This document shows positions 1 to 64,000 of a stretch of 64,000 nt of DNA, in pieces. The notes beneath the pieces are model-generated. The model was not told where the DNA came from, did no database searches, and saw nothing but the letters and a program-made list of their open reading frames with translations. The stretch spans positions 1 through 64,000 of the forward strand of contig CALZUA010000012.1 in assembly GCA_945829235.1 (NCBI GenBank). Reading direction: 5' to 3'. Both the position numbers and the translations under genes were made by a program. The DNA is from an uncultured Clostridia bacterium. GTDB lineage: Bacteria; Bacillota; Clostridia; Oscillospirales; Ruminococcaceae. Positions within the stretch are counted from its first letter, which is position 1. Each line of letters opens with the position of its first letter.

Positions 1-683
1 TCCTCGCCCTCGATTTTGTACATCATCGCGTCCATTTCCGCAAAGCTCATAACGCCGGTAACTACGTTCGAGCGAATCATATACGGCGGAATGCAGTAGG
101 TGAAGCCGCGGTCAATCATAAAATCTCTCGCGTAGGAGAGGCAAGCGGAATGCAGTCTTGCGATGTCGCCCATAAGATAGTAGAAACCGTTTCCGGCAAC
201 CTTTCTCGCGCTGTCGAGGTCGATACCGTTCAGCTTCTCCATAATCTCACTGTGATACGGAATTTCAAAATCCGGCACAACCGGCTCGCCGTACTTCTTG
301 ATTTCAACATTCTCGCTGTCGTCCTTGCCTATCGGAACAGACGGGTCGATGATGTTCGGAATGGTCATCATAATCTTGGTGATTTTCTCGGCAAGCTCGC
401 CCTGCTTTGCTTCAATCTGCTTCTGCTCCTCGGCAAACTCGGCAACCTTTGCCTTAACCTGCTCTGCTTCGTCCTTTTTGCCCTGTGCCATAAGCGCGCC
501 GATTTGCTTGGAATACTTATTTCTCTCGGCACGCAGAAACTCCATTCTCTGAATGGACTTGCGGTTTTCCGCGTCAAGCTCGATTACCTCGTCAACCAGC
601 GGAAGCTTCTCGTCCTGAAACTTTTTCTTGATGTTCTCCTTAACCGCGTCGGGGTTCTCTCTCAAAAATTTAATGTCTATCAT
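1..683 (-). CDS. serS: Seryl-tRNA synthetase, N-terminal part (cut by window edge)
   Basis: The first 227 residues of a class II seryl-tRNA synthetase, which charges tRNA-Ser in the cytoplasm. It opens MIDIKFLRENPD and carries the long antiparallel coiled-coil arm (about residues 30-105, rich in E/K/Q) that grips the tRNA-Ser variable arm. This is followed by the linker IPNIIDPSVPIG and the start of the catalytic domain. Class II motifs 2 and 3 lie beyond the window. The ATG at 683 is preceded by an AAGGAG-type site. It is the last gene of the minus-strand run after parB, with only about 65 bp between them and no visible terminator, so read-through from the parAB operon is plausible. Identity is clear from the arm and opening. 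Confidence 0.93.
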   Translation of the reverse strand, partial: MIDIKFLRENPDAVKENIKKKFQDEKLPLVDEVIELDAENRKSIQRMEFLRAERNKYSKQIGALMAQGKKDEAEQVKAKVAEFAEEQKQIEAKQGELAEKITKIMMTIPNIIDPSVPIGKDDSENVEIKKYGEPVVPDFEIPYHSEIMEKLNGIDLDSARKVAGNGFYYLMGDIARLHSACLSYARDFMIDRGFTYCIPPYMIRSNVVTGVMSFAEMDAMMYKIEGE

Positions 684-748
684 TGTTTTTTCTCCTTTTG
701 CTTTTCAGCATTTATTATTCGCGTTGATTTGTTCAACTGCGCGATTTG

Positions 749-1594
749 TTAGTTAAAATACTTGACGATTCCCTCAAGCTGTTCCTTATCGGAAAAGTCG
801 ATTTGCAGAACATTTCCGCTCTTGTTCTCGGAAATGCGAACCTTTGTCCCGAGGAGTTCCGACAAGCTGACCTCGATTTCCGTGTAATACGAAAGCCGCG
901 GTTTCAGTTCCTTTTTATCCTTTTCCTCCTCAAGCCGCGCGGCTTCGCGCTTCGCGATTGCCTCAACCTGCCGCACGGAAAGCTCGCCTTCCGCCGCCTT
1001 GTGAGCAAGCTCGGTCATAAGTGCCGCGTCTTTGACCTTTTTCAGCGCCTTGCAATGTCCCGCGGACAAGCTCCCGTTTCGCAACAGCTCTTGCACACCG
1101 TTCGGCAACGCAAGCAGTCCGAGCGAATTTGCCACGGACGAACGCGCTTTTCCGAGCACCTGCGCGAGTTTATCCTGCGTAATTCCAAACCTGTCGATAA
1201 GCTCCTTGTAACCGAGCGCTTCTTCAATCGGGTTGAGGTTTTCGCGCTGGAGGTTCTCAATCATTGCGATTTGCATTGCCTGTTCATCGGACAAATCATC
1301 GCGGATTATCACGGGAATTTCCGATAACCCAGCCATTTTCGCCGCTCTCCAACGGCGTTCACCCGCGATTATCATATAATTTCCCGCCGCAATTGAGCGC
1401 ACAATCAGCGGTTGCAAAACGCCGTGCTCGGTTATCGAATCGGCAAGCTGTTTGAGCGTTTCGTTGTTGAAGCTCTTACGCGGTTGATTTTTGTTCGGTT
1501 CAATCTCGCTTATCCGCAATGTTGAAACGCCCTCAGAGCCGATGTTGTTGTCAAAAAACAACTCGTCAAAGCTACTTTCAGTCTTTCGTGCCAT
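749..1594 (-). CDS. parB: Chromosome partitioning protein ParB (Spo0J)
   Basis: A 281-residue CTP-dependent parS-binding clamp. Visible features are the NQPRK box, the CTPase signature GERRWRAAK (about residues 78-86), [14 protein letters not shown], the helix-turn-helix region ([20 protein letters not shown]) that reads parS, and a C-terminal dimerisation segment ending VKYFN. Its start overlaps the parA stop by 17 bp, so the two are translationally coupled, as in soj-spo0J of Bacillus. Partner sites in this window are the palindrome at 6040-6055 and the two variants at 2458-2511. It is the closer match to Spo0J of the two ParB-like proteins here, because it follows parA directly. Confidence 0.95.
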
Positions 1595-2375
1595 CTGCTT
1601 TCTCCCTCTCGCGAATTTTCGCCAAAATCTCCTTTGAAAGACGTATGTAAGCGTCCGCGCCTTTTGAGTTTTTGTCGAACGTTATAATCGGTTCACCGTG
1701 GCTCTGTGCCTCGGAAATGCGGACGTTACGCGGAATTTCCGTCCTGAAAATCGCGCGTTTATCGAAATTCTTCTTGATTTCGTTCTTAATCTCGTTGCTC
1801 GACAACAGCCGCTTGTCCAGCATCGTGAAGACGATTCCCATTATGTTTATGTTCGGGTTGAACTTGTGCTTAATATTTTTGATGGTGTACATCAGCTGTG
1901 CAAGTCCCTCGAGCGCGAAATGCTCGCAAACCATCGGCACGATTATGGTATCGCACGCGACGAGCGTGTTTACGGCAAGCACACCGAGCGACGGCAGGCT
2001 GTCGATGATGACGATATCGTAGTCGTCCTTGACCTGCAAAACTGCCTTGCGGAGCTGATAATTTTTCTGCTCCATATTGGTGAGCGCAGGCTCTGCGTCG
2101 CACAATTTTGATGTTGACGGCAAAATCCAGACGTTTTTGCTCTCGGTCTTGATGATTGCCTCCTGCGGACGGATTTTCCCGATAACAACCTCATAAGATG
2201 TTGACTCAAGCGTTTTTTTCTTAATTCCGAAGCCTGTTGTCGAGTTGCCCTGCGGGTCGAAGTCAATCAGCAGTACTTTTTTCCCGAGCGCGCCCAGCCC
2301 CGCGGCGATATTGACGGAAGTTGTTGTCTTTCCGACGCCGCCCTTCTGGTTTACCACGCCGATAACAATTCCCAA
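1578..2375 (-). CDS. parA: Chromosome partitioning ATPase ParA (Soj)
   Basis: A 265-residue deviant Walker ATPase that binds DNA non-specifically when ATP-bound and is stimulated by ParB. In Bacillus it also regulates DnaA. The N-terminal KGGVGKTTTSVNIAAGL is the deviant Walker A loop with its signature lysine, IDFDPQGNSTTGF is Walker A', and DIVIIDSLPSLG is Walker B. Length is typical. The start is ATG at 2375, with GGGGGA about 8 bases upstream. A TATACT -10 box lies at 2412-2417 (minus sense), but I see only a weak -35. The mirror-image parS variants at 2458-2511 lie just upstream, so ParB/Noc occupancy could affect this promoter. Confidence 0.96.
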   Translation of the reverse strand: MGIVIGVVNQKGGVGKTTTSVNIAAGLGALGKKVLLIDFDPQGNSTTGFGIKKKTLESTSYEVVIGKIRPQEAIIKTESKNVWILPSTSKLCDAEPALTNMEQKNYQLRKAVLQVKDDYDIVIIDSLPSLGVLAVNTLVACDTIIVPMVCEHFALEGLAQLMYTIKNIKHKFNPNINIMGIVFTMLDKRLLSSNEIKNEIKKNFDKRAIFRTEIPRNVRISEAQSHGEPIITFDKNSKGADAYIRLSKEILAKIREREKADGTKD

Positions 2376-2457
2376 GGATATTCCCCCTTTTTTCGATAAT
2401 CTTACCTTTCTAGTATATCACACTTTTGCCGAAAAATAAAGCCCTTTTTACAAAAAA

Positions 2458-2473
2458 TGTTCCACGAGGAACA
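2458..2473. promoter_or_regulatory. parS-like site 1 (TGTTCCACGAGGAACA)
   Basis: A 16-bp site differing from the perfect palindrome TGTTCCACGTGGAACA at one central base (T to A). It lies upstream of parA and downstream of noc. The site at 2496 is its exact reverse complement. Likely bound by ParB or by the Noc paralogue; which one is not decidable by eye. Confidence 0.75.
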
Positions 2474-2495
2474 ATTTCGACATTTTAACCGAAAA

Positions 2496-2511
2496 TGTTC
2501 CTCGTGGAACA
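2496..2511. promoter_or_regulatory. parS-like site 2 (TGTTCCTCGTGGAACA)
   Basis: The exact reverse complement of the site at 2458-2473, with 22 bp between the two. Each site is asymmetric only in its centre, so the pair forms a head-to-head arrangement. This geometry is unusual for parS, which is normally symmetric. Confidence 0.75.
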
Positions 2512-2535
2512 ATTATTCTATACATTATTATATAT

Positions 2536-3351
2536 TCAGATGTTTATCGGAAATCTTATCGTGTATTCGTAGAATTTCTCCGACTTTTCCGTAGAAAGCT
2601 CGCAAGGAATTTTGTCCTCGCGAATACGCTTGATAAGCGCGTTGAGCGAGTTCATATACAACCTCGGCGGCGCGACAAAATGAATCGCGGACTTAGCACG
2701 CCGCTTTTCCTTTTGAGGAACACCATCGAGAAGCTTATTAACTAGCTCCTCCGTTTGTTCAATATTCAGATGCCGCGAAACCACGGTTTCAATAGCATTC
2801 TTTCTCAGACGAGAATCGTCAATCCGCACAAGCGCTCTCGCTTGCCTTTCGGACAAATTTCCCGTCACCAAAAGCCGTTTTTCCGCATCGGTGAACCGCA
2901 AAAGCCTAAGCTTGTTGGCAATCGTAGACTGCGCTTTTCCAAGCCTTTCGGCGGCAACCTCCTGCGTCATTCCGTAAAAATCGATGAGCTTCTCGATAGC
3001 AAGCGCTTCCTCAAAATAGCTCAAATCCTTACGCTGAATGTTCTCGATAAGTGCAAGCACCGCTGATTGTTCCTCGTCAACGTTCATCACAATGCAGGGA
3101 ATTTCGGACAAACCGGCAAGCTTAGCGGCACGCGTTCTTCGCTCGCCGCTGATAATCTCGTACACCGCGCCGTTTTTTCTCACGCACACTGGTTGCAAAA
3201 TCCCGTTCTCTCGGATACTCAGAGCAAGCGATTGAAGCTCCTCGTCCGAAAACTCAACTCTCGGTTGCGAGCGATTTGGCACAACGAGCGAAATATCGAC
3301 CATGATAACCTGTGCCGCAACCTTTTCCTTAGCTTTAAACAATCCGTTCAT
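2536..3351 (-). CDS. noc: Nucleoid occlusion protein Noc-like (second ParB family protein)
   Basis: A second ParB/Spo0J-family protein, 271 residues. It shares the NRSQPR box, the GERRTRAAKL CTPase motif, ENIQRKDLSYFEEA and the helix-turn-helix (EVAAERLGKAQSTIANKLR). Its C-terminal half differs from ParB and its place directly after rsmG matches noc of Firmicutes, where Noc binds DNA and membrane and blocks septation over the nucleoid. The start chosen is MNGLFKAKE at 3351. GGGGAGG sits 8 bases before it, and the ten codons further upstream contain that site. The short amphipathic MNGLFKAKE resembles the membrane-targeting helix of Noc. A simple ParB duplicate is the alternative. Confidence 0.85.
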   Translation of the reverse strand: MNGLFKAKEKVAAQVIMVDISLVVPNRSQPRVEFSDEELQSLALSIRENGILQPVCVRKNGAVYEIISGERRTRAAKLAGLSEIPCIVMNVDEEQSAVLALIENIQRKDLSYFEEALAIEKLIDFYGMTQEVAAERLGKAQSTIANKLRLLRFTDAEKRLLVTGNLSERQARALVRIDDSRLRKNAIETVVSRHLNIEQTEELVNKLLDGVPQKEKRRAKSAIHFVAPPRLYMNSLNALIKRIREDKIPCELSTEKSEKFYEYTIRFPINI

Positions 3352-3455
3352 AAAAATATCCTCCCCATGTTTTTTCTTCATTGTAACACGAGGAGGAAAT
3401 AATTTCCAGTTTGAAATATCGCATTTTTTGCTAAATTAAAAGCAAAATCAACATT

Positions 3456-4154
3456 TTACAACGGCTTTTTCGAGATATTTGCAAAGCTTCGCGGATATTT
3501 TGTCGGAGTTTGCGAAATCTTTTTGACAACAACGAGCCGCCTGTCATCGCCGCACGGGAGTTTGTAATCAACAGTTTTATCAAGCTCACCGCCGAGCGTT
3601 TTTATCGCGTTTTTCGCCAAATCAACATTCTCGTTCAACGTTTTAAGAGCGATAAAACGACCGCCTTTTTTCACGAACGGCAAGCAAAATTCTGTTAAAA
3701 CGGGCAATGCCGAAACAGCCCGCGCGGTTGAAAAATCATACTTTTCGCGGCGCTCTCGACCAAGCTCCTCGGCGCGTGCGTGAACGATTTCAGCCTTAAT
3801 TTCGAGCTTTTCGCACACCTTTTCAAGATAAACACAACGCTTCTGCAAGCTGTCGCAAAGCGTTCCTTTCAAGTCATCGCGCCAAATCAAAAGCGGGAGT
3901 GACGGAAAACCCGCGCCTGTTCCCACGTCAATAAAGCTTGATTTTTCGGGAATTTCGAACATTGAAAACGGCAAAACGCTGTCGATGAAATGCTTCTCGA
4001 CAATCTCGTTGAAATCGGTAATCCGCGTTAAATTCACGATTTTGTTGTATTCAAGCATAAAATCCGAGAGCGCCGCCAGCTTTTCCGCCTTGTCAAGCGT
4101 GAGTTCAAGACCTGCATTGCGAAACGCCTCGACAATATATTCGGAGTTAATCAT
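3456..4154 (-). CDS. rsmG: 16S rRNA (guanine527-N7)-methyltransferase RsmG
   Basis: A 232-residue AdoMet-dependent methyltransferase acting on G527 of 16S rRNA. The AdoMet loop is [15 protein letters not shown] (about residues 71-85). The upstream LTRITD and KHFIDS blocks and the later [10 protein letters not shown] and GGRFIALK segments are family hallmarks. It overlaps the mnmG stop by 8 bp, the classic mnmG-rsmG coupling (gidA-gidB). Length is normal. Confidence 0.97.
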
Positions 4155-6027
4155 TTTTACCGCCTTTCCCCGCCAGCCAAATCAGCAAAACCGACACGTC
4201 CGCGGGATTTACACCCGAGATTCGCCCGGCTTGCCCGACATTCAACGGCTTGTGCTTGTTCAGCTTTTCCTGCGCCTCGAGCCGCAAGCCCTTGATTGTG
4301 CGATAATCAATATCGCTCGGTAACGCCTTTTGCTCCAGCTTCCGCGCTTTTTCAATCTGCTCAGCCTGTATTTTGATGTAACCGGCGTATTTCAGCTCAA
4401 TTTCCAGCCGATTTATAAGCGAAATTTTCAGCTTCGGACGCTCCGTATCAAATTTCTCAAAATCGGTATAAGCAAGTTGCGGTCGCTTTAGCAATTCGAA
4501 CAACCTGATTCCCGCAAAAATCGGCGTTGTTCCCTTCTCGACAAGCATTTTGTTCAACTCATCTGTCGGGTGAATGGTAACTTTTTTTATCCTCTCCAGC
4601 TCGCTTCGGAATAACCTGTCGTCCTCCAGAAATCGCTCCCAGCGTTCCTCGGAAACAAGCCCAACCTCGTGACCGAGCGGGAGAAGCCTTTCCGGCGCGT
4701 TGTCCTGCCGCAAAATCAAGCGAAACTCACTGCGCGAAGTCATCATTCGGTACGGCTCGTTGCAACCCTTTGTCACCAAATCGTCAATAAGGGTTCCGAT
4801 ATAACTCGTTGACCGCTCGAGAATAACGGGCGATTTTCCTTGAATTTTGCGCGCCGCGTTAATTCCCGCAACAATTCCCTGCGCCGCCGCTTCCTCGTAG
4901 CCCGATGTGCAGTTAAACTGACCCGCGCCGTAAAGTCCGCTGATTTTCTTAAACTCAAGCGTCGGCAAAAGCTCCAGCGGGTCGCAACAGTCGTACTCAA
5001 TTGCATAAGCCGGCCGCATAATCTCAACGTGCTCCAAACCCTTTATCGTGCGCAAAAACTTGATTTGCACGTCCTCGGGAAGCGAGCTGGACATTCCCTG
5101 CAAATAGCACTCGTCCGTATCCAACCCCATCGGCTCAACGAAAAGCTGGTGCCGCTCCTTGTCGCGAAACCGGACAATTTTGTCCTCAATACTCGGACAA
5201 TAGCGCGGTCCAACACCCTCAATTCTCCCCGAATACAGCGGCGACCTGTCGAGATTTTCGAGAATAATCCGATGCGTTTCGGCGTTGGTGTAAGTCACCC
5301 AGCAATCCGCTTGGTTCTTCATCTCGGCGGTGTTGTCGAATGCAAACGGCATAATTTCATCATCACCGCTCTGCTTCTCCATAACCGAAAAGTCAACCGA
5401 CCGCCGATGAACGCGCGCGGGAGTGCCCGTCTTAAACCGCCTCATCGACAACCCGAGCTTTTTCAAACACTCGGTAAGCTCTGTTGACGGGAGAACGTTG
5501 TCAGGTCCCGCCGCATAGTTCAGCTCACCAATATGGATTTTCCCGTTCAAATAAGTACCCGTGGTAATAATCGCCGCCTTGCACGGATAAACCGCACCGA
5601 GCTTAGTACGAACAGCCACAATTTTTCCGTCCTCAACGTCAACGGCCGTCACCTCACCCTGCTTGATAAACAGATTTTCCTGATTTTCAAGCGTCTGCTT
5701 CATATAAGCGTGATATTTCACGCGGTCCGATTGCACGCGCAGACTATGAACCGCAGGGCCTTTCCCCCTGTTCAAAATACGCGATTGAATAAAGGTTGCG
5801 TCTGCGGCTCTGCCCATTTCCCCGCCGAGCGCGTCAATTTCGCAGACAATCTGCCCTTTTGCCGAGCCGCCGATACACGGATTGCACGGCATATTCGCGA
5901 TACAGTCGAGCGAGAGCGTAAAAATCGCTGTTTTCAGCCCGAGCCGTGCCGCCGCAAGAGCCGCCTCGCAACCCGCGTGTCCCGCTCCGATAACGCAGAC
6001 ATCGTATTCTTCCAAAGTATAATTCAT
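4147..6027 (-). CDS. mnmG: tRNA uridine-5-carboxymethylaminomethyl modification enzyme MnmG
   Basis: A 626-residue FAD enzyme that works with MnmE to modify U34 of certain tRNAs. The N-terminal dinucleotide motif is [56 protein letters not shown] and the C-terminal helical domain ending in [12 protein letters not shown] are all family signatures. The partner mnmE, usually just upstream, is not adjacent; gyrA is. A perfect parS lies 12 bp before the start codon. In Bacillus this gene sits between mnmE and rsmG in the jag-side operon, so here it has been moved to the gyrase side. Confidence 0.97.
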
Positions 6028-6039
6028 TTTCTCTCCGTT

Positions 6040-6055
6040 TGTTCCACGTGGAACA
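6040..6055. promoter_or_regulatory. parS centromere-like site (perfect palindrome)
   Basis: TGTTCCACGTGGAACA, a 16-bp perfect palindrome matching the bacterial parS consensus. It lies in the 79-bp gap between gyrA and mnmG, about 9 kb from the dnaA-dnaN unwinding module. ParB (749-1594) is expected to load here. Confidence 0.9.
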
Positions 6056-6068
6056 TATTTCTACAAAG

Positions 6069-6098
6069 TTTTTCCCGAACGATAAGGTTCGGGAAAAA
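6069..6098. terminator. Bidirectional hairpin between gyrA and mnmG
   Basis: A 12-bp perfect stem (TTTTTCCCGAAC with its complement) around a 6-base loop, GATAAG. On the minus strand the stem ends in U-rich sequence directly after the gyrA stop, so it is a Rho-independent terminator for gyrA. Confidence 0.8.
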
Positions 6099-6106
6099 TT
6101 ATTCGG

Positions 6107-8725
6107 TTAACTCTCGGAGTTGTCCTCTCCGCTTTCTTCTTCATCATCAACAGGCTCGTCCGGCTCGATAACCTCAGCCGCGTCCTCAGCAAGCGAAGCC
6201 GCAACCTCCTCGTCCGAAGCCTTTTCAACCTCCTCGGTGACTTCCTCGTCATCGTGAGGAGTTCTGCTGAATGTGGCAACGCGGTCTGTTGCGCCGAGCC
6301 GCATTACGCGAACACCCGAAGCGGTTCTTCCCATAACGCGCAAATCGTTCGCGCGTATCCTAATCAGAACGCCTTCCGCGCTTATCAAAATGACATCATC
6401 GTCCGGACCAAGCGTGCGGATACCGATAACAGTGCCCTTTTCCTCGCTTACGGGGTAATTCTTCAAGCCCATACCGCCGCGCTTTTGCAGACGATAGCTC
6501 GAAGCCGCGCATCTTCTGCCCATACCCTTTTCGGTTACGGTGAGAATTGTCGCGTTCTCGTCAAAAATCTTGGTTGCGCCGACAATAAAATCATCTTCGC
6601 GCAACTTAATCGCACGAACACCGCGCGCGGTTCTTCCCATAACGCGGATATCGTTCTCGTCAAAGCGGATAGCAAAACCGTTTCGCGTTGCCGCCATAAC
6701 AGTGCAGTCGCCTTCGGTCAAGAACCCGCCGGCAATCTCGTCCCCGTCATTGAGCGAAATTGCTCTTAAACCGCCTTTTCTCACGTTCTTGAACTCGGAC
6801 AGCCTCGTGCGCTTAACAAGACCGTTTTTGGTAAGACAGATGAAAAATTTATTTTCCGCGAAATCCATTGTGGTCATCATTGCGGCAACCTTTTCGTCCT
6901 CGGCGAGCTGAAGCAAATTCACGATATTCATACCGCGCGACTGCTTACTACCCTCGGGAACTTGGTAGCACTTCAAGCGGAACATATTGCCCTTATTTGT
7001 GATAAAGAGAATATTTTCGTGGCTTGAGGAGATGAACATACTGTCCACAAAATCCTCGTCACGTTGCTTCATACCCGAAACACCGCGTCCGCCGCGCTTC
7101 TGGATATTGTACACCTCGGCGGGCTGGCGCTTGATGTAACCCATATTCGTGAAGGTAACAACGCAGTCTTCCTCGGGAATCAAGTCCTCGATATCAACCT
7201 CGCCGCTTACCGGCTCGATAGACGTTCTTCTCTCGTCACCGTACTTTTTCTTGATAACGGAAAGCTCATCTCCGATAAGGTGAAGCATCTTCGAGTTATC
7301 CGAAAGGAGTTCTTCCATTTTCTTGATAAGCTCACGCTTTTCGAGAAGCTCGTCCTCAATCTTGCTCTTTTCCATACCGGTCAACGCGCCGAGTCGCATC
7401 TGAACGATAGCCTCAGCCTGTTCCTCTGAAAGCGAGTAGGTGTGCGCGGAGAAAAATCCCGTCTGCGAAACATCGATGTTCTGGAAGCGTTCAATCAAGC
7501 GTTCCTTGCCCTCGGGGATAGTTTTGGAGCTTCTCAAAATCGCGATAACCTCGTCAATGAAGTCAATCGCAATCAAAAATCCCTCAAGTATATGCTCGCG
7601 CTCTTTTGCCTTGTCGAGGTCAAACTTTGTTCTTCTGGTAACAACGTCAACCTGATGATTGAGATAATGCGTGAGCATATCCCGAAGCGTGAGCGTTTTC
7701 GGCTCACCGTTGATGAGCGCAATCATAATAACGCCGACAGTATCCTGCAACTGCGTGTAAGTGTAGAGCTTGTTGAGGACAACATTTGCGTTTGCGTCAC
7801 GCTTCAAATCAATGACAATTCTCATACCGTCACGGTCGGACTCATCGTTAAAAGAAGCGATACCGTCAATACGCTTATCGCGAACAAGCTCGCCGATATT
7901 CGCGAGCAACCTCGCCTTGTTGACCATATAGGGAATTTCGTTTACGATAATTCTCGTGCGGTTGTTTTCTTCAACAATATTCGCTCTGCCGCGGAGCACA
8001 ATTTTCCCGCGTCCCGTATAATAAGCCGAGCGAATACCGCTGTAACCCATAATAATACCGCCGGTCGGGAAATCCGGACCTTTGATACAGGTCATCAAAT
8101 CCTCGATAGTCGCATCGGGGTTATCGATAAGCATCAAAATCGCGTCAATAACCTCGTTCAGGTTATGCGGAGGAATATTTGTCGCCATACCGACCGCGAT
8201 ACCGTTCGAGCCGTTTACGAGGAGATTCGGAAATCTTGACGGCAAAACCACGGGTTCAAGGAGCTTGTCGTCATAGTTTGTCTGAAAATCAACAACCTTT
8301 TTGTTGATATCGGAAACCATTTCGTTTGCGATTTTCGACAAACGCGCCTCTGTATAACGGTAAGCGGCAGGCGGGTCACCGTCAATTGAACCGAAGTTTC
8401 CGTGACCGTCAATCAGCGGGTAGCGCATCGAAAACGTCTGTGCAAGACGCACAAGCGCGTCATAAACGGAAGCGTCGCCGTGGGGGTGATATTTACCGAG
8501 AACCTCGCCGACGGTGTACGCGCACTTGCGAAACGGCTTGTCCGAGGTATTTCCGGCGTCGTTCATCGTGTAAATAATTCTGCGGTGAACGGGCTTAAAG
8601 CCGTCGCGCACGTCGGGGAGCGCTCTTGAAGTAATAACCGCCATTGAGTACTCGATGAAGGATTTTTTCATCGTTTCCTCAAGGTCGATATTGTGGAGCT
8701 TTTCCAAGCTGAAATCTACGTCCAT
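6107..8725 (-). CDS. gyrA: DNA gyrase subunit A
   Basis: An 872-residue breakage-reunion subunit of DNA gyrase. The winged-helix core contains [15 protein letters not shown], the quinolone pocket [13 protein letters not shown] and the catalytic tyrosine in [12 protein letters not shown]. The C-terminal beta-propeller has the GyrA box QKRGGRG, needed for negative supercoiling, so this is gyrase A and not ParC. The tail after the propeller is long and acidic (about 40 residues, D/E rich). The position equivalent to E. coli Ser83 is alanine, as in Mycobacterium tuberculosis. The gene is separated from gyrB by one membrane-protein gene. Confidence 0.97.
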
Positions 8726-8743
8726 TATTCCTCCTGTTTACCG

Positions 8744-9562
8744 TCAAAAATCCAAGCTCGAGAGCTTTTTTGTAAGGAACTCGCGAATTGCGGTTTGTTG
8801 TTCATCGGAAAGACAACGCCTCGGAAAGCAGTAAACCTGCCTTCTCGCGATAACCAAAAACAACGAAATATCATCTTCGAGAAAATCCAGCATATCCTCG
8901 CCGAACCTGTAAACGCATTTTATCGGCTGAAAATCTTCCTCGACATTTTCAACATCTTCCGAGTTTTCAACCTGAACCTCAGTTTTTCCCTCGTCAACCT
9001 CGGAATTTCCCTCGTCAACCTCGGTTTTATCCTCGTCAACCTCGGTGTTTACCTCGTCAACCTCGGAATTTTCCTCGTCAACCTCGGTTTTATCCTCGTC
9101 AACCTCGGTTTTTCCCTCGTCAACCTCGGAATTTTCCACGTCCTTCGTCTTGATAATCGTATCAATTTCAACACGGTCATCAAAAATCGTGCAACGATAA
9201 ACCTCGGGGTTCATTTTCATTATTGTATCAAGAACAGCTTTTCTTGTACGCTTTTTCTCGGTCAACGTAAAAAACAGCCCATACGCGCAAAACGCAAGCG
9301 CGATATACAGCACAACCTGAGTTGGATTGAACACAATCGCGGCAATTGAAGCAACGCCCAAAAACGAGTAAGCGATAATTGAAAGCTTTCCCCTTCTCGG
9401 ATAAAAATTCTTTTGCAGAATTTTAATCGCATCATCGGTTTCTTCGAGAGTATTGTCGTAGGAAAACTCGGCGATGATTTTCTGCTGTTTTTTGGCTTTT
9501 TCCTTTTTTGCAAGCTCCTCGGCTTTCAAATCGGGCAACAATCCGTTAGAAATATCAATCAC
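8744..9562 (-). CDS. YcxB-like membrane protein with an internal heptapeptide repeat
   Basis: A 272-residue protein of unknown function. There is a basic N-terminal region, two adjacent membrane segments (about residues 60-100), then a segment like the YcxB C-terminal domain that is split by a low-complexity insert. The insert is about fifty residues of EVDE-x-K/N-T/S heptads encoded by a 21-bp tandem repeat (8990-9136), very acidic. After it the domain resumes and ends in a helical tail. The gene lies between gyrB and gyrA with gaps of 18 and 30 bp, so it is co-transcribed with gyrase. A related two-membrane-helix gene occurs at 41507. The YcxB assignment rests on layout and general pattern, not on a search. 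Confidence 0.7.
   Translation of the reverse strand: MIDISNGLLPDLKAEELAKKEKAKKQQKIIAEFSYDNTLEETDDAIKILQKNFYPRRGKLSIIAYSFLGVASIAAIVFNPTQVVLYIALAFCAYGLFFTLTEKKRTRKAVLDTIMKMNPEVYRCTIFDDRVEIDTIIKTKDVENSEVDEGKTEVDEDKTEVDEENSEVDEVNTEVDEDKTEVDEGNSEVDEGKTEVQVENSEDVENVEEDFQPIKCVYRFGEDMLDFLEDDISLFLVIARRQVYCFPRRCLSDEQQTAIREFLTKKLSSLDF
8990..9136. repeat. 21-bp tandem repeat, seven units, in frame inside a gene
   Basis: The word CTCGTCAACCTCGG recurs at 8990, 9011, 9032, 9053, 9074, 9095 and 9116, exactly 21 bp apart, with the intervening 7 bases variable. The unit keeps the host frame and encodes an acidic heptapeptide. Copy number is likely to vary between strains. Confidence 0.95.
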
Positions 9563-9592
9563 CTCTTGTTAAACATCTCGTTAATCATCAAA

Positions 9593-11578
9593 TCAAATAT
9601 CAAGATTTTCCGCAAGCTTAGCGTTGGTTTCAATAAACTGCCGGCGCGGTTCAACCTTGTCACCCATAAGAATGGTCATAATTTCGTCAGCCTTTGCCGC
9701 GTCCTCAACGGAAACGCGGAGCATTGTGCGGGTTTCGGGGTTCATCGTGGTTTCCCAGAGCTGAGCGGGGTCCATCTCACCAAGACCTTTGTAGCGCTGA
9801 ACATCGGTTTTTCCGCCGTCTGCACCAAGCTGAGCAATATATTCATCGCGTTCCTCGTCCGAGAACGCATAGCGAACCTGTTTCCCGCGCGATACCTTAA
9901 ACAGCGGCGGTTGCGCGATATAAACATGACCTTCCTCGAGAAGCGGGCGCATAAATCTGAAGAAAAACGTGAGCATAAGCGTTCTGATGTGCAGACCGTC
10001 AACATCGGCATCTGCCATTATAATAACTCTGCCATAGCGCAGTTTGCTTATATCAAAATCCTCGGCAATACCTGTTCCGAGCGCCTTTACAACGGGCAAC
10101 AGCTTGTCGTTGTTATAAACCTTGTCGGCGCGTGCTTTCTCAACGTTCAGCATCTTGCCCCAAAGTGAAAGAATAGCCTGAAAACGTCTGTCTCTGCCCT
10201 CTTTCGCAGAACCGCCCGCCGAATCTCCCTCGACAATGTAGATTTCGGTATGCGTGGGGTCAGAATCGGAGCAGTCCGCTAGTTTACCGGGCAAACCGTT
10301 CGAGTCCATCGCGGACTTGCGCTTTGCCTCCATTGCCTTTTTAGCGGCATCGCGCGCGGCTTGCGAGTTTATCGCCTTGTTCATAATAATCTGCGCAGTT
10401 TCGGGGTGCTCCTCAAAATAATAGGTAAGCTGTTCCGTGGCAACCTTATAGACCGCCGGCTGAACCTCGGGATTACCGAGCTTACCCTTTGTCTGCCCCT
10501 CAAACTCGCACTCGGGGAGCTTAACCGAGATAATCGCATTTATCGCCTCGCGGATAGCTTCGCCGCTGAAGCCGGTGAACGCTTTTTCTTCCTCGCCCTT
10601 TTTGCCGGGTTTTTTCTTGACCTTGTTTTTCTCGTTATTTTCCTTATAAGTCTTGGTGTAGTCGTTGACAACCTTGTTGAGCGCGCGCTTGAAGCCAAGC
10701 TCGTGCATACCGCCCTCGCCCGTGTGAATATTATTTGCAAACGAACGGAAAATCTCGCTGTTGAAATCATCGGTGTACTGGAACGCGATTTCAACCATAA
10801 TATCATCGACATTACCCTTGAGATAAATAATATCAGGATGCAGGACATTCGCGCCGCGCTTTTGGTTCAGCCACTCAATATAAGAGCAAATTCCGCCCTC
10901 GTACTGATAGGTTTCATCAACGCGATTATTTTCATCACGCAAATCGTGGAGCGAAATTTTAAGCCCCGCGTTAAGAAAAGCCTGTTCTCTCAAACGCTCC
11001 TGAAGCGTTTCAAAGTTGAAAATCGTTGTATGAAAAATCTCGCCGTCCGGCTTGAACGTAACCTGAGTTCCCGTGTGGTCGGTTTCACCGATAATTTTGA
11101 TAGGCTCGGTGTAAGTACCGCGGTCAAAACGCTGAAAATGAACATTTTTTCCGTCGTGAATTTCAACCTCGAGCCACTCGGACAGCGCGTTTACAACCGA
11201 AGCGCCGACGCCGTGCAGACCGCCCGAAACCTTATAAACGCCGTTGTTGAACTTACCGCCCGCGTGAAGCACAGTAAAAACGAGCGTTGCCGCGGAGATG
11301 CCCTCGGCGTGATTTATACCCGTAGGAACGCCGCGTCCGTCATCAATGACGCGGATAACGTTGTCGGGGAGGATAGAAACATCGATGTTCTTGCAGAAGC
11401 CCGCGAGAGCCTCATCAATCGCGTTATCGACGATTTCGTACACAAGGTGATGCAGACCGCCCTCGCCTGTTGAACCGATATACATACCGGGGCGCTTGCG
11501 AACGGGGTCGAGACCTTTGAGGACTTGTATGTCGTCACCGTCATAGCTCTTATCAACAACGTTTTCGTTTTCAGCCAT
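9593..11578 (-). CDS. gyrB: DNA gyrase subunit B
   Basis: A 661-residue GHKL ATPase/Toprim subunit. Motifs are EIVDNAIDEALAG (N box), DDGRGVPTG, SGGLHGVGASVVNALS, the Toprim EGDSAGGSAKEGRDR and MADADVDGLHI, and C-terminal QRYKGLGEMDPAQLWETTM. The segment after Toprim reads AILSLWGKMLNVEKA where most gyrases have PLRGK or PLKGK, so the position equivalent to E. coli Lys447 is tryptophan. It starts the gyrB-YcxB-like-gyrA operon from a good sigma-A promoter at 11622-11650. Confidence 0.97.
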   Translation of the reverse strand: MAENENVVDKSYDGDDIQVLKGLDPVRKRPGMYIGSTGEGGLHHLVYEIVDNAIDEALAGFCKNIDVSILPDNVIRVIDDGRGVPTGINHAEGISAATLVFTVLHAGGKFNNGVYKVSGGLHGVGASVVNALSEWLEVEIHDGKNVHFQRFDRGTYTEPIKIIGETDHTGTQVTFKPDGEIFHTTIFNFETLQERLREQAFLNAGLKISLHDLRDENNRVDETYQYEGGICSYIEWLNQKRGANVLHPDIIYLKGNVDDIMVEIAFQYTDDFNSEIFRSFANNIHTGEGGMHELGFKRALNKVVNDYTKTYKENNEKNKVKKKPGKKGEEEKAFTGFSGEAIREAINAIISVKLPECEFEGQTKGKLGNPEVQPAVYKVATEQLTYYFEEHPETAQIIMNKAINSQAARDAAKKAMEAKRKSAMDSNGLPGKLADCSDSDPTHTEIYIVEGDSAGGSAKEGRDRRFQAILSLWGKMLNVEKARADKVYNNDKLLPVVKALGTGIAEDFDISKLRYGRVIIMADADVDGLHIRTLMLTFFFRFMRPLLEEGHVYIAQPPLFKVSRGKQVRYAFSDEERDEYIAQLGADGGKTDVQRYKGLGEMDPAQLWETTMNPETRTMLRVSVEDAAKADEIMTILMGDKVEPRRQFIETNAKLAENLDI

Positions 11579-11621
11579 AAAATTACTCCTATCAAAAATT
11601 CAAACTAACCATATTATATAT

Positions 11622-11650
11622 AGTATACCACAAAACCGCATAAATTTCAA
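11622..11650 (-). promoter_or_regulatory. Sigma-A promoter of the gyrB operon
   Basis: On the minus strand TTGAAA (11645-11650), a 17-bp spacer and TATACT (11622-11627), about 45 bp before the gyrB start codon. Confidence 0.8.
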
Positions 11651-11679
11651 GCATTTTACGGCTTTTATCGCGATTTTTT

Positions 11680-11922
11680 TCAGCATTTTTCGCGCGCCCG
11701 CAAAGCAATTGTGCGGTTGGAAACATTCGAGATAAATACATTTTTGTCCGTGACGATAAAGCTCTTGGGCATATCCTCGGAAACGTTTACAACGACACCC
11801 TTTTTCTGGCAAAAATTAAGAAACTCCGCGGTTGTTCGGCTCACGGAGCATTCTTCAATATCGAAAATTCCGATAACATCATCGGATTTGACGGTGATTT
11901 CACCGCCGAGGTGCAAGAACAT
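11680..11922 (-). CDS. remB: RemB-like extracellular matrix regulator (DUF370 family)
   Basis: An 80-residue protein, MFLHLGGEITVKSDDVIGIFD at its start, of the DUF370/RemB family (YaaB in Bacillus), small DNA-binding regulators linked to matrix and osmoprotection genes. Its place between recF and gyrB is the conserved Bacillus position. The start at 11922 has AGGGAAAGG nine bases upstream; the longer in-frame extension to 12033 runs into the duplicated recF tail and lacks its own site. A TGTGGAAAA word, a canonical DnaA-box variant, lies 26 bp upstream at 11948-11956. Confidence 0.85.
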   Translation of the reverse strand: MFLHLGGEITVKSDDVIGIFDIEECSVSRTTAEFLNFCQKKGVVVNVSEDMPKSFIVTDKNVFISNVSNRTIALRAREKC

Positions 11923-11974
11923 AATTTTCAACCTTTCCCTAAAAAATTGTGGAAAACTTTCAAAAACGGCAATA

Positions 11975-12207
11975 CCTATCAGAACACACCCGAAAACCCG
12001 CTCAGATTTCCGAAAATCCGCCATTTTCGACATTCCAAGCCTTGCCGCCGCTCATTGACGAGAGGTCATTTAGATTACAGCAAGTAATAAAAACCTGACT
12101 TTTTTCAATATGGTGAATAATATAGTCCCGCCGAACGTAATCAAGCTCGCCGAAAATAACGTTAAGAATAACAACAGAATTGGTTTTGTTCTTGCGAAAC
12201 TGCAACA
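11975..12207. repeat. Direct repeat copy 1 (degenerate) of the recF 3' end
   Basis: A 233-bp unit repeated in tandem with 12208-12440. This copy carries substitutions and contains the recF-tail pseudogene. It begins near CCTATCAGAACACACC in both copies. Confidence 0.9.
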
Positions 12208-12208
12208 C
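12002..12208 (-). pseudogene. recF C-terminal fragment (tandem duplication)
   Basis: An open stretch of 68 codons whose last 55 or so residues match the C-terminus of the neighbouring recF almost exactly. The Walker B region has decayed: the parent reads VVILDDIFSELD, the copy VVILNVIFGELD, with the catalytic aspartate pair lost. It has no ribosome site of its own. It lies directly downstream of recF, in the position where a terminator might be expected. Confidence 0.9.
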
Positions 12209-12440
12209 CTATCAGAACACACCCGAAAACCCGTTCAAATTTCCGAAAATCCGCCGTTTTCTACATTCCAAGCCTTGCCGCCGCTCATTGACGAGAGGTC
12301 GTTTAGATTACAGCAAGTAATAAAAACCTGACTTTTTTCAATATGGTGAATAATATAGTCCCGCCGAACGTAGTCCAGCTCGCTGAAAATATCGTCGAGA
12401 ATAACCACAGGGTTAGTTTTATTCTTGCGGCGAATAATTT
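12208..12440. repeat. Direct repeat copy 2 (parent copy, 3' end of recF)
   Basis: The second 233-bp unit. It overlaps the functional recF 3' end (12235 onward), so the repeat boundary lies inside the RecF Walker B region. See 11975-12207. Confidence 0.9.
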
Positions 12441-13359
12441 CCGCTTCGGAGAGCTTGAGAGCAAGCGCGGCGCTTCGAAGCTGTCCCTGCGAGGCAAAAT
12501 CGCGCGCGGCAAGTCCGTTGACAAAGAAATTCACGTCATCGCGGTGAACGCCCGCCAAAGTATAGCGCAGTTTCATTTCCGCCGCAAGATTTTTCTCCAG
12601 CTCTTTCATATAAATATTATACAATTTGTTAACATCATCAAAACTAATACTCTCCGTCTTAAACACAGAGCTTTGATAATCCATATCCAGCGTTTCCAAA
12701 CCGCCGGTAAGCTCGGAGTAAATCCCCGCGGCACAGCTTTTCAAAAAGTTGAAATATTTCAGCCGCCCGTAAGTGACATTTATCCCCTCGGTTGCGAGAA
12801 TTTCGTCCCATGCGGCAACTTGCGCGGCGAGTTCATTCTCGTTGCCAAAAAATCCGCTAAGTATATTATTGCGCTGTTTTAACGCTTTGTTATATCTCGA
12901 CAGCTTTTCCAAGTGCGTTTTTGTCTGCATCAGCGCAACATCATCGAGATAATTTCTCCGCAGTTCCGGCGCACCCTTGATTAAATTCAAATGTTCCGGT
13001 ATAAAAACTACATATTTCAACACTCCGTATAATTCCGTAGCGTCTTTCATTTTGATACCGTTGTATGTTATCTCAACAATATTTTTACAAACAGTATAAT
13101 TGATAACATTTTCACGCTCGGTAATATCATCACGGAACTTCAGCCGTACCAAAACCTCAGCTTTCGGATTATCCGCGGGAACAAACTGCGAAAAACGAAC
13201 GCGTCGGAAACTCCCCCCAAGACAAACCGAGATTGCTTCGCAAAGGTTGGTTTTCCCCTGGGCGTTTTTTCCGACGAAGATGTTTAAATTTTGGTCAAAG
13301 CAGATTTCCGCTTCCTTGATGTTGCGAAAATTGCGCAGATAGATTGAGGTAATATACAT
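12235..13359 (-). CDS. recF: DNA replication and repair protein RecF
   Basis: A 374-residue SMC-like ATPase that helps load RecA at gaps. Walker A is VGKNAQGKTNLCEAI (about residues 29-43), the signature motif is SQGQLRSAALALKLSEAE and Walker B is VVILDDIFSELD. The ATG overlaps the last base of the upstream S4-gene stop (TAATG), so it is coupled. Its 3' end is tandemly duplicated downstream, but the full-length copy keeps all ATPase residues. Confidence 0.96.
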   Translation of the reverse strand: MYITSIYLRNFRNIKEAEICFDQNLNIFVGKNAQGKTNLCEAISVCLGGSFRRVRFSQFVPADNPKAEVLVRLKFRDDITERENVINYTVCKNIVEITYNGIKMKDATELYGVLKYVVFIPEHLNLIKGAPELRRNYLDDVALMQTKTHLEKLSRYNKALKQRNNILSGFFGNENELAAQVAAWDEILATEGINVTYGRLKYFNFLKSCAAGIYSELTGGLETLDMDYQSSVFKTESISFDDVNKLYNIYMKELEKNLAAEMKLRYTLAGVHRDDVNFFVNGLAARDFASQGQLRSAALALKLSEAEIIRRKNKTNPVVILDDIFSELDYVRRDYIIHHIEKSQVFITCCNLNDLSSMSGGKAWNVENGGFSEI

Positions 13360-13601
13360 TACTCCGATTTTTCCTCGGTAGCCTCCGGCTCGTCATAAAC
13401 GACCTTGTATTTTTTATTCTTATATTCGATAACGTCACCCGGCTTGATTTTTTTACCGCGCTTTGTGCAGCAAACGCCGTTAACGTTAAATTCACCGAGG
13501 TCAATCAGAATTTTTGCTTTTGCACCTGTTTCGGTAAATCCGACGAACTTGACAAGCTGGTCGAGCTTAATAAAAGGGGTAACGATTTTTAATTCTTCCA
13601 T
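13359..13601 (-). CDS. yaaA: S4-domain RNA-binding protein YaaA
   Basis: An 80-residue S4-like protein between dnaN and recF, the conserved position of yaaA (rlbA) in Bacillus. The S4 core KLDQLVKFVGFTETGAKAK and VNGVCCTKRGKKIKPGD is clear. It is probably an RNA- or ribosome-binding factor; its exact role is not established. It is coupled to recF by a one-base stop/start overlap. Confidence 0.92.
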   Translation of the reverse strand: MEELKIVTPFIKLDQLVKFVGFTETGAKAKILIDLGEFNVNGVCCTKRGKKIKPGDVIEYKNKKYKVVYDEPEATEEKSE

Positions 13602-13662
13602 TTTCCTAACCTTTCTCTAAACAAATAGTAGATTTTTGTCAAAATTATACGGTTTGACGAAT

Positions 13663-14763
13663 TTATTTTAATCTCATGGGCAGAAGGAAGAACGTAAACT
13701 CCTTCCCTTCCATGGGAACAATCAGAACAGGCGAAACCGCTGAGCCGGTAAGAATAATCTTAACCTTGTCGGTATCGCAAGCCTTGAACGCTTCGAGGAG
13801 ATATTTCGCGTTAAAGCCGATGGTGATAGGCTCACCATTATACTTTATGTTAATTTTATCATAAATTTTACCAAGAGTTGTCGTACAGCTCATTGTAATT
13901 GAGTCGCTTCCGAACTCGCAACGAACCGGCGACTTGTTTTTCTCGTTGATAACGAGCATTGCTCTGTCAAGCATATCGATAATTTCGCGGCAATTAACCT
14001 CCGCAAAAACATTTCCCTCGCAGTTGAGGTGTTTTCTGTACTCGAGGAAATCACCGTTGATAAGGCGGGAAATCATCGTGTAATTTCCGACCTCAAAGGA
14101 AATCTGATTCTTATCTATACAAACTGTAACTTTCTTGTCATTTTCATCGGAGAGTATATGAGTAAGTTCCTCAAGCGTCTTGAGTGGAACAATAAACTCG
14201 ATATTCTCGAAAGTCACATTTTCCTGACGAAGCGCAATTCTGATTCCGTCAACCGCCACAACGTTCAGCACGTTATCGACAATCTCAAACTTACAACCGG
14301 TAAGCGCGGGCTTAGTATCGGTTGTAGCACACGCATACTTTGTCTGATTTATCATACTTTTAAGCAACGGCTGCGGCATTGAGAAACCGCCCTGATTTCC
14401 CGTTTGCGGAACAGGCGGATATTCGTCTGCTCTTATACACATAATGGAAAATTCTGTCAATCTGCTCTTAATTGTCGCGGTTTTATTTTCCCCGATATCG
14501 AACTCCAATATTCCCGACGGCATTTTTCTTACAATTTCGCACAGCATACGCGCATTTATAACAGTACTGCCGTTCTCGCCGTTCTGAACGGGAATTTCGG
14601 TTCTGATACCGATTTCGAGGTTATAACCCGTAACCGTGAGCTTATTGTCAGAAAGCTCCAGCAACAAACCCTCGAGAGCCGGTATAGTTGACTTTGTAGC
14701 CGCGGCCTTTGAGGTTGTGATGAACGCTTCGAGGATTATTTCCTTAGCAACTGAAAATTTCAT
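13663..14763 (-). CDS. dnaN: DNA polymerase III beta subunit (sliding clamp)
   Basis: A 366-residue three-domain processivity clamp. It starts MKFSVAKEIILEAF, with AAGGAG six bases upstream of the ATG at 14763; the in-frame extension to 14799 contains that site and is rejected. The C-terminus MEGKEFTFFLLPMRLK is the usual clamp ending (the M-P-M-R type), which forms part of the pocket for client peptides. It follows dnaA after a 307-bp gap carrying the origin unwinding module. Confidence 0.97.
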   Translation of the reverse strand: MKFSVAKEIILEAFITTSKAAATKSTIPALEGLLLELSDNKLTVTGYNLEIGIRTEIPVQNGENGSTVINARMLCEIVRKMPSGILEFDIGENKTATIKSRLTEFSIMCIRADEYPPVPQTGNQGGFSMPQPLLKSMINQTKYACATTDTKPALTGCKFEIVDNVLNVVAVDGIRIALRQENVTFENIEFIVPLKTLEELTHILSDENDKKVTVCIDKNQISFEVGNYTMISRLINGDFLEYRKHLNCEGNVFAEVNCREIIDMLDRAMLVINEKNKSPVRCEFGSDSITMSCTTTLGKIYDKINIKYNGEPITIGFNAKYLLEAFKACDTDKVKIILTGSAVSPVLIVPMEGKEFTFFLLPMRLK

Positions 14764-14842
14764 AAAAAATCTCCTTAAAAAATCCGCCGTCAAACTCAAG
14801 ACATCAAATCAAAAATCGCTGACATGATATCATAATGATATT

Positions 14843-14889
14843 TTATATTTAATAATAATAATAATAAGGGCGGTGAAAATTGTGGAATA
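14843..14889. other. oriC unwinding module (DnaA box, GC spacer, DnaA-trios, AT tract)
   Basis: On the minus strand, in order: DnaA box TATTCCACA (14889-14881), spacer ATTTTCACCGCCC with its GC block at 14868-14873, six TTA trinucleotides (14867-14850), then the AT-rich AATATAAAATATC. This matches the basal unwinding system known from Bacillus subtilis between dnaA and dnaN, where DnaA bound at the box feeds a filament onto 3'-(A/G)AT-5' trios. It is a strong positional and sequence match. Assigning function is inference. Confidence 0.8.
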
Positions 14890-14942
14890 CCGAAGAAATC
14901 GCATTCCAAAGCCAAATTTTCGGCAAATTTATTCAACCGTTC

Positions 14943-14985
14943 AATGTGAAAAAAAACGCAAAAAGTTAAAAACCTTTTTCACATT
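14943..14985. other. Inverted pair of consensus DnaA boxes
   Basis: TGTGAAAAA (14945-14953) and TTTTTCACA (14975-14983) face each other; both fit TTWTNCACA. The symmetry extends outward to 15 bp with one mismatch. It lies 56 bp from the DnaA-trio box in the dnaA-dnaN gap. Confidence 0.75.
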
Positions 14986-15070
14986 CAACCAAGTGTTAAT
15001 TAACGTTGAAGAAAAGTTGAAAATTTCGTTAAAACACACCGATTTATCGAAAAATTTTCACCAAGCCGAA

Positions 15071-16429
15071 TTACTGGTTGGTCTTGACATTCTTGATAAT
15101 ATCCTCAACGATAGACCTGAAGCCGCTGTCGCGCTCCATTTCCTCCTTGACGGATTTTATCGCGTAAACCATTGTTGAGTGGTCGCGCCCGCTGAACTCC
15201 TGACCGATTGACTCGTAGGACAGTTCGGTTACATTCTGAATAACGTAAATAGCAACCTTTCTCGCCTGCGAAATATTCGCGGTTCTTCTCTGAGAGCGCA
15301 TTTCGTCCGGCTCAATGTTGTATATCTTGGCAACCTCGCTTATTATCTTGTCAACGGTGACAGGAATAGGCTGATGGTCGGTGACGATATCCTTGATAAC
15401 GTTCTGCGCGACAGCAATTGTCGGCTTGACCTGCGAAACGACGAACAGCGCGTTCAGCTTTGTGACAACGCCCTCAATCTGACGGATATTCGACTTGAGC
15501 TTTGTTGCGATATAATCGGTTACATCATCGGAAATGTTGAAATGCAACAGCTCAGCTTTTCTCTGGATAATAGCAAGCCTTGTTTCATATTCCGGCGGTT
15601 TGACATCGGCGATAAGTCCCGAGCTGAACCGCGTTCTGAGTCTGTCGGAAATCGACTTGATTTCCTTTGCGGGGCGGTCGGACGTGAGGACAATCACCTT
15701 ATTCTGATTATACAGCTCGTTAAAAATATGGAAGAATTTCTCCTCGGTCTGGTCCTTGCCGGCGATGAATTGAATATCGTCAATCAAAAGCGCATCGGCA
15801 CTGCGATATTTTTCGTCAAAGCTTTCGACAGTGTTGGACGAAATCGAGTGAAGAAACTCGTTTGTGAAGGTTTCAGCCGGGGTATAAATTATGTTGATAC
15901 CGGGGAAATTTTTCTGCATCTCAAACTGAATTGCAGAGAGCAGATGTGTTTTTCCAAGACCGGAGTCGCCGTAGATAAACAGCGGGTTATATCTCTCGTG
16001 TTGCTTTTTGGAAACAGCCTTTGCCGCGGCGAACGCGAGGTTGTTTGACGGCCCGACAATAAAGTTATCAAATGTATAAGTAATCTTTTTGTCAATATTA
16101 ACAACGGTATCCTTAACCGGCTCGGCGTTTATCAGCTCTGTGATAACCTGCTTTTGCGCGGAAATTTTATCGTCAACGACAATTTCAACCTTCATCGGCA
16201 CACCGAGGATATTTTTGAGCTGTTCCTCGATTGACGGAAGATACAGCGACTTGAGCGTTTCTTTTTTGAACTCGTGGTCGGTTGCGAGGACAAAGGTATT
16301 TCCGTCCATACGAAGCGGCACGAGCGGGTCAAGCCAAAGCTCACGCGCCGCGCTGGAGATATCGTATTCCTTGACGCAGTTGTCCACAACGCATCTGTAA
16401 ATATCCGAAAGGGAAGAAAGATTGTTCAT
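15071..16429 (-). CDS. dnaA: Chromosomal replication initiator protein DnaA
   Basis: A 452-residue initiator ATPase. An N-terminal domain I is followed by a short linker, then the AAA+ core with Walker A GDSGLGKTHLL (about residues 151-161), Walker B ALLIDDIQFIAGKD, sensor LTSDRP, the arginine-finger region SDRLRTRFSSGL, and domain IV with the DnaA-box reader GRDHSTMVYA. The last element has Ser where E. coli has Thr435 and a Tyr near the end, mild changes in a base-reading helix. The start has only a weak GGTG site 7 bases upstream. Length is normal. Confidence 0.97.
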   Translation of the reverse strand: MNNLSSLSDIYRCVVDNCVKEYDISSAARELWLDPLVPLRMDGNTFVLATDHEFKKETLKSLYLPSIEEQLKNILGVPMKVEIVVDDKISAQKQVITELINAEPVKDTVVNIDKKITYTFDNFIVGPSNNLAFAAAKAVSKKQHERYNPLFIYGDSGLGKTHLLSAIQFEMQKNFPGINIIYTPAETFTNEFLHSISSNTVESFDEKYRSADALLIDDIQFIAGKDQTEEKFFHIFNELYNQNKVIVLTSDRPAKEIKSISDRLRTRFSSGLIADVKPPEYETRLAIIQRKAELLHFNISDDVTDYIATKLKSNIRQIEGVVTKLNALFVVSQVKPTIAVAQNVIKDIVTDHQPIPVTVDKIISEVAKIYNIEPDEMRSQRRTANISQARKVAIYVIQNVTELSYESIGQEFSGRDHSTMVYAIKSVKEEMERDSGFRSIVEDIIKNVKTNQ

Positions 16430-17173
16430 TGTCGGTTCACCATTCCAAATTTATAAAAATCATTATTTTTCAATAAATCATATCTATATAAATTGTACCA
16501 TAAAAGTCGAAATTTTTCAAGCAAAAATACCAACTAAAAATTTATAATATCTTGTGAATTTTCAACAAACGATATTGCAATCTGTAATATTTTTAAATAT
16601 ATTACAAAACAGAAACTCACAATTGCAACGGTTTTTAACCGAAGCTGTTGAAAGCGGAAAACAAAAATATACAAACAGCAAAGTAAATCAAATTGTTGAA
16701 AACTCTGTTGAATAAGTGAAAAAGTCACTTATCCAAGCCAAATTTTGATATAAAAACTGGTGAAAACTCAAAATAGTTCTAATAAACCAAATATTTCTAC
16801 TTGATTTTACCCAAAACTTTACGAAAAGTATATTTTTTTCATCAACGAAGCAATGCGATTTTTCCGCTTTTTTGAATATTATTCGGAATTTATGTTGAAA
16901 AGTTTTTCTTTTATCAAGATTTTCGGTCAAAATCGGCGTACTTTTCAACAATTAAACTGTTAAAACCCGTGATTTTTGTTGAAAACTCGGTTGAGAATGT
17001 TAAAATTCCTTTTTAAACTGCGAAATAAAAATTGTTTAGATTTTGGATTTTAAAGTTGAAAAGCCGTGAAAGTTATGTGCAATAACTTTTTATTCAACAA
17101 AACGCTGTTGATTGTTGAAAGGAAAACTTCATTTTCCCGCACAATTTCGGCTGAAAAAATCTGTTTTTTCATA
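16430..17173. other. Probable oriC region upstream of dnaA with TGTTGAAAA clusters
   Basis: A 744-bp AT-rich gap with no gene. TGTTGAAAA or its complement occurs exactly at 16559-16567, 16694-16702, 16893-16901, 16942-16950 and 16977-16985, with one-base variants at 16646, 16706, 16758, 17054, 17091 and 17113. A further TTATCCAAG lies at 16729. The word differs from the DnaA-box form TTTTCCACA at one base. A 6-bp palindrome arm pair AAGTGA/TCACTT lies at 16714-16730. Likely the incA-type half of a bipartite origin. The dnaA promoter must also lie here; I could not pick one confidently. Confidence 0.6.
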
Positions 17174-17200
17174 CAAAAAGAGCGAGTTCTCACCCGCTCT
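17174..17200 (-). terminator. Terminator of the che operon
   Basis: On the minus strand AGAGCGGGT, loop GAGA, ACTCGCTCT (one G-U pair), followed by TTTTTG, starting 14 bp after the cheB stop. Confidence 0.85.
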
Positions 17201-17213
17201 ACTTATTATAATA

Positions 17214-18395
17214 TTAGTACAAATTATTGAGAATTATCTCGGAAATCTTGTACAGCGGCGCCTGAATCTCGACCGCGCCGATATTATACGCCTCCATCGG
17301 CATACCGTAAACCACGCAGGTTTCCTTGTCCTGACCGATTGTAAACGCGCCTGCCTGCCGCATTTTCAGCAAGCCTTCCGCGCCGTCTTTTCCCATTCCC
17401 GTCAGAATTGCGCCGATTGACAGCGGCCCCGCAACCTCGGCTACCGACGTGAACATCACGTCAACCGATGGACAGTGCCCCGAAACCTTTTCGCCGGGCT
17501 TTGAGCTGATATAGTAGCCCTGTCGGTCCTTGCACAGCCGCAGGTGATTTTCGCCCGCGCCGACAATAACCAGCCCTCTGCGCAGCCGTTCGCCGTCCAC
17601 AGCCTCCTTAACCTCCATTTTGCAGGAGTTGTTGAGTCTGTCGGCGTACAGCTTCGTAAAACCCGCGGGCATATGTTGCACGACAATAACCGGCGGCGTG
17701 TCCTCGGGAAAAATTCTGATAACCTGTTCCAGCGCTTCCGTGCCTCCCGTAGAAGCCCCCAGCGCGATGATAGCCTCGCTTTTTTTCAGCCGCGTGTGCT
17801 TGACGTAATTATTGCTCAAAGCGGGGTTTTCCTTGACTTCCCTTCTCACGTTTGACGAAAACAGCGATTTTGTCTGCGAAACCTGTTCCTTTGCTTTTTG
17901 GGCAAACTGAACGGTACTCGCGGCATTTGTTATCACGGACGAGGTTGATTTCGGCGCAGTTTTCGCGGCAAACGAAGGCTCGCTTGAAATAACAGCATTT
18001 GGATTTGCGTGTTTATAAGCTCTGCGGATTGCCCGACAAAGCTCTGCGGCAAAGTTCGCCATTTCGTTGCTGGTACGCGTGTGTGGTTTTGCGAGGAACT
18101 CGACCGCTCCCGCGTCAATGCAGGCGGCTTTTCTCTCCTGTGAGCTTGAAACGGCGATTGTCGAGATATAGTACTGCGGGAGGAGCTTTTTGAGGAAAGC
18201 AATCCCGTCCATTTTCGGCATCTCGAGGTCAAGCGTCATTACGTCCGGCTCGTACTGCAAAATCATATCGCGCGCGGAGTAAGCGTCGCCGGCTTTCCCG
18301 ACAACCTCAATCATATCGTCCTGCTTGATATAGCGCGCAAGAACTTCTCTGAAAAGTATTGAATCATCGACAACAAGAAGCTTGATTCTTTTCAT
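17214..18395 (-). CDS. cheB: Chemotaxis response regulator protein-glutamate methylesterase CheB
   Basis: A 393-residue enzyme that demethylates/deamidates chemoreceptors. The receiver domain (residues 1-125) has VVDDS, the phospho-acceptor in MTLDLEMPKMDG and the AKPH switch lysine. A longer than usual S/T/A-rich linker (about 130-200) joins it to the esterase domain, with the catalytic serine in GASTGG, histidine in VVQHMPAGF and aspartate in LTGMGKDGAEGL. It is last in cheA-cheW-cheR-cheB and ends beside the origin region. Confidence 0.96.
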   Translation of the reverse strand: MKRIKLLVVDDSILFREVLARYIKQDDMIEVVGKAGDAYSARDMILQYEPDVMTLDLEMPKMDGIAFLKKLLPQYYISTIAVSSSQERKAACIDAGAVEFLAKPHTRTSNEMANFAAELCRAIRRAYKHANPNAVISSEPSFAAKTAPKSTSSVITNAASTVQFAQKAKEQVSQTKSLFSSNVRREVKENPALSNNYVKHTRLKKSEAIIALGASTGGTEALEQVIRIFPEDTPPVIVVQHMPAGFTKLYADRLNNSCKMEVKEAVDGERLRRGLVIVGAGENHLRLCKDRQGYYISSKPGEKVSGHCPSVDVMFTSVAEVAGPLSIGAILTGMGKDGAEGLLKMRQAGAFTIGQDKETCVVYGMPMEAYNIGAVEIQAPLYKISEIILNNLY

Positions 18396-18436
18396 TCAAA
18401 AACACTCCCCAAAAAAGTTCTATACCTTATAATATA

Positions 18437-19261
18437 TTAACTATTTTCCTGTTTGCGATAAATTGCCGGCTTTATGTACTCAAACTTTGTTTCCTGACGG
18501 TTAACGCTCTCGGCGTGACCGATGAAGAAATACCCGCCGTCTTTAACGACATCGTAAAACCTGTTGACAAGCGCCTGTTTTGTGGGCTGGTCGAAGTAAA
18601 TCATAACGTTGCGGCAGAAAATCAAATCAAACGGATTTTTCTTGTATTTATCTGGCATCGGGTCCATCAGATTAAAGGTTTTGAAAATAACCTCGTCCTT
18701 TATCCCCTGACAAATCTCGTAGTTCCCGTTACCGAGGTTGTTGAAATAGCGGGTTTTCCACTCGTTTGAAAGCCCCTTCATTCCCTCTTCCTGATAAATT
18801 CCGGTTTTCGCCTTGCCGATAACGTTCTGCGAGATATCGGTCGCGAGAATTCTGGTATCCCACTTTCCCTTCTCCGCACCAAAAAACTGGTCGATGAGCA
18901 TCGCCATTGTGTAAACCTCTTCGCCCGAGGAACAAGCCGCGCTCCAAATTCTCAAAACGTGGTCGGTGCAGACGGTTTTCATATACGGGAGCACCACGTC
19001 GTTCATAAAGGTATAGTGTTCCGGCTCGCGCATAAAGAAGGTGTGATTTGTCGTGAGCTTATTTAATATGGTAGTAACCTCGGCTCCTGTCGTATCGTTC
19101 ATAACCGCGTCCAGATACTCGCTGTAATTCTTGAAATTACGTTCGCGGAGCATATTCCCGAGGCGGCCTTGAACCAAAACGCGCTTTGCGGCGAGATTTA
19201 TGCCGAAATTATCGTACATAAATTTTACCAGCCGCTGAAATTCAGCGTCGGTTATTTCCAT
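18437..19261 (-). CDS. cheR: Chemotaxis protein methyltransferase CheR
   Basis: A 274-residue AdoMet-dependent enzyme that methylates glutamates of chemoreceptors. An N-terminal all-helical domain is followed by the methyltransferase domain with WSAACSSGEEVYTMAM (AdoMet loop), LATDIS and DLIFCRNVMIYFD. It starts two bases after the cheW stop, so translation is coupled. It lacks the beta-subdomain pentapeptide-binding extension typical of enteric CheR as far as can be judged. Confidence 0.96.
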   Translation of the reverse strand: MEITDAEFQRLVKFMYDNFGINLAAKRVLVQGRLGNMLRERNFKNYSEYLDAVMNDTTGAEVTTILNKLTTNHTFFMREPEHYTFMNDVVLPYMKTVCTDHVLRIWSAACSSGEEVYTMAMLIDQFFGAEKGKWDTRILATDISQNVIGKAKTGIYQEEGMKGLSNEWKTRYFNNLGNGNYEICQGIKDEVIFKTFNLMDPMPDKYKKNPFDLIFCRNVMIYFDQPTKQALVNRFYDVVKDGGYFFIGHAESVNRQETKFEYIKPAIYRKQENS

Positions 19262-19263
19262 TT

Positions 19264-19776
19264 TTACGCCTCCTGTTCGTCGAGCAATTTTGCTACGTCG
19301 AGAATGAGCTTTGTCTGCTCGGAATTACTGTCCGAGCGAATCATATACTGAATAAAAGCGTTCGTGTTGACGTTTTTGTTCTCAGGAGTTGCGGAGATAT
19401 CGCTTGAGTGGATATCCTCAACGTTTGCGACATTATCGACAATAATCCCGACAGATGTTTCGTTGAACGAAAGCGTGATGATGCAAGTATGCGAGGTAAC
19501 GGGAATTTCGGGCTTACCGAAACGCGTTCTGATGTCTATTACGGGCACAACCTTTGAGCGCACGTTGATAATTCCCTTGATATAATCGGGAACGTGCGGA
19601 ACTTTGGTAATTCTCTGCATACCGATAATCTCGACAACATACTGAATTTCGATGCCGTAAACCTGTTCGCCGATATTAAAGGTCATAACCTTGCCGAGAA
19701 CGGAGTTGTCGGCAACAAGCTTTCTGTCGCCCGACTGCTGTTTTGCGACAGCTTCTTTTATTACATCACTAGTCAT
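19264..19776 (-). CDS. cheW: Chemotaxis coupling protein CheW
   Basis: A 170-residue SH3-like adaptor that bridges receptors and CheA. The core VMTFNIGEQVYGIEIQYV, KVPHVPDYIKGIINVRSKVVPVIDIR type sequence and GIIVDNVANVEDI are standard. An N-terminal extension of about 25 residues precedes the fold. It lies 12 bp after cheA. Confidence 0.95.
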   Translation of the reverse strand: MTSDVIKEAVAKQQSGDRKLVADNSVLGKVMTFNIGEQVYGIEIQYVVEIIGMQRITKVPHVPDYIKGIINVRSKVVPVIDIRTRFGKPEIPVTSHTCIITLSFNETSVGIIVDNVANVEDIHSSDISATPENKNVNTNAFIQYMIRSDSNSEQTKLILDVAKLLDEQEA

Positions 19777-19788
19777 ATTTTTTCCCCC

Positions 19789-21897
19789 TTAACCGATAAG
19801 CGTATTTGTATCAATGATAAGCGAAATACTGCCGTCGCCCATTATCGTGCAGCCCGAAAGTCCCTCGCCCTTGATGTCGTAGCGCGCAAGATACTTCGGG
19901 AAAGGCTTTACGACAACCTGCTGTTCGCCGATGAGCTTATCGGCAAAGATGCACATACTCTTGTTGTCGGTTTCAACCAACAGCAGAATACCTTCCTTGA
20001 GGTCGGTAACTTCGGTTTCGATGCCGAATTTTTCGTGCATTCTCAAAATAGGATAGCAGATACCGCGGAGCATAATCATCTCGTTTCCGTCGGTATCGCG
20101 GAGAATTTGCTCGGGTTCAACCTTGAAGCTCTCGCGGATTGTTGAAATCGGAACAGTGAAAACGATGTCGCCGACGGAGATTTCCATTCCGTCGATAATC
20201 GCGAGCGTGAGCGGGATTTTGATGATAAATGTCGTGCCCGCGCCCTTTTTGCTGTCAACAACGATTGTTCCGTTGCACTTTTCAACGTTTGACTTAACAA
20301 CGTCCATTCCCACGCCACGACCGCTGAACTCGGTAACCTGTTCATTCGTGGAAAATCCGGGGAGCAGAATGAGATTTTGGATTTCCTTTACGGTATATTC
20401 ACTCTCGGGCTTTGTGAGAACGCCCTGACGTCTTGCCTTTGCGAGAACCTTTTCGGGGTCGATACCCGCGCCGTCATCGGAAACCGTGATGATAACCTCG
20501 CCGGAGGAGTTCTGCGCGGTGAGCTTGACGGTACCTTTAGCGGGCTTGCCGTTTGCGGTTCTGTCGTTGACGTTCTCCTCAATACCGTGGTCCATACAGT
20601 TTCTCACAAGGTGCATAAGCGGGTCCTGAAGGCTGTCCACAATGGACTTATCAACCTCGGTATCCTCGCCCTCCATAACAAATTCAACGTCCTTGCCGAG
20701 CTTTTTACGCATATCGCGGACAATTCTGTTCATCTTCTGGAAAACGCCCGACAGCGGAACCATTCTGATTGACATAACGGTATCCTGAAGCTCACCGGTG
20801 AGCTTTTTCAGGTCACGCGCCGCCTTGCTGAAGCTCTCAAGCTCAAGACCTTCGAGGTCGGGGTTGGAGATAACCATCGACTCGGTTGTGATGATTTCGC
20901 CGACGATATCGTTGAGCGCGTCCAGCTTTGCGAGATTGACGCTGATAAGGCTCTGCTTCTGGCTTCCGCCCTGCGCGGCAACATTTGCGACAGCCGCCTG
21001 CGCCTTTTCAACCGCAGACTCGGTCGGTGCGGGAGCGGGAGCGGGCTGTTTCTCCTCAACCTTTTCAACAGCTTCCTTTGCCGGCTCGGGAGGAATTTCA
21101 GCCTTCGGCGCTTCGGCAACGGGAGCTTCGGAGGGTGCTGCCAAAACCTCATAGGACTGAACGTTGAGCGCGGTTTCAATCTGCTTCAATATGTAATCCT
21201 GATTGTCCTCAGCGGAGAAAGTTATCAAAAATCCGTGCTCGATAATTTCTTTTGAAGTTTCGGGATTTGTTTCAACATCAGCGGGATAAAACTCGAGGAA
21301 CGAGCACTCCTCACGGATTGTGTTTATGAGGAGGAACGCGCGCAGGTTCTCCATCTGGCAGCCGTCCTCAAAGAACACGCGAACGGAGGTTTTATTGTTG
21401 CCCTTGTTGCCCGAGGGAGCGCTTTCTGCGGAAGCCGCGGGAGTAGCGGCGGGAGCGGGCGCTTCGCCGTTTGCCTCACCCGAGAGCTTTTCCTTGGCGT
21501 TTTTGAGCTTCTCAATAAGCTCGTCAAAGTTGGACAGCTCGTATTCGCCGCCGACATTATTCTGAATAGCCTCAATCTGCGCTTTATAGGAGTCGGAAAC
21601 CTGGAAAACGAGGTCGTAAACAAAGCTAACGTCGGTAATCAATTCGGGGTTTTCGCGGATAACGAAGAACATATCCTCCGCCTTATGAGCGAGCACCGAC
21701 AGGTTATCGAAGCCCATCATCGCGGAAGAACCCTTGATTGTGTGCATTATGCGGAAGATTTCCTTGATGTCTTCGCTATCGAAAGCGTTTGCCTGTTCCG
21801 TGCGCAGGAGAATTTCGTCCAGCTGTTCCAGAAGAGAATTTGTTTCAAAGAAGTACATATCAAGCATTGCTTCCATACCGGGTTCAATTTTTGCCAT
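19789..21897 (-). CDS. cheA: Chemotaxis sensor histidine kinase CheA
   Basis: A 702-residue kinase. The P1 HPt domain has the phospho-histidine in IMHTIKGSSAMMGF (about residue 51). A P2-like domain (about 170-255) sits between two A/P/E-rich linkers. Then come the P3 dimerisation helices, the P4 ATPase (LMHLVRNCMDHGIE, VSDDGAGIDPEKVL, SGRGVGMDVVKSNVEKCNG) and the P5 CheW-like domain. No cheY, cheC or cheD is present in the window. A sigma-28-like element may lie upstream (CCCGATTT in minus sense near 21980), but I could not find a matching -35. Confidence 0.96.
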   Translation of the reverse strand: MAKIEPGMEAMLDMYFFETNSLLEQLDEILLRTEQANAFDSEDIKEIFRIMHTIKGSSAMMGFDNLSVLAHKAEDMFFVIRENPELITDVSFVYDLVFQVSDSYKAQIEAIQNNVGGEYELSNFDELIEKLKNAKEKLSGEANGEAPAPAATPAASAESAPSGNKGNNKTSVRVFFEDGCQMENLRAFLLINTIREECSFLEFYPADVETNPETSKEIIEHGFLITFSAEDNQDYILKQIETALNVQSYEVLAAPSEAPVAEAPKAEIPPEPAKEAVEKVEEKQPAPAPAPTESAVEKAQAAVANVAAQGGSQKQSLISVNLAKLDALNDIVGEIITTESMVISNPDLEGLELESFSKAARDLKKLTGELQDTVMSIRMVPLSGVFQKMNRIVRDMRKKLGKDVEFVMEGEDTEVDKSIVDSLQDPLMHLVRNCMDHGIEENVNDRTANGKPAKGTVKLTAQNSSGEVIITVSDDGAGIDPEKVLAKARRQGVLTKPESEYTVKEIQNLILLPGFSTNEQVTEFSGRGVGMDVVKSNVEKCNGTIVVDSKKGAGTTFIIKIPLTLAIIDGMEISVGDIVFTVPISTIRESFKVEPEQILRDTDGNEMIMLRGICYPILRMHEKFGIETEVTDLKEGILLLVETDNKSMCIFADKLIGEQQVVVKPFPKYLARYDIKGEGLSGCTIMGDGSISLIIDTNTLIG

Positions 21898-22097
21898 AAT
21901 CTTATTCCTTTCCGAATACGCGCGAGGCGTTTATTTTTTTAATTTGCGAATAAATTTATGTTAAAGAATTTGCCCGAAATCGGGGAATTCTAAAATTTTT
22001 TTTCAAAAAGCCCTTTTATCTTACTCGAAAATATGTTATTATTATATTAAGATGATTTTTATTTTGTGTGGTAATTCACTTTTGGGAGGCAATTTAA

Positions 22098-24176
22098 ATG
22101 GCGCAGATACCGCAGATAAACAATCCGATAACCGCCAAGAATTATAACTACAGTCCCAGACAGCAGGACGAAAACACCGAGCCGTTTGACATTGTCAAGT
22201 TGACGGGAGTGGGAGCGGCGGGGGTTAACTCCGATTCCGCGTCAAAGAGCCGCCTTGAAATGGGCAACCGCGAGCTTATTCCGTTGCAGGTACAGGTTGC
22301 GAAGGACCCGACTCTTGCGGTTGAGATGCTCAAGGATTTGCTCAACGTTGAGGTTTTGAACCAAGCCCTTGTCACCGGTCACACCGAGCTTTACGGTAGC
22401 TTGAAAAACCTTGCTTCGGAGCTTTATGTAACGCCCGACAAGCTTGTAGAGGAAATCCAAAATCAAGAGCAACAGAACACGATGTTCTCGGGACACGAGT
22501 TTTACGATGTACTCCGCGAGGTTGCTCAGACAACCTCCGACCCGAACACCAAGGAGCTTATCGGAAATCTTTTGAAATCGATAAACTTTGCACAAAACAA
22601 GGAGGAGATTTTGGGTGCGCTCCGAGCGAACCTAAAGTTTCTTTCCGAGTATTACTCGCCGAACGAAAAGCTGTCGGAGAAATTGCTCAATCTCTCGCAG
22701 GAATGGGGCGCGGACGATGCCGAGCAGTATTTTGATTACCTCAAGGGCGAAACGCTCGCGATACTGAAAGACGTGAGCGCAAGCCTTTTGAACGACGACA
22801 AAACGCAGATGCTCATTCCGCTGATAACGCACAATCTCTCGCGCTACAACAACAGCCCGTATATGTGCAAGGAGTATTTCAATCTGCTCTTAACGCAGAT
22901 TTCCTCGGGAACGCTCCGCGAGGCTTTGAAAAACTCGTTCAGTCGTCTGTATTCTGCGATTTTCGACAAAAAGCCGATGCAAAATCCGCAGACGATGGAG
23001 GACGTTCGGGCGATGAATTCCGAAGCCGAGCGTGTGATGAATAACAACGCCGAGCCGGAAAGACAAGTTCCTATTGATAATTATACTACAAATCAACAAC
23101 AAAATCAACCACTTTCAACGATTTCAGACCAGAAAAATTCAACTTTTAATGGTATAAATAGTGAATTTCAGCAGAATAACATAAATTTGGAAGACGAATT
23201 TGGTGAAAATGTAGAAAATATTTCCGGTGAAAACGCGTCGGAAATTGCACAAAGTGAGGAAAACGCCGAACCCGAGCTCACGGGCTGGCACAAATTCCTG
23301 AATGAAACGATGAGCGAGCGCGGTTATATGCAACAGCTCAAGGAGAGCGGCTATAACATCGAGCACATTCTCGCGAATTACAACCGCGGAAAGCTGAGCG
23401 GCACGGACGCTCTGAAAATGCTCACCGAGGGGCTTTTCCTCAAGGGCGAATACCCCGAGGCGGAGCAAAACAGCGCACTTATGCTGGCGGATTTCTCAAA
23501 GGTCAACACGATGCAGGAGCTTATCGACAACCTGAACTCGCTTTTGCGCGATATGCCCGATATCCCGCTCCGCGAGCGGCTTTACGGCGTTTTTGTTGAC
23601 ATCATCGACAAAATGTCCGTGAAAAACGAGCTTCCCCAGCACGGCATACGCCCGCCCGTAAGCTCCACGCTCGACAACCTCACCGACTTCATCGAGAAAA
23701 ACATCAACAACCCCGCGCTGAAATCGCTTGACAGCTTTAACGCGGCAAATCTCCTGCAAAGCCTGTTGAACGCGCCGGGAGTTTTCACGCCGCTTGCACA
23801 TTACATCTTGCCGCTCGAGGTGAACAACACGCGTGCTTTCGGGGAACTTTGGGTTGACAATGACGAGAACAACCCGAACAACACCCCCGGCACTCAGCGA
23901 AACTATCACCTTTTCCTCACGTTTGATGTTGAAAGTATCGGGCGTTTTGAGGTTGATATGTACGCAATCGGCGAGGAGGTAAACCTCACGTTGCTTTATC
24001 CGACAAGGTTTGATAAGGAAATTGACGCGATGAAGGAGCGCATTACGAAGATTATCCGCAACAGCGGCTATTCCGCGAGAACCTTTGAAACCGCGCCGCT
24101 TAAAAAGCCGCACAATCTTGTCGAAATTTTCCCGAAAATCACCGACAAGCGCACGACCTTGAACACGAGAGTTTAA
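22098..24176 (+). CDS. Large hypothetical protein, FliK/YlqG-like C-terminus
   Basis: A 692-residue protein without signal peptide or membrane segment. The N-terminal half is helical and Q/N/E rich. A polar linker (about 330-400) leads to a C-terminal domain of about 110 residues ending in KRTTLNTRV that has the strand-helix pattern of the flagellar hook-length control (FliK C) fold. The next gene encodes an FlhB C-terminal-like protein, the pairing seen in Bacillus ylqG-ylqH. Function is unknown; a flagellar or export-switch role is inferred from the pair. RBS GGGAGG lies 10 bases before the ATG. Confidence 0.6.
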   Translation: MAQIPQINNPITAKNYNYSPRQQDENTEPFDIVKLTGVGAAGVNSDSASKSRLEMGNRELIPLQVQVAKDPTLAVEMLKDLLNVEVLNQALVTGHTELYGSLKNLASELYVTPDKLVEEIQNQEQQNTMFSGHEFYDVLREVAQTTSDPNTKELIGNLLKSINFAQNKEEILGALRANLKFLSEYYSPNEKLSEKLLNLSQEWGADDAEQYFDYLKGETLAILKDVSASLLNDDKTQMLIPLITHNLSRYNNSPYMCKEYFNLLLTQISSGTLREALKNSFSRLYSAIFDKKPMQNPQTMEDVRAMNSEAERVMNNNAEPERQVPIDNYTTNQQQNQPLSTISDQKNSTFNGINSEFQQNNINLEDEFGENVENISGENASEIAQSEENAEPELTGWHKFLNETMSERGYMQQLKESGYNIEHILANYNRGKLSGTDALKMLTEGLFLKGEYPEAEQNSALMLADFSKVNTMQELIDNLNSLLRDMPDIPLRERLYGVFVDIIDKMSVKNELPQHGIRPPVSSTLDNLTDFIEKNINNPALKSLDSFNAANLLQSLLNAPGVFTPLAHYILPLEVNNTRAFGELWVDNDENNPNNTPGTQRNYHLFLTFDVESIGRFEVDMYAIGEEVNLTLLYPTRFDKEIDAMKERITKIIRNSGYSARTFETAPLKKPHNLVEIFPKITDKRTTLNTRV

Positions 24177-24191
24177 CGAGGAGGGAGAAAA

Positions 24192-24503
24192 ATGCCGAAA
24201 GAAAAACACCCTATGCCGCCCGCGAACAACAAGCGCCTTTACGGGCAAAACGCGGCGGTTGCGCTGAAATACAATCCCGATATGAACTACGCGCCGGTTG
24301 TGGTTGCGTCGGGACTTGGCGAGCTTGCGCAGAGAATTGTGAATATAGCCGATGAAGCAGGAGTTCCCGTTTACCGTGACGACTCCGTGGCGGCGCTTTT
24401 GGTTATGCTGAACGCGGGCGAAACAATCCCGAAGGAGCTGTATCAGATAGTTGCCGCGATTTATGCTGAAGTGGTTTACACCTCAGACAAAATGCGTAAA
24501 TAA
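24192..24503 (+). CDS. FlhB C-terminal-like (YlqH family) export switch protein
   Basis: A 103-residue stand-alone version of the cytoplasmic domain of FlhB/YscU. AAVALKYNPDMNYAPVVVASG matches the strand and helix just after the autocleavage site, and VPVYRDDSVAALL matches the later core. The NPTH autocleavage motif is replaced (the aligned stretch reads YGQN), so self-cleavage is not expected. It lies 15 bp after the FliK-like gene. B. subtilis YlqH is the closest known type; its role is unclear. Confidence 0.85.
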   Translation: MPKEKHPMPPANNKRLYGQNAAVALKYNPDMNYAPVVVASGLGELAQRIVNIADEAGVPVYRDDSVAALLVMLNAGETIPKELYQIVAAIYAEVVYTSDKMRK

Positions 24504-24510
24504 ACCAAAT

Positions 24511-24545
24511 CCCCGCGCCGATTTTCCACAAGCGCGGGGAATTTT
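24511..24545 (+). terminator. Terminator after the ylqH-like gene
   Basis: CCCCGCGC / GCGCGGGG stem (24511-24518, 24532-24539) followed by AATTTTGTT, in the convergent gap before the queT stop. Confidence 0.8.
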
Positions 24546-24575
24546 GTTGAAAATTATCGTCAAAACAAGCCGAGT

Positions 24576-25097
24576 TTAAGCCTCAGCTTTTTTCTTGGCA
24601 GGTCTTGTGCTACCGATGAGTTCTCGCAAAAGAAAGCGATTTTTCTCGAAAATCAGCTTGAACAGCAAAATTCCGTTCACGCACACGCAAACAAGTTCAC
24701 CGAGCGCAACCGTTCCCGCCGAGAACCAAAACGGTTCGCCACAGAGGTACAGCTCAAATCCGACAATAAGTCCGTTTGCGACAACCGGCAGAAGCGAAGC
24801 GATGTAAATATTTTTCATATAATACATCGGGACAACGGCGGCGGCTGTCGCGAGAGTACCGAAAATGATGTCGTAAAGACCGAACGGGCTGAAAAGGTTT
24901 GCAATAAAGCAACCGAGGATAAGCGCGACGCTGTAATCCTTGCGGTAGAACGCAAGCAGAACGAGCGCCTCCGAGAAGCGGAACTGAATTGGACCGTAGG
25001 AAAGCGGCTGGATAAGTACCGTCATTACCGCGTACGCCGCCGCAACAAGCGCAAGCCGAACGAGGTTTTTTGTGTTGAAAATTTCGTTTTTTTGCAT
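24576..25097 (-). CDS. queT: Queuosine precursor ECF transporter S component QueT
   Basis: A 173-residue integral membrane protein with about five to six hydrophobic helices (COG4708/QueT type), the substrate-binding subunit that brings preQ0/preQ1-type precursors into the cell with a shared ECF module. Hallmarks are LSYGPIQFRFSEALVLLAFY and GCFIANLFSPFGLYDIIFGT. The start is MQKNEIF at 25097, with AAGGAGC seven bases upstream; that site is the 3' edge of the preQ1 aptamer, so translation is probably gated by it. The longer frame to 25142 runs through the aptamer and is rejected. Confidence 0.93.
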   Translation of the reverse strand: MQKNEIFNTKNLVRLALVAAAYAVMTVLIQPLSYGPIQFRFSEALVLLAFYRKDYSVALILGCFIANLFSPFGLYDIIFGTLATAAAVVPMYYMKNIYIASLLPVVANGLIVGFELYLCGEPFWFSAGTVALGELVCVCVNGILLFKLIFEKNRFLLRELIGSTRPAKKKAEA

Positions 25098-25104
25098 AAA
25101 AAAA

Positions 25105-25146
25105 GCTCCTTGTTTTTTTACAATGGTTATCAAGAACAACATTGTA
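25105..25146 (-). promoter_or_regulatory. preQ1-I type riboswitch of queT
   Basis: On the minus strand P1 is ACAATG (25145-25140) pairing with CATTGT (25125-25120), around the loop TTGTTCTTGATAAC, followed by the A-rich tail AAAAAAACAAGGAGC. This is the H-type pseudoknot layout of class I preQ1 aptamers, and the tail includes the ribosome-binding site as in translationally controlled members. The gene controlled is a queuosine-precursor transporter, which agrees. Confidence 0.85.
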
Positions 25147-25158
25147 TAGAATTTTGCA

Positions 25159-25180
25159 GTCTGACGATTTCTCGCCAGAC
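25159..25180 (-). other. GNRA-capped hairpin at the queT 5' leader
   Basis: On the minus strand GTCTGGCGA, loop GAAA, TCGTCAGAC: nine pairs (one G-U). It lies a few bases after the predicted transcript start and before the aptamer, so it may protect the 5' end. Confidence 0.65.
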
Positions 25181-25190
25181 CATCTTGCTT

Positions 25191-25219
25191 ATTATAACAT
25201 AGAGTTAATCAAATTTCAA
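25191..25219 (-). promoter_or_regulatory. Sigma-A promoter of queT
   Basis: TTGAAA (25219-25214), 17-bp spacer, TATAAT (25196-25191), reading on the minus strand; about 45 bp before the aptamer. Confidence 0.85.
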
Positions 25220-25248
25220 CCCTTTTTTCAACTTTTTTGGAAAAGCTG

Positions 25249-25277
25249 TTGATTTTGTACAAGAAATATGTTAAAAT
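25249..25277 (+). promoter_or_regulatory. Sigma-A promoter of the MoxR operon
   Basis: TTGATT (25249-25254), 17-bp spacer, TAAAAT (25272-25277), divergent from the queT promoter. Confidence 0.75.
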
Positions 25278-25337
25278 AAAAGTGTATATTTATCTAGCTT
25301 TAATTTCGGCATATATTTCATTTAAAGGGGTAAAAAA

Positions 25338-26291
25338 ATGTCAATCAATCCTGAAAATCAAGAGCTTTTGTCGGAGCTTGGCTCGGAGATATCGAAGGTT
25401 ATCCGAGGCAAGGACGAAGCGCTTTTTATCGTGCTTACGGGGCTTTTGGCGAGAGGTCACGTTCTTATCGAGGACGTGCCTGGCGTTGGTAAGACAACGC
25501 TTGCGATGGCTCTCGGAAAGGCAACAGGCTTGTCTTTTCGCCGCGCGCAGTTCACGCCGGACGTTATGGCTTCGGACATCACCGGCTTTACGATGTACAA
25601 CAAAGAGGAAAACCGCTTTGAATACCGTTCGGGGCTTGTTATGACGAACATTTTCCTCGCGGACGAGATAAACCGTACTTCCCCGAAAACCCAGTCCGCG
25701 CTTCTCGAAGCAATGGAGGAAAAGCGCGTGACGGTTGACGGAACGGTACATCAGCTCCCCAGCCCGTTTATGGTTATCGCAACGCAAAACTCCGGTGAAT
25801 ACGTTGGTACATTTCCGCTGCCCGAGGCGCAGCTCGACCGTTTTATGATGAAGATTAGTATGGGTTATCCAACGGTTGAACAAGAGGTGCAGATACTTAT
25901 GGACAGGCAGGACGAAAATCCAGTCGATAACGTGCGAAACGTGATGACCGCGGAACAGCTCGAGGAGTGCATCGAGGAAGCGGGAAGCGTGATGTTTGCG
26001 GAGAGTCTTTGCAAATATGTGGCAAATCTCGCCGCGGCAACGCGAAATCACCCCGCCGTTGCTCTCGGAGTAAGCCCGCGCGCGTCTGTCGCGATAATGC
26101 AGGCGAGCAAGGCTTTCGCGTATCTGCGCGGGAGAGATTACGTTATCCCCGAGGATATCGTGAGGTTGCTTATTCCCGTTTTCGAGCATAGAATTGTGTT
26201 GAAGCGCGAAACCCGCCTCAACAAAACAACCGTTCGGCAGGTTTTGGAGAACGTTGTTTCAACGGTAACTCCCCCGATTAAACGAAACTGA
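25338..26291 (+). CDS. MoxR family AAA+ ATPase
   Basis: A 317-residue MoxR-type chaperone ATPase. Walker A is EDVPGVGKTTLAMAL, Walker B is NIFLADEINRTSPKTQSALL, then EAMEEKRVTVDG, sensor 1 in VIATQNSGEYVGTFPLPEAQLDRF, and the lid domain VSPRASVAIMQASKAFAYL. Such proteins act with a neighbouring DUF58 protein, often in assembly or metal insertion of secreted or von Willebrand-type proteins. It is followed after one base by the DUF58 gene. RBS AAAGGGG. Confidence 0.95.
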   Translation: MSINPENQELLSELGSEISKVIRGKDEALFIVLTGLLARGHVLIEDVPGVGKTTLAMALGKATGLSFRRAQFTPDVMASDITGFTMYNKEENRFEYRSGLVMTNIFLADEINRTSPKTQSALLEAMEEKRVTVDGTVHQLPSPFMVIATQNSGEYVGTFPLPEAQLDRFMMKISMGYPTVEQEVQILMDRQDENPVDNVRNVMTAEQLEECIEEAGSVMFAESLCKYVANLAAATRNHPAVALGVSPRASVAIMQASKAFAYLRGRDYVIPEDIVRLLIPVFEHRIVLKRETRLNKTTVRQVLENVVSTVTPPIKRN

Positions 26292-26292
26292 T

Positions 26293-27468
26293 ATGGCGAG
26301 AAACAGGATTTTATACATCTTGGCGGCGCTGGCGTGTCTTGCCTTTTCGATGGTTTACAAGGAGAACATCTCCGCGGTAATTCTCGCGGCGGTGGCGATT
26401 TACCCGCTTTTCGCGTGGCTCACAACGTTTGTTCTGATGAAGCTGGTGAACGCGGAGTTCTCAAAAAGCGACATTCTCGCCGAAAAAGGAACGCGGTTTG
26501 AGCTGATAATAAACGTGAAAAACCGCTTTATTCTGCCGTGCGTGCCGATGGAGCTTATCTGCGACCTGCCCGATGAGGACACGGGACTTGCCGCCGAGAA
26601 GAAGATTTACGTCACGCTCCCGCCGTTCGGAAAAGCAAAGCTAGCGATGAGCTGTATGAACAGGTATCGTGGAAAATACAGCTTTTCCGTGAAGAAAATC
26701 TCGGTTGTTGACCCGCTTCGGATAATCCGCGTGAGCAAAAAAGGAAAATCCGTGATGAACGCGGTTTTTGTGCCGAGAAAGCTGAATATACCGGACGTTT
26801 CGTGCTTTTGCGAGAGCGAGAATTTCATCGCGAAACGGCAGAACTCAGCCGACAACAAGGAAGATTTTTCGCACGTCCGCGACTATATTCCGGGCGAAAG
26901 CGTTCAGCTTGTTCACTGGAAATTGACCGCGAAACAGGGCGACCTGATGCTCAAGCAATTCGACAGCGTTTTCGACAGGAAAGCGTTGATTTTGTGCGAT
27001 TTTGGCTACTGTTCGCAACAACGCGACCCGTTGCTTTGCGCCGATACGATAATCGAAACCGCGATTGCTTTCGCGAAAACGTTTCTTGACGAGAACATTT
27101 TCACGGACGTTGATTTCAGGCAGACAGCGGAGTGTTCCTGCCGAATTACAAATCAATCGGAATTTGTGAGCTTTTTCGAGCTTATGTCGGTGATTTCCCC
27201 GAAAGCTGAGTTAAACGGGTTTACTTCGCTACTTGACAAAAACGTTGGCGGGGAGTCGGTTCTGGTGATAGTCACGGCGGCGCTCACGGAGGACATTATT
27301 CTTCGCGCAAACAAGCTTGCCGCGGAGGAGTCGGTTTTTATCGCGTACATAAATTTGTCGGGAAAACCGCTTGAACGAAATCTTGACAACGAGCGTTTTC
27401 TGTTGCTGAACATACGCGGCTCGGGACAGGAGTACCTCACAACAGCTGTTCACGAGGCACTTGAATAA
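26293..27468 (+). CDS. DUF58 domain membrane protein
   Basis: A 391-residue protein with two N-terminal membrane helices (about residues 6-55), a beta-rich region and then the DUF58 motif region DFSHVRDYIPGESVQLVHWKLTAK-like (key residues R-x-Y-x-x-G-D/E and H-W-x-x-x-A), followed by a vWA-like fold. It is the usual partner of MoxR. The transglutaminase gene often third in such operons is absent; a 73-residue protein follows instead. Confidence 0.92.
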   Translation: MARNRILYILAALACLAFSMVYKENISAVILAAVAIYPLFAWLTTFVLMKLVNAEFSKSDILAEKGTRFELIINVKNRFILPCVPMELICDLPDEDTGLAAEKKIYVTLPPFGKAKLAMSCMNRYRGKYSFSVKKISVVDPLRIIRVSKKGKSVMNAVFVPRKLNIPDVSCFCESENFIAKRQNSADNKEDFSHVRDYIPGESVQLVHWKLTAKQGDLMLKQFDSVFDRKALILCDFGYCSQQRDPLLCADTIIETAIAFAKTFLDENIFTDVDFRQTAECSCRITNQSEFVSFFELMSVISPKAELNGFTSLLDKNVGGESVLVIVTAALTEDIILRANKLAAEESVFIAYINLSGKPLERNLDNERFLLLNIRGSGQEYLTTAVHEALE

Positions 27469-27510
27469 GTCAAATAAGCGTTTGCTTATCAATATAAGGA
27501 GGTTTTCAAA

Positions 27511-27732
27511 ATGGATATTAAAGCTAAAGTTGACGAGGTTGTAAACAAGGTCAAGAGCGACCCCGGTTTTGCCGATAAGTTCAAGAACGAGCCGGTAAAG
27601 GCGGTTGAGGACGTAATCGGCGTGGATTTGCCCGATGATGTTATCAACAACGTTGTCGAAACCGTTAAGTCGAAAATAAACTTTGACGGCATCGCCAACA
27701 AACTCGGCGGACTTTTCGGTGGAAACAAGTAA
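27511..27732 (+). CDS. Small protein with NHLP/Nif11-leader-like sequence
   Basis: A 73-residue acidic helical protein with a good site (AGGAGG, 9 bases before ATG). The stretch KSDPGFADKFKNEPVKAVED, then IGVDLPDD, resembles the D-P-x-F...P...G-x-x-L-P pattern of nitrile-hydratase-like leaders of RiPP precursors. It ends GGLFGGNK. No modification enzyme is nearby, so it may only be a small cytoplasmic protein of a clostridial family. It is probably co-transcribed with MoxR-DUF58 and is closed by a strong terminator. Confidence 0.75.
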   Translation: MDIKAKVDEVVNKVKSDPGFADKFKNEPVKAVEDVIGVDLPDDVINNVVETVKSKINFDGIANKLGGLFGGNK

Positions 27733-27750
27733 TTCCAAAACCACATACAA

Positions 27751-27785
27751 AACCGCTCCCACGGATTTCCACGGGAGCGGTTTCA
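27751..27785 (+). terminator. Terminator after the MoxR-DUF58-small protein operon
   Basis: ACCGCTCCC / GGGAGCGGT stem around ACGGATTTCCAC, followed by TTTCATTATT. Confidence 0.85.
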
Positions 27786-27918
27786 TTATTATGAATATGC
27801 GGAATGGGGTTTGCGATTTTTTTTACGTTCGTCAAAAAAATTGGCAATGGTTATTTGCCGGATTTTAAGTCGGTTTGTAAACCATTAGTTTGAGAAATCG
27901 TCCTTTTTTATGATTTTA

Positions 27919-28040
27919 CGGCTTCGCCTTCAGTCCGCGGCTTCGCCTTCAGTCTGCGGCTTCGCCGCGAGTCGCGGGGCTTTGCCCCGCACCCCACAAG
28001 CCTTTTGAAAAAGGCTTGACCGAAAACTTTTTTTCGCTTC
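27919..28040. repeat. Dispersed multi-hairpin repeat (family 2), copy 1
   Basis: The 27786-28066 gap has no gene. It holds two partial repeats of CGGCTTCGCCTTCAGTC (from 27919), then hairpins GCGGC-ttc-GCCGC (27956-27968), GCGGGGC-ttt-GCCCCGC (27974-27990) and CAAGCCTTTT-ga-AAAAGGCTTG (27997-28018), then ACCGAAAACTTTTTTT. An inverted second copy lies at 59863-59945 with a compensating base-pair change in the middle hairpin. Confidence 0.85.
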
Positions 28041-28066
28041 GCGCGTGACTTTTTGAGTATGCGAAA

Positions 28067-29299
28067 TTATGCGTAAACGCTGTAAAGCGCGCCGCTGTTG
28101 TAAGCGTAAGCCGCGGTGCTGTTTGCCGTGTAACCCATCGCGCTTGCGCTGGTTGCAAGCGAGCTTATCTGGTCGGCTTTCTGGTTAACCTTGTCGATGT
28201 AGCTTCCGTTGAACGCGTAGCTCAAATCCTTTGCGGTGAGCTTTTCGGCGGCTTGCTCCGACAGCGAAAGTCTGCCGTCCTTGCCGATTTCAATCCCCGC
28301 CCGTTTCAGCGCGTATTTGTAGGAATTTGTCACGCTCTTGAGCGCGTTGCCCTTGTACTGAACCGACTGATTTTCGGAATTGTCCGTTTCATCGAGCAAC
28401 TTGTTGTACTTTTCGATAAAGCTTGTCGCGGTATCGGTGTAATCAACCGGCTTGAACGCCTTTTCGTCCGAACCGAGCGAGTTTGAGTAGCTCTTGACAG
28501 CGGTTGCCGCTTCCTTGACAGCCGAGGTAAGCTCTTTCAGAGAGCCGCTTTTTTCGGTTGACGAGGAGCTTCCGCTCTCGGTGGTTTTTCCAACGGACTG
28601 CTTGGTGAAAATGCCCATACCGCCGGACGCTTCGTTGATTTCGCGCGCTCTGCGGATAACGGTATCCGCGAAGCCGCCTTTTCCGAACGTTGACTTTACG
28701 TCAATCATATCAACCTTTGACAAATCGCTTTGCAATGTGAGCTTGTTGTCCGAGCCGAGCGTAATTCCCGCACGGCTGAGCGCGTTTGAATAAACCTTCG
28801 CGTTGTTCACCGCTAGAACGCCCTTTTTCAGCACGGTTGTGTTGTCGGAGTTGCCGATTTTATCGATGAACGAGTTATAGTTATCGACAAAATTCTGCGC
28901 GTAGGACTTGTATTCGTCGATGTTGAAATCCTCAGATTTGCCGTACTTGAACTTGTCGGCATAGCTTCTGATAGCCTCAGCCGAGCCGCCGACATTCGCG
29001 GAGGCAGTCTTTACCGCCTGCGGGGACGCAATATCCGAGCTTTCGGAGTCGTCCTTGATGTTGTAGATGTTCTTGTACAGGTTGGAAAACTGCGTGCGGA
29101 ACTCATCGCTCTTGTTTTTGAGAGCCTTGCTGTCGAGCAACTTGTTGAGCGCGTCCGTTGAACCCGATTTCTTAATCGAGTTTACGTTAAACTTGCCCGT
29201 GGTTGTATAAGAATTATACAGATTGTTAAGCTCCGAGCCGTAATTCGTCATCAGCTTTGCCGCGTTAAACTGCATTCTTGCCTGATATCCAACTGTCAT
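28067..29299 (-). CDS. Hypothetical protein with two copies of a FliD-like segment
   Basis: A 410-residue protein, S/N/K rich, no signal peptide. Two segments of about 90 residues are related: the first ends YSNALSRAGITLGSDNKLTL (about 170-190), the second YKYALKRAGIEIGKDGRLSL (about 335-355). The pattern AGI-x-x-G-x-D-x-x-L-x-L recalls the end of flagellar cap and filament proteins (FliD type), but I cannot assign it. A Ser-rich linker (about 250-260) separates the halves. The start MTVGYQ at 29299 has GAGAGGTG six bases upstream, which rules out the in-frame ATG at 29308. Confidence 0.8.
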   Translation of the reverse strand: MTVGYQARMQFNAAKLMTNYGSELNNLYNSYTTTGKFNVNSIKKSGSTDALNKLLDSKALKNKSDEFRTQFSNLYKNIYNIKDDSESSDIASPQAVKTASANVGGSAEAIRSYADKFKYGKSEDFNIDEYKSYAQNFVDNYNSFIDKIGNSDNTTVLKKGVLAVNNAKVYSNALSRAGITLGSDNKLTLQSDLSKVDMIDVKSTFGKGGFADTVIRRAREINEASGGMGIFTKQSVGKTTESGSSSSTEKSGSLKELTSAVKEAATAVKSYSNSLGSDEKAFKPVDYTDTATSFIEKYNKLLDETDNSENQSVQYKGNALKSVTNSYKYALKRAGIEIGKDGRLSLSEQAAEKLTAKDLSYAFNGSYIDKVNQKADQISSLATSASAMGYTANSTAAYAYNSGALYSVYA

Positions 29300-29352
29300 A
29301 AAAATCACCTCTCAAAAATTTTTGACGATTGAAAGCAGTCGCCTTCAACCAA

Positions 29353-29793
29353 TTAAAACGGAAAACCGGATAAATCCTCCGCCTTGAATTTTTCCCCATC
29401 GGAAACCTTAACGTATGTGAAATTGTCCGAGCCTTCTGCTATATAACTAAGCGTATCCCCGTTCACTTTAAAGCGGAATTTTCTCGAGTTTCCGATTAAA
29501 TTTGCGTTTTCCGTAAGAATCAGCGTATCGCCGTCCAGCGACCAGCTTCCATAACCGACATAGCTACTGAACATTCCCTCGTAATAGGTAAAACTGCCGT
29601 CATTGTACAGCTTTATCCCGAATTTGTCGGGAAATCCGTCTTTTTCACAAACAAAGCCTTTATCGCAAACACCGTTTGAACAAACATCGTTTGAGCAAAC
29701 ATCGTTTGATGAAACCGTTCCCGCGCACCCTGTCAGAGTAAAAGTCAACAGCATAACGACAGCAACCGCCGCCGATAATTTACGAAACAACAC
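29353..29793 (-). CDS. Putative lipoprotein with Cys-containing pentapeptide repeats
   Basis: A 146-residue protein with a lipoprotein signal peptide: a basic start, a hydrophobic stretch and the lipobox LTGC at about residue 23. Right after the lipid anchor come three SN-D/G-VC pentapeptides encoded by a 15-bp repeat, then CDKGFVCEKDGF, giving five closely spaced cysteines in addition to the lipidated one. The rest is strand-rich (GSFTYYEG, GSWSLDGDTLILTE), compatible with a small beta-barrel or lipocalin-like fold. Function unknown. Confidence 0.8.
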   Translation of the reverse strand: MLFRKLSAAVAVVMLLTFTLTGCAGTVSSNDVCSNDVCSNGVCDKGFVCEKDGFPDKFGIKLYNDGSFTYYEGMFSSYVGYGSWSLDGDTLILTENANLIGNSRKFRFKVNGDTLSYIAEGSDNFTYVKVSDGEKFKAEDLSGFPF

Positions 29794-29816
29794 AAACCTG
29801 CTCCTTTTGTATCGCG

Positions 29817-30473
29817 TTAAACCGCGCCGTATTTCTCGCGGTATTCCTTCATTGCGGGAACGTATTCCTTGCCGGGAATAATTCCGTTTTCGAGCGCCTC
29901 GATGATGTCGTTGATGTTGACAATCGAGAACACTTTCACGCCGAACTCATCGAAAGCCGCCGAAACCGCGGATTTGTCGGAGTCGAGCGACTTTTCCATA
30001 CGGTCAACAGTGATAATCATACCCTCGATATTGATTTTAGCCGCGCCCGTGAGCTTGGGCAGAACCTCGCGCAGAGCCTTTCCCGAGGTCATAACGTCCT
30101 CGATGATGACAACCTTGTCGCCGTCCGCGAGACTTTTTCCTACGAACATACCGCCCTCACCGTGGTCCTTGACCTCCTTGCGGTCGAAGCAGTAGTTTAC
30201 GTCCATACCGAACTTGTTGTACAGCGCGCAACAAGCCGCAACCGACAGCGGAATTCCCTTATAAGCCGGACCGAAAAGCACATCGGGCTTCAGTCCGTGC
30301 TCGTTTATGCACTCAGCGTAATACTCGCCGAGCTTTGCGAGCTGTGCGCCCGTCTTATAGTTTCCGCAGTTTATGAAATAAGGCGCCTGTCTGCCGCTTT
30401 TCAGCGTGAAATTGCCGAAAGTGAGCACGCCGCTCTCCGTCATAAATTTGATAAAACTCTCTTTGTAAGTCAT
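29817..30473 (-). CDS. pyrE: Orotate phosphoribosyltransferase
   Basis: A 218-residue type I phosphoribosyltransferase making OMP from orotate and PRPP in pyrimidine synthesis. FTLKSGRQAPYFINCGNY binds orotate, FDRKEVKDHGEGG is the mobile catalytic loop, and VVIIEDVMTSGKALRE is the PRPP motif. The start MTYKES has AGGAAG nine bases upstream; the ATG three codons earlier would sit inside that spacing. It stands apart from other pyr genes. No attenuator or PyrR site was recognised. Confidence 0.95.
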   Translation of the reverse strand: MTYKESFIKFMTESGVLTFGNFTLKSGRQAPYFINCGNYKTGAQLAKLGEYYAECINEHGLKPDVLFGPAYKGIPLSVAACCALYNKFGMDVNYCFDRKEVKDHGEGGMFVGKSLADGDKVVIIEDVMTSGKALREVLPKLTGAAKINIEGMIITVDRMEKSLDSDKSAVSAAFDEFGVKVFSIVNINDIIEALENGIIPGKEYVPAMKEYREKYGAV

Positions 30474-30667
30474 AAAAATCATCTTCCTATCTCTAAAGAT
30501 ATTTATACATTTTCATTATAGCACCCGTTTTGGATTTTTGCAAGAGCTTTTGAAAAAATTCGGCAATATTAACGGAAATTTCCGACATTTTTCATAAGTT
30601 CTATTCGTTTTAATCAGAAATTTGCAAAAATATTTTCAATTTTTATGGAATTTGCACGGTATCGCCC

Positions 30668-30696
30668 TTGACAATCGTGTTAAATTGTAGTAAAAT
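30668..30696 (+). promoter_or_regulatory. Sigma-A promoter upstream of rny leader
   Basis: TTGACA (30668-30673), 17-bp spacer, TAAAAT (30691-30696): a near-consensus promoter 470 bp before the rny start. Confidence 0.85.
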
Positions 30697-30703
30697 ATAT
30701 ATA

Positions 30704-31165
30704 GGTTGTTTTTTTGGAAACGGTCTTGGTTGACAGGAACCGAAAAAATTGCCTCTGACGTTAATAACGTAATGGTTTTATATAACGTTGTGGCGGCTGA
30801 ATGTACGATTTACGGAGAAATCCTTTAAACTACATTTCTATCCTTTTTCGCGGTTTATCCGCTTTAGGGGAAAGACTTTCCAGTGGATTTGTTGTGTGAT
30901 TTCAACAAATTTTCCCGATATATTTCAGCGTCTTTCCCAAAATAATAAAAAGATAAAAATAGTTATCGGGAGGTATTCGGAGCGGCTTGAATTAAATCAG
31001 TATCTGCGGGCTTGACGGGTGTGTTTTGCCTGCGGGGAGGTTTTGTGCGTTTTGATTTTGGCACAAGCCGCGTTTTTTCCAACAATTGTATATTTTTCCG
31101 CCGAAATTCAAGGCGCAAAGCTCCGTCAAGGCTTTGCCCATTAAATTGAGGAGGGGAAAACGACA
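30704..31165 (+). ncRNA. Long structured leader or independent ncRNA before rny
   Basis: No convincing gene lies between the promoter at 30668 and rny. Local hairpins are seen (CGCGGtttatCCGC near 30862, the ACGTtaatAACGT palindrome near 30760). A candidate terminator is formed by CGGGCTTG (near 31006) and CAAGCCGCG followed by TTTTTT (ending about 31081). A short frame at 30788-31015 has no ribosome site. I could not match it to RNase P RNA, tmRNA, SRP RNA or a known riboswitch. Confidence 0.4.
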
Positions 31166-32770
31166 ATGCAAGTCGAACTGTTTGTCGCTTTGCTGATTGG
31201 CTTGGCGGCATTGGTTGTCGGCGCGGTCGCGAGCGGATACATCTGCTTTAAAAAAGGTATAAAGCACCGCATCAAAACCGCCGAAGCGCAGTTCGAGTCC
31301 GCCGAAAAGGAGTCCGCGAGGATTATCCAGGAAGCCGGCGAGAAAGCGGAAGCTATGAAAAAGACCGCGCTCGTTGAGGCAAAGGACGAGATTTACGCGC
31401 TGAGAACCGACGCAGAAAAGGAAATCAACAGGCTCAAGGCAGACACCGAGAAAGAGCTGAAAGAGCGCAGAGGCGAGGTTTCACGCTCCGAGCGCAGAAT
31501 TGCTCAAAAGGAAGAAAACCTTGACAAGAAAACGGACAAGATGGAGAAGCTCGAAGAACAGCTCCATCAGAAACACAAGAAAGCCGATGAGAAAATCGCC
31601 GAGGCTGAACAGCTCAAGTCCAGCCAGATGGATATTCTCGAGAAAATTTCAGGCTTTACCGTGGAGCAGGCAAAGGAACATTTGCTTGATATGCTCGACA
31701 CCGAGCTTAATCACGAAAAGGCTCTGAAAATCTCGGCTTACGAGCAGAAGCTCAAGGACGAGTGCGATGAAAAGGCGAGGGAGTACATATCCCTTGCAAT
31801 TTCAAGACTTGCCGCGGATACGGTATCCGAGTCGGCGGTTTCGGTTGTTGCCATTCCGAACGACGAGATGAAGGGACGTATCATCGGGCGCGAGGGAAGA
31901 AATATCAGAGCGCTTGAAACGCTCACGGGCGTTGATTTGATTATCGACGATACTCCCGAGGCAATCACGCTGTCCTGCTTCGACCAAGTGAGAAGAGAAA
32001 TCGCGAGAATTGCTCTCGAGCGGCTTATTCAGGACGGCAGAATTCACCCGGCAAGAATTGAAGAAACCGTTGACAAAGCGCGCAAGGAGGTTGAACTCCG
32101 CATTAAGCAGGAGGGTCAGAGAGCCGTTCTTGAAACCAACGTTAACGGTCTTAACCACGAGCTGGTACGCCTTATCGGTCGCTTGAAGTACAGAACTTCG
32201 TTCAGACAGAACGTTCTCAACCACTCGATTGAGGTTGCACATCTTGCGGGAATTATGGCGAGCGAGCTTGGCGTTGACGCGGCTCTTGCGAGAAGAGCGG
32301 GACTGCTCCACGATATCGGAAAGGCGCTCGACCACGAGATTGAGGGCTCGCACGTTCAAATCGGTGTTGATGTCTGCAAGAAGTACAAGGAAAGCCCCGA
32401 GGTTATCCACGCTATCGAGGCGCACCACGGCGACGTTGAATGTCGCACGGTTATCGCTTGTCTTGTTCAGGCGGCGGACGCAATCAGCGCGGCAAGACCT
32501 GCGGCGCGTTCCGAGAACTACGAGAACTACATCAAGCGTCTCGAAAAGCTCGAGGAAATCTGCAATTCTTACAGCGGTGTTGAGAAGTCGTTTGCTATTC
32601 AGGCGGGACGCGAGGTTCGCATTATGGTCAAGCCCGAGCAGATTAACGATGACGATATGAAGGTTTTGGCAAGAAATATTGCCAAGAGAATTGAAGCCGA
32701 GATGGATTATCCCGGACAGATTAAGGTTAATCTTATCCGCGAGAGCAGAACGGTTGATTACGCAAAATAA
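31166..32770 (+). CDS. rny: Ribonuclease Y
   Basis: A 534-residue membrane-anchored endoribonuclease that initiates mRNA decay. One N-terminal membrane helix (about 5-28), a long charged coiled coil (about 30-190), a KH domain ([20 protein letters not shown]), then an HD domain with [17 protein letters not shown] and the metal-binding [12 protein letters not shown], and EAHHGDVE further on. Length and order fit the family exactly. RBS GAGGAGGGG. The usual neighbour recA is absent. Confidence 0.97.
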
Positions 32771-32779
32771 TGAAGCTCT

Positions 32780-32820
32780 ACGGCGAGAAAGGGAAAATCA
32801 CTCTTTCCCGCCGTGCTTTA
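32780..32820 (+). terminator. Hairpin after rny
   Basis: ACGGCG-A-GAAAG paired with CTTTC-C-CGCCGT (11 of 12 pairs), followed by a weak GCTTTAT tail. Confidence 0.6.
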
Positions 32821-32874
32821 TAATAATTTTACGGCATTTTTCAGCAAATTTTGCATTTCAAAGGAGAAATCAGC

Positions 32875-34797
32875 ATGATTACTTTCGACGCCTCGAAATG
32901 TGTTGCCTGTAACAACTGCGTGAGGGTTTGCCCGTCGGTTGAGGCAAACACGGTTGAACACGACGAAACCGGCAAAACCATCTTCAACATCAACCCCGAC
33001 AAGTGCATTCGCTGCGGGGCGTGCGTCAAGGTTTGCTCTCATCACGCGCGCAGTTACGATGATGACACCGAGCGTTTCTGGGCGGATTTGAAGAAGGGCG
33101 TGAAAATTGTCGGGATTTGCGCGCCGGCGGTCAAGGTTTCGTTTGACGGCTGCTGGAGAGGCGTGCTCGAGTATATACAAAAAAGCGGCGTTGAAAAGAT
33201 TTACGATGTGTCCTTTGGCGCGGATATCTGCACTTGGGCGCATATCCGTTACCTCGAAAAACACCCCGGCGAGAAGCTGATTTCGCAGCCCTGCCCCGCG
33301 ATTGTGAATTACATAAGAAAATTCTGTCAGGAGTCGCTTAAGCACCTCTCCCCTGTTCAGTCGCCGATGCTCTGCACCGCGGTTTATCTGAAAAAATATC
33401 TCGGCGAAACCGCGAAAATTGTCGCATTTTCGCCGTGTATTGCGAAGCGTGACGAGTTCATCGAAACGGGAATTATCGACTACAACGTGACCTTCGAGCG
33501 CTTGGGCGAGCTGTTGAAGCGAAACGGCGTGGATTTTGACAAGCTGATGAAAACGCGCTCGAATTTCGAGTTTGCGGGCGCGGGCGGACAAATGGGCGCG
33601 GTTTATCCACGTCCGGGCGGGTTGAAGGCTTGCTTGGAGCTGGAAAATCCTCACCTCAACATCATCACCTCCGAGGGAACGGACTCGGTTTACAAAAACC
33701 TCTCGCTTTACTCAAAGGTCGGCGAGCGCGACTTGCCCGATGTTTTTGACGTGCTTTCGTGCGACAAGGGTTGCGGAAGCGGTCCCGCTATCGGCAAGCA
33801 GATGTCGATTTACCGAATGAGCGGTATTATGAACGGTATCGAGAAATACAACCGCACAAAGCGCGTTAAATTCGACAGAAAACACCGCGACAAGCAGTTT
33901 TTGCAGTTCGACAAGCTGTTGAAGCTCGAGGATTTTGTGCGGAAGTACCAGCCCGACGATATCACGGAAATCAGCGTAACGGACGAGCAGGTTGACGAAA
34001 TGCTCACGAAAATGGGCAAGCACACCGACACCGAGCGCAACTATAACTGCCACTCGTGCGGCTTTGCGACTTGTCGGGATATGGCGACCGCGATTTTGAA
34101 GGGAGTTTCGGACGTTTCCTCGTGCCGACAGTATATGCAACTCCAAGCCGACAACCACCGCCGCCACATCGAAGAAGCGAACAGCTCGATTGCCGAGGTT
34201 ACGGGCGAGCTGAAGCAGGTTGTCGCAAATCTCACCGAGAATATCGGCGAGGTCAAGACCGCCGCGGGACATATCTCCGAGCTTAATTCCACGAACTTCG
34301 ACCAGATTTCGGGGCTGTCGGACATTCTCGGCGAGCTTTTGAAGCTGAACGAGAACATCAACGACGCAATTCAGTCGATAAACGAGAGTGTTGCGGGCTT
34401 CTCGGAAACCACGCAGAATGTAAGCGAAATTGCGCGTAAAATCAACATTCTGTCGATTAACGCAAGCATTGAAGCGGCGCGCGCGGGCGAAGCGGGCAAA
34501 GGCTTCGCGGTTGTCGCGCACGAGGTCGGAAACCTCGCGGGACACTCGCAGACTGCTGTTACCGAGGCGGAGCAGAGCAACCAGATGGTTTTCGGCGACA
34601 TCAACACGGTGAACACAATCCTGAAAACGGTCACCGAGAAGATGGATGAAATCCGTCAGATGATGACGCGCGTCAGCGACAACATCACCACAACTCTCGA
34701 CAAGGGCAACGACATCAACAACTCGATGAGCAAGGTTGCCGACATCAACAACCGCGTCGAAGGGCTTGTTTCAAAGGTTGAGAGCCTGCTCGACTAA
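32875..34797 (+). CDS. Sensory [FeFe]-hydrogenase-like/chemoreceptor fusion protein
   Basis: A 640-residue soluble protein with four modules. (1) Two [4Fe-4S] ferredoxin motifs, Cys9/12/15/19 and Cys44/47/50/54. (2) An [FeFe]-hydrogenase H-cluster domain: QPCPAIV (about Cys140), [10 protein letters not shown] (about Cys188) and SCDKGC (about Cys296 and 300), so all four cluster-ligating cysteines are kept, but the proton-relay cysteine before the first is proline. (3) A small Fe-S domain [11 protein letters not shown] (about 390). (4) A methyl-accepting signalling domain with the conserved tip [19 protein letters not shown] (about 525-545). No membrane segment. The likely role is sensing H2 or redox state and signalling to CheA-CheW (19264-21897). 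The start at 32875 follows AAAGGAG; the TTG start at 32851 is rejected. Confidence 0.88.
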
Positions 34798-34818
34798 CGT
34801 TTGCGGCTTGTAAAAAAT

Positions 34819-34851
34819 AACAGCTCGGCTTTTTCACCGAGCTGTTTTTTT
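34819..34851. terminator. Bidirectional terminator between convergent genes
   Basis: AACAGCTCGG / CCGAGCTGTT stem with CTTTTTCA loop, T7 on the plus side and a T-rich run on the minus side. The stop codon of the TerB-like gene lies within the hairpin loop and arm. Confidence 0.88.
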
Positions 34852-36744
34852 GATATTTTCGAGATAATCGGGGATAATCTCGCCGTTTTCGATAACGATA
34901 TCCAGCACAAAATCCATCGCTTTGTTGTTTATCTCCTCGAAAACAGTTTCGGGAAGCAACCCTTTTTCGCGGCAAATCGCGTCGGCGTTTTTCCCGTCAC
35001 ACATCTCCGCGAGAATTTCACGCTCGTCTTTGGTTAAACTCGCAAAAAATCCGCGCCATTCCTCGGGCAAATCCTCGGGGAGGTTACCGAGCTGTTCATC
35101 GTGCAACCTCTCGGGCAAATCCTCGGACAACCTCGCGCACTCGGATATCTTCTCATCAAATTCCTCATCGGAAATCCTCTCGGAGAGCCGCTCGAGGTAA
35201 TCCTCGCCAACCGTTTCCTCGACAATGAGCTTTTTCGCGGTTTCCTCGGATTTTTCGCGGATTTCCTGCAATTTTGTGATGTCGATTGAGATATCTTTTT
35301 TGGCGTATTGCACAAAATCCTCGGACTTTTTCGGGGATTTTTTCTGCGGGAAAATGCCGTTTTTTCGGCAAAATTCATCGACAGCGGCTTGAATTACCCG
35401 CGAAAATTCCTCGTCCTTGACGGCATTTAAGAGCTTCTCGCGGTTTATAAAATCGTTCTCGAGCATACTTATATTCGGGACAATTTTCCGCTTAAAGCCT
35501 GTGTTTACACGAAGCCGCGCCTCGATGCTCTTGAGAATGTACCCGATAAAACCACGTTGCGGCGTGAACGTAAAGCACTCGCGTACCGGCTCGCCGCGCC
35601 TTATGGAGTACTGCTCGAACGCGCTGATTTTTACCGCGTGAAAACCGTCCGCGCGGTCTAGGTTTACGAGCGCGCCCTCAAACGGCTTCCACGAGAAATC
35701 CTTTTTCATCTGCCCGCCCAAAAGCGTACACAAATCAAGTTCCTTTTCCGTGAAATAACGGTCGAGCGCCTTTAAAACAAACTCCGTTGCGCCGTTCAGA
35801 AGCGGCTTTGTTTCCTCGGAGAAAAAACTGCTTTTTATAATATTGTAGGCGGAGTTGACTGCGAGAAAAGCCAGCTTGTTCTGAAAATTTTTGTTTGAAA
35901 TCTCCTCGCAGGCAAGCTCATCGGGGGTTTTTTTCGGTGATTTCAGAAAAACGTTTATATCGGGATACGCATTTGAGATATCGTTATACGCGTAGAAATC
36001 CTTCAGCCAGCGCGGCATCAGCTTATTGAGATAATTTGCGAACGAACAGTAGCTCCACAGGTCAATCAGCTTCGCGAAAGCGTCCTCGGAGGACGAAACG
36101 CCGATTTTGTTGAGCAACTCGTAGGCGTACAAAAGGACGTAGGGCTTGTCGGTTTCGCGGAAAATGCCGCGGCGCGCATCGGTGCGCCAAGTAAAATATG
36201 TTCGTAGCTGAGAGATGGACATTGCCGCGTACATCGGCGTTGGGATAGCGCAGAACGCGGTTCGCGGGAAATCATCGGTTACGTCCGCCATAAAATCGCC
36301 CTGAAAAACAAACGTAACCTCCGCGCAACGCTGGACGATATAGCCGTTGTAGGTCATCTCACGCAACTTTCGCATCTCGCCGATTTTCTCCACCAACTGA
36401 ATTTCACGCTCGGTGAGGTTGTCGGGCAGGCTCTCGTGCGGATAGGCGATTTCATCGGGAGTAAGCGTCTGCGGCTTCACGGGAACGCTCTTTTCGGCGG
36501 CTCTCGGCGCGGGGATTTTCTCGGGTTTCGGGTAATTTTCGGTGTTCTCGGCAATCGTTTTCGCTTCATTTACGACCTCTTGGATTTTCCGCCGAATTTC
36601 CCGCTGAACAGTTTTCTCCGCTTCATCAAGAACGGTTTTCACGGCAGTTTTGGCGGTTCGCTTCGCCATTTTTTCGGCAATTTTCTTGATTTCATCAAGA
36701 CTTTTCCCGCTGGTATCGATAAACTTCTTGAAATAATCGGACAT
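34834..36744 (-). CDS. TerB-type (TerB_N/TerB_C) domain protein
   Basis: A 636-residue soluble protein. After a charged N-terminal helix region (about 1-70) comes a TerB_N-like domain with SISQLRTYFTWRTDARRG and YVLLYAYELLNKIG. A middle domain has PYVLLYAYELLN-flanking helices, and the acidic C-terminal half (E/D/L rich, repeated SEDLPERL-like segments) ends in a helix-turn-helix-like DAICREKGLLPETVFEEI. TerB modules occur in tellurite-resistance and stress or phage-defence contexts. It starts 14 bp after the Abi gene stop, so the two form an operon. The family call is by motif memory, the function inferred. Confidence 0.7.
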   Translation of the reverse strand: MSDYFKKFIDTSGKSLDEIKKIAEKMAKRTAKTAVKTVLDEAEKTVQREIRRKIQEVVNEAKTIAENTENYPKPEKIPAPRAAEKSVPVKPQTLTPDEIAYPHESLPDNLTEREIQLVEKIGEMRKLREMTYNGYIVQRCAEVTFVFQGDFMADVTDDFPRTAFCAIPTPMYAAMSISQLRTYFTWRTDARRGIFRETDKPYVLLYAYELLNKIGVSSSEDAFAKLIDLWSYCSFANYLNKLMPRWLKDFYAYNDISNAYPDINVFLKSPKKTPDELACEEISNKNFQNKLAFLAVNSAYNIIKSSFFSEETKPLLNGATEFVLKALDRYFTEKELDLCTLLGGQMKKDFSWKPFEGALVNLDRADGFHAVKISAFEQYSIRRGEPVRECFTFTPQRGFIGYILKSIEARLRVNTGFKRKIVPNISMLENDFINREKLLNAVKDEEFSRVIQAAVDEFCRKNGIFPQKKSPKKSEDFVQYAKKDISIDITKLQEIREKSEETAKKLIVEETVGEDYLERLSERISDEEFDEKISECARLSEDLPERLHDEQLGNLPEDLPEEWRGFFASLTKDEREILAEMCDGKNADAICREKGLLPETVFEEINNKAMDFVLDIVIENGEIIPDYLENIKKTAR

Positions 36745-36758
36745 AGAAAGCCCCCATT

Positions 36759-37628
36759 TCAGCAATCCGTGAACGCAATCAGCTTTTCCCAACCCTCAGG
36801 GAAACCCAAATCCGACAGCCTGATGACCTCGTTGTTTTTCTTCAACATTCTTGAAATCGGCTTAACAACGCGCTCGTTCCAGTTGTCGTGTCCGTGGAAC
36901 AGCTGTTTCAGCACGATAATGTACCCGAAAACATTTGGTTCAAGCGTTTCGGGGAAACCATCGGGCGTTTTCGGTTCAACGGGGAAAGTTGTCCCGTAAA
37001 GACGGCAGTAGTGCGCGCAACTGTTTCTCAACTCGTTCAGACAGAAAATCCAGTTGTCCAGCTCACTTGACGAGCAGTTGTAGTATTCATCGGCAAGCTC
37101 TTTTTTGTCGGGATTTTTCATATCCTTGTAGAAAAACGCGAGCGACCCGAACGAAAACAGCTCCATCATAACCCAAAGCGGGAATTTGCCGCCGTATTTC
37201 GCGTTGTAGTGCTTTACGAATTGCCGGTCCTCATTTGCCTCGATGAGGTGATTTATCCTGCCGAGAAAGCTCGCGTGATTGTGGGAGAGGTTGAAGCTTG
37301 CGGGGTTGAGGTAGCCGAGTGCACCGTATTTCAGCGCGTGAAAGTTGGAAATTGCGGCACGGAGCGCGATTTCAACCTCCTCAAGCGCCGCCAGAAGCAC
37401 GCTTCTCAGCTTCCTGTCCATCTCGTAGACGCGCATTATTTTCTCAAAGGTTGTTCCGTCCTCGTACTTGTGCTTGCTCACGGAAAACGGCTCGAAGTAG
37501 TTCGACAGGCGGTAGTAGTTGATGTATTTCAACGTGTCGCGGGCTTTTTTCTCGTCCTCGATAATACAACCGCGCTGCTTTAATATCTTGATTTGCTCGT
37601 TAATCGTTGCGGGAGCTTTCTCGCGCAT
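36759..37628 (-). CDS. Abi family (AbiD/AbiF-like) HEPN protein
   Basis: A 289-residue protein of the Abi_2 family, abortive-infection proteins with a HEPN ribonuclease fold. N-terminal features are INEQIKILKQRGCII and TLKYINYYRLSNYF; the C-terminal NELRNSCAHYCRLYG supplies the HEPN R-x4-H active-site motif (RNSCAH), so it should be catalytically competent. The start MREKAP at 37628 has GGAG nine bases upstream; the earlier ATG at 37637 abuts that site. Upstream lie two cloverleaf elements and gpsA; downstream the TerB gene. Confidence 0.88.
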   Translation of the reverse strand: MREKAPATINEQIKILKQRGCIIEDEKKARDTLKYINYYRLSNYFEPFSVSKHKYEDGTTFEKIMRVYEMDRKLRSVLLAALEEVEIALRAAISNFHALKYGALGYLNPASFNLSHNHASFLGRINHLIEANEDRQFVKHYNAKYGGKFPLWVMMELFSFGSLAFFYKDMKNPDKKELADEYYNCSSSELDNWIFCLNELRNSCAHYCRLYGTTFPVEPKTPDGFPETLEPNVFGYIIVLKQLFHGHDNWNERVVKPISRMLKKNNEVIRLSDLGFPEGWEKLIAFTDC

Positions 37629-37714
37629 TTCCACCATCTCCGTTCATACTTTCTTCTAAAACAGGCTTTTGGTTTGTGCTCTTCCCACTTTCTGCGAGTG
37701 CTTGCTTCGTGCGT

Positions 37715-37801
37715 GGGCGGAACGCCCGTTTTTCGCTCCGCGAAAAACCTTCAGCGCTTCGCGCTGAAGCCTCGCGCCTTGCGCGAGGGGGCGTTCCGCC
37801 C
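37715..37801. repeat. Cloverleaf palindromic element, copy 1
   Basis: An 87-bp stretch that folds on either strand into a four-way junction with no unpaired junction bases. Outer stem GGGCGGAACGCCC (37715-37727) pairs with 37789-37801. Arm 1 GTTTTTCGC/GCGAAAAAC (37728-37748), arm 2 CTTCAGCGC/GCGCTGAAG (37749-37769) and arm 3 CCTCGCGC/GCGCGAGG (37770-37788) each close on a three-base loop. Conserved flanks, CTTTCTGCGAGT before and GATAGGACAGCAAAGCC after, extend the element to about 170 bp. It lies between gpsA and the Abi gene. Confidence 0.95.
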
Positions 37802-37955
37802 AACCGGTGGGTTTCGCAAAGCGAGATAGGACAGCAAAGCCGTGCGGGTATAGCACAAATTCGGCTCAATCCGTCCATCTCCGTTCAAAGTTTCATCTCA
37901 ATCAGGCTTTTGGTTTGTGCTTTTCCGGCTTTCTGCGAGTGCTGGCTTCGTGCGT

Positions 37956-38042
37956 GGGCGGAACGCCCGTTTTTCGCTCCGCGAAAAACCTTCAGCGCTT
38001 CGCGCTGAAGCCTCGCGCCTTGCGCGAGGGGGCGTTCCGCCC
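37956..38042. repeat. Cloverleaf palindromic element, copy 2
   Basis: Identical in its core to copy 1 and displaced by exactly 241 bp. The flanks are also repeated (about 37650-37850 versus 37890-38090), with scattered substitutions outside the core, so the whole unit was tandemly duplicated. Confidence 0.95.
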
Positions 38043-38116
38043 AACCGGTGGGTTTCGCTAAGCGAGATAGGACAGCAAAGCCGTGCGGTTAGTTTCGCAC
38101 GCTGTTGACAGCAAAA

Positions 38117-39118
38117 TCAGTCCGTCCAGTAGGTCTCGCGCTCGCTCTTGACGGCTCTGCTCATAAGCGCGCCGATTGAGTTTGTCGGTACTCCGCCGTT
38201 AAAGCAGATTTTGACGATTTGCTCGATAATCGGCACCTCGATATTATGCTCGTTTGCAAGGCGCAGAGCGGTTCGGCTGTTGATATAGCCCTCAACCGTA
38301 CCAACCTGCGCGACAGCCTCAGCGGCGGGTGTGCCCTTTCCGATAAGGAAGCCCGCGCGGTAGTTTCGGGAGTGCTGAGATGTACAGGTTACAATCAGGT
38401 CACCGAAGCCCGCCATTCCCGTGAAGGTTTTCCAGTTCGCTCCGAGCGCAACGGCAAGGCGAGTGATTTCGGTCATTCCTCTTGTGATAAGAGCGGCGAT
38501 TGTGTTGTCGCCAAGCCCCATTCCGCGCGCAATTCCACAACCAAGCGCAATCGGATTTTTCAGCACGCCGCCCAGCTCGCAGCCCACAATATCGTCGTTG
38601 ATATAGATACGATAACGCTCGTTTGAGAGGGTGCGCTGAATGTACGAGGCAACGTCCGGGTCATACGCCGCGCAGACCTCGGTTGTCGGAACAAGCCGCG
38701 CGATTTCCTCCGCGTGGCAAGGTCCCGTGATAACGCCGATTTTGCTGTGCGGGAGCTCCTGTCGAATAACCTCGGAAAGTCGGAAACCCGTTGCCTCCTC
38801 AAGACCTTTGCTTGCGTTGATGATAATGGATTTCGGGTTGATGAACGGCTTGACCGCGCAAACAGCGTCACGGTAAAACGCGGACGGAATACAGATAACG
38901 ACAATATCCGCGTCGGCAACGCACTCGGGATTTGTCGTGACCTTGAGCGCGTCGGGGAGCTTTACTCCGGGGAGCAACCGCTTGTGTTCGCGGTCGGTTC
39001 GGAGCTGTTCAGCCTCCTGCTCAAATTTTGTCCAGGTTGTCACATCGTGACCGTAGGTTGTATAAAGAACACCGAGAGCCGTGCCGTAGCCACAGCCCAA
39101 AATCGTTATTTTCGCCAT
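38117..39118 (-). CDS. gpsA: Glycerol-3-phosphate dehydrogenase [NAD(P)+]
   Basis: A 333-residue enzyme making sn-glycerol-3-phosphate for phospholipids. The nucleotide loop ILGCGYGTALGVL is slightly variant (second Gly then Tyr), NASKGLEE and GPCHAEEIAR are standard, and VLKNPIALGCGIARGMGLGDNT plus AGFGDLIVTCTSQHSRN complete the catalytic region. It feeds the same pathway as plsY, 1.7 kb upstream on the same strand. The gene ends just before the cloverleaf pair. Confidence 0.96.
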   Translation of the reverse strand: MAKITILGCGYGTALGVLYTTYGHDVTTWTKFEQEAEQLRTDREHKRLLPGVKLPDALKVTTNPECVADADIVVICIPSAFYRDAVCAVKPFINPKSIIINASKGLEEATGFRLSEVIRQELPHSKIGVITGPCHAEEIARLVPTTEVCAAYDPDVASYIQRTLSNERYRIYINDDIVGCELGGVLKNPIALGCGIARGMGLGDNTIAALITRGMTEITRLAVALGANWKTFTGMAGFGDLIVTCTSQHSRNYRAGFLIGKGTPAAEAVAQVGTVEGYINSRTALRLANEHNIEVPIIEQIVKICFNGGVPTNSIGALMSRAVKSERETYWTD

Positions 39119-39134
39119 AATTTCCTCCGTGTTT

Positions 39135-40202
39135 TCACTTTATAATATCCGTTTCCTTTGAGATTTTTATGCTTTTAAGCCCGCTTTTCATAACAATTCT
39201 CCGCAAAATCGGAGCGTACATAAACGGGCATTTCATCAGTTTAACCAGAATTTTAACTCGATAACCAAACAGCTTTTTCGAGTATCGCTTGCTTGCGTTT
39301 TGCTCACCGTTAAGCGCTTCGGCAAGATATTTCGCGCTGTTAACGGCAAAGCTGATTCCCTCAAGCGAACTCGGGCTGATAAGACCTGCCGCCTCTCCGA
39401 CAAGAAACGCGCCGTTTTTTCCCGCGCAGATATCGAGAGGGGATTTCGGACGAAGAACAACGCAGGCTTCTGTCTTTATCGGTTCACCAAAGCTGATTCC
39501 GTAATCCTCAAGCCGCTTTTTCTGCCGTTCAAACGCATCGCGGCAACCCTTTGCGGGAAACGCTCCGCCGTAAATCAGGAAGTTGTCCTTTGAAATTGTC
39601 CAGGAACAGCAGTCGCTGGTTTCGGGGTCGAAAATGCAGCTGTAAAACGGCTTCGCGTTGCTCTCGGGAAACCATTGTTGAATAGCGGTATAGCTTCGGA
39701 TTTTCTTTTTTGGATAAAGAAACCGCCTTACAATTGAGTTTGCGCCATCTGCGCCGACAATTCTTTCAGCCGTAAAAACACGCTCTCCGCTGTCCGATTT
39801 GCACAAAAGCGTAAAATCGCCGTCTGCGGTTATTTTAAGGCATTTCCCGTTGAACTGCACAACATTCTGCGGTATAAGACTTTTCAGCCACAAATCAAAC
39901 TTGTGTCGGTCAAGATTTATATAAAACCGCTGATAGTGCCGTTCGAGGCGTTTTCCGAGGTCGATTGTGCGGACGGAGAAAATCTGCGGGTCAACGAGGA
40001 TATCTTTCGGCAAGGTGAGGTCAAACTCCGCAAACGCTTTCTGCGCGTCGGGTGAAAGAAGCCCGCCGCAGGGCTTGTGAAAGCTCTCGGGAGCGTCGCT
40101 TTTGCTGTCAATCAGAAGCACCCGAAAACGCTTGTCAAGAAGCCGCGCCAGAGTTGCGCCCGCGGGCCCGCCTCCGATTATCGCAATATCAAAATCCGCC
40201 AT
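39135..40202 (-). CDS. Geranylgeranyl reductase-like FAD-dependent oxidoreductase
   Basis: A 355-residue flavoprotein of the geranylgeranyl reductase/para-hydroxybenzoate hydroxylase group. FAD motif DIAIIGGGPAGATLARLL at the N-terminus, KPCGGLLSPDAQKAF (the CGG motif of this family), VGADGANSIVRR, and GAFLVGEAAGLISPSSLEGI. Natural substrate unknown; possibly reduction of an isoprenoid or lipid. It is 16 bp upstream of gpsA on the same strand. Confidence 0.88.
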   Translation of the reverse strand: MADFDIAIIGGGPAGATLARLLDKRFRVLLIDSKSDAPESFHKPCGGLLSPDAQKAFAEFDLTLPKDILVDPQIFSVRTIDLGKRLERHYQRFYINLDRHKFDLWLKSLIPQNVVQFNGKCLKITADGDFTLLCKSDSGERVFTAERIVGADGANSIVRRFLYPKKKIRSYTAIQQWFPESNAKPFYSCIFDPETSDCCSWTISKDNFLIYGGAFPAKGCRDAFERQKKRLEDYGISFGEPIKTEACVVLRPKSPLDICAGKNGAFLVGEAAGLISPSSLEGISFAVNSAKYLAEALNGEQNASKRYSKKLFGYRVKILVKLMKCPFMYAPILRRIVMKSGLKSIKISKETDIIK

Positions 40203-40250
40203 ATTCCCCTCGTTGTCAGTTGCAGTTTGCTTTACGTTATATCGCCCGTG

Positions 40251-40700
40251 TCAGCGTTTCAGCTTCACAAGATACTCCGTTGTATCCTTTTCAAATTTCT
40301 TTTCATCGGTAACGTGAAAGCCGTGCCGCTCATAGAAACGAATTGCACGGACATTTTTCTCCAAAGCCCACAAAAACGTGACTTTGTGACGGTCAATCGC
40401 GTAATTCAGCAGCTTCTCGCCGATTGACTGCCCTTGAAACGAAGGCTCGACAAACAGCTTTTTAACCTCGTTCCCGTCAATCCTCACAAACCCTTTCACA
40501 ACGCCGTCATCGTAAACGCAGGAGTTCAGAACAAGATTCTCGTTTTTGAGGTAATTCTCTGAAAGCGAGGGTACGGAAAGAATGCTGAAAGAGTAGAAAT
40601 CGTTCTTGAAAATCGGGTAGAAATTCAGCCGGTTATTGAAAACCTCGATTTCCGCAAGTCTTGAAATATCGCGTGGTTCAGCCTGTCTGATATTTTCCAT
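40251..40700 (-). CDS. GNAT family N-acetyltransferase
   Basis: A 149-residue GNAT protein. The acetyl-CoA region is VKKLFVEPSFQGQSIGEKLL (the Q/R-x-x-G-x-G/A pattern kept as QGQSIG), followed by LWALEKNVRAIRFYERHGF. Typical single-domain length. Substrate cannot be told. Confidence 0.92.
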   Translation of the reverse strand: MENIRQAEPRDISRLAEIEVFNNRLNFYPIFKNDFYSFSILSVPSLSENYLKNENLVLNSCVYDDGVVKGFVRIDGNEVKKLFVEPSFQGQSIGEKLLNYAIDRHKVTFLWALEKNVRAIRFYERHGFHVTDEKKFEKDTTEYLVKLKR

Positions 40701-40709
40701 AATTCTCCT

Positions 40710-40830
40710 TTATTTCGCCTTTTCACCGAGCTTTTTCTCGCAGTGGTTGCAAAGTCGCTTGATGTTCTCGCGATGCCTGAAAATTATCAGCCCGCCGCAG
40801 AACACGCTCAAAACCGTGTTGACGATAAAC
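40710..40830 (-). pseudogene. plsY C-terminal fragment (tandem duplication)
   Basis: A 138-bp-spaced repeat of the plsY 3' end (parent 40848-40968). It would encode NTVLSVFCGGLIIFRHREN onward, nearly identical to the last 40 residues of PlsY, down to the same stop codon. It has no start or ribosome site. It is positioned directly downstream of plsY, the same arrangement as the recF-tail copy at 12002. Confidence 0.9.
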
Positions 40831-40847
40831 ACGGCGTGTTATCCGCA

Positions 40848-41510
40848 TTATTTCGCCTTTTCGCCGAGCTTTTTCTCGCAGTGGTTGCAAAGTCGCTTGA
40901 TGTTCTCGCGATGCCTGAAAATTATCAGCCCGCCGCAGAACACGCACAAAATTGTGTTCACGATAAACGAGATATCGTGGTCGATGAAGAAATCAAAGCA
41001 GAACGTTATCGCGAAAAATACCGCCGAGCAAATGCAGCTCCCGAGCGAAACGTAGCGGGTTATCCCGACAACAATGGCGAAAATTCCGATTAAAATCAGA
41101 CCGATGCGCCAATCGAGAAGGAATATCGCGGAGATTGCCGCGAGCACGCCCTTTCCGCCTTTGAAGCCGTAGTATACGGGAAAGCAGTGCCCGACAATCG
41201 CCATAAACACCGCGAACACCTCAACCCAGCTCATTCCGAGGGCGGGGTTTGTTGTATCAACGCCGCCTATGTAGAAGAACGCGAGCCGCACCAAAAGCAC
41301 ACCGATTGCCGCTTTTGACGCGTCGCCGATAAGCACGACAAGCGCGGCTTTTTTGCCGACCGAGCGCAGGGTGTTTGTAAGACCGGCGTTGTGGCTTCCC
41401 ATTGTGCGGATATCCTTGCCGGTTGTGATTTTTGTGACAATAATCGACGTGTTTATGCCGCCCATAAGATACGGTACCAAAATCATTATCGCGTAGCAAA
41501 TCCAAATCAT
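40848..41510 (-). CDS. plsY: Glycerol-3-phosphate acyltransferase PlsY
   Basis: A 220-residue multi-pass membrane enzyme using acyl-phosphate to acylate glycerol-3-phosphate. Motifs are GGINTSIIVTK near the start, the G-S-H-N-A-G loop SHNAGLTNTLRSVGKKAAL, and GHCFPVYYGFKGGKG in the middle. It has a C-terminal extension of about 20 basic residues (RENIKRLCNHCEKKLGEKAK) beyond the last helix. The start overlaps the upstream gene stop (ATGA). Confidence 0.95.
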   Translation of the reverse strand: MIWICYAIMILVPYLMGGINTSIIVTKITTGKDIRTMGSHNAGLTNTLRSVGKKAALVVLIGDASKAAIGVLLVRLAFFYIGGVDTTNPALGMSWVEVFAVFMAIVGHCFPVYYGFKGGKGVLAAISAIFLLDWRIGLILIGIFAIVVGITRYVSLGSCICSAVFFAITFCFDFFIDHDISFIVNTILCVFCGGLIIFRHRENIKRLCNHCEKKLGEKAK

Positions 41511-42079
41511 TTTGTTTCTTCCTTTTCTTCTGTTTTTTCTGAACCAACCAAATTTTCCGTTTTTTCGACAACTTTTCCGTTGATAATCACGGCAATTTCA
41601 GGATTTTTGCTTTTGAGAGCGGCGGCTAACATTGCCGAATTTTCCTCAGGTTCAACGGGGAGATTAACCTTTTTTTCGTTCCCGAGAACCAGCCGTAGCT
41701 TGTTTCCTTTTGGCTCGAGGCTTTTTATCTCGCTGTATTTCACAAGCTTGATTTGCCTTGCCGCGAAAAACACCGTGAAATGCTCGTAAAATCTACGTTT
41801 TCCAATTTGCGTGAACTTGCCGTTTTGGATTTCGCTTTGCTCGTTTTCGGGCAACTTTTTCAGTTGTTGTCCAAAACAAAACGGCGCGGTTAACGTCAAA
41901 ACCGTGATAACAAGCGCGTACAAAACAACGATGCTACTTACGATTATTGCAATTGTAAACAGGAATTCGTTCCCTCTCGCTGTCAGAAAAAGCCCCGCTG
42001 TCATAACCGCCGCCCAAACCCACTCTAAAATAGTTGACATTCGGTACAGCTTGAAATATTCCCGCTTTATCTCACTCAT
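41507..42079 (-). CDS. YcxB-like two-helix membrane protein
   Basis: A 190-residue protein: two membrane segments (about 15-60), then a cytoplasmic C-terminal domain with FYEHFTVFFAARQIKLVKYS and KVNLPVEPEE, the pattern of YcxB-like proteins. K/E-rich tail. The start MSEIKREY follows AAAGGAAA and overlaps the upstream gene by a few codons; ATG at 42082 is equally possible. Unknown function; related in layout to the gene at 8744. Confidence 0.7.
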   Translation of the reverse strand: MSEIKREYFKLYRMSTILEWVWAAVMTAGLFLTARGNEFLFTIAIIVSSIVVLYALVITVLTLTAPFCFGQQLKKLPENEQSEIQNGKFTQIGKRRFYEHFTVFFAARQIKLVKYSEIKSLEPKGNKLRLVLGNEKKVNLPVEPEENSAMLAAALKSKNPEIAVIINGKVVEKTENLVGSEKTEEKEETK

Positions 42080-42629
42080 CATCGGTTTCCTTTTGCGCTC
42101 TTTGCTCGTTCGTCCTATCAATCAGCTTGTTCATCAGCGCGGCTTTGTCCTCGTTTTTGCCCGTTCGCAAAAGCACCGAGCGACTCACGCTTTCAACCCA
42201 CAAGCCCTTTGCGAAAATTGAAATTCTATCAACAATCGAGTACCGCAAAATTCCCCCGCCGAAGCAAAAATACAGCATAAATTTCGACAGGAAAAACCGC
42301 CCGTTCTCGGACATCTCAGCAGTTTCGTATTCCTCGAGAAGCTGTTCTCTCTCGGCTGTCGGCAGGTTTTCGAGGTGACCTCTGAGCCGCTTCACGTCAA
42401 CAACAAACTGCGTTACAACGCCGTGTACAAACAAAAATCCGCACACAATCAGCACCGCGATAAACAGCCACTGTAAGCTCAGCATTGTTTTCACCGTGTC
42501 AACCGATGCGCTCGCCGACAGCCCGAACCATATTCCTACGTCCGCGCCTATCGCCGCCAAAAGTGCCGCTAACTTCACCGCGTTCGTTTTCAGCTTGTAC
42601 ACGCGAAAATCTCTCAATAACTTCTTCAA
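42072..42629 (-). CDS. Two-helix membrane protein of unknown function
   Basis: A 185-residue protein with two membrane segments (about 17-40 and 48-75) and a charged cytoplasmic C-terminal region (LRGHLENLPTAEREQLLEEY; ends in T/D/E-rich residues). It overlaps the following gene, so they form an operon with plsY. I recognise no family beyond a general likeness to its neighbour, of which it may be a diverged duplicate. Confidence 0.7.
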   Translation of the reverse strand: MKKLLRDFRVYKLKTNAVKLAALLAAIGADVGIWFGLSASASVDTVKTMLSLQWLFIAVLIVCGFLFVHGVVTQFVVDVKRLRGHLENLPTAEREQLLEEYETAEMSENGRFFLSKFMLYFCFGGGILRYSIVDRISIFAKGLWVESVSRSVLLRTGKNEDKAALMNKLIDRTNEQRAQKETDDE

Positions 42630-42709
42630 CTTTGTTCTCCTTTAATAAATTACATCTGCTCCAACCCTTTGGCTTTGCTATCCTCTCCGAGTATGCGAAA
42701 ACTCCGAGT

Positions 42710-42792
42710 GGACGGAACGCCCCCGCGCTCCGCGCGGCTTCGGCGCTTCGCGCCGAAGGTTTTTCGCGAAGCGAAAAACGGGCGTTCCGTCC
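42710..42792. repeat. Cloverleaf palindromic element, copy 3 (inverted, diverged)
   Basis: An 83-bp four-way junction of the same design, in the opposite orientation. Outer stem GGACGGAACGCCC (42710-42722) with 42780-42792; arms CCGCGC/GCGCGG, CTTCGGCGC/GCGCCGAAG and GTTTTTCGC/GCGAAAAAC. Relative to copies 1 and 2, the outer stem, the middle arm and the GC arm all differ by compensating changes that keep every pair. The CTTTCTGCGAGT flank and the GGATAGCAAAGCC flank are also present. It lies after the der stop. Confidence 0.93.
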
Positions 42793-42848
42793 GAGCACCG
42801 AGCTTGGAACTCGCAGAAAGTCGGAAGCCGCAGGAACTCAATCTCGGG

Positions 42849-44165
42849 TTACTCGCCGCGCTCGCGGATGGAGATTTTGATGGGCGTTTTGTCAAGCCCG
42901 AAGGTTTCGCGGATTTGGTTTTCGAGGTAACGCTGGTAGCTGTAGTGGAAGAGCTCCTTGCTGTTGCAGAAGATAACGAAGGTTGGCGGCGCGGTCGAAG
43001 CCTGCGTCATATAATAAACCTTGAGGCGCTTGCCCTTGTCGGAGGGCGGCTGAACGCGCGAGGTTGCGTAGGAGAGCATATCGTTGAGGACGCCCGTGGA
43101 GATGCGGCGGTTGTGCTGCTCGTGGACGATTTTTATAAGGTCGAAGAGCTTGTCAACGCGCGCGCCTGTTTTCGCCGAGATAAAGACGAACGGCGCGTAG
43201 CTCATAAACGAGAAGTCGTTTTCGAGCTTTTTCGTGAATTCCTGCATAGTTTTGTCGGTTTTCTCGGTGACAGCGTCCCACTTGTTCACCGCAATAACGC
43301 AGGCTTTTCCCTTGTCGTGAGCGTAGCCCGCGACCTTGCTGTCCTGCTCCGTGAAACCAACCGTAGCGTCAATCATCACAACGCAGACGTCCGCGCGGTC
43401 AACCGCCATAAGCGCGCGCAGAACGCTGAAATGCTCGATATTTTCGGTAACTTTCGCTTTTCGGCGCATACCCGCGGTATCGATGAAAATATACCTGTCG
43501 TCGCCGCGGATAACCTCGCTGTCGATAGCGTCACGCGTTGTTCCCGCGATATCGGAAACGATGGAGCGCTCCTCGCCCGTGAGATAATTCACAAGTGATG
43601 ATTTTCCGACATTCGGCTTTCCGATAACGGCAACCTTTATCGCGTTTTCGTCGTATTCCTCGGGTTCATCGGGAGGCAAATTCCTGAAAACTGCTTCAAG
43701 CAGGTCACCCGTGCCGTGTCCGTGAACCGCAGAAACGGAAATCGGGTCGCCCAGACCTAGATTATAGAATTCGTAGAATTCGGGCGGCGGCGCGCCGATA
43801 TTGTCGTCCTTGTTGACCGCGAGGACAACGGGCTTTCCGCTCTTCATCAGCATATTCGCAACGTCCGTGTCGTTTGCGGTAACGCCGGTTGTCATATCGG
43901 TAACAAAGATGATACAGTCCGCGGAGTCGATTGCAAGCATCGCCTGCTCACGCATTTGCGCTAAGATTATGTCATCGGTTTTCGGCTCGATACCGCCGGT
44001 ATCGATGAGCGTAAACTCGCGGTTGAGCCACTCGCATTTTCCGTAAATTCTGTCGCGGGTAACGCCCGGCGTGTCGTCAACAATCGACAGCCGTTTCCCG
44101 ACAAGTTTATTAAAAAGCGTGGACTTGCCGACATTCGGCCGTCCGACAATTGCCACTAAACTCAT
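42849..44165 (-). CDS. der: Ribosome-associated GTPase Der (EngA)
   Basis: A 438-residue double GTPase required for 50S assembly. First G domain: GRPNVGKSTLFNKL, DTGGIEP and VNKDD. Second: GKPNVGKSSLVNYL, DTAGMRRKAKV and NKWD. A C-terminal KH-like domain ends in TPIKISIRERGE. All motifs are intact and length is normal. Confidence 0.97.
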   Translation of the reverse strand: MSLVAIVGRPNVGKSTLFNKLVGKRLSIVDDTPGVTRDRIYGKCEWLNREFTLIDTGGIEPKTDDIILAQMREQAMLAIDSADCIIFVTDMTTGVTANDTDVANMLMKSGKPVVLAVNKDDNIGAPPPEFYEFYNLGLGDPISVSAVHGHGTGDLLEAVFRNLPPDEPEEYDENAIKVAVIGKPNVGKSSLVNYLTGEERSIVSDIAGTTRDAIDSEVIRGDDRYIFIDTAGMRRKAKVTENIEHFSVLRALMAVDRADVCVVMIDATVGFTEQDSKVAGYAHDKGKACVIAVNKWDAVTEKTDKTMQEFTKKLENDFSFMSYAPFVFISAKTGARVDKLFDLIKIVHEQHNRRISTGVLNDMLSYATSRVQPPSDKGKRLKVYYMTQASTAPPTFVIFCNSKELFHYSYQRYLENQIRETFGLDKTPIKISIRERGE

Positions 44166-44242
44166 ATTTTCACCTCAAAACATATTTCTCTATTATAATA
44201 GTATATCATATTATTTTTATTTTTTCAAGAGGTAACAGCTTA

Positions 44243-44884
44243 TTATTCCGCGAAACAGCCCTTTTCTTTCGCTCCCCTAAGCATTTCCTCGATATATTCC
44301 CAGAGCTCGTCCGAGCCGTTTTTGATGTGCGCGTTTCGAGCGTGAACCTGTTCAAAGGAAACGCCGTGTTCGCGCCAGCTTATGCCGTCCTTGCTGTAAT
44401 TGAGCAACATCGGTTGCATACGGTCGAGCGCCGCCGCAAAACGCGCTTCCGCGGTATCAACGCGCTCAAACTCCTCCCAAAGCGCGCGGTACTCGTCACG
44501 TTGGTCGTCGGGGAGCAACCCGAAAATCCTGTCCGCCGCCTTTTCCTCGCGTTCACGCTTGGACTTGTACCCCTCGGTATCATAGCAGTAGGTGTCGCCC
44601 GCGTCTATCTCCACAACATCGTGTATCAGCACCATTTTCATCACCTTAAGCACGTCCACGGGAACATTTGCGTGCTCGGCGAGCGTCATCGCAAAAAGTG
44701 CGAGGTGAAACGAGTGCTCCGCGTCATTTTCGCGCCGTTTATAGCGCTCCTCCTCGCCCTCAAACTCGCGCATCGAGTCGCCGCGCGATTCATCGTGGAT
44801 AATGTAGGACTGTCGGTAAAGGCTCTTCATTTTGTCGATTTCGAGCAGAAATTCAAGTTGCTTTTTCAATCTTTCGTCAATCAT
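44243..44884 (-). CDS. HD domain hydrolase (YfbR/HDDC2-like)
   Basis: A 213-residue metal-dependent phosphohydrolase. H-x-F type motif AEHSFHLALFAMTLAEH, the HD pair in MVLIHDVVEIDAGDTYCYD, then LDRMQPMLLNY. Related proteins are 5'-deoxynucleotidases. The start MIDERLKK at 44884 has AAAGGAG five bases upstream, so the five-codon extension is dropped. The gene stands between the repeat region after jag and der. Confidence 0.88.
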   Translation of the reverse strand: MIDERLKKQLEFLLEIDKMKSLYRQSYIIHDESRGDSMREFEGEEERYKRRENDAEHSFHLALFAMTLAEHANVPVDVLKVMKMVLIHDVVEIDAGDTYCYDTEGYKSKREREEKAADRIFGLLPDDQRDEYRALWEEFERVDTAEARFAAALDRMQPMLLNYSKDGISWREHGVSFEQVHARNAHIKNGSDELWEYIEEMLRGAKEKGCFAE

Positions 44885-44959
44885 AGGCGCTCCTTTCAAA
44901 TACCGTTCTTACAACAAGTTTTTGCATTTTCTGTTAAATACTGAGCAGTCAACATGCGT

Positions 44960-45160
44960 TGCCAAACCGAGCCGCTCTCCCGATAACCAAGTCGCGCGTT
45001 GCTCGATAATCAACCCGTGCGTTGCTCGATAATCAACCCGCACGTTACCCAAAACCGAGCCGCGCGTTGCTCGATAATCAACCCGCGCGTTATCCAAAAT
45101 CGAGCCGTGCGTTGCTCGATAATTAACCCGCCCGTTACCCATAACCAAGCCGCGCATTGT
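44960..45160. repeat. 22/23-bp tandem repeats after jag
   Basis: The word CGTT or its variant recurs at 44997, 45020, 45043, 45065, 45088, 45110, 45133 and 45155 (as CATT), 22-23 bp apart. Two unit types alternate partly: CGTTGCTCGATAATCAACCC and CGTTACCCAAAACCGAGCCG. Reading frames through it (for example 44909-45157, minus) are open only because the unit lacks stops; they have no ribosome site. It lies beyond the jag terminator. Confidence 0.85.
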
Positions 45161-45163
45161 CCG

Positions 45164-45190
45164 AAAAAAGCCGCCCGAAATCGAGCGGCT
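45164..45190 (-). terminator. Terminator of the rpmH-rnpA-yidD-yidC-jag operon
   Basis: On the minus strand AGCCGCTCG, loop ATTT, CGGGCGGCT then TTTTTT, 16 bp after the jag stop. Confidence 0.88.
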
Positions 45191-45205
45191 GTAATGCTAT
45201 CCAAA

Positions 45206-46177
45206 TCAGAGTTCAATCTTTCCGTAAAGCGTAGCGTTTTTCTCGGTGTCAACCGTTTCCTTTGAGAACTCGCCCGCGTTTGCATTTTCATCGGGGCTGT
45301 AGTTGCTCCGCTTGTACTCGCGCTCAAAGCTGGTCGAGAAGCCCTCGGAACGGCGGTAGCCTCTTGCTCCCGAGCCGTTTCCGCGATTTCCGCCGCGTCT
45401 GCGGTTGTTGTCGAACTTAGGCTTGTCGGCGTAAATGACAACCTTTCTGAACGGCTCCGAGCCTGTCGAACGGCTGGAAACGCCCTCAATCTCGGCAACA
45501 CAGCTGTGAATAATTCTGCGCTCATACGGGTTCATCGGCTCAAGCGCAATCTTTCTGCCCTGCTTGATAACCTTTGCCGATGTCTTTCTTGCAAGCGCGT
45601 CAAGCGTTTCGCGGCGCTTGTCGCGGTAACCGTTGCAGTCAAGCGAAATTCTGCAAAAGCTCTCTTCCGCGCGATTGCTCGCGAGGATTGTCAGATATTG
45701 CAGGCTGTCAAGCGTTTCGCCGCGCTTTCCGATAACAACGCCGAGCTTCTCGCCCTTGATATCGAGCACAACATTTCCGCCGCGCTTTTCGGGAGTTATC
45801 GTAAACTTTTCAAGACCGAGCGCCTTGAGAACTGCCGTGAGATACTCGATAGCAGTCTTTACCTTCAGGCTCTTTGTAACGTCAAAATCCGCGGGGAGTT
45901 CTTCCTCATCGTCGGATTTCTCGTCGTCAAAAGCCTCGGGAGCGCTTTCCTCAACAGCTTCGTCTTCGTCATCGTCCTCGAAAACGCGCTTTTTCGGTTC
46001 CTCGGAAGCGGGCTCGTAAATCGCGTTAACTCTTGCCTCGCCCTTAAGCCCGCCGAAAAGCGTTTTTCTGGGCTGTTCGAGAATATCGAATTCTATTTCG
46101 TCGGCGCTCACGCCGAATTCCTTTGCGGCAAGCTCTTTTGCCTCTTCAATGGTTTTTGCGCTGAATTCTTTCTCCAT
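45206..46177 (-). CDS. jag: RNA-binding protein Jag (KhpB/SpoIIIJ-associated)
   Basis: A 323-residue protein with the Jag N-terminal domain (AKTIEEAKELAAKEFGV), an acidic linker (about 60-115), a type II KH domain (KLGVVIGKRGETLDSLQYL) and an R3H domain (NPYERRIIHSCVAE). The C-terminal 70 residues are a G/R/N/S-rich tail, longer than in most Jag proteins and likely disordered. It follows yidC as usual. Jag acts with KhpA in RNA binding and cell-shape control in Firmicutes. Confidence 0.95.
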   Translation of the reverse strand: MEKEFSAKTIEEAKELAAKEFGVSADEIEFDILEQPRKTLFGGLKGEARVNAIYEPASEEPKKRVFEDDDEDEAVEESAPEAFDDEKSDDEEELPADFDVTKSLKVKTAIEYLTAVLKALGLEKFTITPEKRGGNVVLDIKGEKLGVVIGKRGETLDSLQYLTILASNRAEESFCRISLDCNGYRDKRRETLDALARKTSAKVIKQGRKIALEPMNPYERRIIHSCVAEIEGVSSRSTGSEPFRKVVIYADKPKFDNNRRRGGNRGNGSGARGYRRSEGFSTSFEREYKRSNYSPDENANAGEFSKETVDTEKNATLYGKIEL

Positions 46178-46200
46178 ATTATTCCCCTTTCAGACGGCGA

Positions 46201-47676
46201 TTAGTCATCGTCCTCGTCGTCCTTGTATTCCTCGCCGTATTTCAGAGCGTCGGCTTTTCTTGCCTCGGCGAGCTTGCGGCGGTTGATTTCCTTCTGGGTG
46301 AGAACCTCGCCGGTTTCTTCATCGATAACCTTTTCCTTAACTGCTTCAACCGTAACAACCTTTTTATTCAGGTTGAACTCAGCCATTGCCTGTTCACGAA
46401 GCTTACTCGGGTTGTAGAGCTTGTTGAGAATGAGCGTCTGAGCAATACCGAAAATATAGCTGATTGCCCAGTAGAAGCCTGCGCCTGCGGGAACGGAGAA
46501 CGCAATCCACAACGAGATAAGCGGCATACCGTACATCATTACGTTCATACAACCCATTGATTTTCCGGCATCGGGGTTGTTCTTCTTCATATTCTGCATT
46601 GAGATGAACGTTTGCAAAAGTGCGAGAACGAACGACAAAATCGGAATGAGAATCATCGGGAAGCCCATGTGTTCCATAGGAACCTGTCCGAGAGGTATTC
46701 CGAGGAAGTTGAGGTTTGCGCTCAGCTCGTTTATCTGTTCGCGGAGGTTGTCGTTTACAACTCTCTCGCTGAAGAACTCCTTGTAGTTGCCGTAGCACTC
46801 AAGCGCGTAAAGCTCACGCTGGAGCGACGCGGACGCAACAAATGAAACGTTGATGCTATCGTACGTTCCGGTAGCTCTGTAGTAGCCGTAGTGGTTTGTG
46901 AGGGTGTTGAAAAGAGCGATTGTTCCGTCACCGAAGCAGTGCTCCGTGCGGTAAGCCGCCTTGTCCTCATTCGCCTGAATTGCGTCCATCTCTTTCTTTT
47001 CCGCCTCGGTTATCTTGTAGATATCGGCGTTTGTGAGCATGGAATTATTTGTGTCCTTTGCGAACTCGTCCGAGATTATCCGAGTAATTGCCGCGTTCAT
47101 AACCTTGACGTTATCGAGAGTCATTTCCTTGAAATCCGCGATATCGACAGCGGTTTTGCCATCGGTAAGGCAGTGCTCGTTGTAATAAGCAAGGATTTTC
47201 TTCGCGTCACGGATAATTTCCTCGTGCTTTTTAAGACCCTTTTCATCAAGCTTCATAACCTCTTCGTTGGAGAGGTTGATTTCTTTGATGAACAGCGAGG
47301 TCATATCAACATTGTAGGATTCCTCAACAATTGCGGAAACCTGTGTGTCGTTAACGTGGATAATGTGGGTGAGCGGCTTGTAAACAACGTCGATGACGCC
47401 GAACAGTATCAGGAACGACAACAGCGTCGTCAAGCAACCCGCAGTCGGCTTATAGCCCTGCTGTTGAAGCTTGGCAAGCTCGTCCTGCTGTTTCTGGGGG
47501 TTGTTCTTGTATTTTGTCTGAATTTCCCGCACCATTGGCGCAAACACGGCGGATTTTGCCGTTGTTTTCTGCTGTTTGATGTAAAGCGGGAGAAGCGCGG
47601 CTTTAATGATGAACGTGAAGAGGATAATCGCAACTCCGACGTTCTTGCATATAAAGTTGTAAATCGCGTAAAGCAC
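46201..47676 (-). CDS. yidC: Membrane protein insertase YidC
   Basis: A 491-residue YidC/Oxa1/SpoIIIJ family insertase. Membrane helices begin near VGVAIILFTFIIKAALLPLY; the charged hairpin follows, then a large extracytoplasmic insert of about 200 residues (roughly 110-310), unusual for Gram-positive YidC. The last helices include YGMPLISLWIAFSVPAGAGFYWAISY, followed by a charged tail. The GTG at 47676 is the first usual start codon, yet the frame upstream continues with INFLYSIIGTPLGY, the expected family N-terminus, to a stop at about 47736. Translation may begin at CTG 47727 or ATC 47718. Confidence 0.9.
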   Translation of the reverse strand: MLYAIYNFICKNVGVAIILFTFIIKAALLPLYIKQQKTTAKSAVFAPMVREIQTKYKNNPQKQQDELAKLQQQGYKPTAGCLTTLLSFLILFGVIDVVYKPLTHIIHVNDTQVSAIVEESYNVDMTSLFIKEINLSNEEVMKLDEKGLKKHEEIIRDAKKILAYYNEHCLTDGKTAVDIADFKEMTLDNVKVMNAAITRIISDEFAKDTNNSMLTNADIYKITEAEKKEMDAIQANEDKAAYRTEHCFGDGTIALFNTLTNHYGYYRATGTYDSINVSFVASASLQRELYALECYGNYKEFFSERVVNDNLREQINELSANLNFLGIPLGQVPMEHMGFPMILIPILSFVLALLQTFISMQNMKKNNPDAGKSMGCMNVMMYGMPLISLWIAFSVPAGAGFYWAISYIFGIAQTLILNKLYNPSKLREQAMAEFNLNKKVVTVEAVKEKVIDEETGEVLTQKEINRRKLAEARKADALKYGEEYKDDEDDD

Positions 47677-47754
47677 ATAACCAAGCGGCGTGCCGATAAT
47701 ACTATATAAGAAATTGATAACCTTCAGAACCTTTCTTTATAAGATTAAAACGTA

Positions 47755-48087
47755 TCAGCCGTTTTCAGCGCTGTCCGCGGTATTTCCCGGCTGTTGATTT
47801 CCTGCGGCAACCATTTCTGCCCAACTATCCCAGTTTGGATTTGAAACGGTGAGTTTTTCGGGACGAAAGCAAAATTTCTTGGGTACGGGGTCATAGCCGC
47901 AGTTGCAGTACGGGTTGCACCGCAAAATTCTCCATAACGTCAAATAACCGCCCTTGACCGCGCCAAACCTCCGAATGGCGATTAGACCGTACTCGGAACA
48001 GGTTGGATAAAAGCGGCAGCAAGGCGGCAGGATTTTCGACAATGTAAGTTTGTACAGCTTTATTAGTCCCAGTAAAATATATTTCAT
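47755..48087 (-). CDS. yidD: Membrane protein insertion efficiency factor YidD
   Basis: A 110-residue protein with [21 protein letters not shown] and [16 protein letters not shown], the cysteine-rich YidD core, near the membrane and thought to help insertion. It lies between rnpA (6 bp) and yidC. The tail of about 30 residues is low in similarity. Confidence 0.95.
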
Positions 48088-48093
48088 TTCACT

Positions 48094-48453
48094 TTAATCT
48101 TGCAAAATTTTCGGCAAAACGTTCTTCTTAATCAGACTCAAAATCTGCCCTGTTTTAAGCGACGGCGTCTTTGACCGCGCCACGAAAACGAAATCAAATC
48201 TTCCCGTTCCGCTTTCTCTGATTACGGGGTCTATTACCCGAAATGCCTCTCGTATAATCCGTCTTGCACGATTTCTTTTGACCGCGTTTCCGACCTTTTT
48301 CCCCGTGACGATGCCGAGGCGGTTTTTCCCCGCCCGGCGCGGCTTTATATAGCATACAAAGCCGTATGTCACTACGGATTCGCCCTTCTTGAACAAATAG
48401 CTGAAATCGCGGTTGCTTTTGATTACGACGTACCTTTTTTTAAATTCGGACAT
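48094..48453 (-). CDS. rnpA: Ribonuclease P protein component
   Basis: A 119-residue basic protein subunit of RNase P. The RNA-binding signature is KKVGNAVKRNRARRIIREAFR. It starts 5 bp after rpmH and precedes yidD, the conserved order. Confidence 0.96.
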   Translation of the reverse strand: MSEFKKRYVVIKSNRDFSYLFKKGESVVTYGFVCYIKPRRAGKNRLGIVTGKKVGNAVKRNRARRIIREAFRVIDPVIRESGTGRFDFVFVARSKTPSLKTGQILSLIKKNVLPKILQD

Positions 48454-48458
48454 CTAAA

Positions 48459-48593
48459 TCAATAAGTCAATCTTTTTCTGCCCTTTGCGCGGCGGCGTGC
48501 GAGCACTTTTCTGCCGTTCTTGGTTGCCATTCTCTTCATAAAGCCGTGCTCGTGCTTTCTCTGAAGCTTCTTGGGCTGGTAAGTTCTTTTCAT
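48459..48593 (-). CDS. rpmH: 50S ribosomal protein L34
   Basis: A 44-residue protein starting [18 protein letters not shown] and ending in GRKRLTY, the standard L34. AGGAGG lies about 7 bases upstream of the ATG at 48593. It leads the minus-strand operon from a consensus promoter. Confidence 0.96.
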
Positions 48594-48673
48594 CTTTTTT
48601 CCTCCTCATTATTTTTTTCTGTATATCTCGGTATGGGTATAGTTATCCCCTACAAAGCTATCAACATTAAATC

Positions 48674-48702
48674 ATTATACCTTATTTATTCGCTCTTGTC
48701 AA
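48674..48702 (-). promoter_or_regulatory. Consensus sigma-A promoter of the rpmH operon
   Basis: TTGACA (48702-48697), 17-bp spacer, TATAAT (48679-48674), a perfect consensus on the minus strand. Confidence 0.93.
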
Positions 48703-48806
48703 GAGGTTTTTTGCAATTTTCAGCGCTTTTTTCACTCGGATTTTACTTTAAGTAATTTTCCCGTGAATTATTACAAATATTATGTACCCCGAAACCGCGT
48801 TTTTTG

Positions 48807-48835
48807 TTTACAGAATTATTATAATGTGCTATAAT
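48807..48835 (+). promoter_or_regulatory. Promoter of leucine-rich-repeat gene 1
   Basis: TTTACA, 17-bp spacer ending TGTGC, TATAAT. The same arrangement GTTTACAGAA...TGTGCTATAAT recurs at 50738 and 54250. Confidence 0.85.
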
Positions 48836-48935
48836 GACCTTATTGATTTTTGACAATTTTGTTTAAATCGACAAATTTGTACGGCAGATTTTCCAAACGT
48901 ATTTTATAATGAAGAAAAACAACGGAGGTAAAACG

Positions 48936-50501
48936 ATGAACGATAATAACAGCAGGTTAATCCCCGAAAAAACCGCGCCCGCCGAATATATCTTGTCGGT
49001 GCTTGAAGACGGAACTGCGTCCATTGAAAGATATTTGGGCAACAGCGAGAACATTGTTGTTCCCGAGGAAATTGACGGATACCGCGTGACGAGGATAGGC
49101 GAAGGCGCATTTTGCAAGAGCTTGTCGCTTCAATCCGTAACCGTTCCGAGCGGCGTCACCGTCATAGGTGAATATGCGTTTGCGTGGTGCAGTGCGCTCT
49201 CGATTGAGCTTCCCGACAGCGTGCAGGTGATAGGAAAATGCGCGTTCAAGGGTTGCTCGTGTCTTTCGGCGATTTCAATTCCCGAGAACACCGAGAGGAT
49301 AGGCAAATCAGCGTTTGAGGAGTGCGCGTCAATTGTCGAGGTAAATCTACCCGATGGCTTGGAAAAAATTGAAGATAATATGTTTTTTGATTGCAGTTCG
49401 CTTGCAACGGTACACATTCCCGACAGTGTGCGCGTGATAGGAAAGGACGCGTTCGAGGATTGCGAGGCACTCACATCGATAAACATTCCCGAGGGTATCA
49501 CGATGATAAGTGAAGGCGCGTTTGTGGGTTGCATAAAGCTTGAGTCGATAAACCTTCCGGCAAATCTGACCGAGATATGTGATTCGACATTTTCTTGTTG
49601 CGAATCGCTTAAATCGGTTGAAATTCCCGATGGTGTTAAGGTGATAGGTGAATTTGCGTTCTCGGGGTGTTCATCACTCAGGTCGGTGAAAATCCCCGAC
49701 AGTGTGGTTGAGATACGGGAAAGAGCGTTTTTTGCCTGCGAATTGCTTGAATCGATAAATATTCCCGAGGGCGTAAAGCCGGGCTTTTTCGCGTTTAACG
49801 GCACTCCTCTCGAGAACAAGTACGGCGATAAAGCTGAGGACGCGGATAATCTCCGGTATTTCAATGGAGAAACCCCCGAAGTCAGGAATGACTGCGGTGA
49901 AAAAGCCACATCTGCCGATAAATTTGCGTGGAGTATACTTGACGAAACGGTTGTTATCGAGAGATTTTTGGGTGATGACGAGAACGTTGTTATTCCCGAG
50001 GAAATTGACGGAATGCCCGTTACCGAGATAGCCAACGGCGCATTTTGCAATTGTCATTCGCTTGTATCGGTAAACATTCCGAACACCGTGGTCTTTATAC
50101 GCGAATATGCGTTTGCGAATTGCAAATCGCTCGCGTCGATTAAATTTTCCAACACTCTGTTGGTGATAGGCGACAGCGCGTTCAAGAACTGCACGGCGCT
50201 TACATTGTTGAAAATTCCCGACAAGACAGAATTTATAGGTAAGAGCGCGTTTGCGAACTGCGTTTTGCTCAAATCGATAAACATTCCCGAAAACGTAACG
50301 ATAATAGAACGCGAAACGTTTTACAATTGCAAATCGCTCGAAGCGGCAACCCTTCCCGATAATTTGAGGGTAATAGATTTCGGCGCGTTTATGTCGTGCC
50401 GGTTGCTTTCGGACCTGATAATTCCCGAGAATACGATTGTTGACAGCTCAGCATTTCGGTATACCCCGTTTGAAGCCGATTTTCGCGAGAACAAACGCTA
50501 A
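48936..50501 (+). CDS. BspA-type leucine-rich-repeat protein 1
   Basis: A 521-residue protein made of LRR_5-type repeats of 23 residues (consensus around IP-x-x-V-x-x-IG-x-x-AF-x-x-C-x-x-L-x-S/T-I). It has two copies of an entry module of about 40 residues (W-S-x-L-x-x-x-x-V/A-x-I-E-R-x-L-G, then V-V/I-P-E-E-I-D-G), at about residues 25 and 330; the first set of repeats ends in GTPLENKYG. No signal peptide or membrane helix is visible, so it appears cytoplasmic unless exported otherwise. The start MNDNNSRL has GGAGG seven bases upstream. Function unknown. Confidence 0.88.
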   Translation: MNDNNSRLIPEKTAPAEYILSVLEDGTASIERYLGNSENIVVPEEIDGYRVTRIGEGAFCKSLSLQSVTVPSGVTVIGEYAFAWCSALSIELPDSVQVIGKCAFKGCSCLSAISIPENTERIGKSAFEECASIVEVNLPDGLEKIEDNMFFDCSSLATVHIPDSVRVIGKDAFEDCEALTSINIPEGITMISEGAFVGCIKLESINLPANLTEICDSTFSCCESLKSVEIPDGVKVIGEFAFSGCSSLRSVKIPDSVVEIRERAFFACELLESINIPEGVKPGFFAFNGTPLENKYGDKAEDADNLRYFNGETPEVRNDCGEKATSADKFAWSILDETVVIERFLGDDENVVIPEEIDGMPVTEIANGAFCNCHSLVSVNIPNTVVFIREYAFANCKSLASIKFSNTLLVIGDSAFKNCTALTLLKIPDKTEFIGKSAFANCVLLKSINIPENVTIIERETFYNCKSLEAATLPDNLRVIDFGAFMSCRLLSDLIIPENTIVDSSAFRYTPFEADFRENKR

Positions 50502-50560
50502 ATCCCCGAAAAAACAGCCGGCTTTTGCAGGATTTTTCTTCGATATCTTAATTAGTTATC

Positions 50561-50680
50561 TTGGCAAAAAAAGCTGTTGTGGTATAATGCTTTTGGCGAA
50601 TATTGACGAATTTGTGCGGTAAATCTCGGCAAGAGGTTGCAATAAAACAACTGAGGCACTCCCCTCGAGGATAAATTATT
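50561..50680 (+). pseudogene. Remnant of an eighth LRR gene (promoter, leader and tail only)
   Basis: A promoter (TTGGCA, 16 bp, TATAAT at 50561-50588) and the family leader (GCGAATATTGACGAATTTGT) lead straight into GGCACTCCCCTCGAGGATAA (about 50656-50675), the DNA that encodes the family C-terminal tag GTPLEDK. The body is missing, as if recombination between repeats deleted it. Confidence 0.75.
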
Positions 50681-50688
50681 CTCTGAAA

Positions 50689-50716
50689 AAATATGTACGT
50701 TTAAAAGTACATATTT
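50689..50716. repeat. 10-bp perfect inverted repeat
   Basis: AAATATGTAC, 8-base loop, GTACATATTT. No T-run follows in either direction, so it is an operator-like or processing hairpin 22 bp before the LRR2 promoter. Confidence 0.6.
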
Positions 50717-50737
50717 CCGGAGACACCCCAAAAATTG

Positions 50738-50766
50738 TTTACAGAATTTTTTTAGTGTGCTATAAT
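50738..50766 (+). promoter_or_regulatory. Promoter of leucine-rich-repeat gene 2
   Basis: TTTACA (50738-50743), 17-bp spacer, TATAAT (50761-50766); a near copy of the promoter at 48807. Confidence 0.85.
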
Positions 50767-50843
50767 GAATTTACTGAAAATTGATGTACTTGTTTTTATC
50801 GATGATTTGTTCGGTAAATGTGCTGAAAACGGAGGTAAAATTT

Positions 50844-53417
50844 ATGAATTGTACAAACAGCAAGAATGAAGCTTTCGAAAAAACCACGCCGGTTGAAAAT
50901 TTTGAGTGGTCGGTTCTCGGGGACGGGACGGTAAGCATTGACGATTACAAGGGAGATGACGAGAATGTTGTTATTCCCGCGGAAATTGACGGGAAACGCG
51001 TGACGGCGATAGGTGAAGGAGCGTTTTATGACTGCGAATCGCTCGCATCGATAACTATCCCCGAGAGCGTAACGGCGATAAAAGAGTGCGCGTTCTGGTA
51101 TTGTACCGCGCTCTCCTCAATAAAACTTCCAAATAGCCTGACGGAGATAGGCGACAGCGCATTCGGTCATTGCGAATCGCTCACATCGATAACCATTCCC
51201 GAGGGCGTGACGAAGATAGGAGGCTGTGCGTTTTTGGAGTGCTTTTCGCTTGCTTCGATAACTATTCCCGACAGCGTAACAGCAATAGGTATCTGTGCGT
51301 TTTTGGAATGCTTATCACTCAAATCGATAAACATATCCGAAAACGTAACGGAGATAGGCGACAGCGCGTTCGGTCATTGCAAATCTCTTACATCAATAAC
51401 CATTCCCGACGGCGTGACGAAGATAGGTTGTGGTACGTTCATTAACTGTACATCTCTCACCTCGGTAAATATCCCCGAAAGCGTAACGGAAATAGGCAAT
51501 CATGCGTTCGAGGGTTGTGAATTGCTTACATCGATATTTATTCCCGACAGTGTGACAAAGATAGGCGACAGCGCGTTTTATGGCTGCTTATCGCTCACAT
51601 CGTTAAACATTCCCGACAGCGTAAAGGAAATCGGCGGGTACGCATTTTATGAGTGCTTCTCGCTTTCATCAGTAAACATTCCCGCTGGATTGAAAAAGAT
51701 AAACAGCGCAATGTTCTATAACTGCGTATCGCTCAATTCGATAAATATTCCCGACAGCGTTACGGAGATAGGCAATCAGGCGTTTTTTGGTTGCGAATTG
51801 CTCACCTCGCTGAAAATTCCCGACAGCGTGACGGAAATAGGCTGGCGCGCTTTTGAGGAGTGTACATCGCTTTTATCGGTAAACATTTCCAAAGGATTGA
51901 AAGAGATAAACAGCAGTCTGTTCTGTAATTGCTCATCGCTTTCCGAGATAGAAATACCCGAAGGCGTGACGGAGATACGCGACTGCGCGTTTGTCGGCTG
52001 TAAATCGCTCACCTCGGTGAAAATTCCCGAGGGAGTGACAAAGATAGGCGGCGCTGTGTTTTGTGACTGCACTTCGCTCACGTCAATAACCATTCCCGAC
52101 AGCGTGACAGAGATAGGCGAAAACACGTTTGTCGGCTGTAAATCGCTCATCTCAATCAAGCTCCCCGAGGGCGTGAACAAAGCTGATGTTTTAACCCCTC
52201 ACTTCAGCAAAAAATCAAAACGAAACGGAAGAAAAATTAAAGATTTTTCAAACAACAAGAATGAGGTTCTCAAAAACTCAACGCCTGTAGAGGATTTCGA
52301 GTGGTCGGTTCTCAACGACGGAACGGTAAAAATCAATGGCTACGACGGTGATGACAAGAACGTTGTCATTCCCGCGGAAATTGACGGGAAAAAGGTGACG
52401 GCGATAGGAAAATACGCGTTCGCGGATTGCACTTGGATTATCTCGGTAATCATTCCCGACAGCGTAACCGTGATAGGCGGTCACGCGTTTGAGTTTTGCC
52501 TAGCGCTTTCATCTGTGTTAATTTCCAACAATGTGTCGATGATAGGAGAGGCTGCATTCTTCGGCTGCGAATTGCTCACATCAATAACAATTCCCGCCGG
52601 TGTGACAGAGATAGGCAAATGCGCGTTTTGTGGTTGCAAACAGCTCACATCGATAAACATTCCCAACGGAGTTACGAGGATAAGCGCGAGCACATTCGAC
52701 GACTGCAAATCGCTCAAGGAAATAACCATTCCCGACAGCGTGACGGCGATAGGCGAAAAAGCGTTCTATAAATGCACATCGCTCGCATCGATAACGCTCC
52801 CCGAGGGTGTGACGGAAATAGGCGCATGGGCGTTCTACGAATGTGAGTCGCTTGCGGCAATCAATATCCCCGAAAGCGTCACGGAGATAAGGTGCGGCGC
52901 GTTCTTTTCCTGCAAATCGCTTACATCAATAAAGCTCCCCGCCGGCTTAACCGAGATAAGAGAAAATGTGTTCCACAGATGCAAATCGCTCGCCTCGGTT
53001 GCTATTCCCGATGGCGTGACGGCGATAGGCGAAAATGCGTTTATGTTCTGCAGAGCGCTTCCGTCGATAACCATTCCCGACAGCGTGACCGTGATAGGAG
53101 ATTACGCGTTTTGCGACTGCGAATCGCTCACGTCAATAACCGTTTCGGGTAACGTGACTGAGATAGGTGAAGCTGCGTTTGCGGGCTGCACAATGCTTTT
53201 GTCGTTTGCTGTTCCCGACAAGGTAACAAGGATAGGCAAAGAAACGTTTTCCGACTGCCGGTCACTCCTATCTGTAACCATACCCAACGGCGTGACTGAG
53301 ATAGGTGAAGAAGCGTTCTCAAATTGCGAATTGCTTACCTCGATAAACATTCCCGAAAGCGTGAAGATAGCCAAAAACGCATTTATAGGCACTCCCATCA
53401 AAGATAAGTATAAGTAA
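50844..53417 (+). CDS. BspA-type leucine-rich-repeat protein 2 (largest)
   Basis: An 857-residue protein with some thirty 23-residue LRR_5 repeats in two blocks. Each block starts with the entry module: FEWSVLGDGTVSIDDYKGDD at about residue 20 and FEWSVLNDGTVKINGYDGDD at about 480, then VVIPAEIDGK and VTAIG. It ends in GTPIKDKYK, a variant of the family tag. No signal peptide. The start at 50844 has GGAGG before it; the longer frame from 50781 runs through the leader. Probably made by fusion of two single-module genes. Confidence 0.9.
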   Translation: MNCTNSKNEAFEKTTPVENFEWSVLGDGTVSIDDYKGDDENVVIPAEIDGKRVTAIGEGAFYDCESLASITIPESVTAIKECAFWYCTALSSIKLPNSLTEIGDSAFGHCESLTSITIPEGVTKIGGCAFLECFSLASITIPDSVTAIGICAFLECLSLKSINISENVTEIGDSAFGHCKSLTSITIPDGVTKIGCGTFINCTSLTSVNIPESVTEIGNHAFEGCELLTSIFIPDSVTKIGDSAFYGCLSLTSLNIPDSVKEIGGYAFYECFSLSSVNIPAGLKKINSAMFYNCVSLNSINIPDSVTEIGNQAFFGCELLTSLKIPDSVTEIGWRAFEECTSLLSVNISKGLKEINSSLFCNCSSLSEIEIPEGVTEIRDCAFVGCKSLTSVKIPEGVTKIGGAVFCDCTSLTSITIPDSVTEIGENTFVGCKSLISIKLPEGVNKADVLTPHFSKKSKRNGRKIKDFSNNKNEVLKNSTPVEDFEWSVLNDGTVKINGYDGDDKNVVIPAEIDGKKVTAIGKYAFADCTWIISVIIPDSVTVIGGHAFEFCLALSSVLISNNVSMIGEAAFFGCELLTSITIPAGVTEIGKCAFCGCKQLTSINIPNGVTRISASTFDDCKSLKEITIPDSVTAIGEKAFYKCTSLASITLPEGVTEIGAWAFYECESLAAINIPESVTEIRCGAFFSCKSLTSIKLPAGLTEIRENVFHRCKSLASVAIPDGVTAIGENAFMFCRALPSITIPDSVTVIGDYAFCDCESLTSITVSGNVTEIGEAAFAGCTMLLSFAVPDKVTRIGKETFSDCRSLLSVTIPNGVTEIGEEAFSNCELLTSINIPESVKIAKNAFIGTPIKDKYK

Positions 53418-53512
53418 TTCCGCAAAACGCGCTGACGCGGTGCAATTTTTGTCAACTATTGTTGATTTTGAACAGCAACTGCCCGAAAAGGAAACGACAA
53501 CGGAGGTTAAAT

Positions 53513-54193
53513 ATGAATTGTATAAAGTGCAATCGAGAAATTCCCGAGGACTCGGTTTTCTGCCCGTTTTGCGGAGGAAAAGTTGCGGCGGCTTGCTCGG
53601 CGTGCGGCGCGGAGCTTATCGATGACTCTGAGTTTTGTCGATTTTGCGGGGCGAAGGTTGAGGAGGGCGCAGTTCCCGCAACGCCTGCCGATAAGTTTGA
53701 GTGGTCGGTTCTTAAAAACGGGACAGTAAGCATTGATGAATACAATAGAGGTGAAAAGAAGGTTGTCATTCCGTCTATAATTAGTGGGAGAAGAGTATCG
53801 AGGATATCTTCCGATTCGTTCGCAGGTGAACCGCTCGTATCGATAACCATTCCCGAAAGCGTGGAAACGATTGATTGTTGGGCGTTCTCTTTTTGCAAAG
53901 CGCTTTCATCTGTAAACATTTACAACGGCGTAAAAATAATTGATGAATTTGCGTTTTGTGATTGCAAATCGCTCACATCAATCAACCTCCCCGACAGCGT
54001 GACAAAGATAGGACAGGGCGCGTTCAAGGGTTGCGCTTCGCTTGAATCAATAACCTTCTCCGAGAACTTGACCGAGATAGGAAAGCACACGTTCAAGGGT
54101 TGCACATCGCTCACATCGATAAACCTCCACGACAGCGTGAAGATAGGCAAAAACGCGTTTAAAGGCACTCCCCTTGAAGATAATTTCAAATAA
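53513..54193 (+). CDS. Zinc-ribbon plus leucine-rich-repeat protein 3
   Basis: A 226-residue protein beginning with two zinc ribbons: CIKC...CPFC (Cys3/6/18/21) and CSAC...CRFC, each C-x2-C pair spaced 10-15 residues. The LRR entry module (FEWSVLKNGTVSIDEYNRG) and about five repeats follow, ending in GTPLEDNFK. Zinc ribbons of this kind usually head regulatory or membrane proteins. The only member here with them. CGGAGG lies just before the ATG. No clear promoter in the 95-bp gap, so read-through from gene 2 is likely. Confidence 0.88.
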   Translation: MNCIKCNREIPEDSVFCPFCGGKVAAACSACGAELIDDSEFCRFCGAKVEEGAVPATPADKFEWSVLKNGTVSIDEYNRGEKKVVIPSIISGRRVSRISSDSFAGEPLVSITIPESVETIDCWAFSFCKALSSVNIYNGVKIIDEFAFCDCKSLTSINLPDSVTKIGQGAFKGCASLESITFSENLTEIGKHTFKGCTSLTSINLHDSVKIGKNAFKGTPLEDNFK

Positions 54194-54249
54194 ATCAAAA
54201 GTCTGCTTGTTCTTGCAAAAAAAATTTTTGGGGGAAATGTGATTTTTTG

Positions 54250-54278
54250 TTTACAGAAAAATTTTGATGTGCTATAAT
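54250..54278 (+). promoter_or_regulatory. Promoter of leucine-rich-repeat gene 4
   Basis: TTTACA (54250-54255), 17-bp spacer ending TGTGC, TATAAT (54273-54278); same promoter type as LRR genes 1 and 2. Confidence 0.85.
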
Positions 54279-54336
54279 TATATCAGCGGATAAAACTTGT
54301 GCGGAAAATGTTCTATGATAATAATGGAGGTAAATT

Positions 54337-55791
54337 ATGAATAATTCAATCAATAAGAATGAGGTTCTCGAAAACACAACGCCTGTTGAGGATTTCATAT
54401 GGTTGGTTCTCATCGACGGCACGGTAAAAATCAATTACTACGATGGCGATGACGAGAAAGTTGTCATTCCTGCGGAAATTGACGGGAAAAGGGTAACGGA
54501 GATAGGAAAATTCGCGTTCGCGGATTGCAATTGGATTACCTCGGTAATCATTCCCGACAGCGTGACAACGATAGGGGACGGCGCGTTTTCGGATTGCGAA
54601 TTGATAAAGTCGATGAATATTCCCGAGAGCGTGACAACGATAGGCGACGGTGCGTTCGATAACTGCACGTCGCTCTCCTCGATAAATATTCCCGAGGGCG
54701 TGACGGTGATAGGCGGATATACGTTTGAATATTGTTCATCGCTCACATCAATAACAATTCCCGCCGGTGTGACAGAGATAGGCGAATGTGCTTTTTATGG
54801 TTGCGAACAGCTCACATCGATAAACATTCCCGAGGGCGTAACGGTGATAGAAGCGGGTGCGTTCAAGAACTGCACGGCGCTCACATCGGTAACCATTTCC
54901 GAGGGCGTGACCGAGATTGGCGAATGTGCGTTCGAGAATTGCACATCGCTCTCCTCAATCAACCTCCCCGACAGCGTGACGGTGATAGACGCGGGTGCGT
55001 TCGAGAATTGCACGGCGCTCTCCTCAATCAACCTCCCTGACAGCGTAACGGTGATAGACGCGGGTGTATTCAATAACTGCACATCGCTTACCTCAATCAA
55101 TCTCCCCGATAGCGTGACAGAGATAGGCGAATATGCTTTTTATGGTTGCGAACAGCTTACCTCGATAACCATTCCCGAGGGCGTAACGGTGATAGAAGCA
55201 GGTGCGTTCAAGAACTGCACGGCGCTCACATCGGTAACCATTTCCGAGGGCGTGACCGAGATTGGCGAATGTGCGTTCGAGAGTTGCACATCGCTCACCT
55301 TAATCAATCTCCCCGACAGTTTGATGAATATAGGCGAGAGTGCGTTCGAGAATTGCACATCGCTCACCTCAATCAATCTCCCCGACAGCGTGACGGTGAT
55401 AGACGCGGGTGCGTTCGAGAACTGCACGGCGCTCTCCTCAATCAACCTCCCCGACAGCGTGACCGAGATTGGTGATTCGGCGTTTTACGAATGTAAAGCG
55501 CTTACATCGATAAACATACCGGACGGTGTGACCTTGATAGGCGATAATACTTTCTTTGGCTGTAAATCGCTTTCATCGATAAACATTCCCGATGGTGTTG
55601 CGGAGATAGGAACAAGGGCGTTTTATGGTTGCAAATCGTTCACCTCGATAACCGTTCCCGACAGCGTTAAGGTGATAAAACAATTCGCGTTCCGAGAATG
55701 TACATCGCTCACCTCAATCAAGCTCCCCGATGACGCATATAAAGGCGTTGGCTTGCTTATGGGCACACCCCTCGTGCCTAAAGGCAAATAA
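54337..55791 (+). CDS. Leucine-rich-repeat protein 4
   Basis: A 484-residue LRR_5 protein: entry module (FIWLVLIDGTVKINYYDGDD) then about nineteen 23-residue repeats, ending in GTPLVPKGK, a decayed tag. The block at 54806-54953 is repeated almost exactly at 55151-55297, 345 bp or five repeats apart, so the array grew by internal duplication. No signal peptide. RBS TGGAGG. Confidence 0.88.
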   Translation: MNNSINKNEVLENTTPVEDFIWLVLIDGTVKINYYDGDDEKVVIPAEIDGKRVTEIGKFAFADCNWITSVIIPDSVTTIGDGAFSDCELIKSMNIPESVTTIGDGAFDNCTSLSSINIPEGVTVIGGYTFEYCSSLTSITIPAGVTEIGECAFYGCEQLTSINIPEGVTVIEAGAFKNCTALTSVTISEGVTEIGECAFENCTSLSSINLPDSVTVIDAGAFENCTALSSINLPDSVTVIDAGVFNNCTSLTSINLPDSVTEIGEYAFYGCEQLTSITIPEGVTVIEAGAFKNCTALTSVTISEGVTEIGECAFESCTSLTLINLPDSLMNIGESAFENCTSLTSINLPDSVTVIDAGAFENCTALSSINLPDSVTEIGDSAFYECKALTSINIPDGVTLIGDNTFFGCKSLSSINIPDGVAEIGTRAFYGCKSFTSITVPDSVKVIKQFAFRECTSLTSIKLPDDAYKGVGLLMGTPLVPKGK

Positions 55792-55805
55792 TTCTCCGAA
55801 GTCAG

Positions 55806-55833
55806 AAGCCTGCCCGCTCGAGTAGGCTTTTGT
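55806..55833 (+). terminator. Terminator between LRR genes 4 and 5
   Basis: AAGCCT / AGGCTT stem around GCCCGCTCGAGT, then TTTTGTT. Confidence 0.7.
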
Positions 55834-55885
55834 TATCTTAAAATCTCGGCGAGTGTTATAATGAAAAACAATGGAGGTAAAAACT

Positions 55886-56578
55886 ATGGCTTGTCCAAAC
55901 AGCAAAAATGAAGTTCTCGAAAACCCCACGCCTGTCGAAAATTTCGAGTGGTCGGTTCTCGGAAACGGCACGGTGAGCATTAAAGCTTACAGGGGAGATG
56001 ACAAGAATGTTGTCATTCCCGCAGAAATTGACGGGAAAAGTGTGACGAGTATAGGCGATTGTGCGTTCGCTGATTGTACATCGCTCACATCGATAACCCT
56101 TTCCGACAGCGTGACGAGTATAGGCGACTATGCGTTCAATAATTGCACATCGCTCACATCGATAAACATTCCTTACAGCGTGATTACAATAGGCGAATTT
56201 GCTTTCTTTGGCTGCAAATCGCTTAAATCGATAACCATTCCCGGCGTAATACTGATGGGTAAGTTCGCGTTTGCCAATTGCGAGTCGCTAACATCAATAA
56301 CAATTCCCCCTTCCGTGATGGAGATAAGCAGCAGTACTTTTCACGGTTGCAAATCGCTCACCTCGATAACCATTCCCGCCAGCGTAACGCTGATAGGTGC
56401 GTGCGCGTTTGCTGATTGCAAGGCGCTCGCGTCAATAAACATTCCCAAGAGCGTGACGGAGATAGGCGAAGGCGCTTTCTATAACTGCCGCTCGCTCACC
56501 TCAATCAAGCTCCCCGAAAACGTGAAAATAGGCGAGGACGCGTTTTTGGGCACTCCCCTCGAAGATAAATACAAATAA
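55886..56578 (+). CDS. Leucine-rich-repeat protein 5
   Basis: A 230-residue LRR_5 protein with one entry module (FEWSVLGNGTVSIKAYRGDD) and about seven repeats, ending in GTPLEDKYK. The start MACPNSKNEV follows TGGAGG. A TATAAT at 55857 lacks a good -35. The 180 bp at 55993-56172 are identical to 56764-56943 in gene 6. Confidence 0.88.
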   Translation: MACPNSKNEVLENPTPVENFEWSVLGNGTVSIKAYRGDDKNVVIPAEIDGKSVTSIGDCAFADCTSLTSITLSDSVTSIGDYAFNNCTSLTSINIPYSVITIGEFAFFGCKSLKSITIPGVILMGKFAFANCESLTSITIPPSVMEISSSTFHGCKSLTSITIPASVTLIGACAFADCKALASINIPKSVTEIGEGAFYNCRSLTSIKLPENVKIGEDAFLGTPLEDKYK

Positions 56579-56659
56579 TCGAGCTCGTGGTATAATATTT
56601 TTGGCGAAATCTCGGCAAATGCTCTATAAAAAAGAAAAACAACAACGGAGGTAAAAACT

Positions 56660-57214
56660 ATGGCTTATCCAAACATCAATGAGGTTCTCGAAAAAACCAC
56701 GCCTGTCGAAAATTTTGAGTGGTCGGTTCTCGGCAACGGTACGGTTAGAATTGACAGTTACAAGGGAGATGACAAGAATGTTGTCATTCCCGCAGAAATT
56801 GACGGGAAAAGTGTGACGAGTATAGGCGATTGTGCGTTCGCTGATTGTACATCGCTCACATCGATAACCCTTTCCGACAGCGTGACGAGTATAGGCGACT
56901 ATGCGTTCAATAATTGCACATCGCTCACATCGATAAACATTCCCGAGGGTGTGAGGTATTTAGGTAAAAATGTGTTCGAGGATTGCGCGAGGCTCGCATC
57001 TATAACCATTCCCGACAGCGTGACAGAGATAGGCAAATATGCGTTCGGCAGCTGTGTATCGCTCGAATTGATAACCCTTCCCGACAGCATAACGAAGATA
57101 GGCAAAGGCGCGTTTGCATACTGCGATTCGCTCACCTCAATCACCCTCCCCGATAGCGCGGAGATAGGCGAAGGCGCATTTGATTGCACTCCCCTCGAGG
57201 ATAAATTCAAATAA
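56660..57214 (+). CDS. Leucine-rich-repeat protein 6
   Basis: A 184-residue LRR_5 protein, the shortest of the set: entry module (FEWSVLGNGTVRIDSYKGDD), about five repeats, tag CTPLEDKFK. The first third is a copy of gene 5 at the DNA level. A TATAAT lies at 56591-56596 without an obvious -35. RBS CGGAGG. Confidence 0.88.
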   Translation: MAYPNINEVLEKTTPVENFEWSVLGNGTVRIDSYKGDDKNVVIPAEIDGKSVTSIGDCAFADCTSLTSITLSDSVTSIGDYAFNNCTSLTSINIPEGVRYLGKNVFEDCARLASITIPDSVTEIGKYAFGSCVSLELITLPDSITKIGKGAFAYCDSLTSITLPDSAEIGEGAFDCTPLEDKFK

Positions 57215-57219
57215 TCCCA

Positions 57220-57248
57220 AAAGCCTGCCCGCTCGGACGGGCTTTTTG
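57220..57248 (+). terminator. Terminator after LRR gene 6
   Basis: GCCCG-ctcgga-CGGGC stem followed by TTTTTG. It abuts the next promoter, whose -35 begins at 57254. The same terminator-promoter cassette recurs before coaX. Confidence 0.8.
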
Positions 57249-57253
57249 TTATC

Positions 57254-57282
57254 TTGACAAAAAATCTTTTGTGTGGTATAAT
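57254..57282 (+). promoter_or_regulatory. Promoter of LRR gene 7
   Basis: TTGACA, 17-bp spacer ending TTGTGTGG, TATAAT; consensus. Confidence 0.9.
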
Positions 57283-57381
57283 ATTTTGGGCGAATATTGA
57301 CGAATTTGTTGTTCTTGACAAATTTGTGCGGCGAAATCTCGGCGAGTGTTTTATAATGAAAAAACAACGGAGGCTGAAATT

Positions 57382-58203
57382 ATGAATTGTCCAAAAAATC
57401 CCGAGTTTTTCACCTCTGTCGAAAAGATTTTGTGGACGGTTCTCAAGGACGGAACGGTGAGTATTGAAAAATACAATGGAGATGACGAAAGCGTTGTCAT
57501 ACCCGAGGAAATTGACGGGAAAAGTGTGACGAAGATAGGCGCGGGCGCGTTTTGCAAGTGCGTGTCGCTAACATCGGTAAAAATCCCCGAAAGTGTGACG
57601 GAAATCGGCGAATACGCGTTTGCGTGGTGTTCATCGATCAAATCGGTAAACATTCCCGCGGGAGTTTGGGCGATAGGAGATAGGGCGTTCAAGGGTTGCA
57701 CCTCGCTCACGTCGGTAAATATCCTAGACGGCGTGAAGATTATAAGCGAGTATGCGTTTCGGGGCTGCACCTCGCTCCAATCAATCAAAATTCCCGACAG
57801 CGTTAGTATAATAGATAAAGGTGCGTTCGAGAGCTGCGCCTTGCTTGCTTCGATAAACATTCCGAGATTTTTGTCGAAGATATGCGGCTGTACGTTTGCG
57901 AATTGCCTCTCGCTGTCGTCAATAAGCCTCCCCGACAGCGTTGAAGTTATAGGCGAAATGGCGTTCGCAAAATGCACCGCGCTCAAATCGATAAAAATTC
58001 CCGAAAGAGTGATGCTGATAGGCGAACACGCATTTGCGTGGTGTTCGGCGCTTGAATCAATAGACATTCCCGACAGCGTGGGTGAAATAGGCTTTGGCGC
58101 GTTTGCCGAATGCATATCGCTTACATCGGTAAAAATCCCCGAAAGCGCGCGGATAGACGCTCACGCATTTGACTGTACTCCCCTCGAAGATAAATACAAA
58201 TAA
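57382..58203 (+). CDS. Leucine-rich-repeat protein 7
   Basis: A 273-residue LRR_5 protein: entry module (LWTVLKDGTVSIEKYNGDD), about nine repeats, tag CTPLEDKYK. Its N-terminal repeats are closest to gene 1 (FCKCVSL, YAFAWCS), not to its neighbours 5 and 6. The start MNCPKNPEF follows CGGAGG. No signal peptide. Confidence 0.88.
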   Translation: MNCPKNPEFFTSVEKILWTVLKDGTVSIEKYNGDDESVVIPEEIDGKSVTKIGAGAFCKCVSLTSVKIPESVTEIGEYAFAWCSSIKSVNIPAGVWAIGDRAFKGCTSLTSVNILDGVKIISEYAFRGCTSLQSIKIPDSVSIIDKGAFESCALLASINIPRFLSKICGCTFANCLSLSSISLPDSVEVIGEMAFAKCTALKSIKIPERVMLIGEHAFAWCSALESIDIPDSVGEIGFGAFAECISLTSVKIPESARIDAHAFDCTPLEDKYK

Positions 58204-58243
58204 TCCCAAAAGCCTGCCCTTTACGAGCGGGCTTTTTCTTATC

Positions 58244-58272
58244 TTGACAAAATCTAGTTTGTGTGGTATAAT
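58244..58272 (+). promoter_or_regulatory. Promoter of coaX (same type as LRR gene 7)
   Basis: TTGACA (58244-58249), 17 bp ending TTTGTGTGG, TATAAT (58267-58272). Sequence from the preceding terminator (GGGCTTTTT, TTATC) through the -10 closely copies 57240-57282. Confidence 0.9.
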
Positions 58273-58337
58273 GTGTTTGCTCAACAAGGTTTTTGCACAT
58301 AATAACGGCAAACGTTCTATAATAAACGGAGGTCACT

Positions 58338-59111
58338 ATGATTTTAACTATCGATGTCGGCAACACCAACACCACTATCGGCTGTTTTGACGAAAACGGC
58401 TCGCTTGTCTTTGAGTCGCGGATTTCAACCGACAATTACCGTATGGAAGACCAATACGCCGTTTCTCTCGCGGATATTCTCCGCCTTTACAATATTGACG
58501 CGAAATCCATAACCGGCGCGGTTTTGTCCTCGGTTGTGCCGCCGGTTACCGTGCAGATTAAGCCGGCTATCGAGAAAATCTGCGGTTGTCGCGTGATGAC
58601 CGTAGGTCCCGGCTTGAAAACCGGTCTGAACATCAAAATCGATGAACCCGCTTCTTTGGGTGCGGATATGGTTGCTGTCGCTGTCGGCGCAAAGGAGAAC
58701 TACCCGTTGCCTGTTATCATAATCGACCTCGGCACGGCAACCAAAATCTTCGCTGTTGACAAAACAGGCGCGTTTATCGGGGGAATTATCGCTCCGGGTA
58801 TCAAAATATCGGCAGAAGCGCTTTCCTCGAAAACCGCGGCGCTTCCGTTAATCGGGGTGTCGGGCGAGCCTATCCGGAATGTTATCGGCACGAACACTAT
58901 AGATTGTATGCGCTCGGGACTGCTTTACGGAAACGCTTTTATGCTTGACGGAATGGTCGAGAGCTTTGAAAAGGAAATCGGCGAAAAATGCACGGTTGTT
59001 GCCACGGGCGGCTTTTCCTCCGTCATCAACCCGCTTTGCAAAACCGAGTTTATCCTTGATGAAAACCTTATTTTAAACGGACTTTTTGCAATTTACAAAA
59101 AGAACCATTAA
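58338..59111 (+). CDS. coaX: Type III pantothenate kinase
   Basis: A 257-residue ASKHA-fold kinase, first step of coenzyme A synthesis. ILTIDVGNTNTTIGCF is the phosphate loop, SVVPPVT, SLGADMVAVAVGA (the usual G-A-D-R has Met for Arg) and DLGTATKIFAVD with the catalytic Asp. GGIIAPGIKISAEAL completes the core. Length normal. It precedes an ECF S component that probably imports pantothenate. Confidence 0.95.
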   Translation: MILTIDVGNTNTTIGCFDENGSLVFESRISTDNYRMEDQYAVSLADILRLYNIDAKSITGAVLSSVVPPVTVQIKPAIEKICGCRVMTVGPGLKTGLNIKIDEPASLGADMVAVAVGAKENYPLPVIIIDLGTATKIFAVDKTGAFIGGIIAPGIKISAEALSSKTAALPLIGVSGEPIRNVIGTNTIDCMRSGLLYGNAFMLDGMVESFEKEIGEKCTVVATGGFSSVINPLCKTEFILDENLILNGLFAIYKKNH

Positions 59112-59193
59112 CAAGGGGTCTGCGGGATTTTCCCGTAAATATATACCCGCGGTGCATTGAAGAAGATTCAAGCGCCAGCAAAGGAGTTTTCTA

Positions 59194-59804
59194 TGGAAAA
59201 CACAAAAAAAACGCCCTCAAAGGGCAAAAAAATGAGCACCTCGACTATTGTCGGAATTGGTCTGCTTACAGCGATTGTTGTTGTTTTGCAGTTTGTTTCG
59301 ATGGCGTTGAGGTTCGGCACATTCAGCATCACGCTGACACTTGTTCCCATAGTTGTGGGAGCGGCACTTTACGGCTGGAAAACGGGAGCGTGGCTCGGCT
59401 TCGTATTCGGAGTTGCTGTTCTGCTTACCGGTGACGCGGCGGCTTTTCTCACGATAAACATTCCGGGAACTATCGCGACCGTGCTTGTAAAAGGCGCGAT
59501 GGCAGGTTTATGCGCGGGACTGGTTTATCACCTTATCGCGAAGAAAAATCAGGTTGTTGCGGTTTTGCTTTCGTCGATAACCGCACCGATTGTCAACACG
59601 GGAATTTTCCTGCTCGGCTGTCGGTTGTTCTTCTACGACACCGTACAGGCGTGGGGTGCGGGAGCCGGCTTTGAGAATACATTCGTGTATATGATTGTCG
59701 GGCTTGTCGGAATAAACTTCCTTATCGAACTTGGCGTAAACCTTGTGCTTAACCCCACGATTATTCTGATAATCAATGTTGCCAAGAAAGAGCTGAAAAA
59801 GTAA
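59194..59804 (+). CDS. ECF transporter S component, probably pantothenate (PanT-like)
   Basis: A 203-residue membrane protein with about six hydrophobic segments and an S/T/K-rich N-terminus. VVVLQFVSMALRFGTFSITL and LVPIVVGAALYG fit ECF S components of the PanT/RibU/HmpT type. Substrate is inferred from coaX lying 80 bp upstream. The start MENTKKTP has AAAGGAG six bases upstream; the earlier frame start at 59157 is not needed. Confidence 0.85.
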
Positions 59805-59813
59805 GCTAAAACA

Positions 59814-59846
59814 AACCCGCCTTGAACGAACAGGGCGGGTTTTTGC
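59814..59846 (+). terminator. Terminator after the S component gene
   Basis: AACCCGCC / GGCGGGTT stem followed by TTTTG. Confidence 0.88.
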
Positions 59847-59862
59847 ATACTATGAGTTTTCG

Positions 59863-59945
59863 CGCGAAGCGAACAAAAGTTTTCGGTCAAGCCTTTTTCA
59901 AAAGGCTTGTGGGGCGTGGGGCAAAGCCCCACACTAGAGCGGAGC
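59863..59945. repeat. Dispersed multi-hairpin repeat (family 2), copy 2, inverted
   Basis: AAAAGTTTTCGGT, CAAGCCTTTT-tc-AAAAGGCTTG (59888-59909), GTGGGGC-aaa-GCCCCAC (59916-59932). It is the reverse complement of the element at 27956-28040; the second base pair of the GC hairpin is T:A here and C:G there. Confidence 0.85.
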
Positions 59946-59966
59946 GACCACTCGCGGAAGATGAAT

Positions 59967-60250
59967 AAAAAAAGGCGGTTGTATCGCGATTGTGAAGAAA
60001 CCTCTCGTGATACAGCCGCATTTTGCCTTGACACAACGCTCTTAAATCAGCAGGTTTACCCAATCAAAGCCGTGAACCTGAACGTCTTCTCCGCTCGGCT
60101 TACAGCTCCGTACTGCGCTAGGAACCAATTTACCGCGTCTGCTGTTCCCCGAGAATATTTCCTCGGAAAACGTTTTGGACAACGCGCTCGCTTTAAAATC
60201 TTCTCGACATTCCCGATAATGCGAAAATCTTTTTCCGCTCACACCTATCC
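59967..60250 (-). ncRNA. Minus-strand transcript of unknown type (sRNA or small ORF)
   Basis: A complete transcription unit: consensus promoter at 60257-60285, about 284 bases, and a strong terminator (13 of 15 pairs, 59975-60019, then T7). Within it a 66-codon frame (60242-60042) opens with GTG only about 8 bases after the predicted start and ends WVNLLI; its leader is too short for a normal ribosome site. It matches no RNA family I know (not T-box, 6S, SRP or tmRNA). It is antisense to nothing and divergent from thrS. Confidence 0.6.
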
Positions 60251-60256
60251 AACTTT

Positions 60257-60285
60257 ATTTTATAACATTTCAGTTTATTTGTCAA
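60257..60285 (-). promoter_or_regulatory. Promoter of the minus-strand transcript
   Basis: TTGACA (60285-60280), 17-bp spacer, TAAAAT (60262-60257) on the minus strand. Confidence 0.85.
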
Positions 60286-60334
60286 GTGCTTTCGGAAAAT
60301 TTTGGCTAATTTTATCAAAAAATCTGGCTTTGTC

Positions 60335-60363
60335 TTGACATTTTGACTTAAAAGTTGTAGAAT
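60335..60363 (+). promoter_or_regulatory. Promoter of thrS
   Basis: TTGACA (60335-60340), 17-bp spacer, TAGAAT (60358-60363). Only about 80 bp of leader follow, too short for a T-box. Confidence 0.8.
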
Positions 60364-60450
60364 AATAATGTATAAGTGTTTTGTGAATAATATTCAAAGC
60401 ACAAAAATTATCGGACAGGCGTTTGTATAGCTTGTCAGAAAGGAATTTTT

Positions 60451-62391
60451 ATGATTAAGGTACAACTCAAAGACGGAGAAATCAAAGAGTTCGAGGCGGG
60501 CATTTCCGCTTTTGACGCGGCAAGAGAGCTCGGTATTGCAAAGACCGCCTGCGCCGCGGAAATCGACGGCAAGGTCTGCGATATGAGAACTAAGCTCGAG
60601 AAGGACTGCACGCTCAATATCCTCACTTTCGCCGATGAACCCGGACAGCGCGCTTTCAACCACACCGCTTCTCACATTCTCGCGCAGGCTGTGAAGCGTT
60701 TGTTCCCGAATGTGAAGCTCGCAATCGGCCCCGCTATCGACAACGGCTTCTACTACGATTTCGACACAGAAACTCCCTTCACAACCGAAACTCTCAGCGC
60801 TATTGAAGCCGAGATGAAGAAAATCGTCAAGGAGAGCATCAAAATCGAGCAGTTTTCTCTTGCACCCGATGAGGCGGTGAAGTTCCTCGAGGAACAGGGC
60901 GAGCCTTACAAGGTTGAGCTTTGCAAGGAACACGCCGACAAGGGCGAGAATATCTCGTTCTACAAGCAGGGCGATTTCACAGATTTGTGCGCGGGCCCGC
61001 ACCTGATGTCAACCTCACCCGTAAAAGCGTACAAGCTCACCTCCGTTACCGGCGCATACTGGCGCGGAAGCGAGAAGAACAAGATGCTCACGCGTATCTA
61101 CGGCACGGCTTTCCCGTCAAAGGACGAGCTGAACGCGCACCTCACCGCTCTTGAAGAAGCGAAAAAGCGCGACCACAACAAGCTCGGTCGTGAACTCGAA
61201 TATTTCACAACCGTTGATTATATCGGACAGGGCTTGCCTATCCTGCTCCCGAAGGGCGCGAAGGTTATTCAGCTCCTCCAGCGCTGGGTTGAGGACGAGG
61301 AAGCAAAGCGCGGCTGTCAGCTCACCAAAACGCCGTATATGGCGAAACGCGAGCTGTACAAAATCTCGGGACACTGGGACCACTATCTTGACGGAATGTT
61401 TGTTATGGGCGACCCCGATGATGAAACCAAGGAGTGCTTCGCGCTTCGCCCGATGACCTGCCCGTTCCAGTATCAGGTTTTCCTCAACAGACAGCGCAGT
61501 TATCGTGACCTGCCGATGCGCCTCACCGAAACTTCCACGCTCTTCAGAAACGAGGACAGCGGCGAGATGCACGGACTTATCCGCGTTCGCCAGTTTACGA
61601 TTTCCGAGGGACATTATATTTTGCGTCCCGAACAGCTTGAGGAGGAGTTCAAGGGCTGTCTGGAGCTTGCGAAGTACTTCCTCGATACCGTGGGAATGCT
61701 CGAGGACTGCACGTTCCGCTTCTCGCAGTGGGACCCCGCGAACCCCAAGAACAAGTACGAGGGTACTGCGGAGCAGTGGGAAACCGCGCAGGCTACTATG
61801 AAAACAATTCTCGACGACCTCGGCGTTCAGTACACTATCGGTATTGACGAAGCGGCGTTCTACGGTCCGAAGCTCGATATCCAGTACCACAACGTTTACG
61901 GCAAGGAAGACACGATTGTCACTATTCAGATTGATATGCTTCTTGCGGAGAAATTCGGTATGGAGTACGTTGATGTGGACGGCACAAAGAAGCACCCCTA
62001 CATCATTCACCGCACCTCACTCGGTTGCTATGAGAGAACGCTTGCTTACCTTATTGAGAAATACGCGGGCGCTCTGCCGCTCTGGATGAGCCCCGAGCAG
62101 GTTCGTATCCTCCCTATCACCGACCGTGCAAAGGAGTATGCGGAGAATATCGCAAAGCGTCTTGAAGGTCTTGGAATACGCACATTTGTTGACAACAGAA
62201 ACGAAAAAATCGGCTACAAAATCCGTCAGGCTCAGCTCGAAAAAATCCCCTATTTCTTCATCGTGGGCGATAAAGAGGTTGAGGACAGGACGGTTGCGCT
62301 CCGTTCACGCAAGGACGGCGACCTCGGTGCATCACCGCTCGATGCTGTTATCGAGAGAATTGTCAAGGAAAACGCCGATAAGGTTAGATAA
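60451..62391 (+). CDS. thrS: Threonyl-tRNA synthetase
   Basis: A 646-residue class II synthetase. A TGS domain (IKVQLKDGEIKEFEAGISAF), the editing domain with FNHTASHILAQAVKRLF, the catalytic core with motif 2 LTETSTLFRNEDSGEMHGLIR and zinc-binding MTCPFQYQVF, motif 3 HRTSLGCYERTLAYLIE (the usual arginine-containing GSIERF-like end), and an anticodon-binding domain. RBS AGAAAGGA. It is not T-box controlled as far as the leader shows. Confidence 0.97.
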   Translation: MIKVQLKDGEIKEFEAGISAFDAARELGIAKTACAAEIDGKVCDMRTKLEKDCTLNILTFADEPGQRAFNHTASHILAQAVKRLFPNVKLAIGPAIDNGFYYDFDTETPFTTETLSAIEAEMKKIVKESIKIEQFSLAPDEAVKFLEEQGEPYKVELCKEHADKGENISFYKQGDFTDLCAGPHLMSTSPVKAYKLTSVTGAYWRGSEKNKMLTRIYGTAFPSKDELNAHLTALEEAKKRDHNKLGRELEYFTTVDYIGQGLPILLPKGAKVIQLLQRWVEDEEAKRGCQLTKTPYMAKRELYKISGHWDHYLDGMFVMGDPDDETKECFALRPMTCPFQYQVFLNRQRSYRDLPMRLTETSTLFRNEDSGEMHGLIRVRQFTISEGHYILRPEQLEEEFKGCLELAKYFLDTVGMLEDCTFRFSQWDPANPKNKYEGTAEQWETAQATMKTILDDLGVQYTIGIDEAAFYGPKLDIQYHNVYGKEDTIVTIQIDMLLAEKFGMEYVDVDGTKKHPYIIHRTSLGCYERTLAYLIEKYAGALPLWMSPEQVRILPITDRAKEYAENIAKRLEGLGIRTFVDNRNEKIGYKIRQAQLEKIPYFFIVGDKEVEDRTVALRSRKDGDLGASPLDAVIERIVKENADKVR

Positions 62392-62400
62392 AGGAGTATT

Positions 62401-62916
62401 ATGGCTGAACAGAAAATGGAATGGCTCGAAGATCTCAACGAGATGAACAAGGAGCTTGAGGAGCGTATTCTCGCGGCAAATGAGGACAAAACGCTCGTGA
62501 AATGGAACAAGGTGCTTCCCGACCTGATGACTGCGGAAATCCTGATGGTTGGGCAGTTTACCGGTATGAAAAACGCATACGGCGAGGAACAGCTCGGCGT
62601 GTTGATGCTCCAAAAGGACGGAAAGGCAATCGTTCCGTTTTTCACAAACCCCGAGAGAATCAAGGCTCTCGTCACCCCCGAAAAGAACAAATTCGACGTT
62701 TTGCGCGTCAATGCGGCGCGGTTTTTTAAGTCTATCAAAGGCAAAAACGCGATTTTAAACCCCTTTACCCCGTACTCAAGAGTTTTCTCGCCGTTTGACA
62801 TAAAGGTGCTCGGTGCTGAGTACATCGACCAAGCACCGCCGCTTGAACAAGAGAAAATTCTCGCGAAAAAAGCGGAAAATGCGGAAAACTCGGAAAATGC
62901 AGATAATGCAGAATAA
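62401..62916 (+). CDS. SseB family protein
   Basis: A 171-residue protein; the central segment GKAIVPFFTNPERIKALVTP is the SseB N-terminal domain signature. The C-terminal 25 residues are an A/E/N-rich low-complexity tail (EN-A-E repeats). Ten bases separate it from thrS, so it is in the same operon. Role unknown; members are often linked to stress or virulence loci. Confidence 0.8.
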   Translation: MAEQKMEWLEDLNEMNKELEERILAANEDKTLVKWNKVLPDLMTAEILMVGQFTGMKNAYGEEQLGVLMLQKDGKAIVPFFTNPERIKALVTPEKNKFDVLRVNAARFFKSIKGKNAILNPFTPYSRVFSPFDIKVLGAEYIDQAPPLEQEKILAKKAENAENSENADNAE

Positions 62917-62937
62917 TAAAAAGGACCGGTATCAGCT

Positions 62938-63879
62938 TTGAATACGTTTGACAAAACTCTTAGTATAATTGTGCCCTGTTATAACGAAGAGGAAAGTGTG
63001 CCGTTGTTCTACGCGGAAACAATCAAGCAGGAAGCCTTTTTTCATCAAAAGGGCGTGGAGCTGGAATTTATTTTCGTGAACGACGGTTCTAAGGACAAGA
63101 CCGTGCAGGTTGTAAAGGAGCTTCGCGAAAAGGACGAGCGTGTACACTTGGTTTCGTTCTCGCGGAATTTCGGCAAGGAAGCGGCGATTTACGCGGGTTT
63201 CCAAAAGGCAAAGGGTGACTTTGTTGTGCTTATGGATGCGGATTTGCAGGACCCGCCCGCGCTTCTCCCCGAGATGTACGGTCACATTGAGAGCGGCTAT
63301 GACAGCGTTGCCACGCGCCGCGTCAACCGCAAGGGCGAGCCGCCTATTCGCTCGTTTTTTGCGCGGCGGTTTTACGGGCTTATGCGCAAAATTTCCACAA
63401 CCGAAATCGTTGACGGCGCGCGCGATTACCGTATGATGACGCGGCAGGTTCGCGACGCAATCCTCTCGATGACCGAGTACAACCGCTTCTCAAAAGGAAT
63501 TTTCGGCTGGGTTGGCTTTGACACAAAGTGGCTTGAATACGAGAACATTCAGCGCGCGGCGGGCGAAACAAAGTGGTCGTTCTGGAAGCTGTTCAAGTAC
63601 TCAATCGAGGGAATTATGGCTTTCTCGACAGTGCCGCTTATGATTTCGCTGGTATTGGGGATAATTTTCGACATTCTCGGCTTCGGATTTTTGCTGTTTT
63701 TCATCATAAGCGCGGCGGTGAGCGGCTTTACTCCGTTCAACGGCGGCACGATTGTAAGCACCGTTGTTTTCATCGGCGGAATAATTCTCACCTGTATGGG
63801 AATTCTCGGGCTTTACACGTCAAAGCTCTATCTTGAGGTCAAGAACCGACCAGTTTATATCGTCAAAGAGGAGTTTTGA
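62938..63879 (+). CDS. Family 2 membrane glycosyltransferase (GtrB/DPM1-like)
   Basis: A 313-residue enzyme. The GT2 domain has SIIVPCYNEEESVPLFY, IFVNDGSKDKT, VVLMDADLQDPP (the D-x-D) and the RDYRMM acceptor region; two C-terminal membrane helices (about 230-265 and 275-300) follow. Such enzymes transfer sugar to undecaprenyl phosphate. The start is TTG with AAGGA about 12 bases upstream, a weaker arrangement than its neighbours. Confidence 0.9.
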   Translation: MNTFDKTLSIIVPCYNEEESVPLFYAETIKQEAFFHQKGVELEFIFVNDGSKDKTVQVVKELREKDERVHLVSFSRNFGKEAAIYAGFQKAKGDFVVLMDADLQDPPALLPEMYGHIESGYDSVATRRVNRKGEPPIRSFFARRFYGLMRKISTTEIVDGARDYRMMTRQVRDAILSMTEYNRFSKGIFGWVGFDTKWLEYENIQRAAGETKWSFWKLFKYSIEGIMAFSTVPLMISLVLGIIFDILGFGFLLFFIISAAVSGFTPFNGGTIVSTVVFIGGIILTCMGILGLYTSKLYLEVKNRPVYIVKEEF

Positions 63880-63882
63880 CGT

Positions 63883-64000
63883 ATGAAATTATCCGAGCTG
63901 GAAAAGGCAATCAACATTCGCTTTCCCGAAAAATGGTACGAAATTTACCACACGGGAGCAATGGAGTGGCTTGAATTATCGCACGGCGATTTCAACAAGC
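63883..64000 (+). CDS. Hypothetical protein, N-terminal fragment (cut by window edge)
   Basis: Only 39 codons are visible: MKLSELEKAINIRFPEKWYE and onward. The opening (helix, then F-P-x-x-W/Y) recalls SMI1/KNR4-type domains but is too short to assign. GAGGAG lies 9 bases before the ATG, and the gene begins 3 bp after the glycosyltransferase stop. Confidence 0.7.
   Translation, partial: MKLSELEKAINIRFPEKWYEIYHTGAMEWLELSHGDFNK

What the first reader, a model, noticed from the sequence alone, without database searches (positions are those of the whole stretch)
37715..42792. A fully paired cloverleaf DNA element in three copies, with compensating base changes
Seen directly: at 37715-37801, 37956-38042 and 42710-42792 the sequence forms a 13-bp outer stem and three hairpin arms with three-base loops, and not one unpaired base at the four-way junction. 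Copy 3, inverted and diverged, keeps all pairs through paired changes (outer stem G:C to A:T, middle arm A:T to G:C, GC arm re-made). Both 13-mers of the outer stem are themselves small hairpins (GGGCG-gaa-CGCCC), so an alternative fold exists. Conserved flanks (CTTTCTGCGAGT; GATAGGACAGCAAAGCC) extend it to about 170 bp. Such covariation argues that the fold, in DNA or RNA, is what is kept. It matches no element class I can name; a REP/MITE-type mobile element, or a structure recognised by a recombinase or nuclease, are possibilities.
Basis: partly seen in the sequence, partly recalled or inferred. Interest (0 to 1): 0.85.

Follow-up and report, generated by a model that had tools for sequence, protein, structure and literature searches.

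The report
Three-armed cloverleaf DNA insertions
Between genes of some gut bacteria sit short inserted stretches of DNA that can fold into a perfect three-leaf clover; the fold is kept while its letters change widely between species, and its loops look like those of folded DNA rather than of RNA.

Summary
The three copies fold into a 13-14 bp outer stem with three abutting hairpin arms and no unpaired junction base. A covariance model finds the same plan, often with very different sequence, in 16 of 43 genus genomes at E<=1 and 9 of 43 at E<=0.001; single cases lie in other genera.

In 472 kb, mostly chosen around such hits, all 57 multi-hairpin arrays have exactly three arms; Markov versions and 200 kb of E. 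coli have none. Sites at der and on contig C20 are occupied in some close relatives and empty in others: these are insertions.

Loops follow the DNA minihairpin rule: closing C-G in 182 of 186 arms, GNA in 69 of 102 triloops, GNNA in 77 of 82 tetraloops, of which only 16 fit RNA's GNRA. G-U pairs are rare (6 of 1588).

Best reading: non-autonomous, MITE-like insertions whose conserved part is a DNA four-way-junction fold. The moving enzyme is unknown; Y1 and IS110 transposases do not track with it. Literature searches listed no such family.

The parts
37714..37802 (+). Copy 1, cloverleaf core (outer stem 37714-37727 with 37789-37802; arms 37728-37748, 37749-37769, 37770-37788)
37955..38043 (+). 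Copy 2, cloverleaf core, identical to copy 1 over the 87-nt core
42710..42792 (-). Copy 3, cloverleaf core, inverted and diverged
37623..37850 (+). First unit of the tandem duplication that holds copy 1
   Evidence: 16 differences to the second unit, none in the core
37864..38091 (+). Second unit of the tandem duplication, holds copy 2
42630..42848 (-). 219-nt spacer between der and the next ORF; spacer of -20 to 145 nt in 28 of 30 der loci of the genus
37638..38116 (-). 479-nt spacer between gpsA and the Abi_2 gene, filled by the two repeat units
42849..44165 (-). der (EngA GTPase), upstream neighbour of copy 3
42072..42629 (-). ORF of 185 aa, no Pfam family, downstream neighbour of copy 3
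38117..39118 (-). gpsA, upstream neighbour of copies 1 and 2
36759..37637 (-). Abi_2 family gene, downstream neighbour of copies 1 and 2

Best explanation
These are short DNA insertions of MITE-like habit, without a recognised gene. Their constrained part is a three-armed cloverleaf that one DNA strand, or both in a cruciform, can form: a fully paired four-way junction whose three arms end mostly in DNA minihairpin caps (C-GNA-G or C-GNNA-G). Shown: the fold and its covariation, the three-arm rule, the loop rule, occupied and empty sites, placement in both orientations. Inferred: the cloverleaf is the structure that a trans-acting enzyme (a structure-specific recombinase, transposase or resolvase-like enzyme) recognises when the element moves as single-stranded or cruciform DNA; and polymerase template switching inside the hairpins helps to copy a change from one side of a stem to the other, so that letters drift while pairing stays.
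For: Insertion: der spacer 219-220 nt in G000 and G009, -20 to 145 nt in the other 28 of 30 loci; the C20 site is occupied in G000 and G023, empty in G009 and G031. Architecture: 57 of 57 arrays three-armed in 471,798 bases, none in Markov versions, none in 200 kb of E. coli. Covariation. DNA loops: 182 of 186 closing pairs C-G, 69 of 102 triloops GNA, 77 of 82 tetraloops GNNA, against 43 of 135, 10 of 31 and 3 of 20 in other hairpins of G000, G035 and G014, and 29 of 97, 4 of 20 and 9 of 25 in E. coli. In 39 G036 copies the tetraloop ends never differ (0 of 2964 comparisons) while inner loop bases differ in 51%, stems in 2.8% and the neighbouring tail in 23%. G-U pairs 6 of 1588 and 11 of 1593. 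Contexts with neighbours in all orientations.
Against: No mover was found: Y1 and IS110 families do not track, other transposases were not searched. Ends are unclear: an inverted pair (10 of 12 bases) is seen by eye only in the G009 remnant; target duplications were not established. Some stems carry unpaired changes: outer A-C in G009, A-G in G023, T-T in the C20 copy and in two G009 copies; 3 of 45 elements do not fold into three hairpins. G036 supplies 34 of the 62 elements of the loop count; without it GNA is 50 of 69 and GNNA 11 of 14; in G035 alone GNA is only 6 of 17. Other G036 hairpins are also rich in C-G closing (234 of 386), GNA (72 of 177) and GNNA (35 of 100). 18 of 57 arrays lie in a crude ORF of at least 90 aa; the eight of these ORFs that I scanned have no Pfam family.
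Confidence: 0.6

Rival explanations
1. Structured RNA: the cloverleaf acts in transcripts of the neighbouring genes or as a small RNA (processing signal, terminator, stabiliser).
For: Very stable RNA fold and covariation; copies 1-3 lie downstream of gpsA and der on the transcribed side.
Against: No Rfam family reaches its gathering score in the window or in four other stretches; only 16 of 82 tetraloops fit GNRA; G-U pairs are rare; gene contexts are mixed (13, 6, 10 and 5 for co-directional, reversed, convergent and divergent, with further copies at stretch ends or in crude ORFs); copies differ in orientation at the C20 site.
Confidence: 0.12
2. Mutational upkeep alone: replication template switching in palindromes creates and repairs perfect hairpins, and the fold has no function.
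For: Paired substitutions, paired indels and a GAA/TTC loop exchange at orthologous sites; the process is described, with loop inversions, for RNA genes (PMC8794818, abstract and Discussion read).
Against: It does not explain exactly three arms in 57 of 57 arrays, stem sequences far more alike than the adjoining tail or frozen loop ends in G036, or new sites. In G036, of 42 tails found without regard to the cloverleaf, 36 have it intact by the descriptor.
Confidence: 0.15
3. A host site: a chromosomal landing place for a junction-binding protein (repair, replication or nucleoid), not a selfish element.
For: The plan equals a capped Holliday junction; dozens of copies in G036.
Against: Patchy: 34 of 43 genomes of the genus give no hit at E<=0.001 (with filters that lose weak matches), and copy number runs from none to dozens; sites differ between close relatives.
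Confidence: 0.08

Closest known systems
Bacterial MITEs (Correia/NEMIS, ERIC, RUP, CIR, Yersinia palindromic/RU-2)
   Same: Short repeats, mostly intergenic, highly base-paired, insertion-like (PMC2229807, passages)
   Different: Those are described as long stem-loops, CIR as two arms with a linker; none of the passages seen describes a three-armed, fully paired four-way junction. Here sequence changes between species and the fold stays
REP / REPIN elements with RAYT (Y1) transposases
   Same: Dispersed palindromic repeats, hairpins as possible mobility signal (PMC3733652, passages)
   Different: No consistent GTAG or CGTC tag at the foot, no Y1 transposase in nearly all element-bearing genomes, three arms instead of one or two hairpins
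Integron attC sites
   Same: Folded single-strand DNA as recombination site (recalled)
   Different: Mixed orientation of neighbouring copies in G035; integrase not searched
DNA minihairpins with GNA or GNNA loops
   Same: The loop type that caps the arms; described as extraordinarily stable with G-C pairs (PMC4686876, passages)
   Different: Known as synthetic or single hairpins, not as the caps of a genomic repeat family (in the passages seen)
Hairpins kept by replication template switching
   Same: Multi-base compensatory changes and loop inversions (PMC8794818, abstract and Discussion)
   Different: Described for RNA genes; here insertions with a fixed arm number

Membership tests
Bacterial MITE | Short, non-coding, dispersed insertion with empty orthologous sites | tested here: met
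Bacterial MITE | Terminal inverted repeats | tested here: inconclusive
   By eye only: 10 of 12 bases in the G009 remnant, not clear in the other copies
Bacterial MITE | Target site duplication | not tested
   Ends not defined well enough
Bacterial MITE | Parent transposase sharing the ends | tested here: inconclusive
   Only Y1 and IS110 families searched; neither tracks
REP / RAYT element | GTAG or CGTC tag at one foot of the palindrome | tested here: not met
   41 of 57 arrays have neither tag nor its complement within 10 nt of the core; 7 have the first, 9 the second
REP / RAYT element | Y1 (RAYT) transposase in the genome | tested here: not met
   0 matches in the own genome; of 9 genomes with element hits at E<=0.001 only G042 has one, with a stop inside
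Structured RNA family in Rfam | Match above the curated score | tested here: not met
   0 matches in the window and in 4 further stretches
Integron attC site | Integrase and co-oriented cassette array | tested here: inconclusive
   Neighbouring copies in G035 C30 and C31 are in mixed orientation; integrase not searched

The most novel reading that the evidence does not exclude
A class of mobile DNA defined by a DNA fold instead of by sequence: a natural Holliday-junction mimic with three DNA-minihairpin caps, recognised as folded single-strand or cruciform DNA by an unknown junction-specific enzyme, whose letters turn over between species while the fold is kept. It would be a DNA counterpart of a structured RNA family.
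Probability: 0.3. Interest if true: 0.92.

Novelty: new variant of a known kind. Interest (0 to 1): 0.8.

Why it matters
Covariation is usually read as the mark of a functional RNA. Here is a repeat family with strong covariation whose loops and pair types point to DNA, so it separates the two readings, and it offers a natural test case for how compensatory changes arise (selection against template switching). If a junction-specific enzyme moves it, that would be a new way to recognise a mobile element.

Tried and rejected
Rfam at gathering score: nothing; at a relaxed threshold only sub-threshold matches, none on the cores. Y1 transposase as mover: absent from nearly all element-bearing genomes. 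IS110 as mover: 7 of 43 genomes, among them G000 and G038 but not G036, G035, G014, G002, G009, G023 or G042. Link with the Abi_2 gene: in many relatives the gpsA-Abi_2 junction exists without the element. Strand preference on G036 contigs: 18 against 21 (replication direction not resolved). Integron-like array: mixed orientation. Described family in print: full-text searches (listings), with passages of PMC10969869, PMC3733652 and PMC2229807; none with this architecture, but most subscription papers are not held.

Limits. The stretches of the 57-array count were mostly chosen because they held model hits; the control samples were not, except that its family/order set holds the known G086 contig and one G035 stretch, and two requested stretches did not exist. 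The family search scored 15 candidates per genome, so 4 of 297 is a lower bound. The descriptor demands Watson-Crick arms with loops of 3-5 and tolerates 1-nt gaps; it cannot measure mispairing and misses the imperfect G009 der copy. Mispairing was judged on 45 elements, 7 of which came from the descriptor list. The 39-copy G036 set was collected with a pattern that fixes the outer stem and the start of arm 1; the other arms and the loops were free. Tail-anchored test: 44 tail matches, 42 with the 5' end kept, 36 with an intact cloverleaf by the descriptor, and of the other 6, by eye, 4 with one mispair (one of them with an extra base too), 1 truncated, 1 cut by the end of the fetched stretch. 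In some searches, 7 of 30 loci each were not parsed; one search covers all 30 der loci. The 94-row alignment holds both strands of most elements, so its rows are not independent.
Full report
1. What is there. The window lies in contig C12 of a 3.2-Mb, 52-contig genome. Copies 1-3 fold as described, z about -7 to -10 with RNA and DNA parameters. Copies 1 and 2 belong to one tandem duplication whose 16 differences all avoid the 87-nt core. The searches found six copies in the own genome: three on C12, one on C20, two on C15.

2. Insertions. Of 30 der loci fetched (43 of 43 genomes have der-like matches), the spacer after der is 219 and 220 nt in G000 and G009 and -20 to 145 nt in the other 28. 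The 21 others whose sequence was printed show no element by eye, and the 7 not parsed there have spacers of at most 81 nt. G023 carries a der copy. At gpsA, of 23 parsed loci, G000 has two copies and G009 a remnant that kept one outer 13-mer and half of arm 1; I see no element in the other 21 (300 nt each). A third site, C20 in G000, is occupied in G023 in the opposite orientation (4.7 kb aligned at 80% across it) and empty in G009 and G031. So these are insertions that differ among close relatives. Whether C20 shows an inversion or two separate insertions cannot be told.

3. A family defined by architecture. A covariance model from five copies gave hits in 16 of 43 genus genomes at E<=1 and, by my count from the table, 9 of 43 at E<=0.001: G000, G002, G009, G014, G023, G035, G036, G038, G042. 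The sequences read around hits differ greatly, but most show the same plan: outer stem, three abutting hairpins, loops of mostly 3-4 bases. In 271 kb of G036 there are 43 arrays, in two sequence families of about 73 and 88 nt. A descriptor that accepts two, three or four arms found 57 arrays in 471,798 bases, all three-armed; Markov versions of the same stretches, three of each, gave none. Samples not chosen by hits gave one small two-armed array in 383,487 bases of 20 genus genomes, only the already known G086 copy in 286,134 bases of mainly family and order genomes, and none in 200,000 bases of E. coli. Outside the genus, G086 and G058 (4 of 297 genomes at E<=0.001 in all, two of them of the genus) and G347 of another family (2 of 39 at E<=0.01, the own genome included) have the plan with quite different letters.

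4. Covariation. On the 94-row alignment fitted to the model, 96% of cells pair, all 37 pairs have changes on both sides, and the covariation score is 0.654 against 0.140 in shuffles and at most 0.091 with partners slid. On the five-row alignment 7 pairs changed on both sides against 3.0 (1 of 500 shuffles reached it), score 0.151 against 0.065. At orthologous sites I read from the sequences paired substitutions (three in the middle der arm between G000 and G009/G023), paired indels (third der arm; first arm of both C15 copies) and loop changes that often stay within GNA or its complement (GAA to GCA, GGA to GAA). Unpaired changes occur too: A-C in the G009 outer stem, A-G in a G023 arm, T-T in the C20 copy and in the two G009 counterparts of the C15 copies.

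5. DNA or RNA. In 62 distinct elements (186 arms) the closing pair is C-G in 182; triloops are GNA on one strand or the other in 69 of 102; tetraloops GNNA in 77 of 82, of which 16 would fit GNRA. G036 supplies 34 of the 62; without it GNA is 50 of 69 and GNNA 11 of 14; G035 alone has GNA in only 6 of 17. Other hairpins: G000, G035 and G014 together 43 of 135 C-G, 10 of 31 GNA, 3 of 20 GNNA; G036 234 of 386, 72 of 177, 35 of 100; E. coli 29 of 97, 4 of 20, 9 of 25. In 39 G036 copies the tetraloop ends never differ, the inner bases differ in 51% of comparisons, triloops in 60%, stems in 2.8% (10.5% in the middle arm, there mostly in pairs) and the adjoining tail in 23%; of 1207 pair cells 1203 are Watson-Crick, 4 mispaired, none G-T. 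In 45 elements G-U pairs number 6 of 1588 on one strand and 11 of 1593 on the other; 42 of 45 fold into three hairpins. DNA mini-hairpins with a GNA or GNNA loop and G-C pairs are described as extraordinarily stable (PMC4686876, passages); that selection of stable DNA tetraloops also gave a cGNNAg class, and that G-U pairs are common in structured RNAs, is recalled. Together this favours a DNA fold.

6. Mechanism. Neighbouring genes lie in all orientations and the strand on G036 contigs is even. Of 57 arrays, 39 are outside any ORF of at least 90 aa by a crude call; 18 lie inside one, and the eight such ORFs scanned have no Pfam family, so I take them for spurious. Patchiness and empty sites fit a non-autonomous mobile element. 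The exclusive four-way geometry suggests that the folded junction is what is recognised; that is inference. Template switching (PMC8794818, abstract and Discussion) can explain paired changes and loop exchange, but not the fixed arm number, the frozen loop ends or the new sites; I think it works together with selection. In G036, of 42 tails located without the cloverleaf, 36 have it intact. The enzyme is not identified: Y1 and IS110 families do not track.

7. Place among known things. It works like a MITE, but terminal repeats are inconclusive, target duplications untested and no parent was found. It fails two tested features of REP/RAYT elements. No Rfam family matches. The searches listed nothing with this architecture.

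Noticed in passing
window 27976-28045 and 59861-59930: Another dispersed repeat: a 70-nt inverted pair, 96% alike, built of small palindromes (GGGGCTTTGCCCC and AAGCCTTTTGAAAAAGGCTT).
   Followed up: no
L159-L172 (G036): The 73-nt cloverleaf is followed on one fixed side by a conserved tail of about 100 nt and then by variable hairpin modules and a further repeat (CACTCAGCACT...AACTGTAAACTGTTA); these spacers look like mosaics of repeat modules.
   Followed up: partly
L118, L119, L120, L132, L133 (G035, G038), left flanks: A second palindromic module (GGCTTTTCC...GGAAAAGCC around further hairpins) often stands directly beside the cloverleaf.
   Followed up: no
L157:7531-7611 and L158:3164-3249: At one orthologous spacer the element lies in opposite orientation in two species and is absent in two others.
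   Followed up: partly
window 48825-58200: Long arrays of 69-nt direct repeats (23 codons if translated), with repeated 126-300 nt blocks between them.
   Followed up: no
window 40710-40968: Tandem pair of 121 nt, 96% alike, at the end of the plsY-like gene.
   Followed up: no
window 11964-12429: Tandem pair of 233 nt, 92% alike.
   Followed up: no
window 44980-45167: Repeats of about 22-23 nt next to and inside the jag-like reading frame end (gene name recalled, not searched).
   Followed up: no
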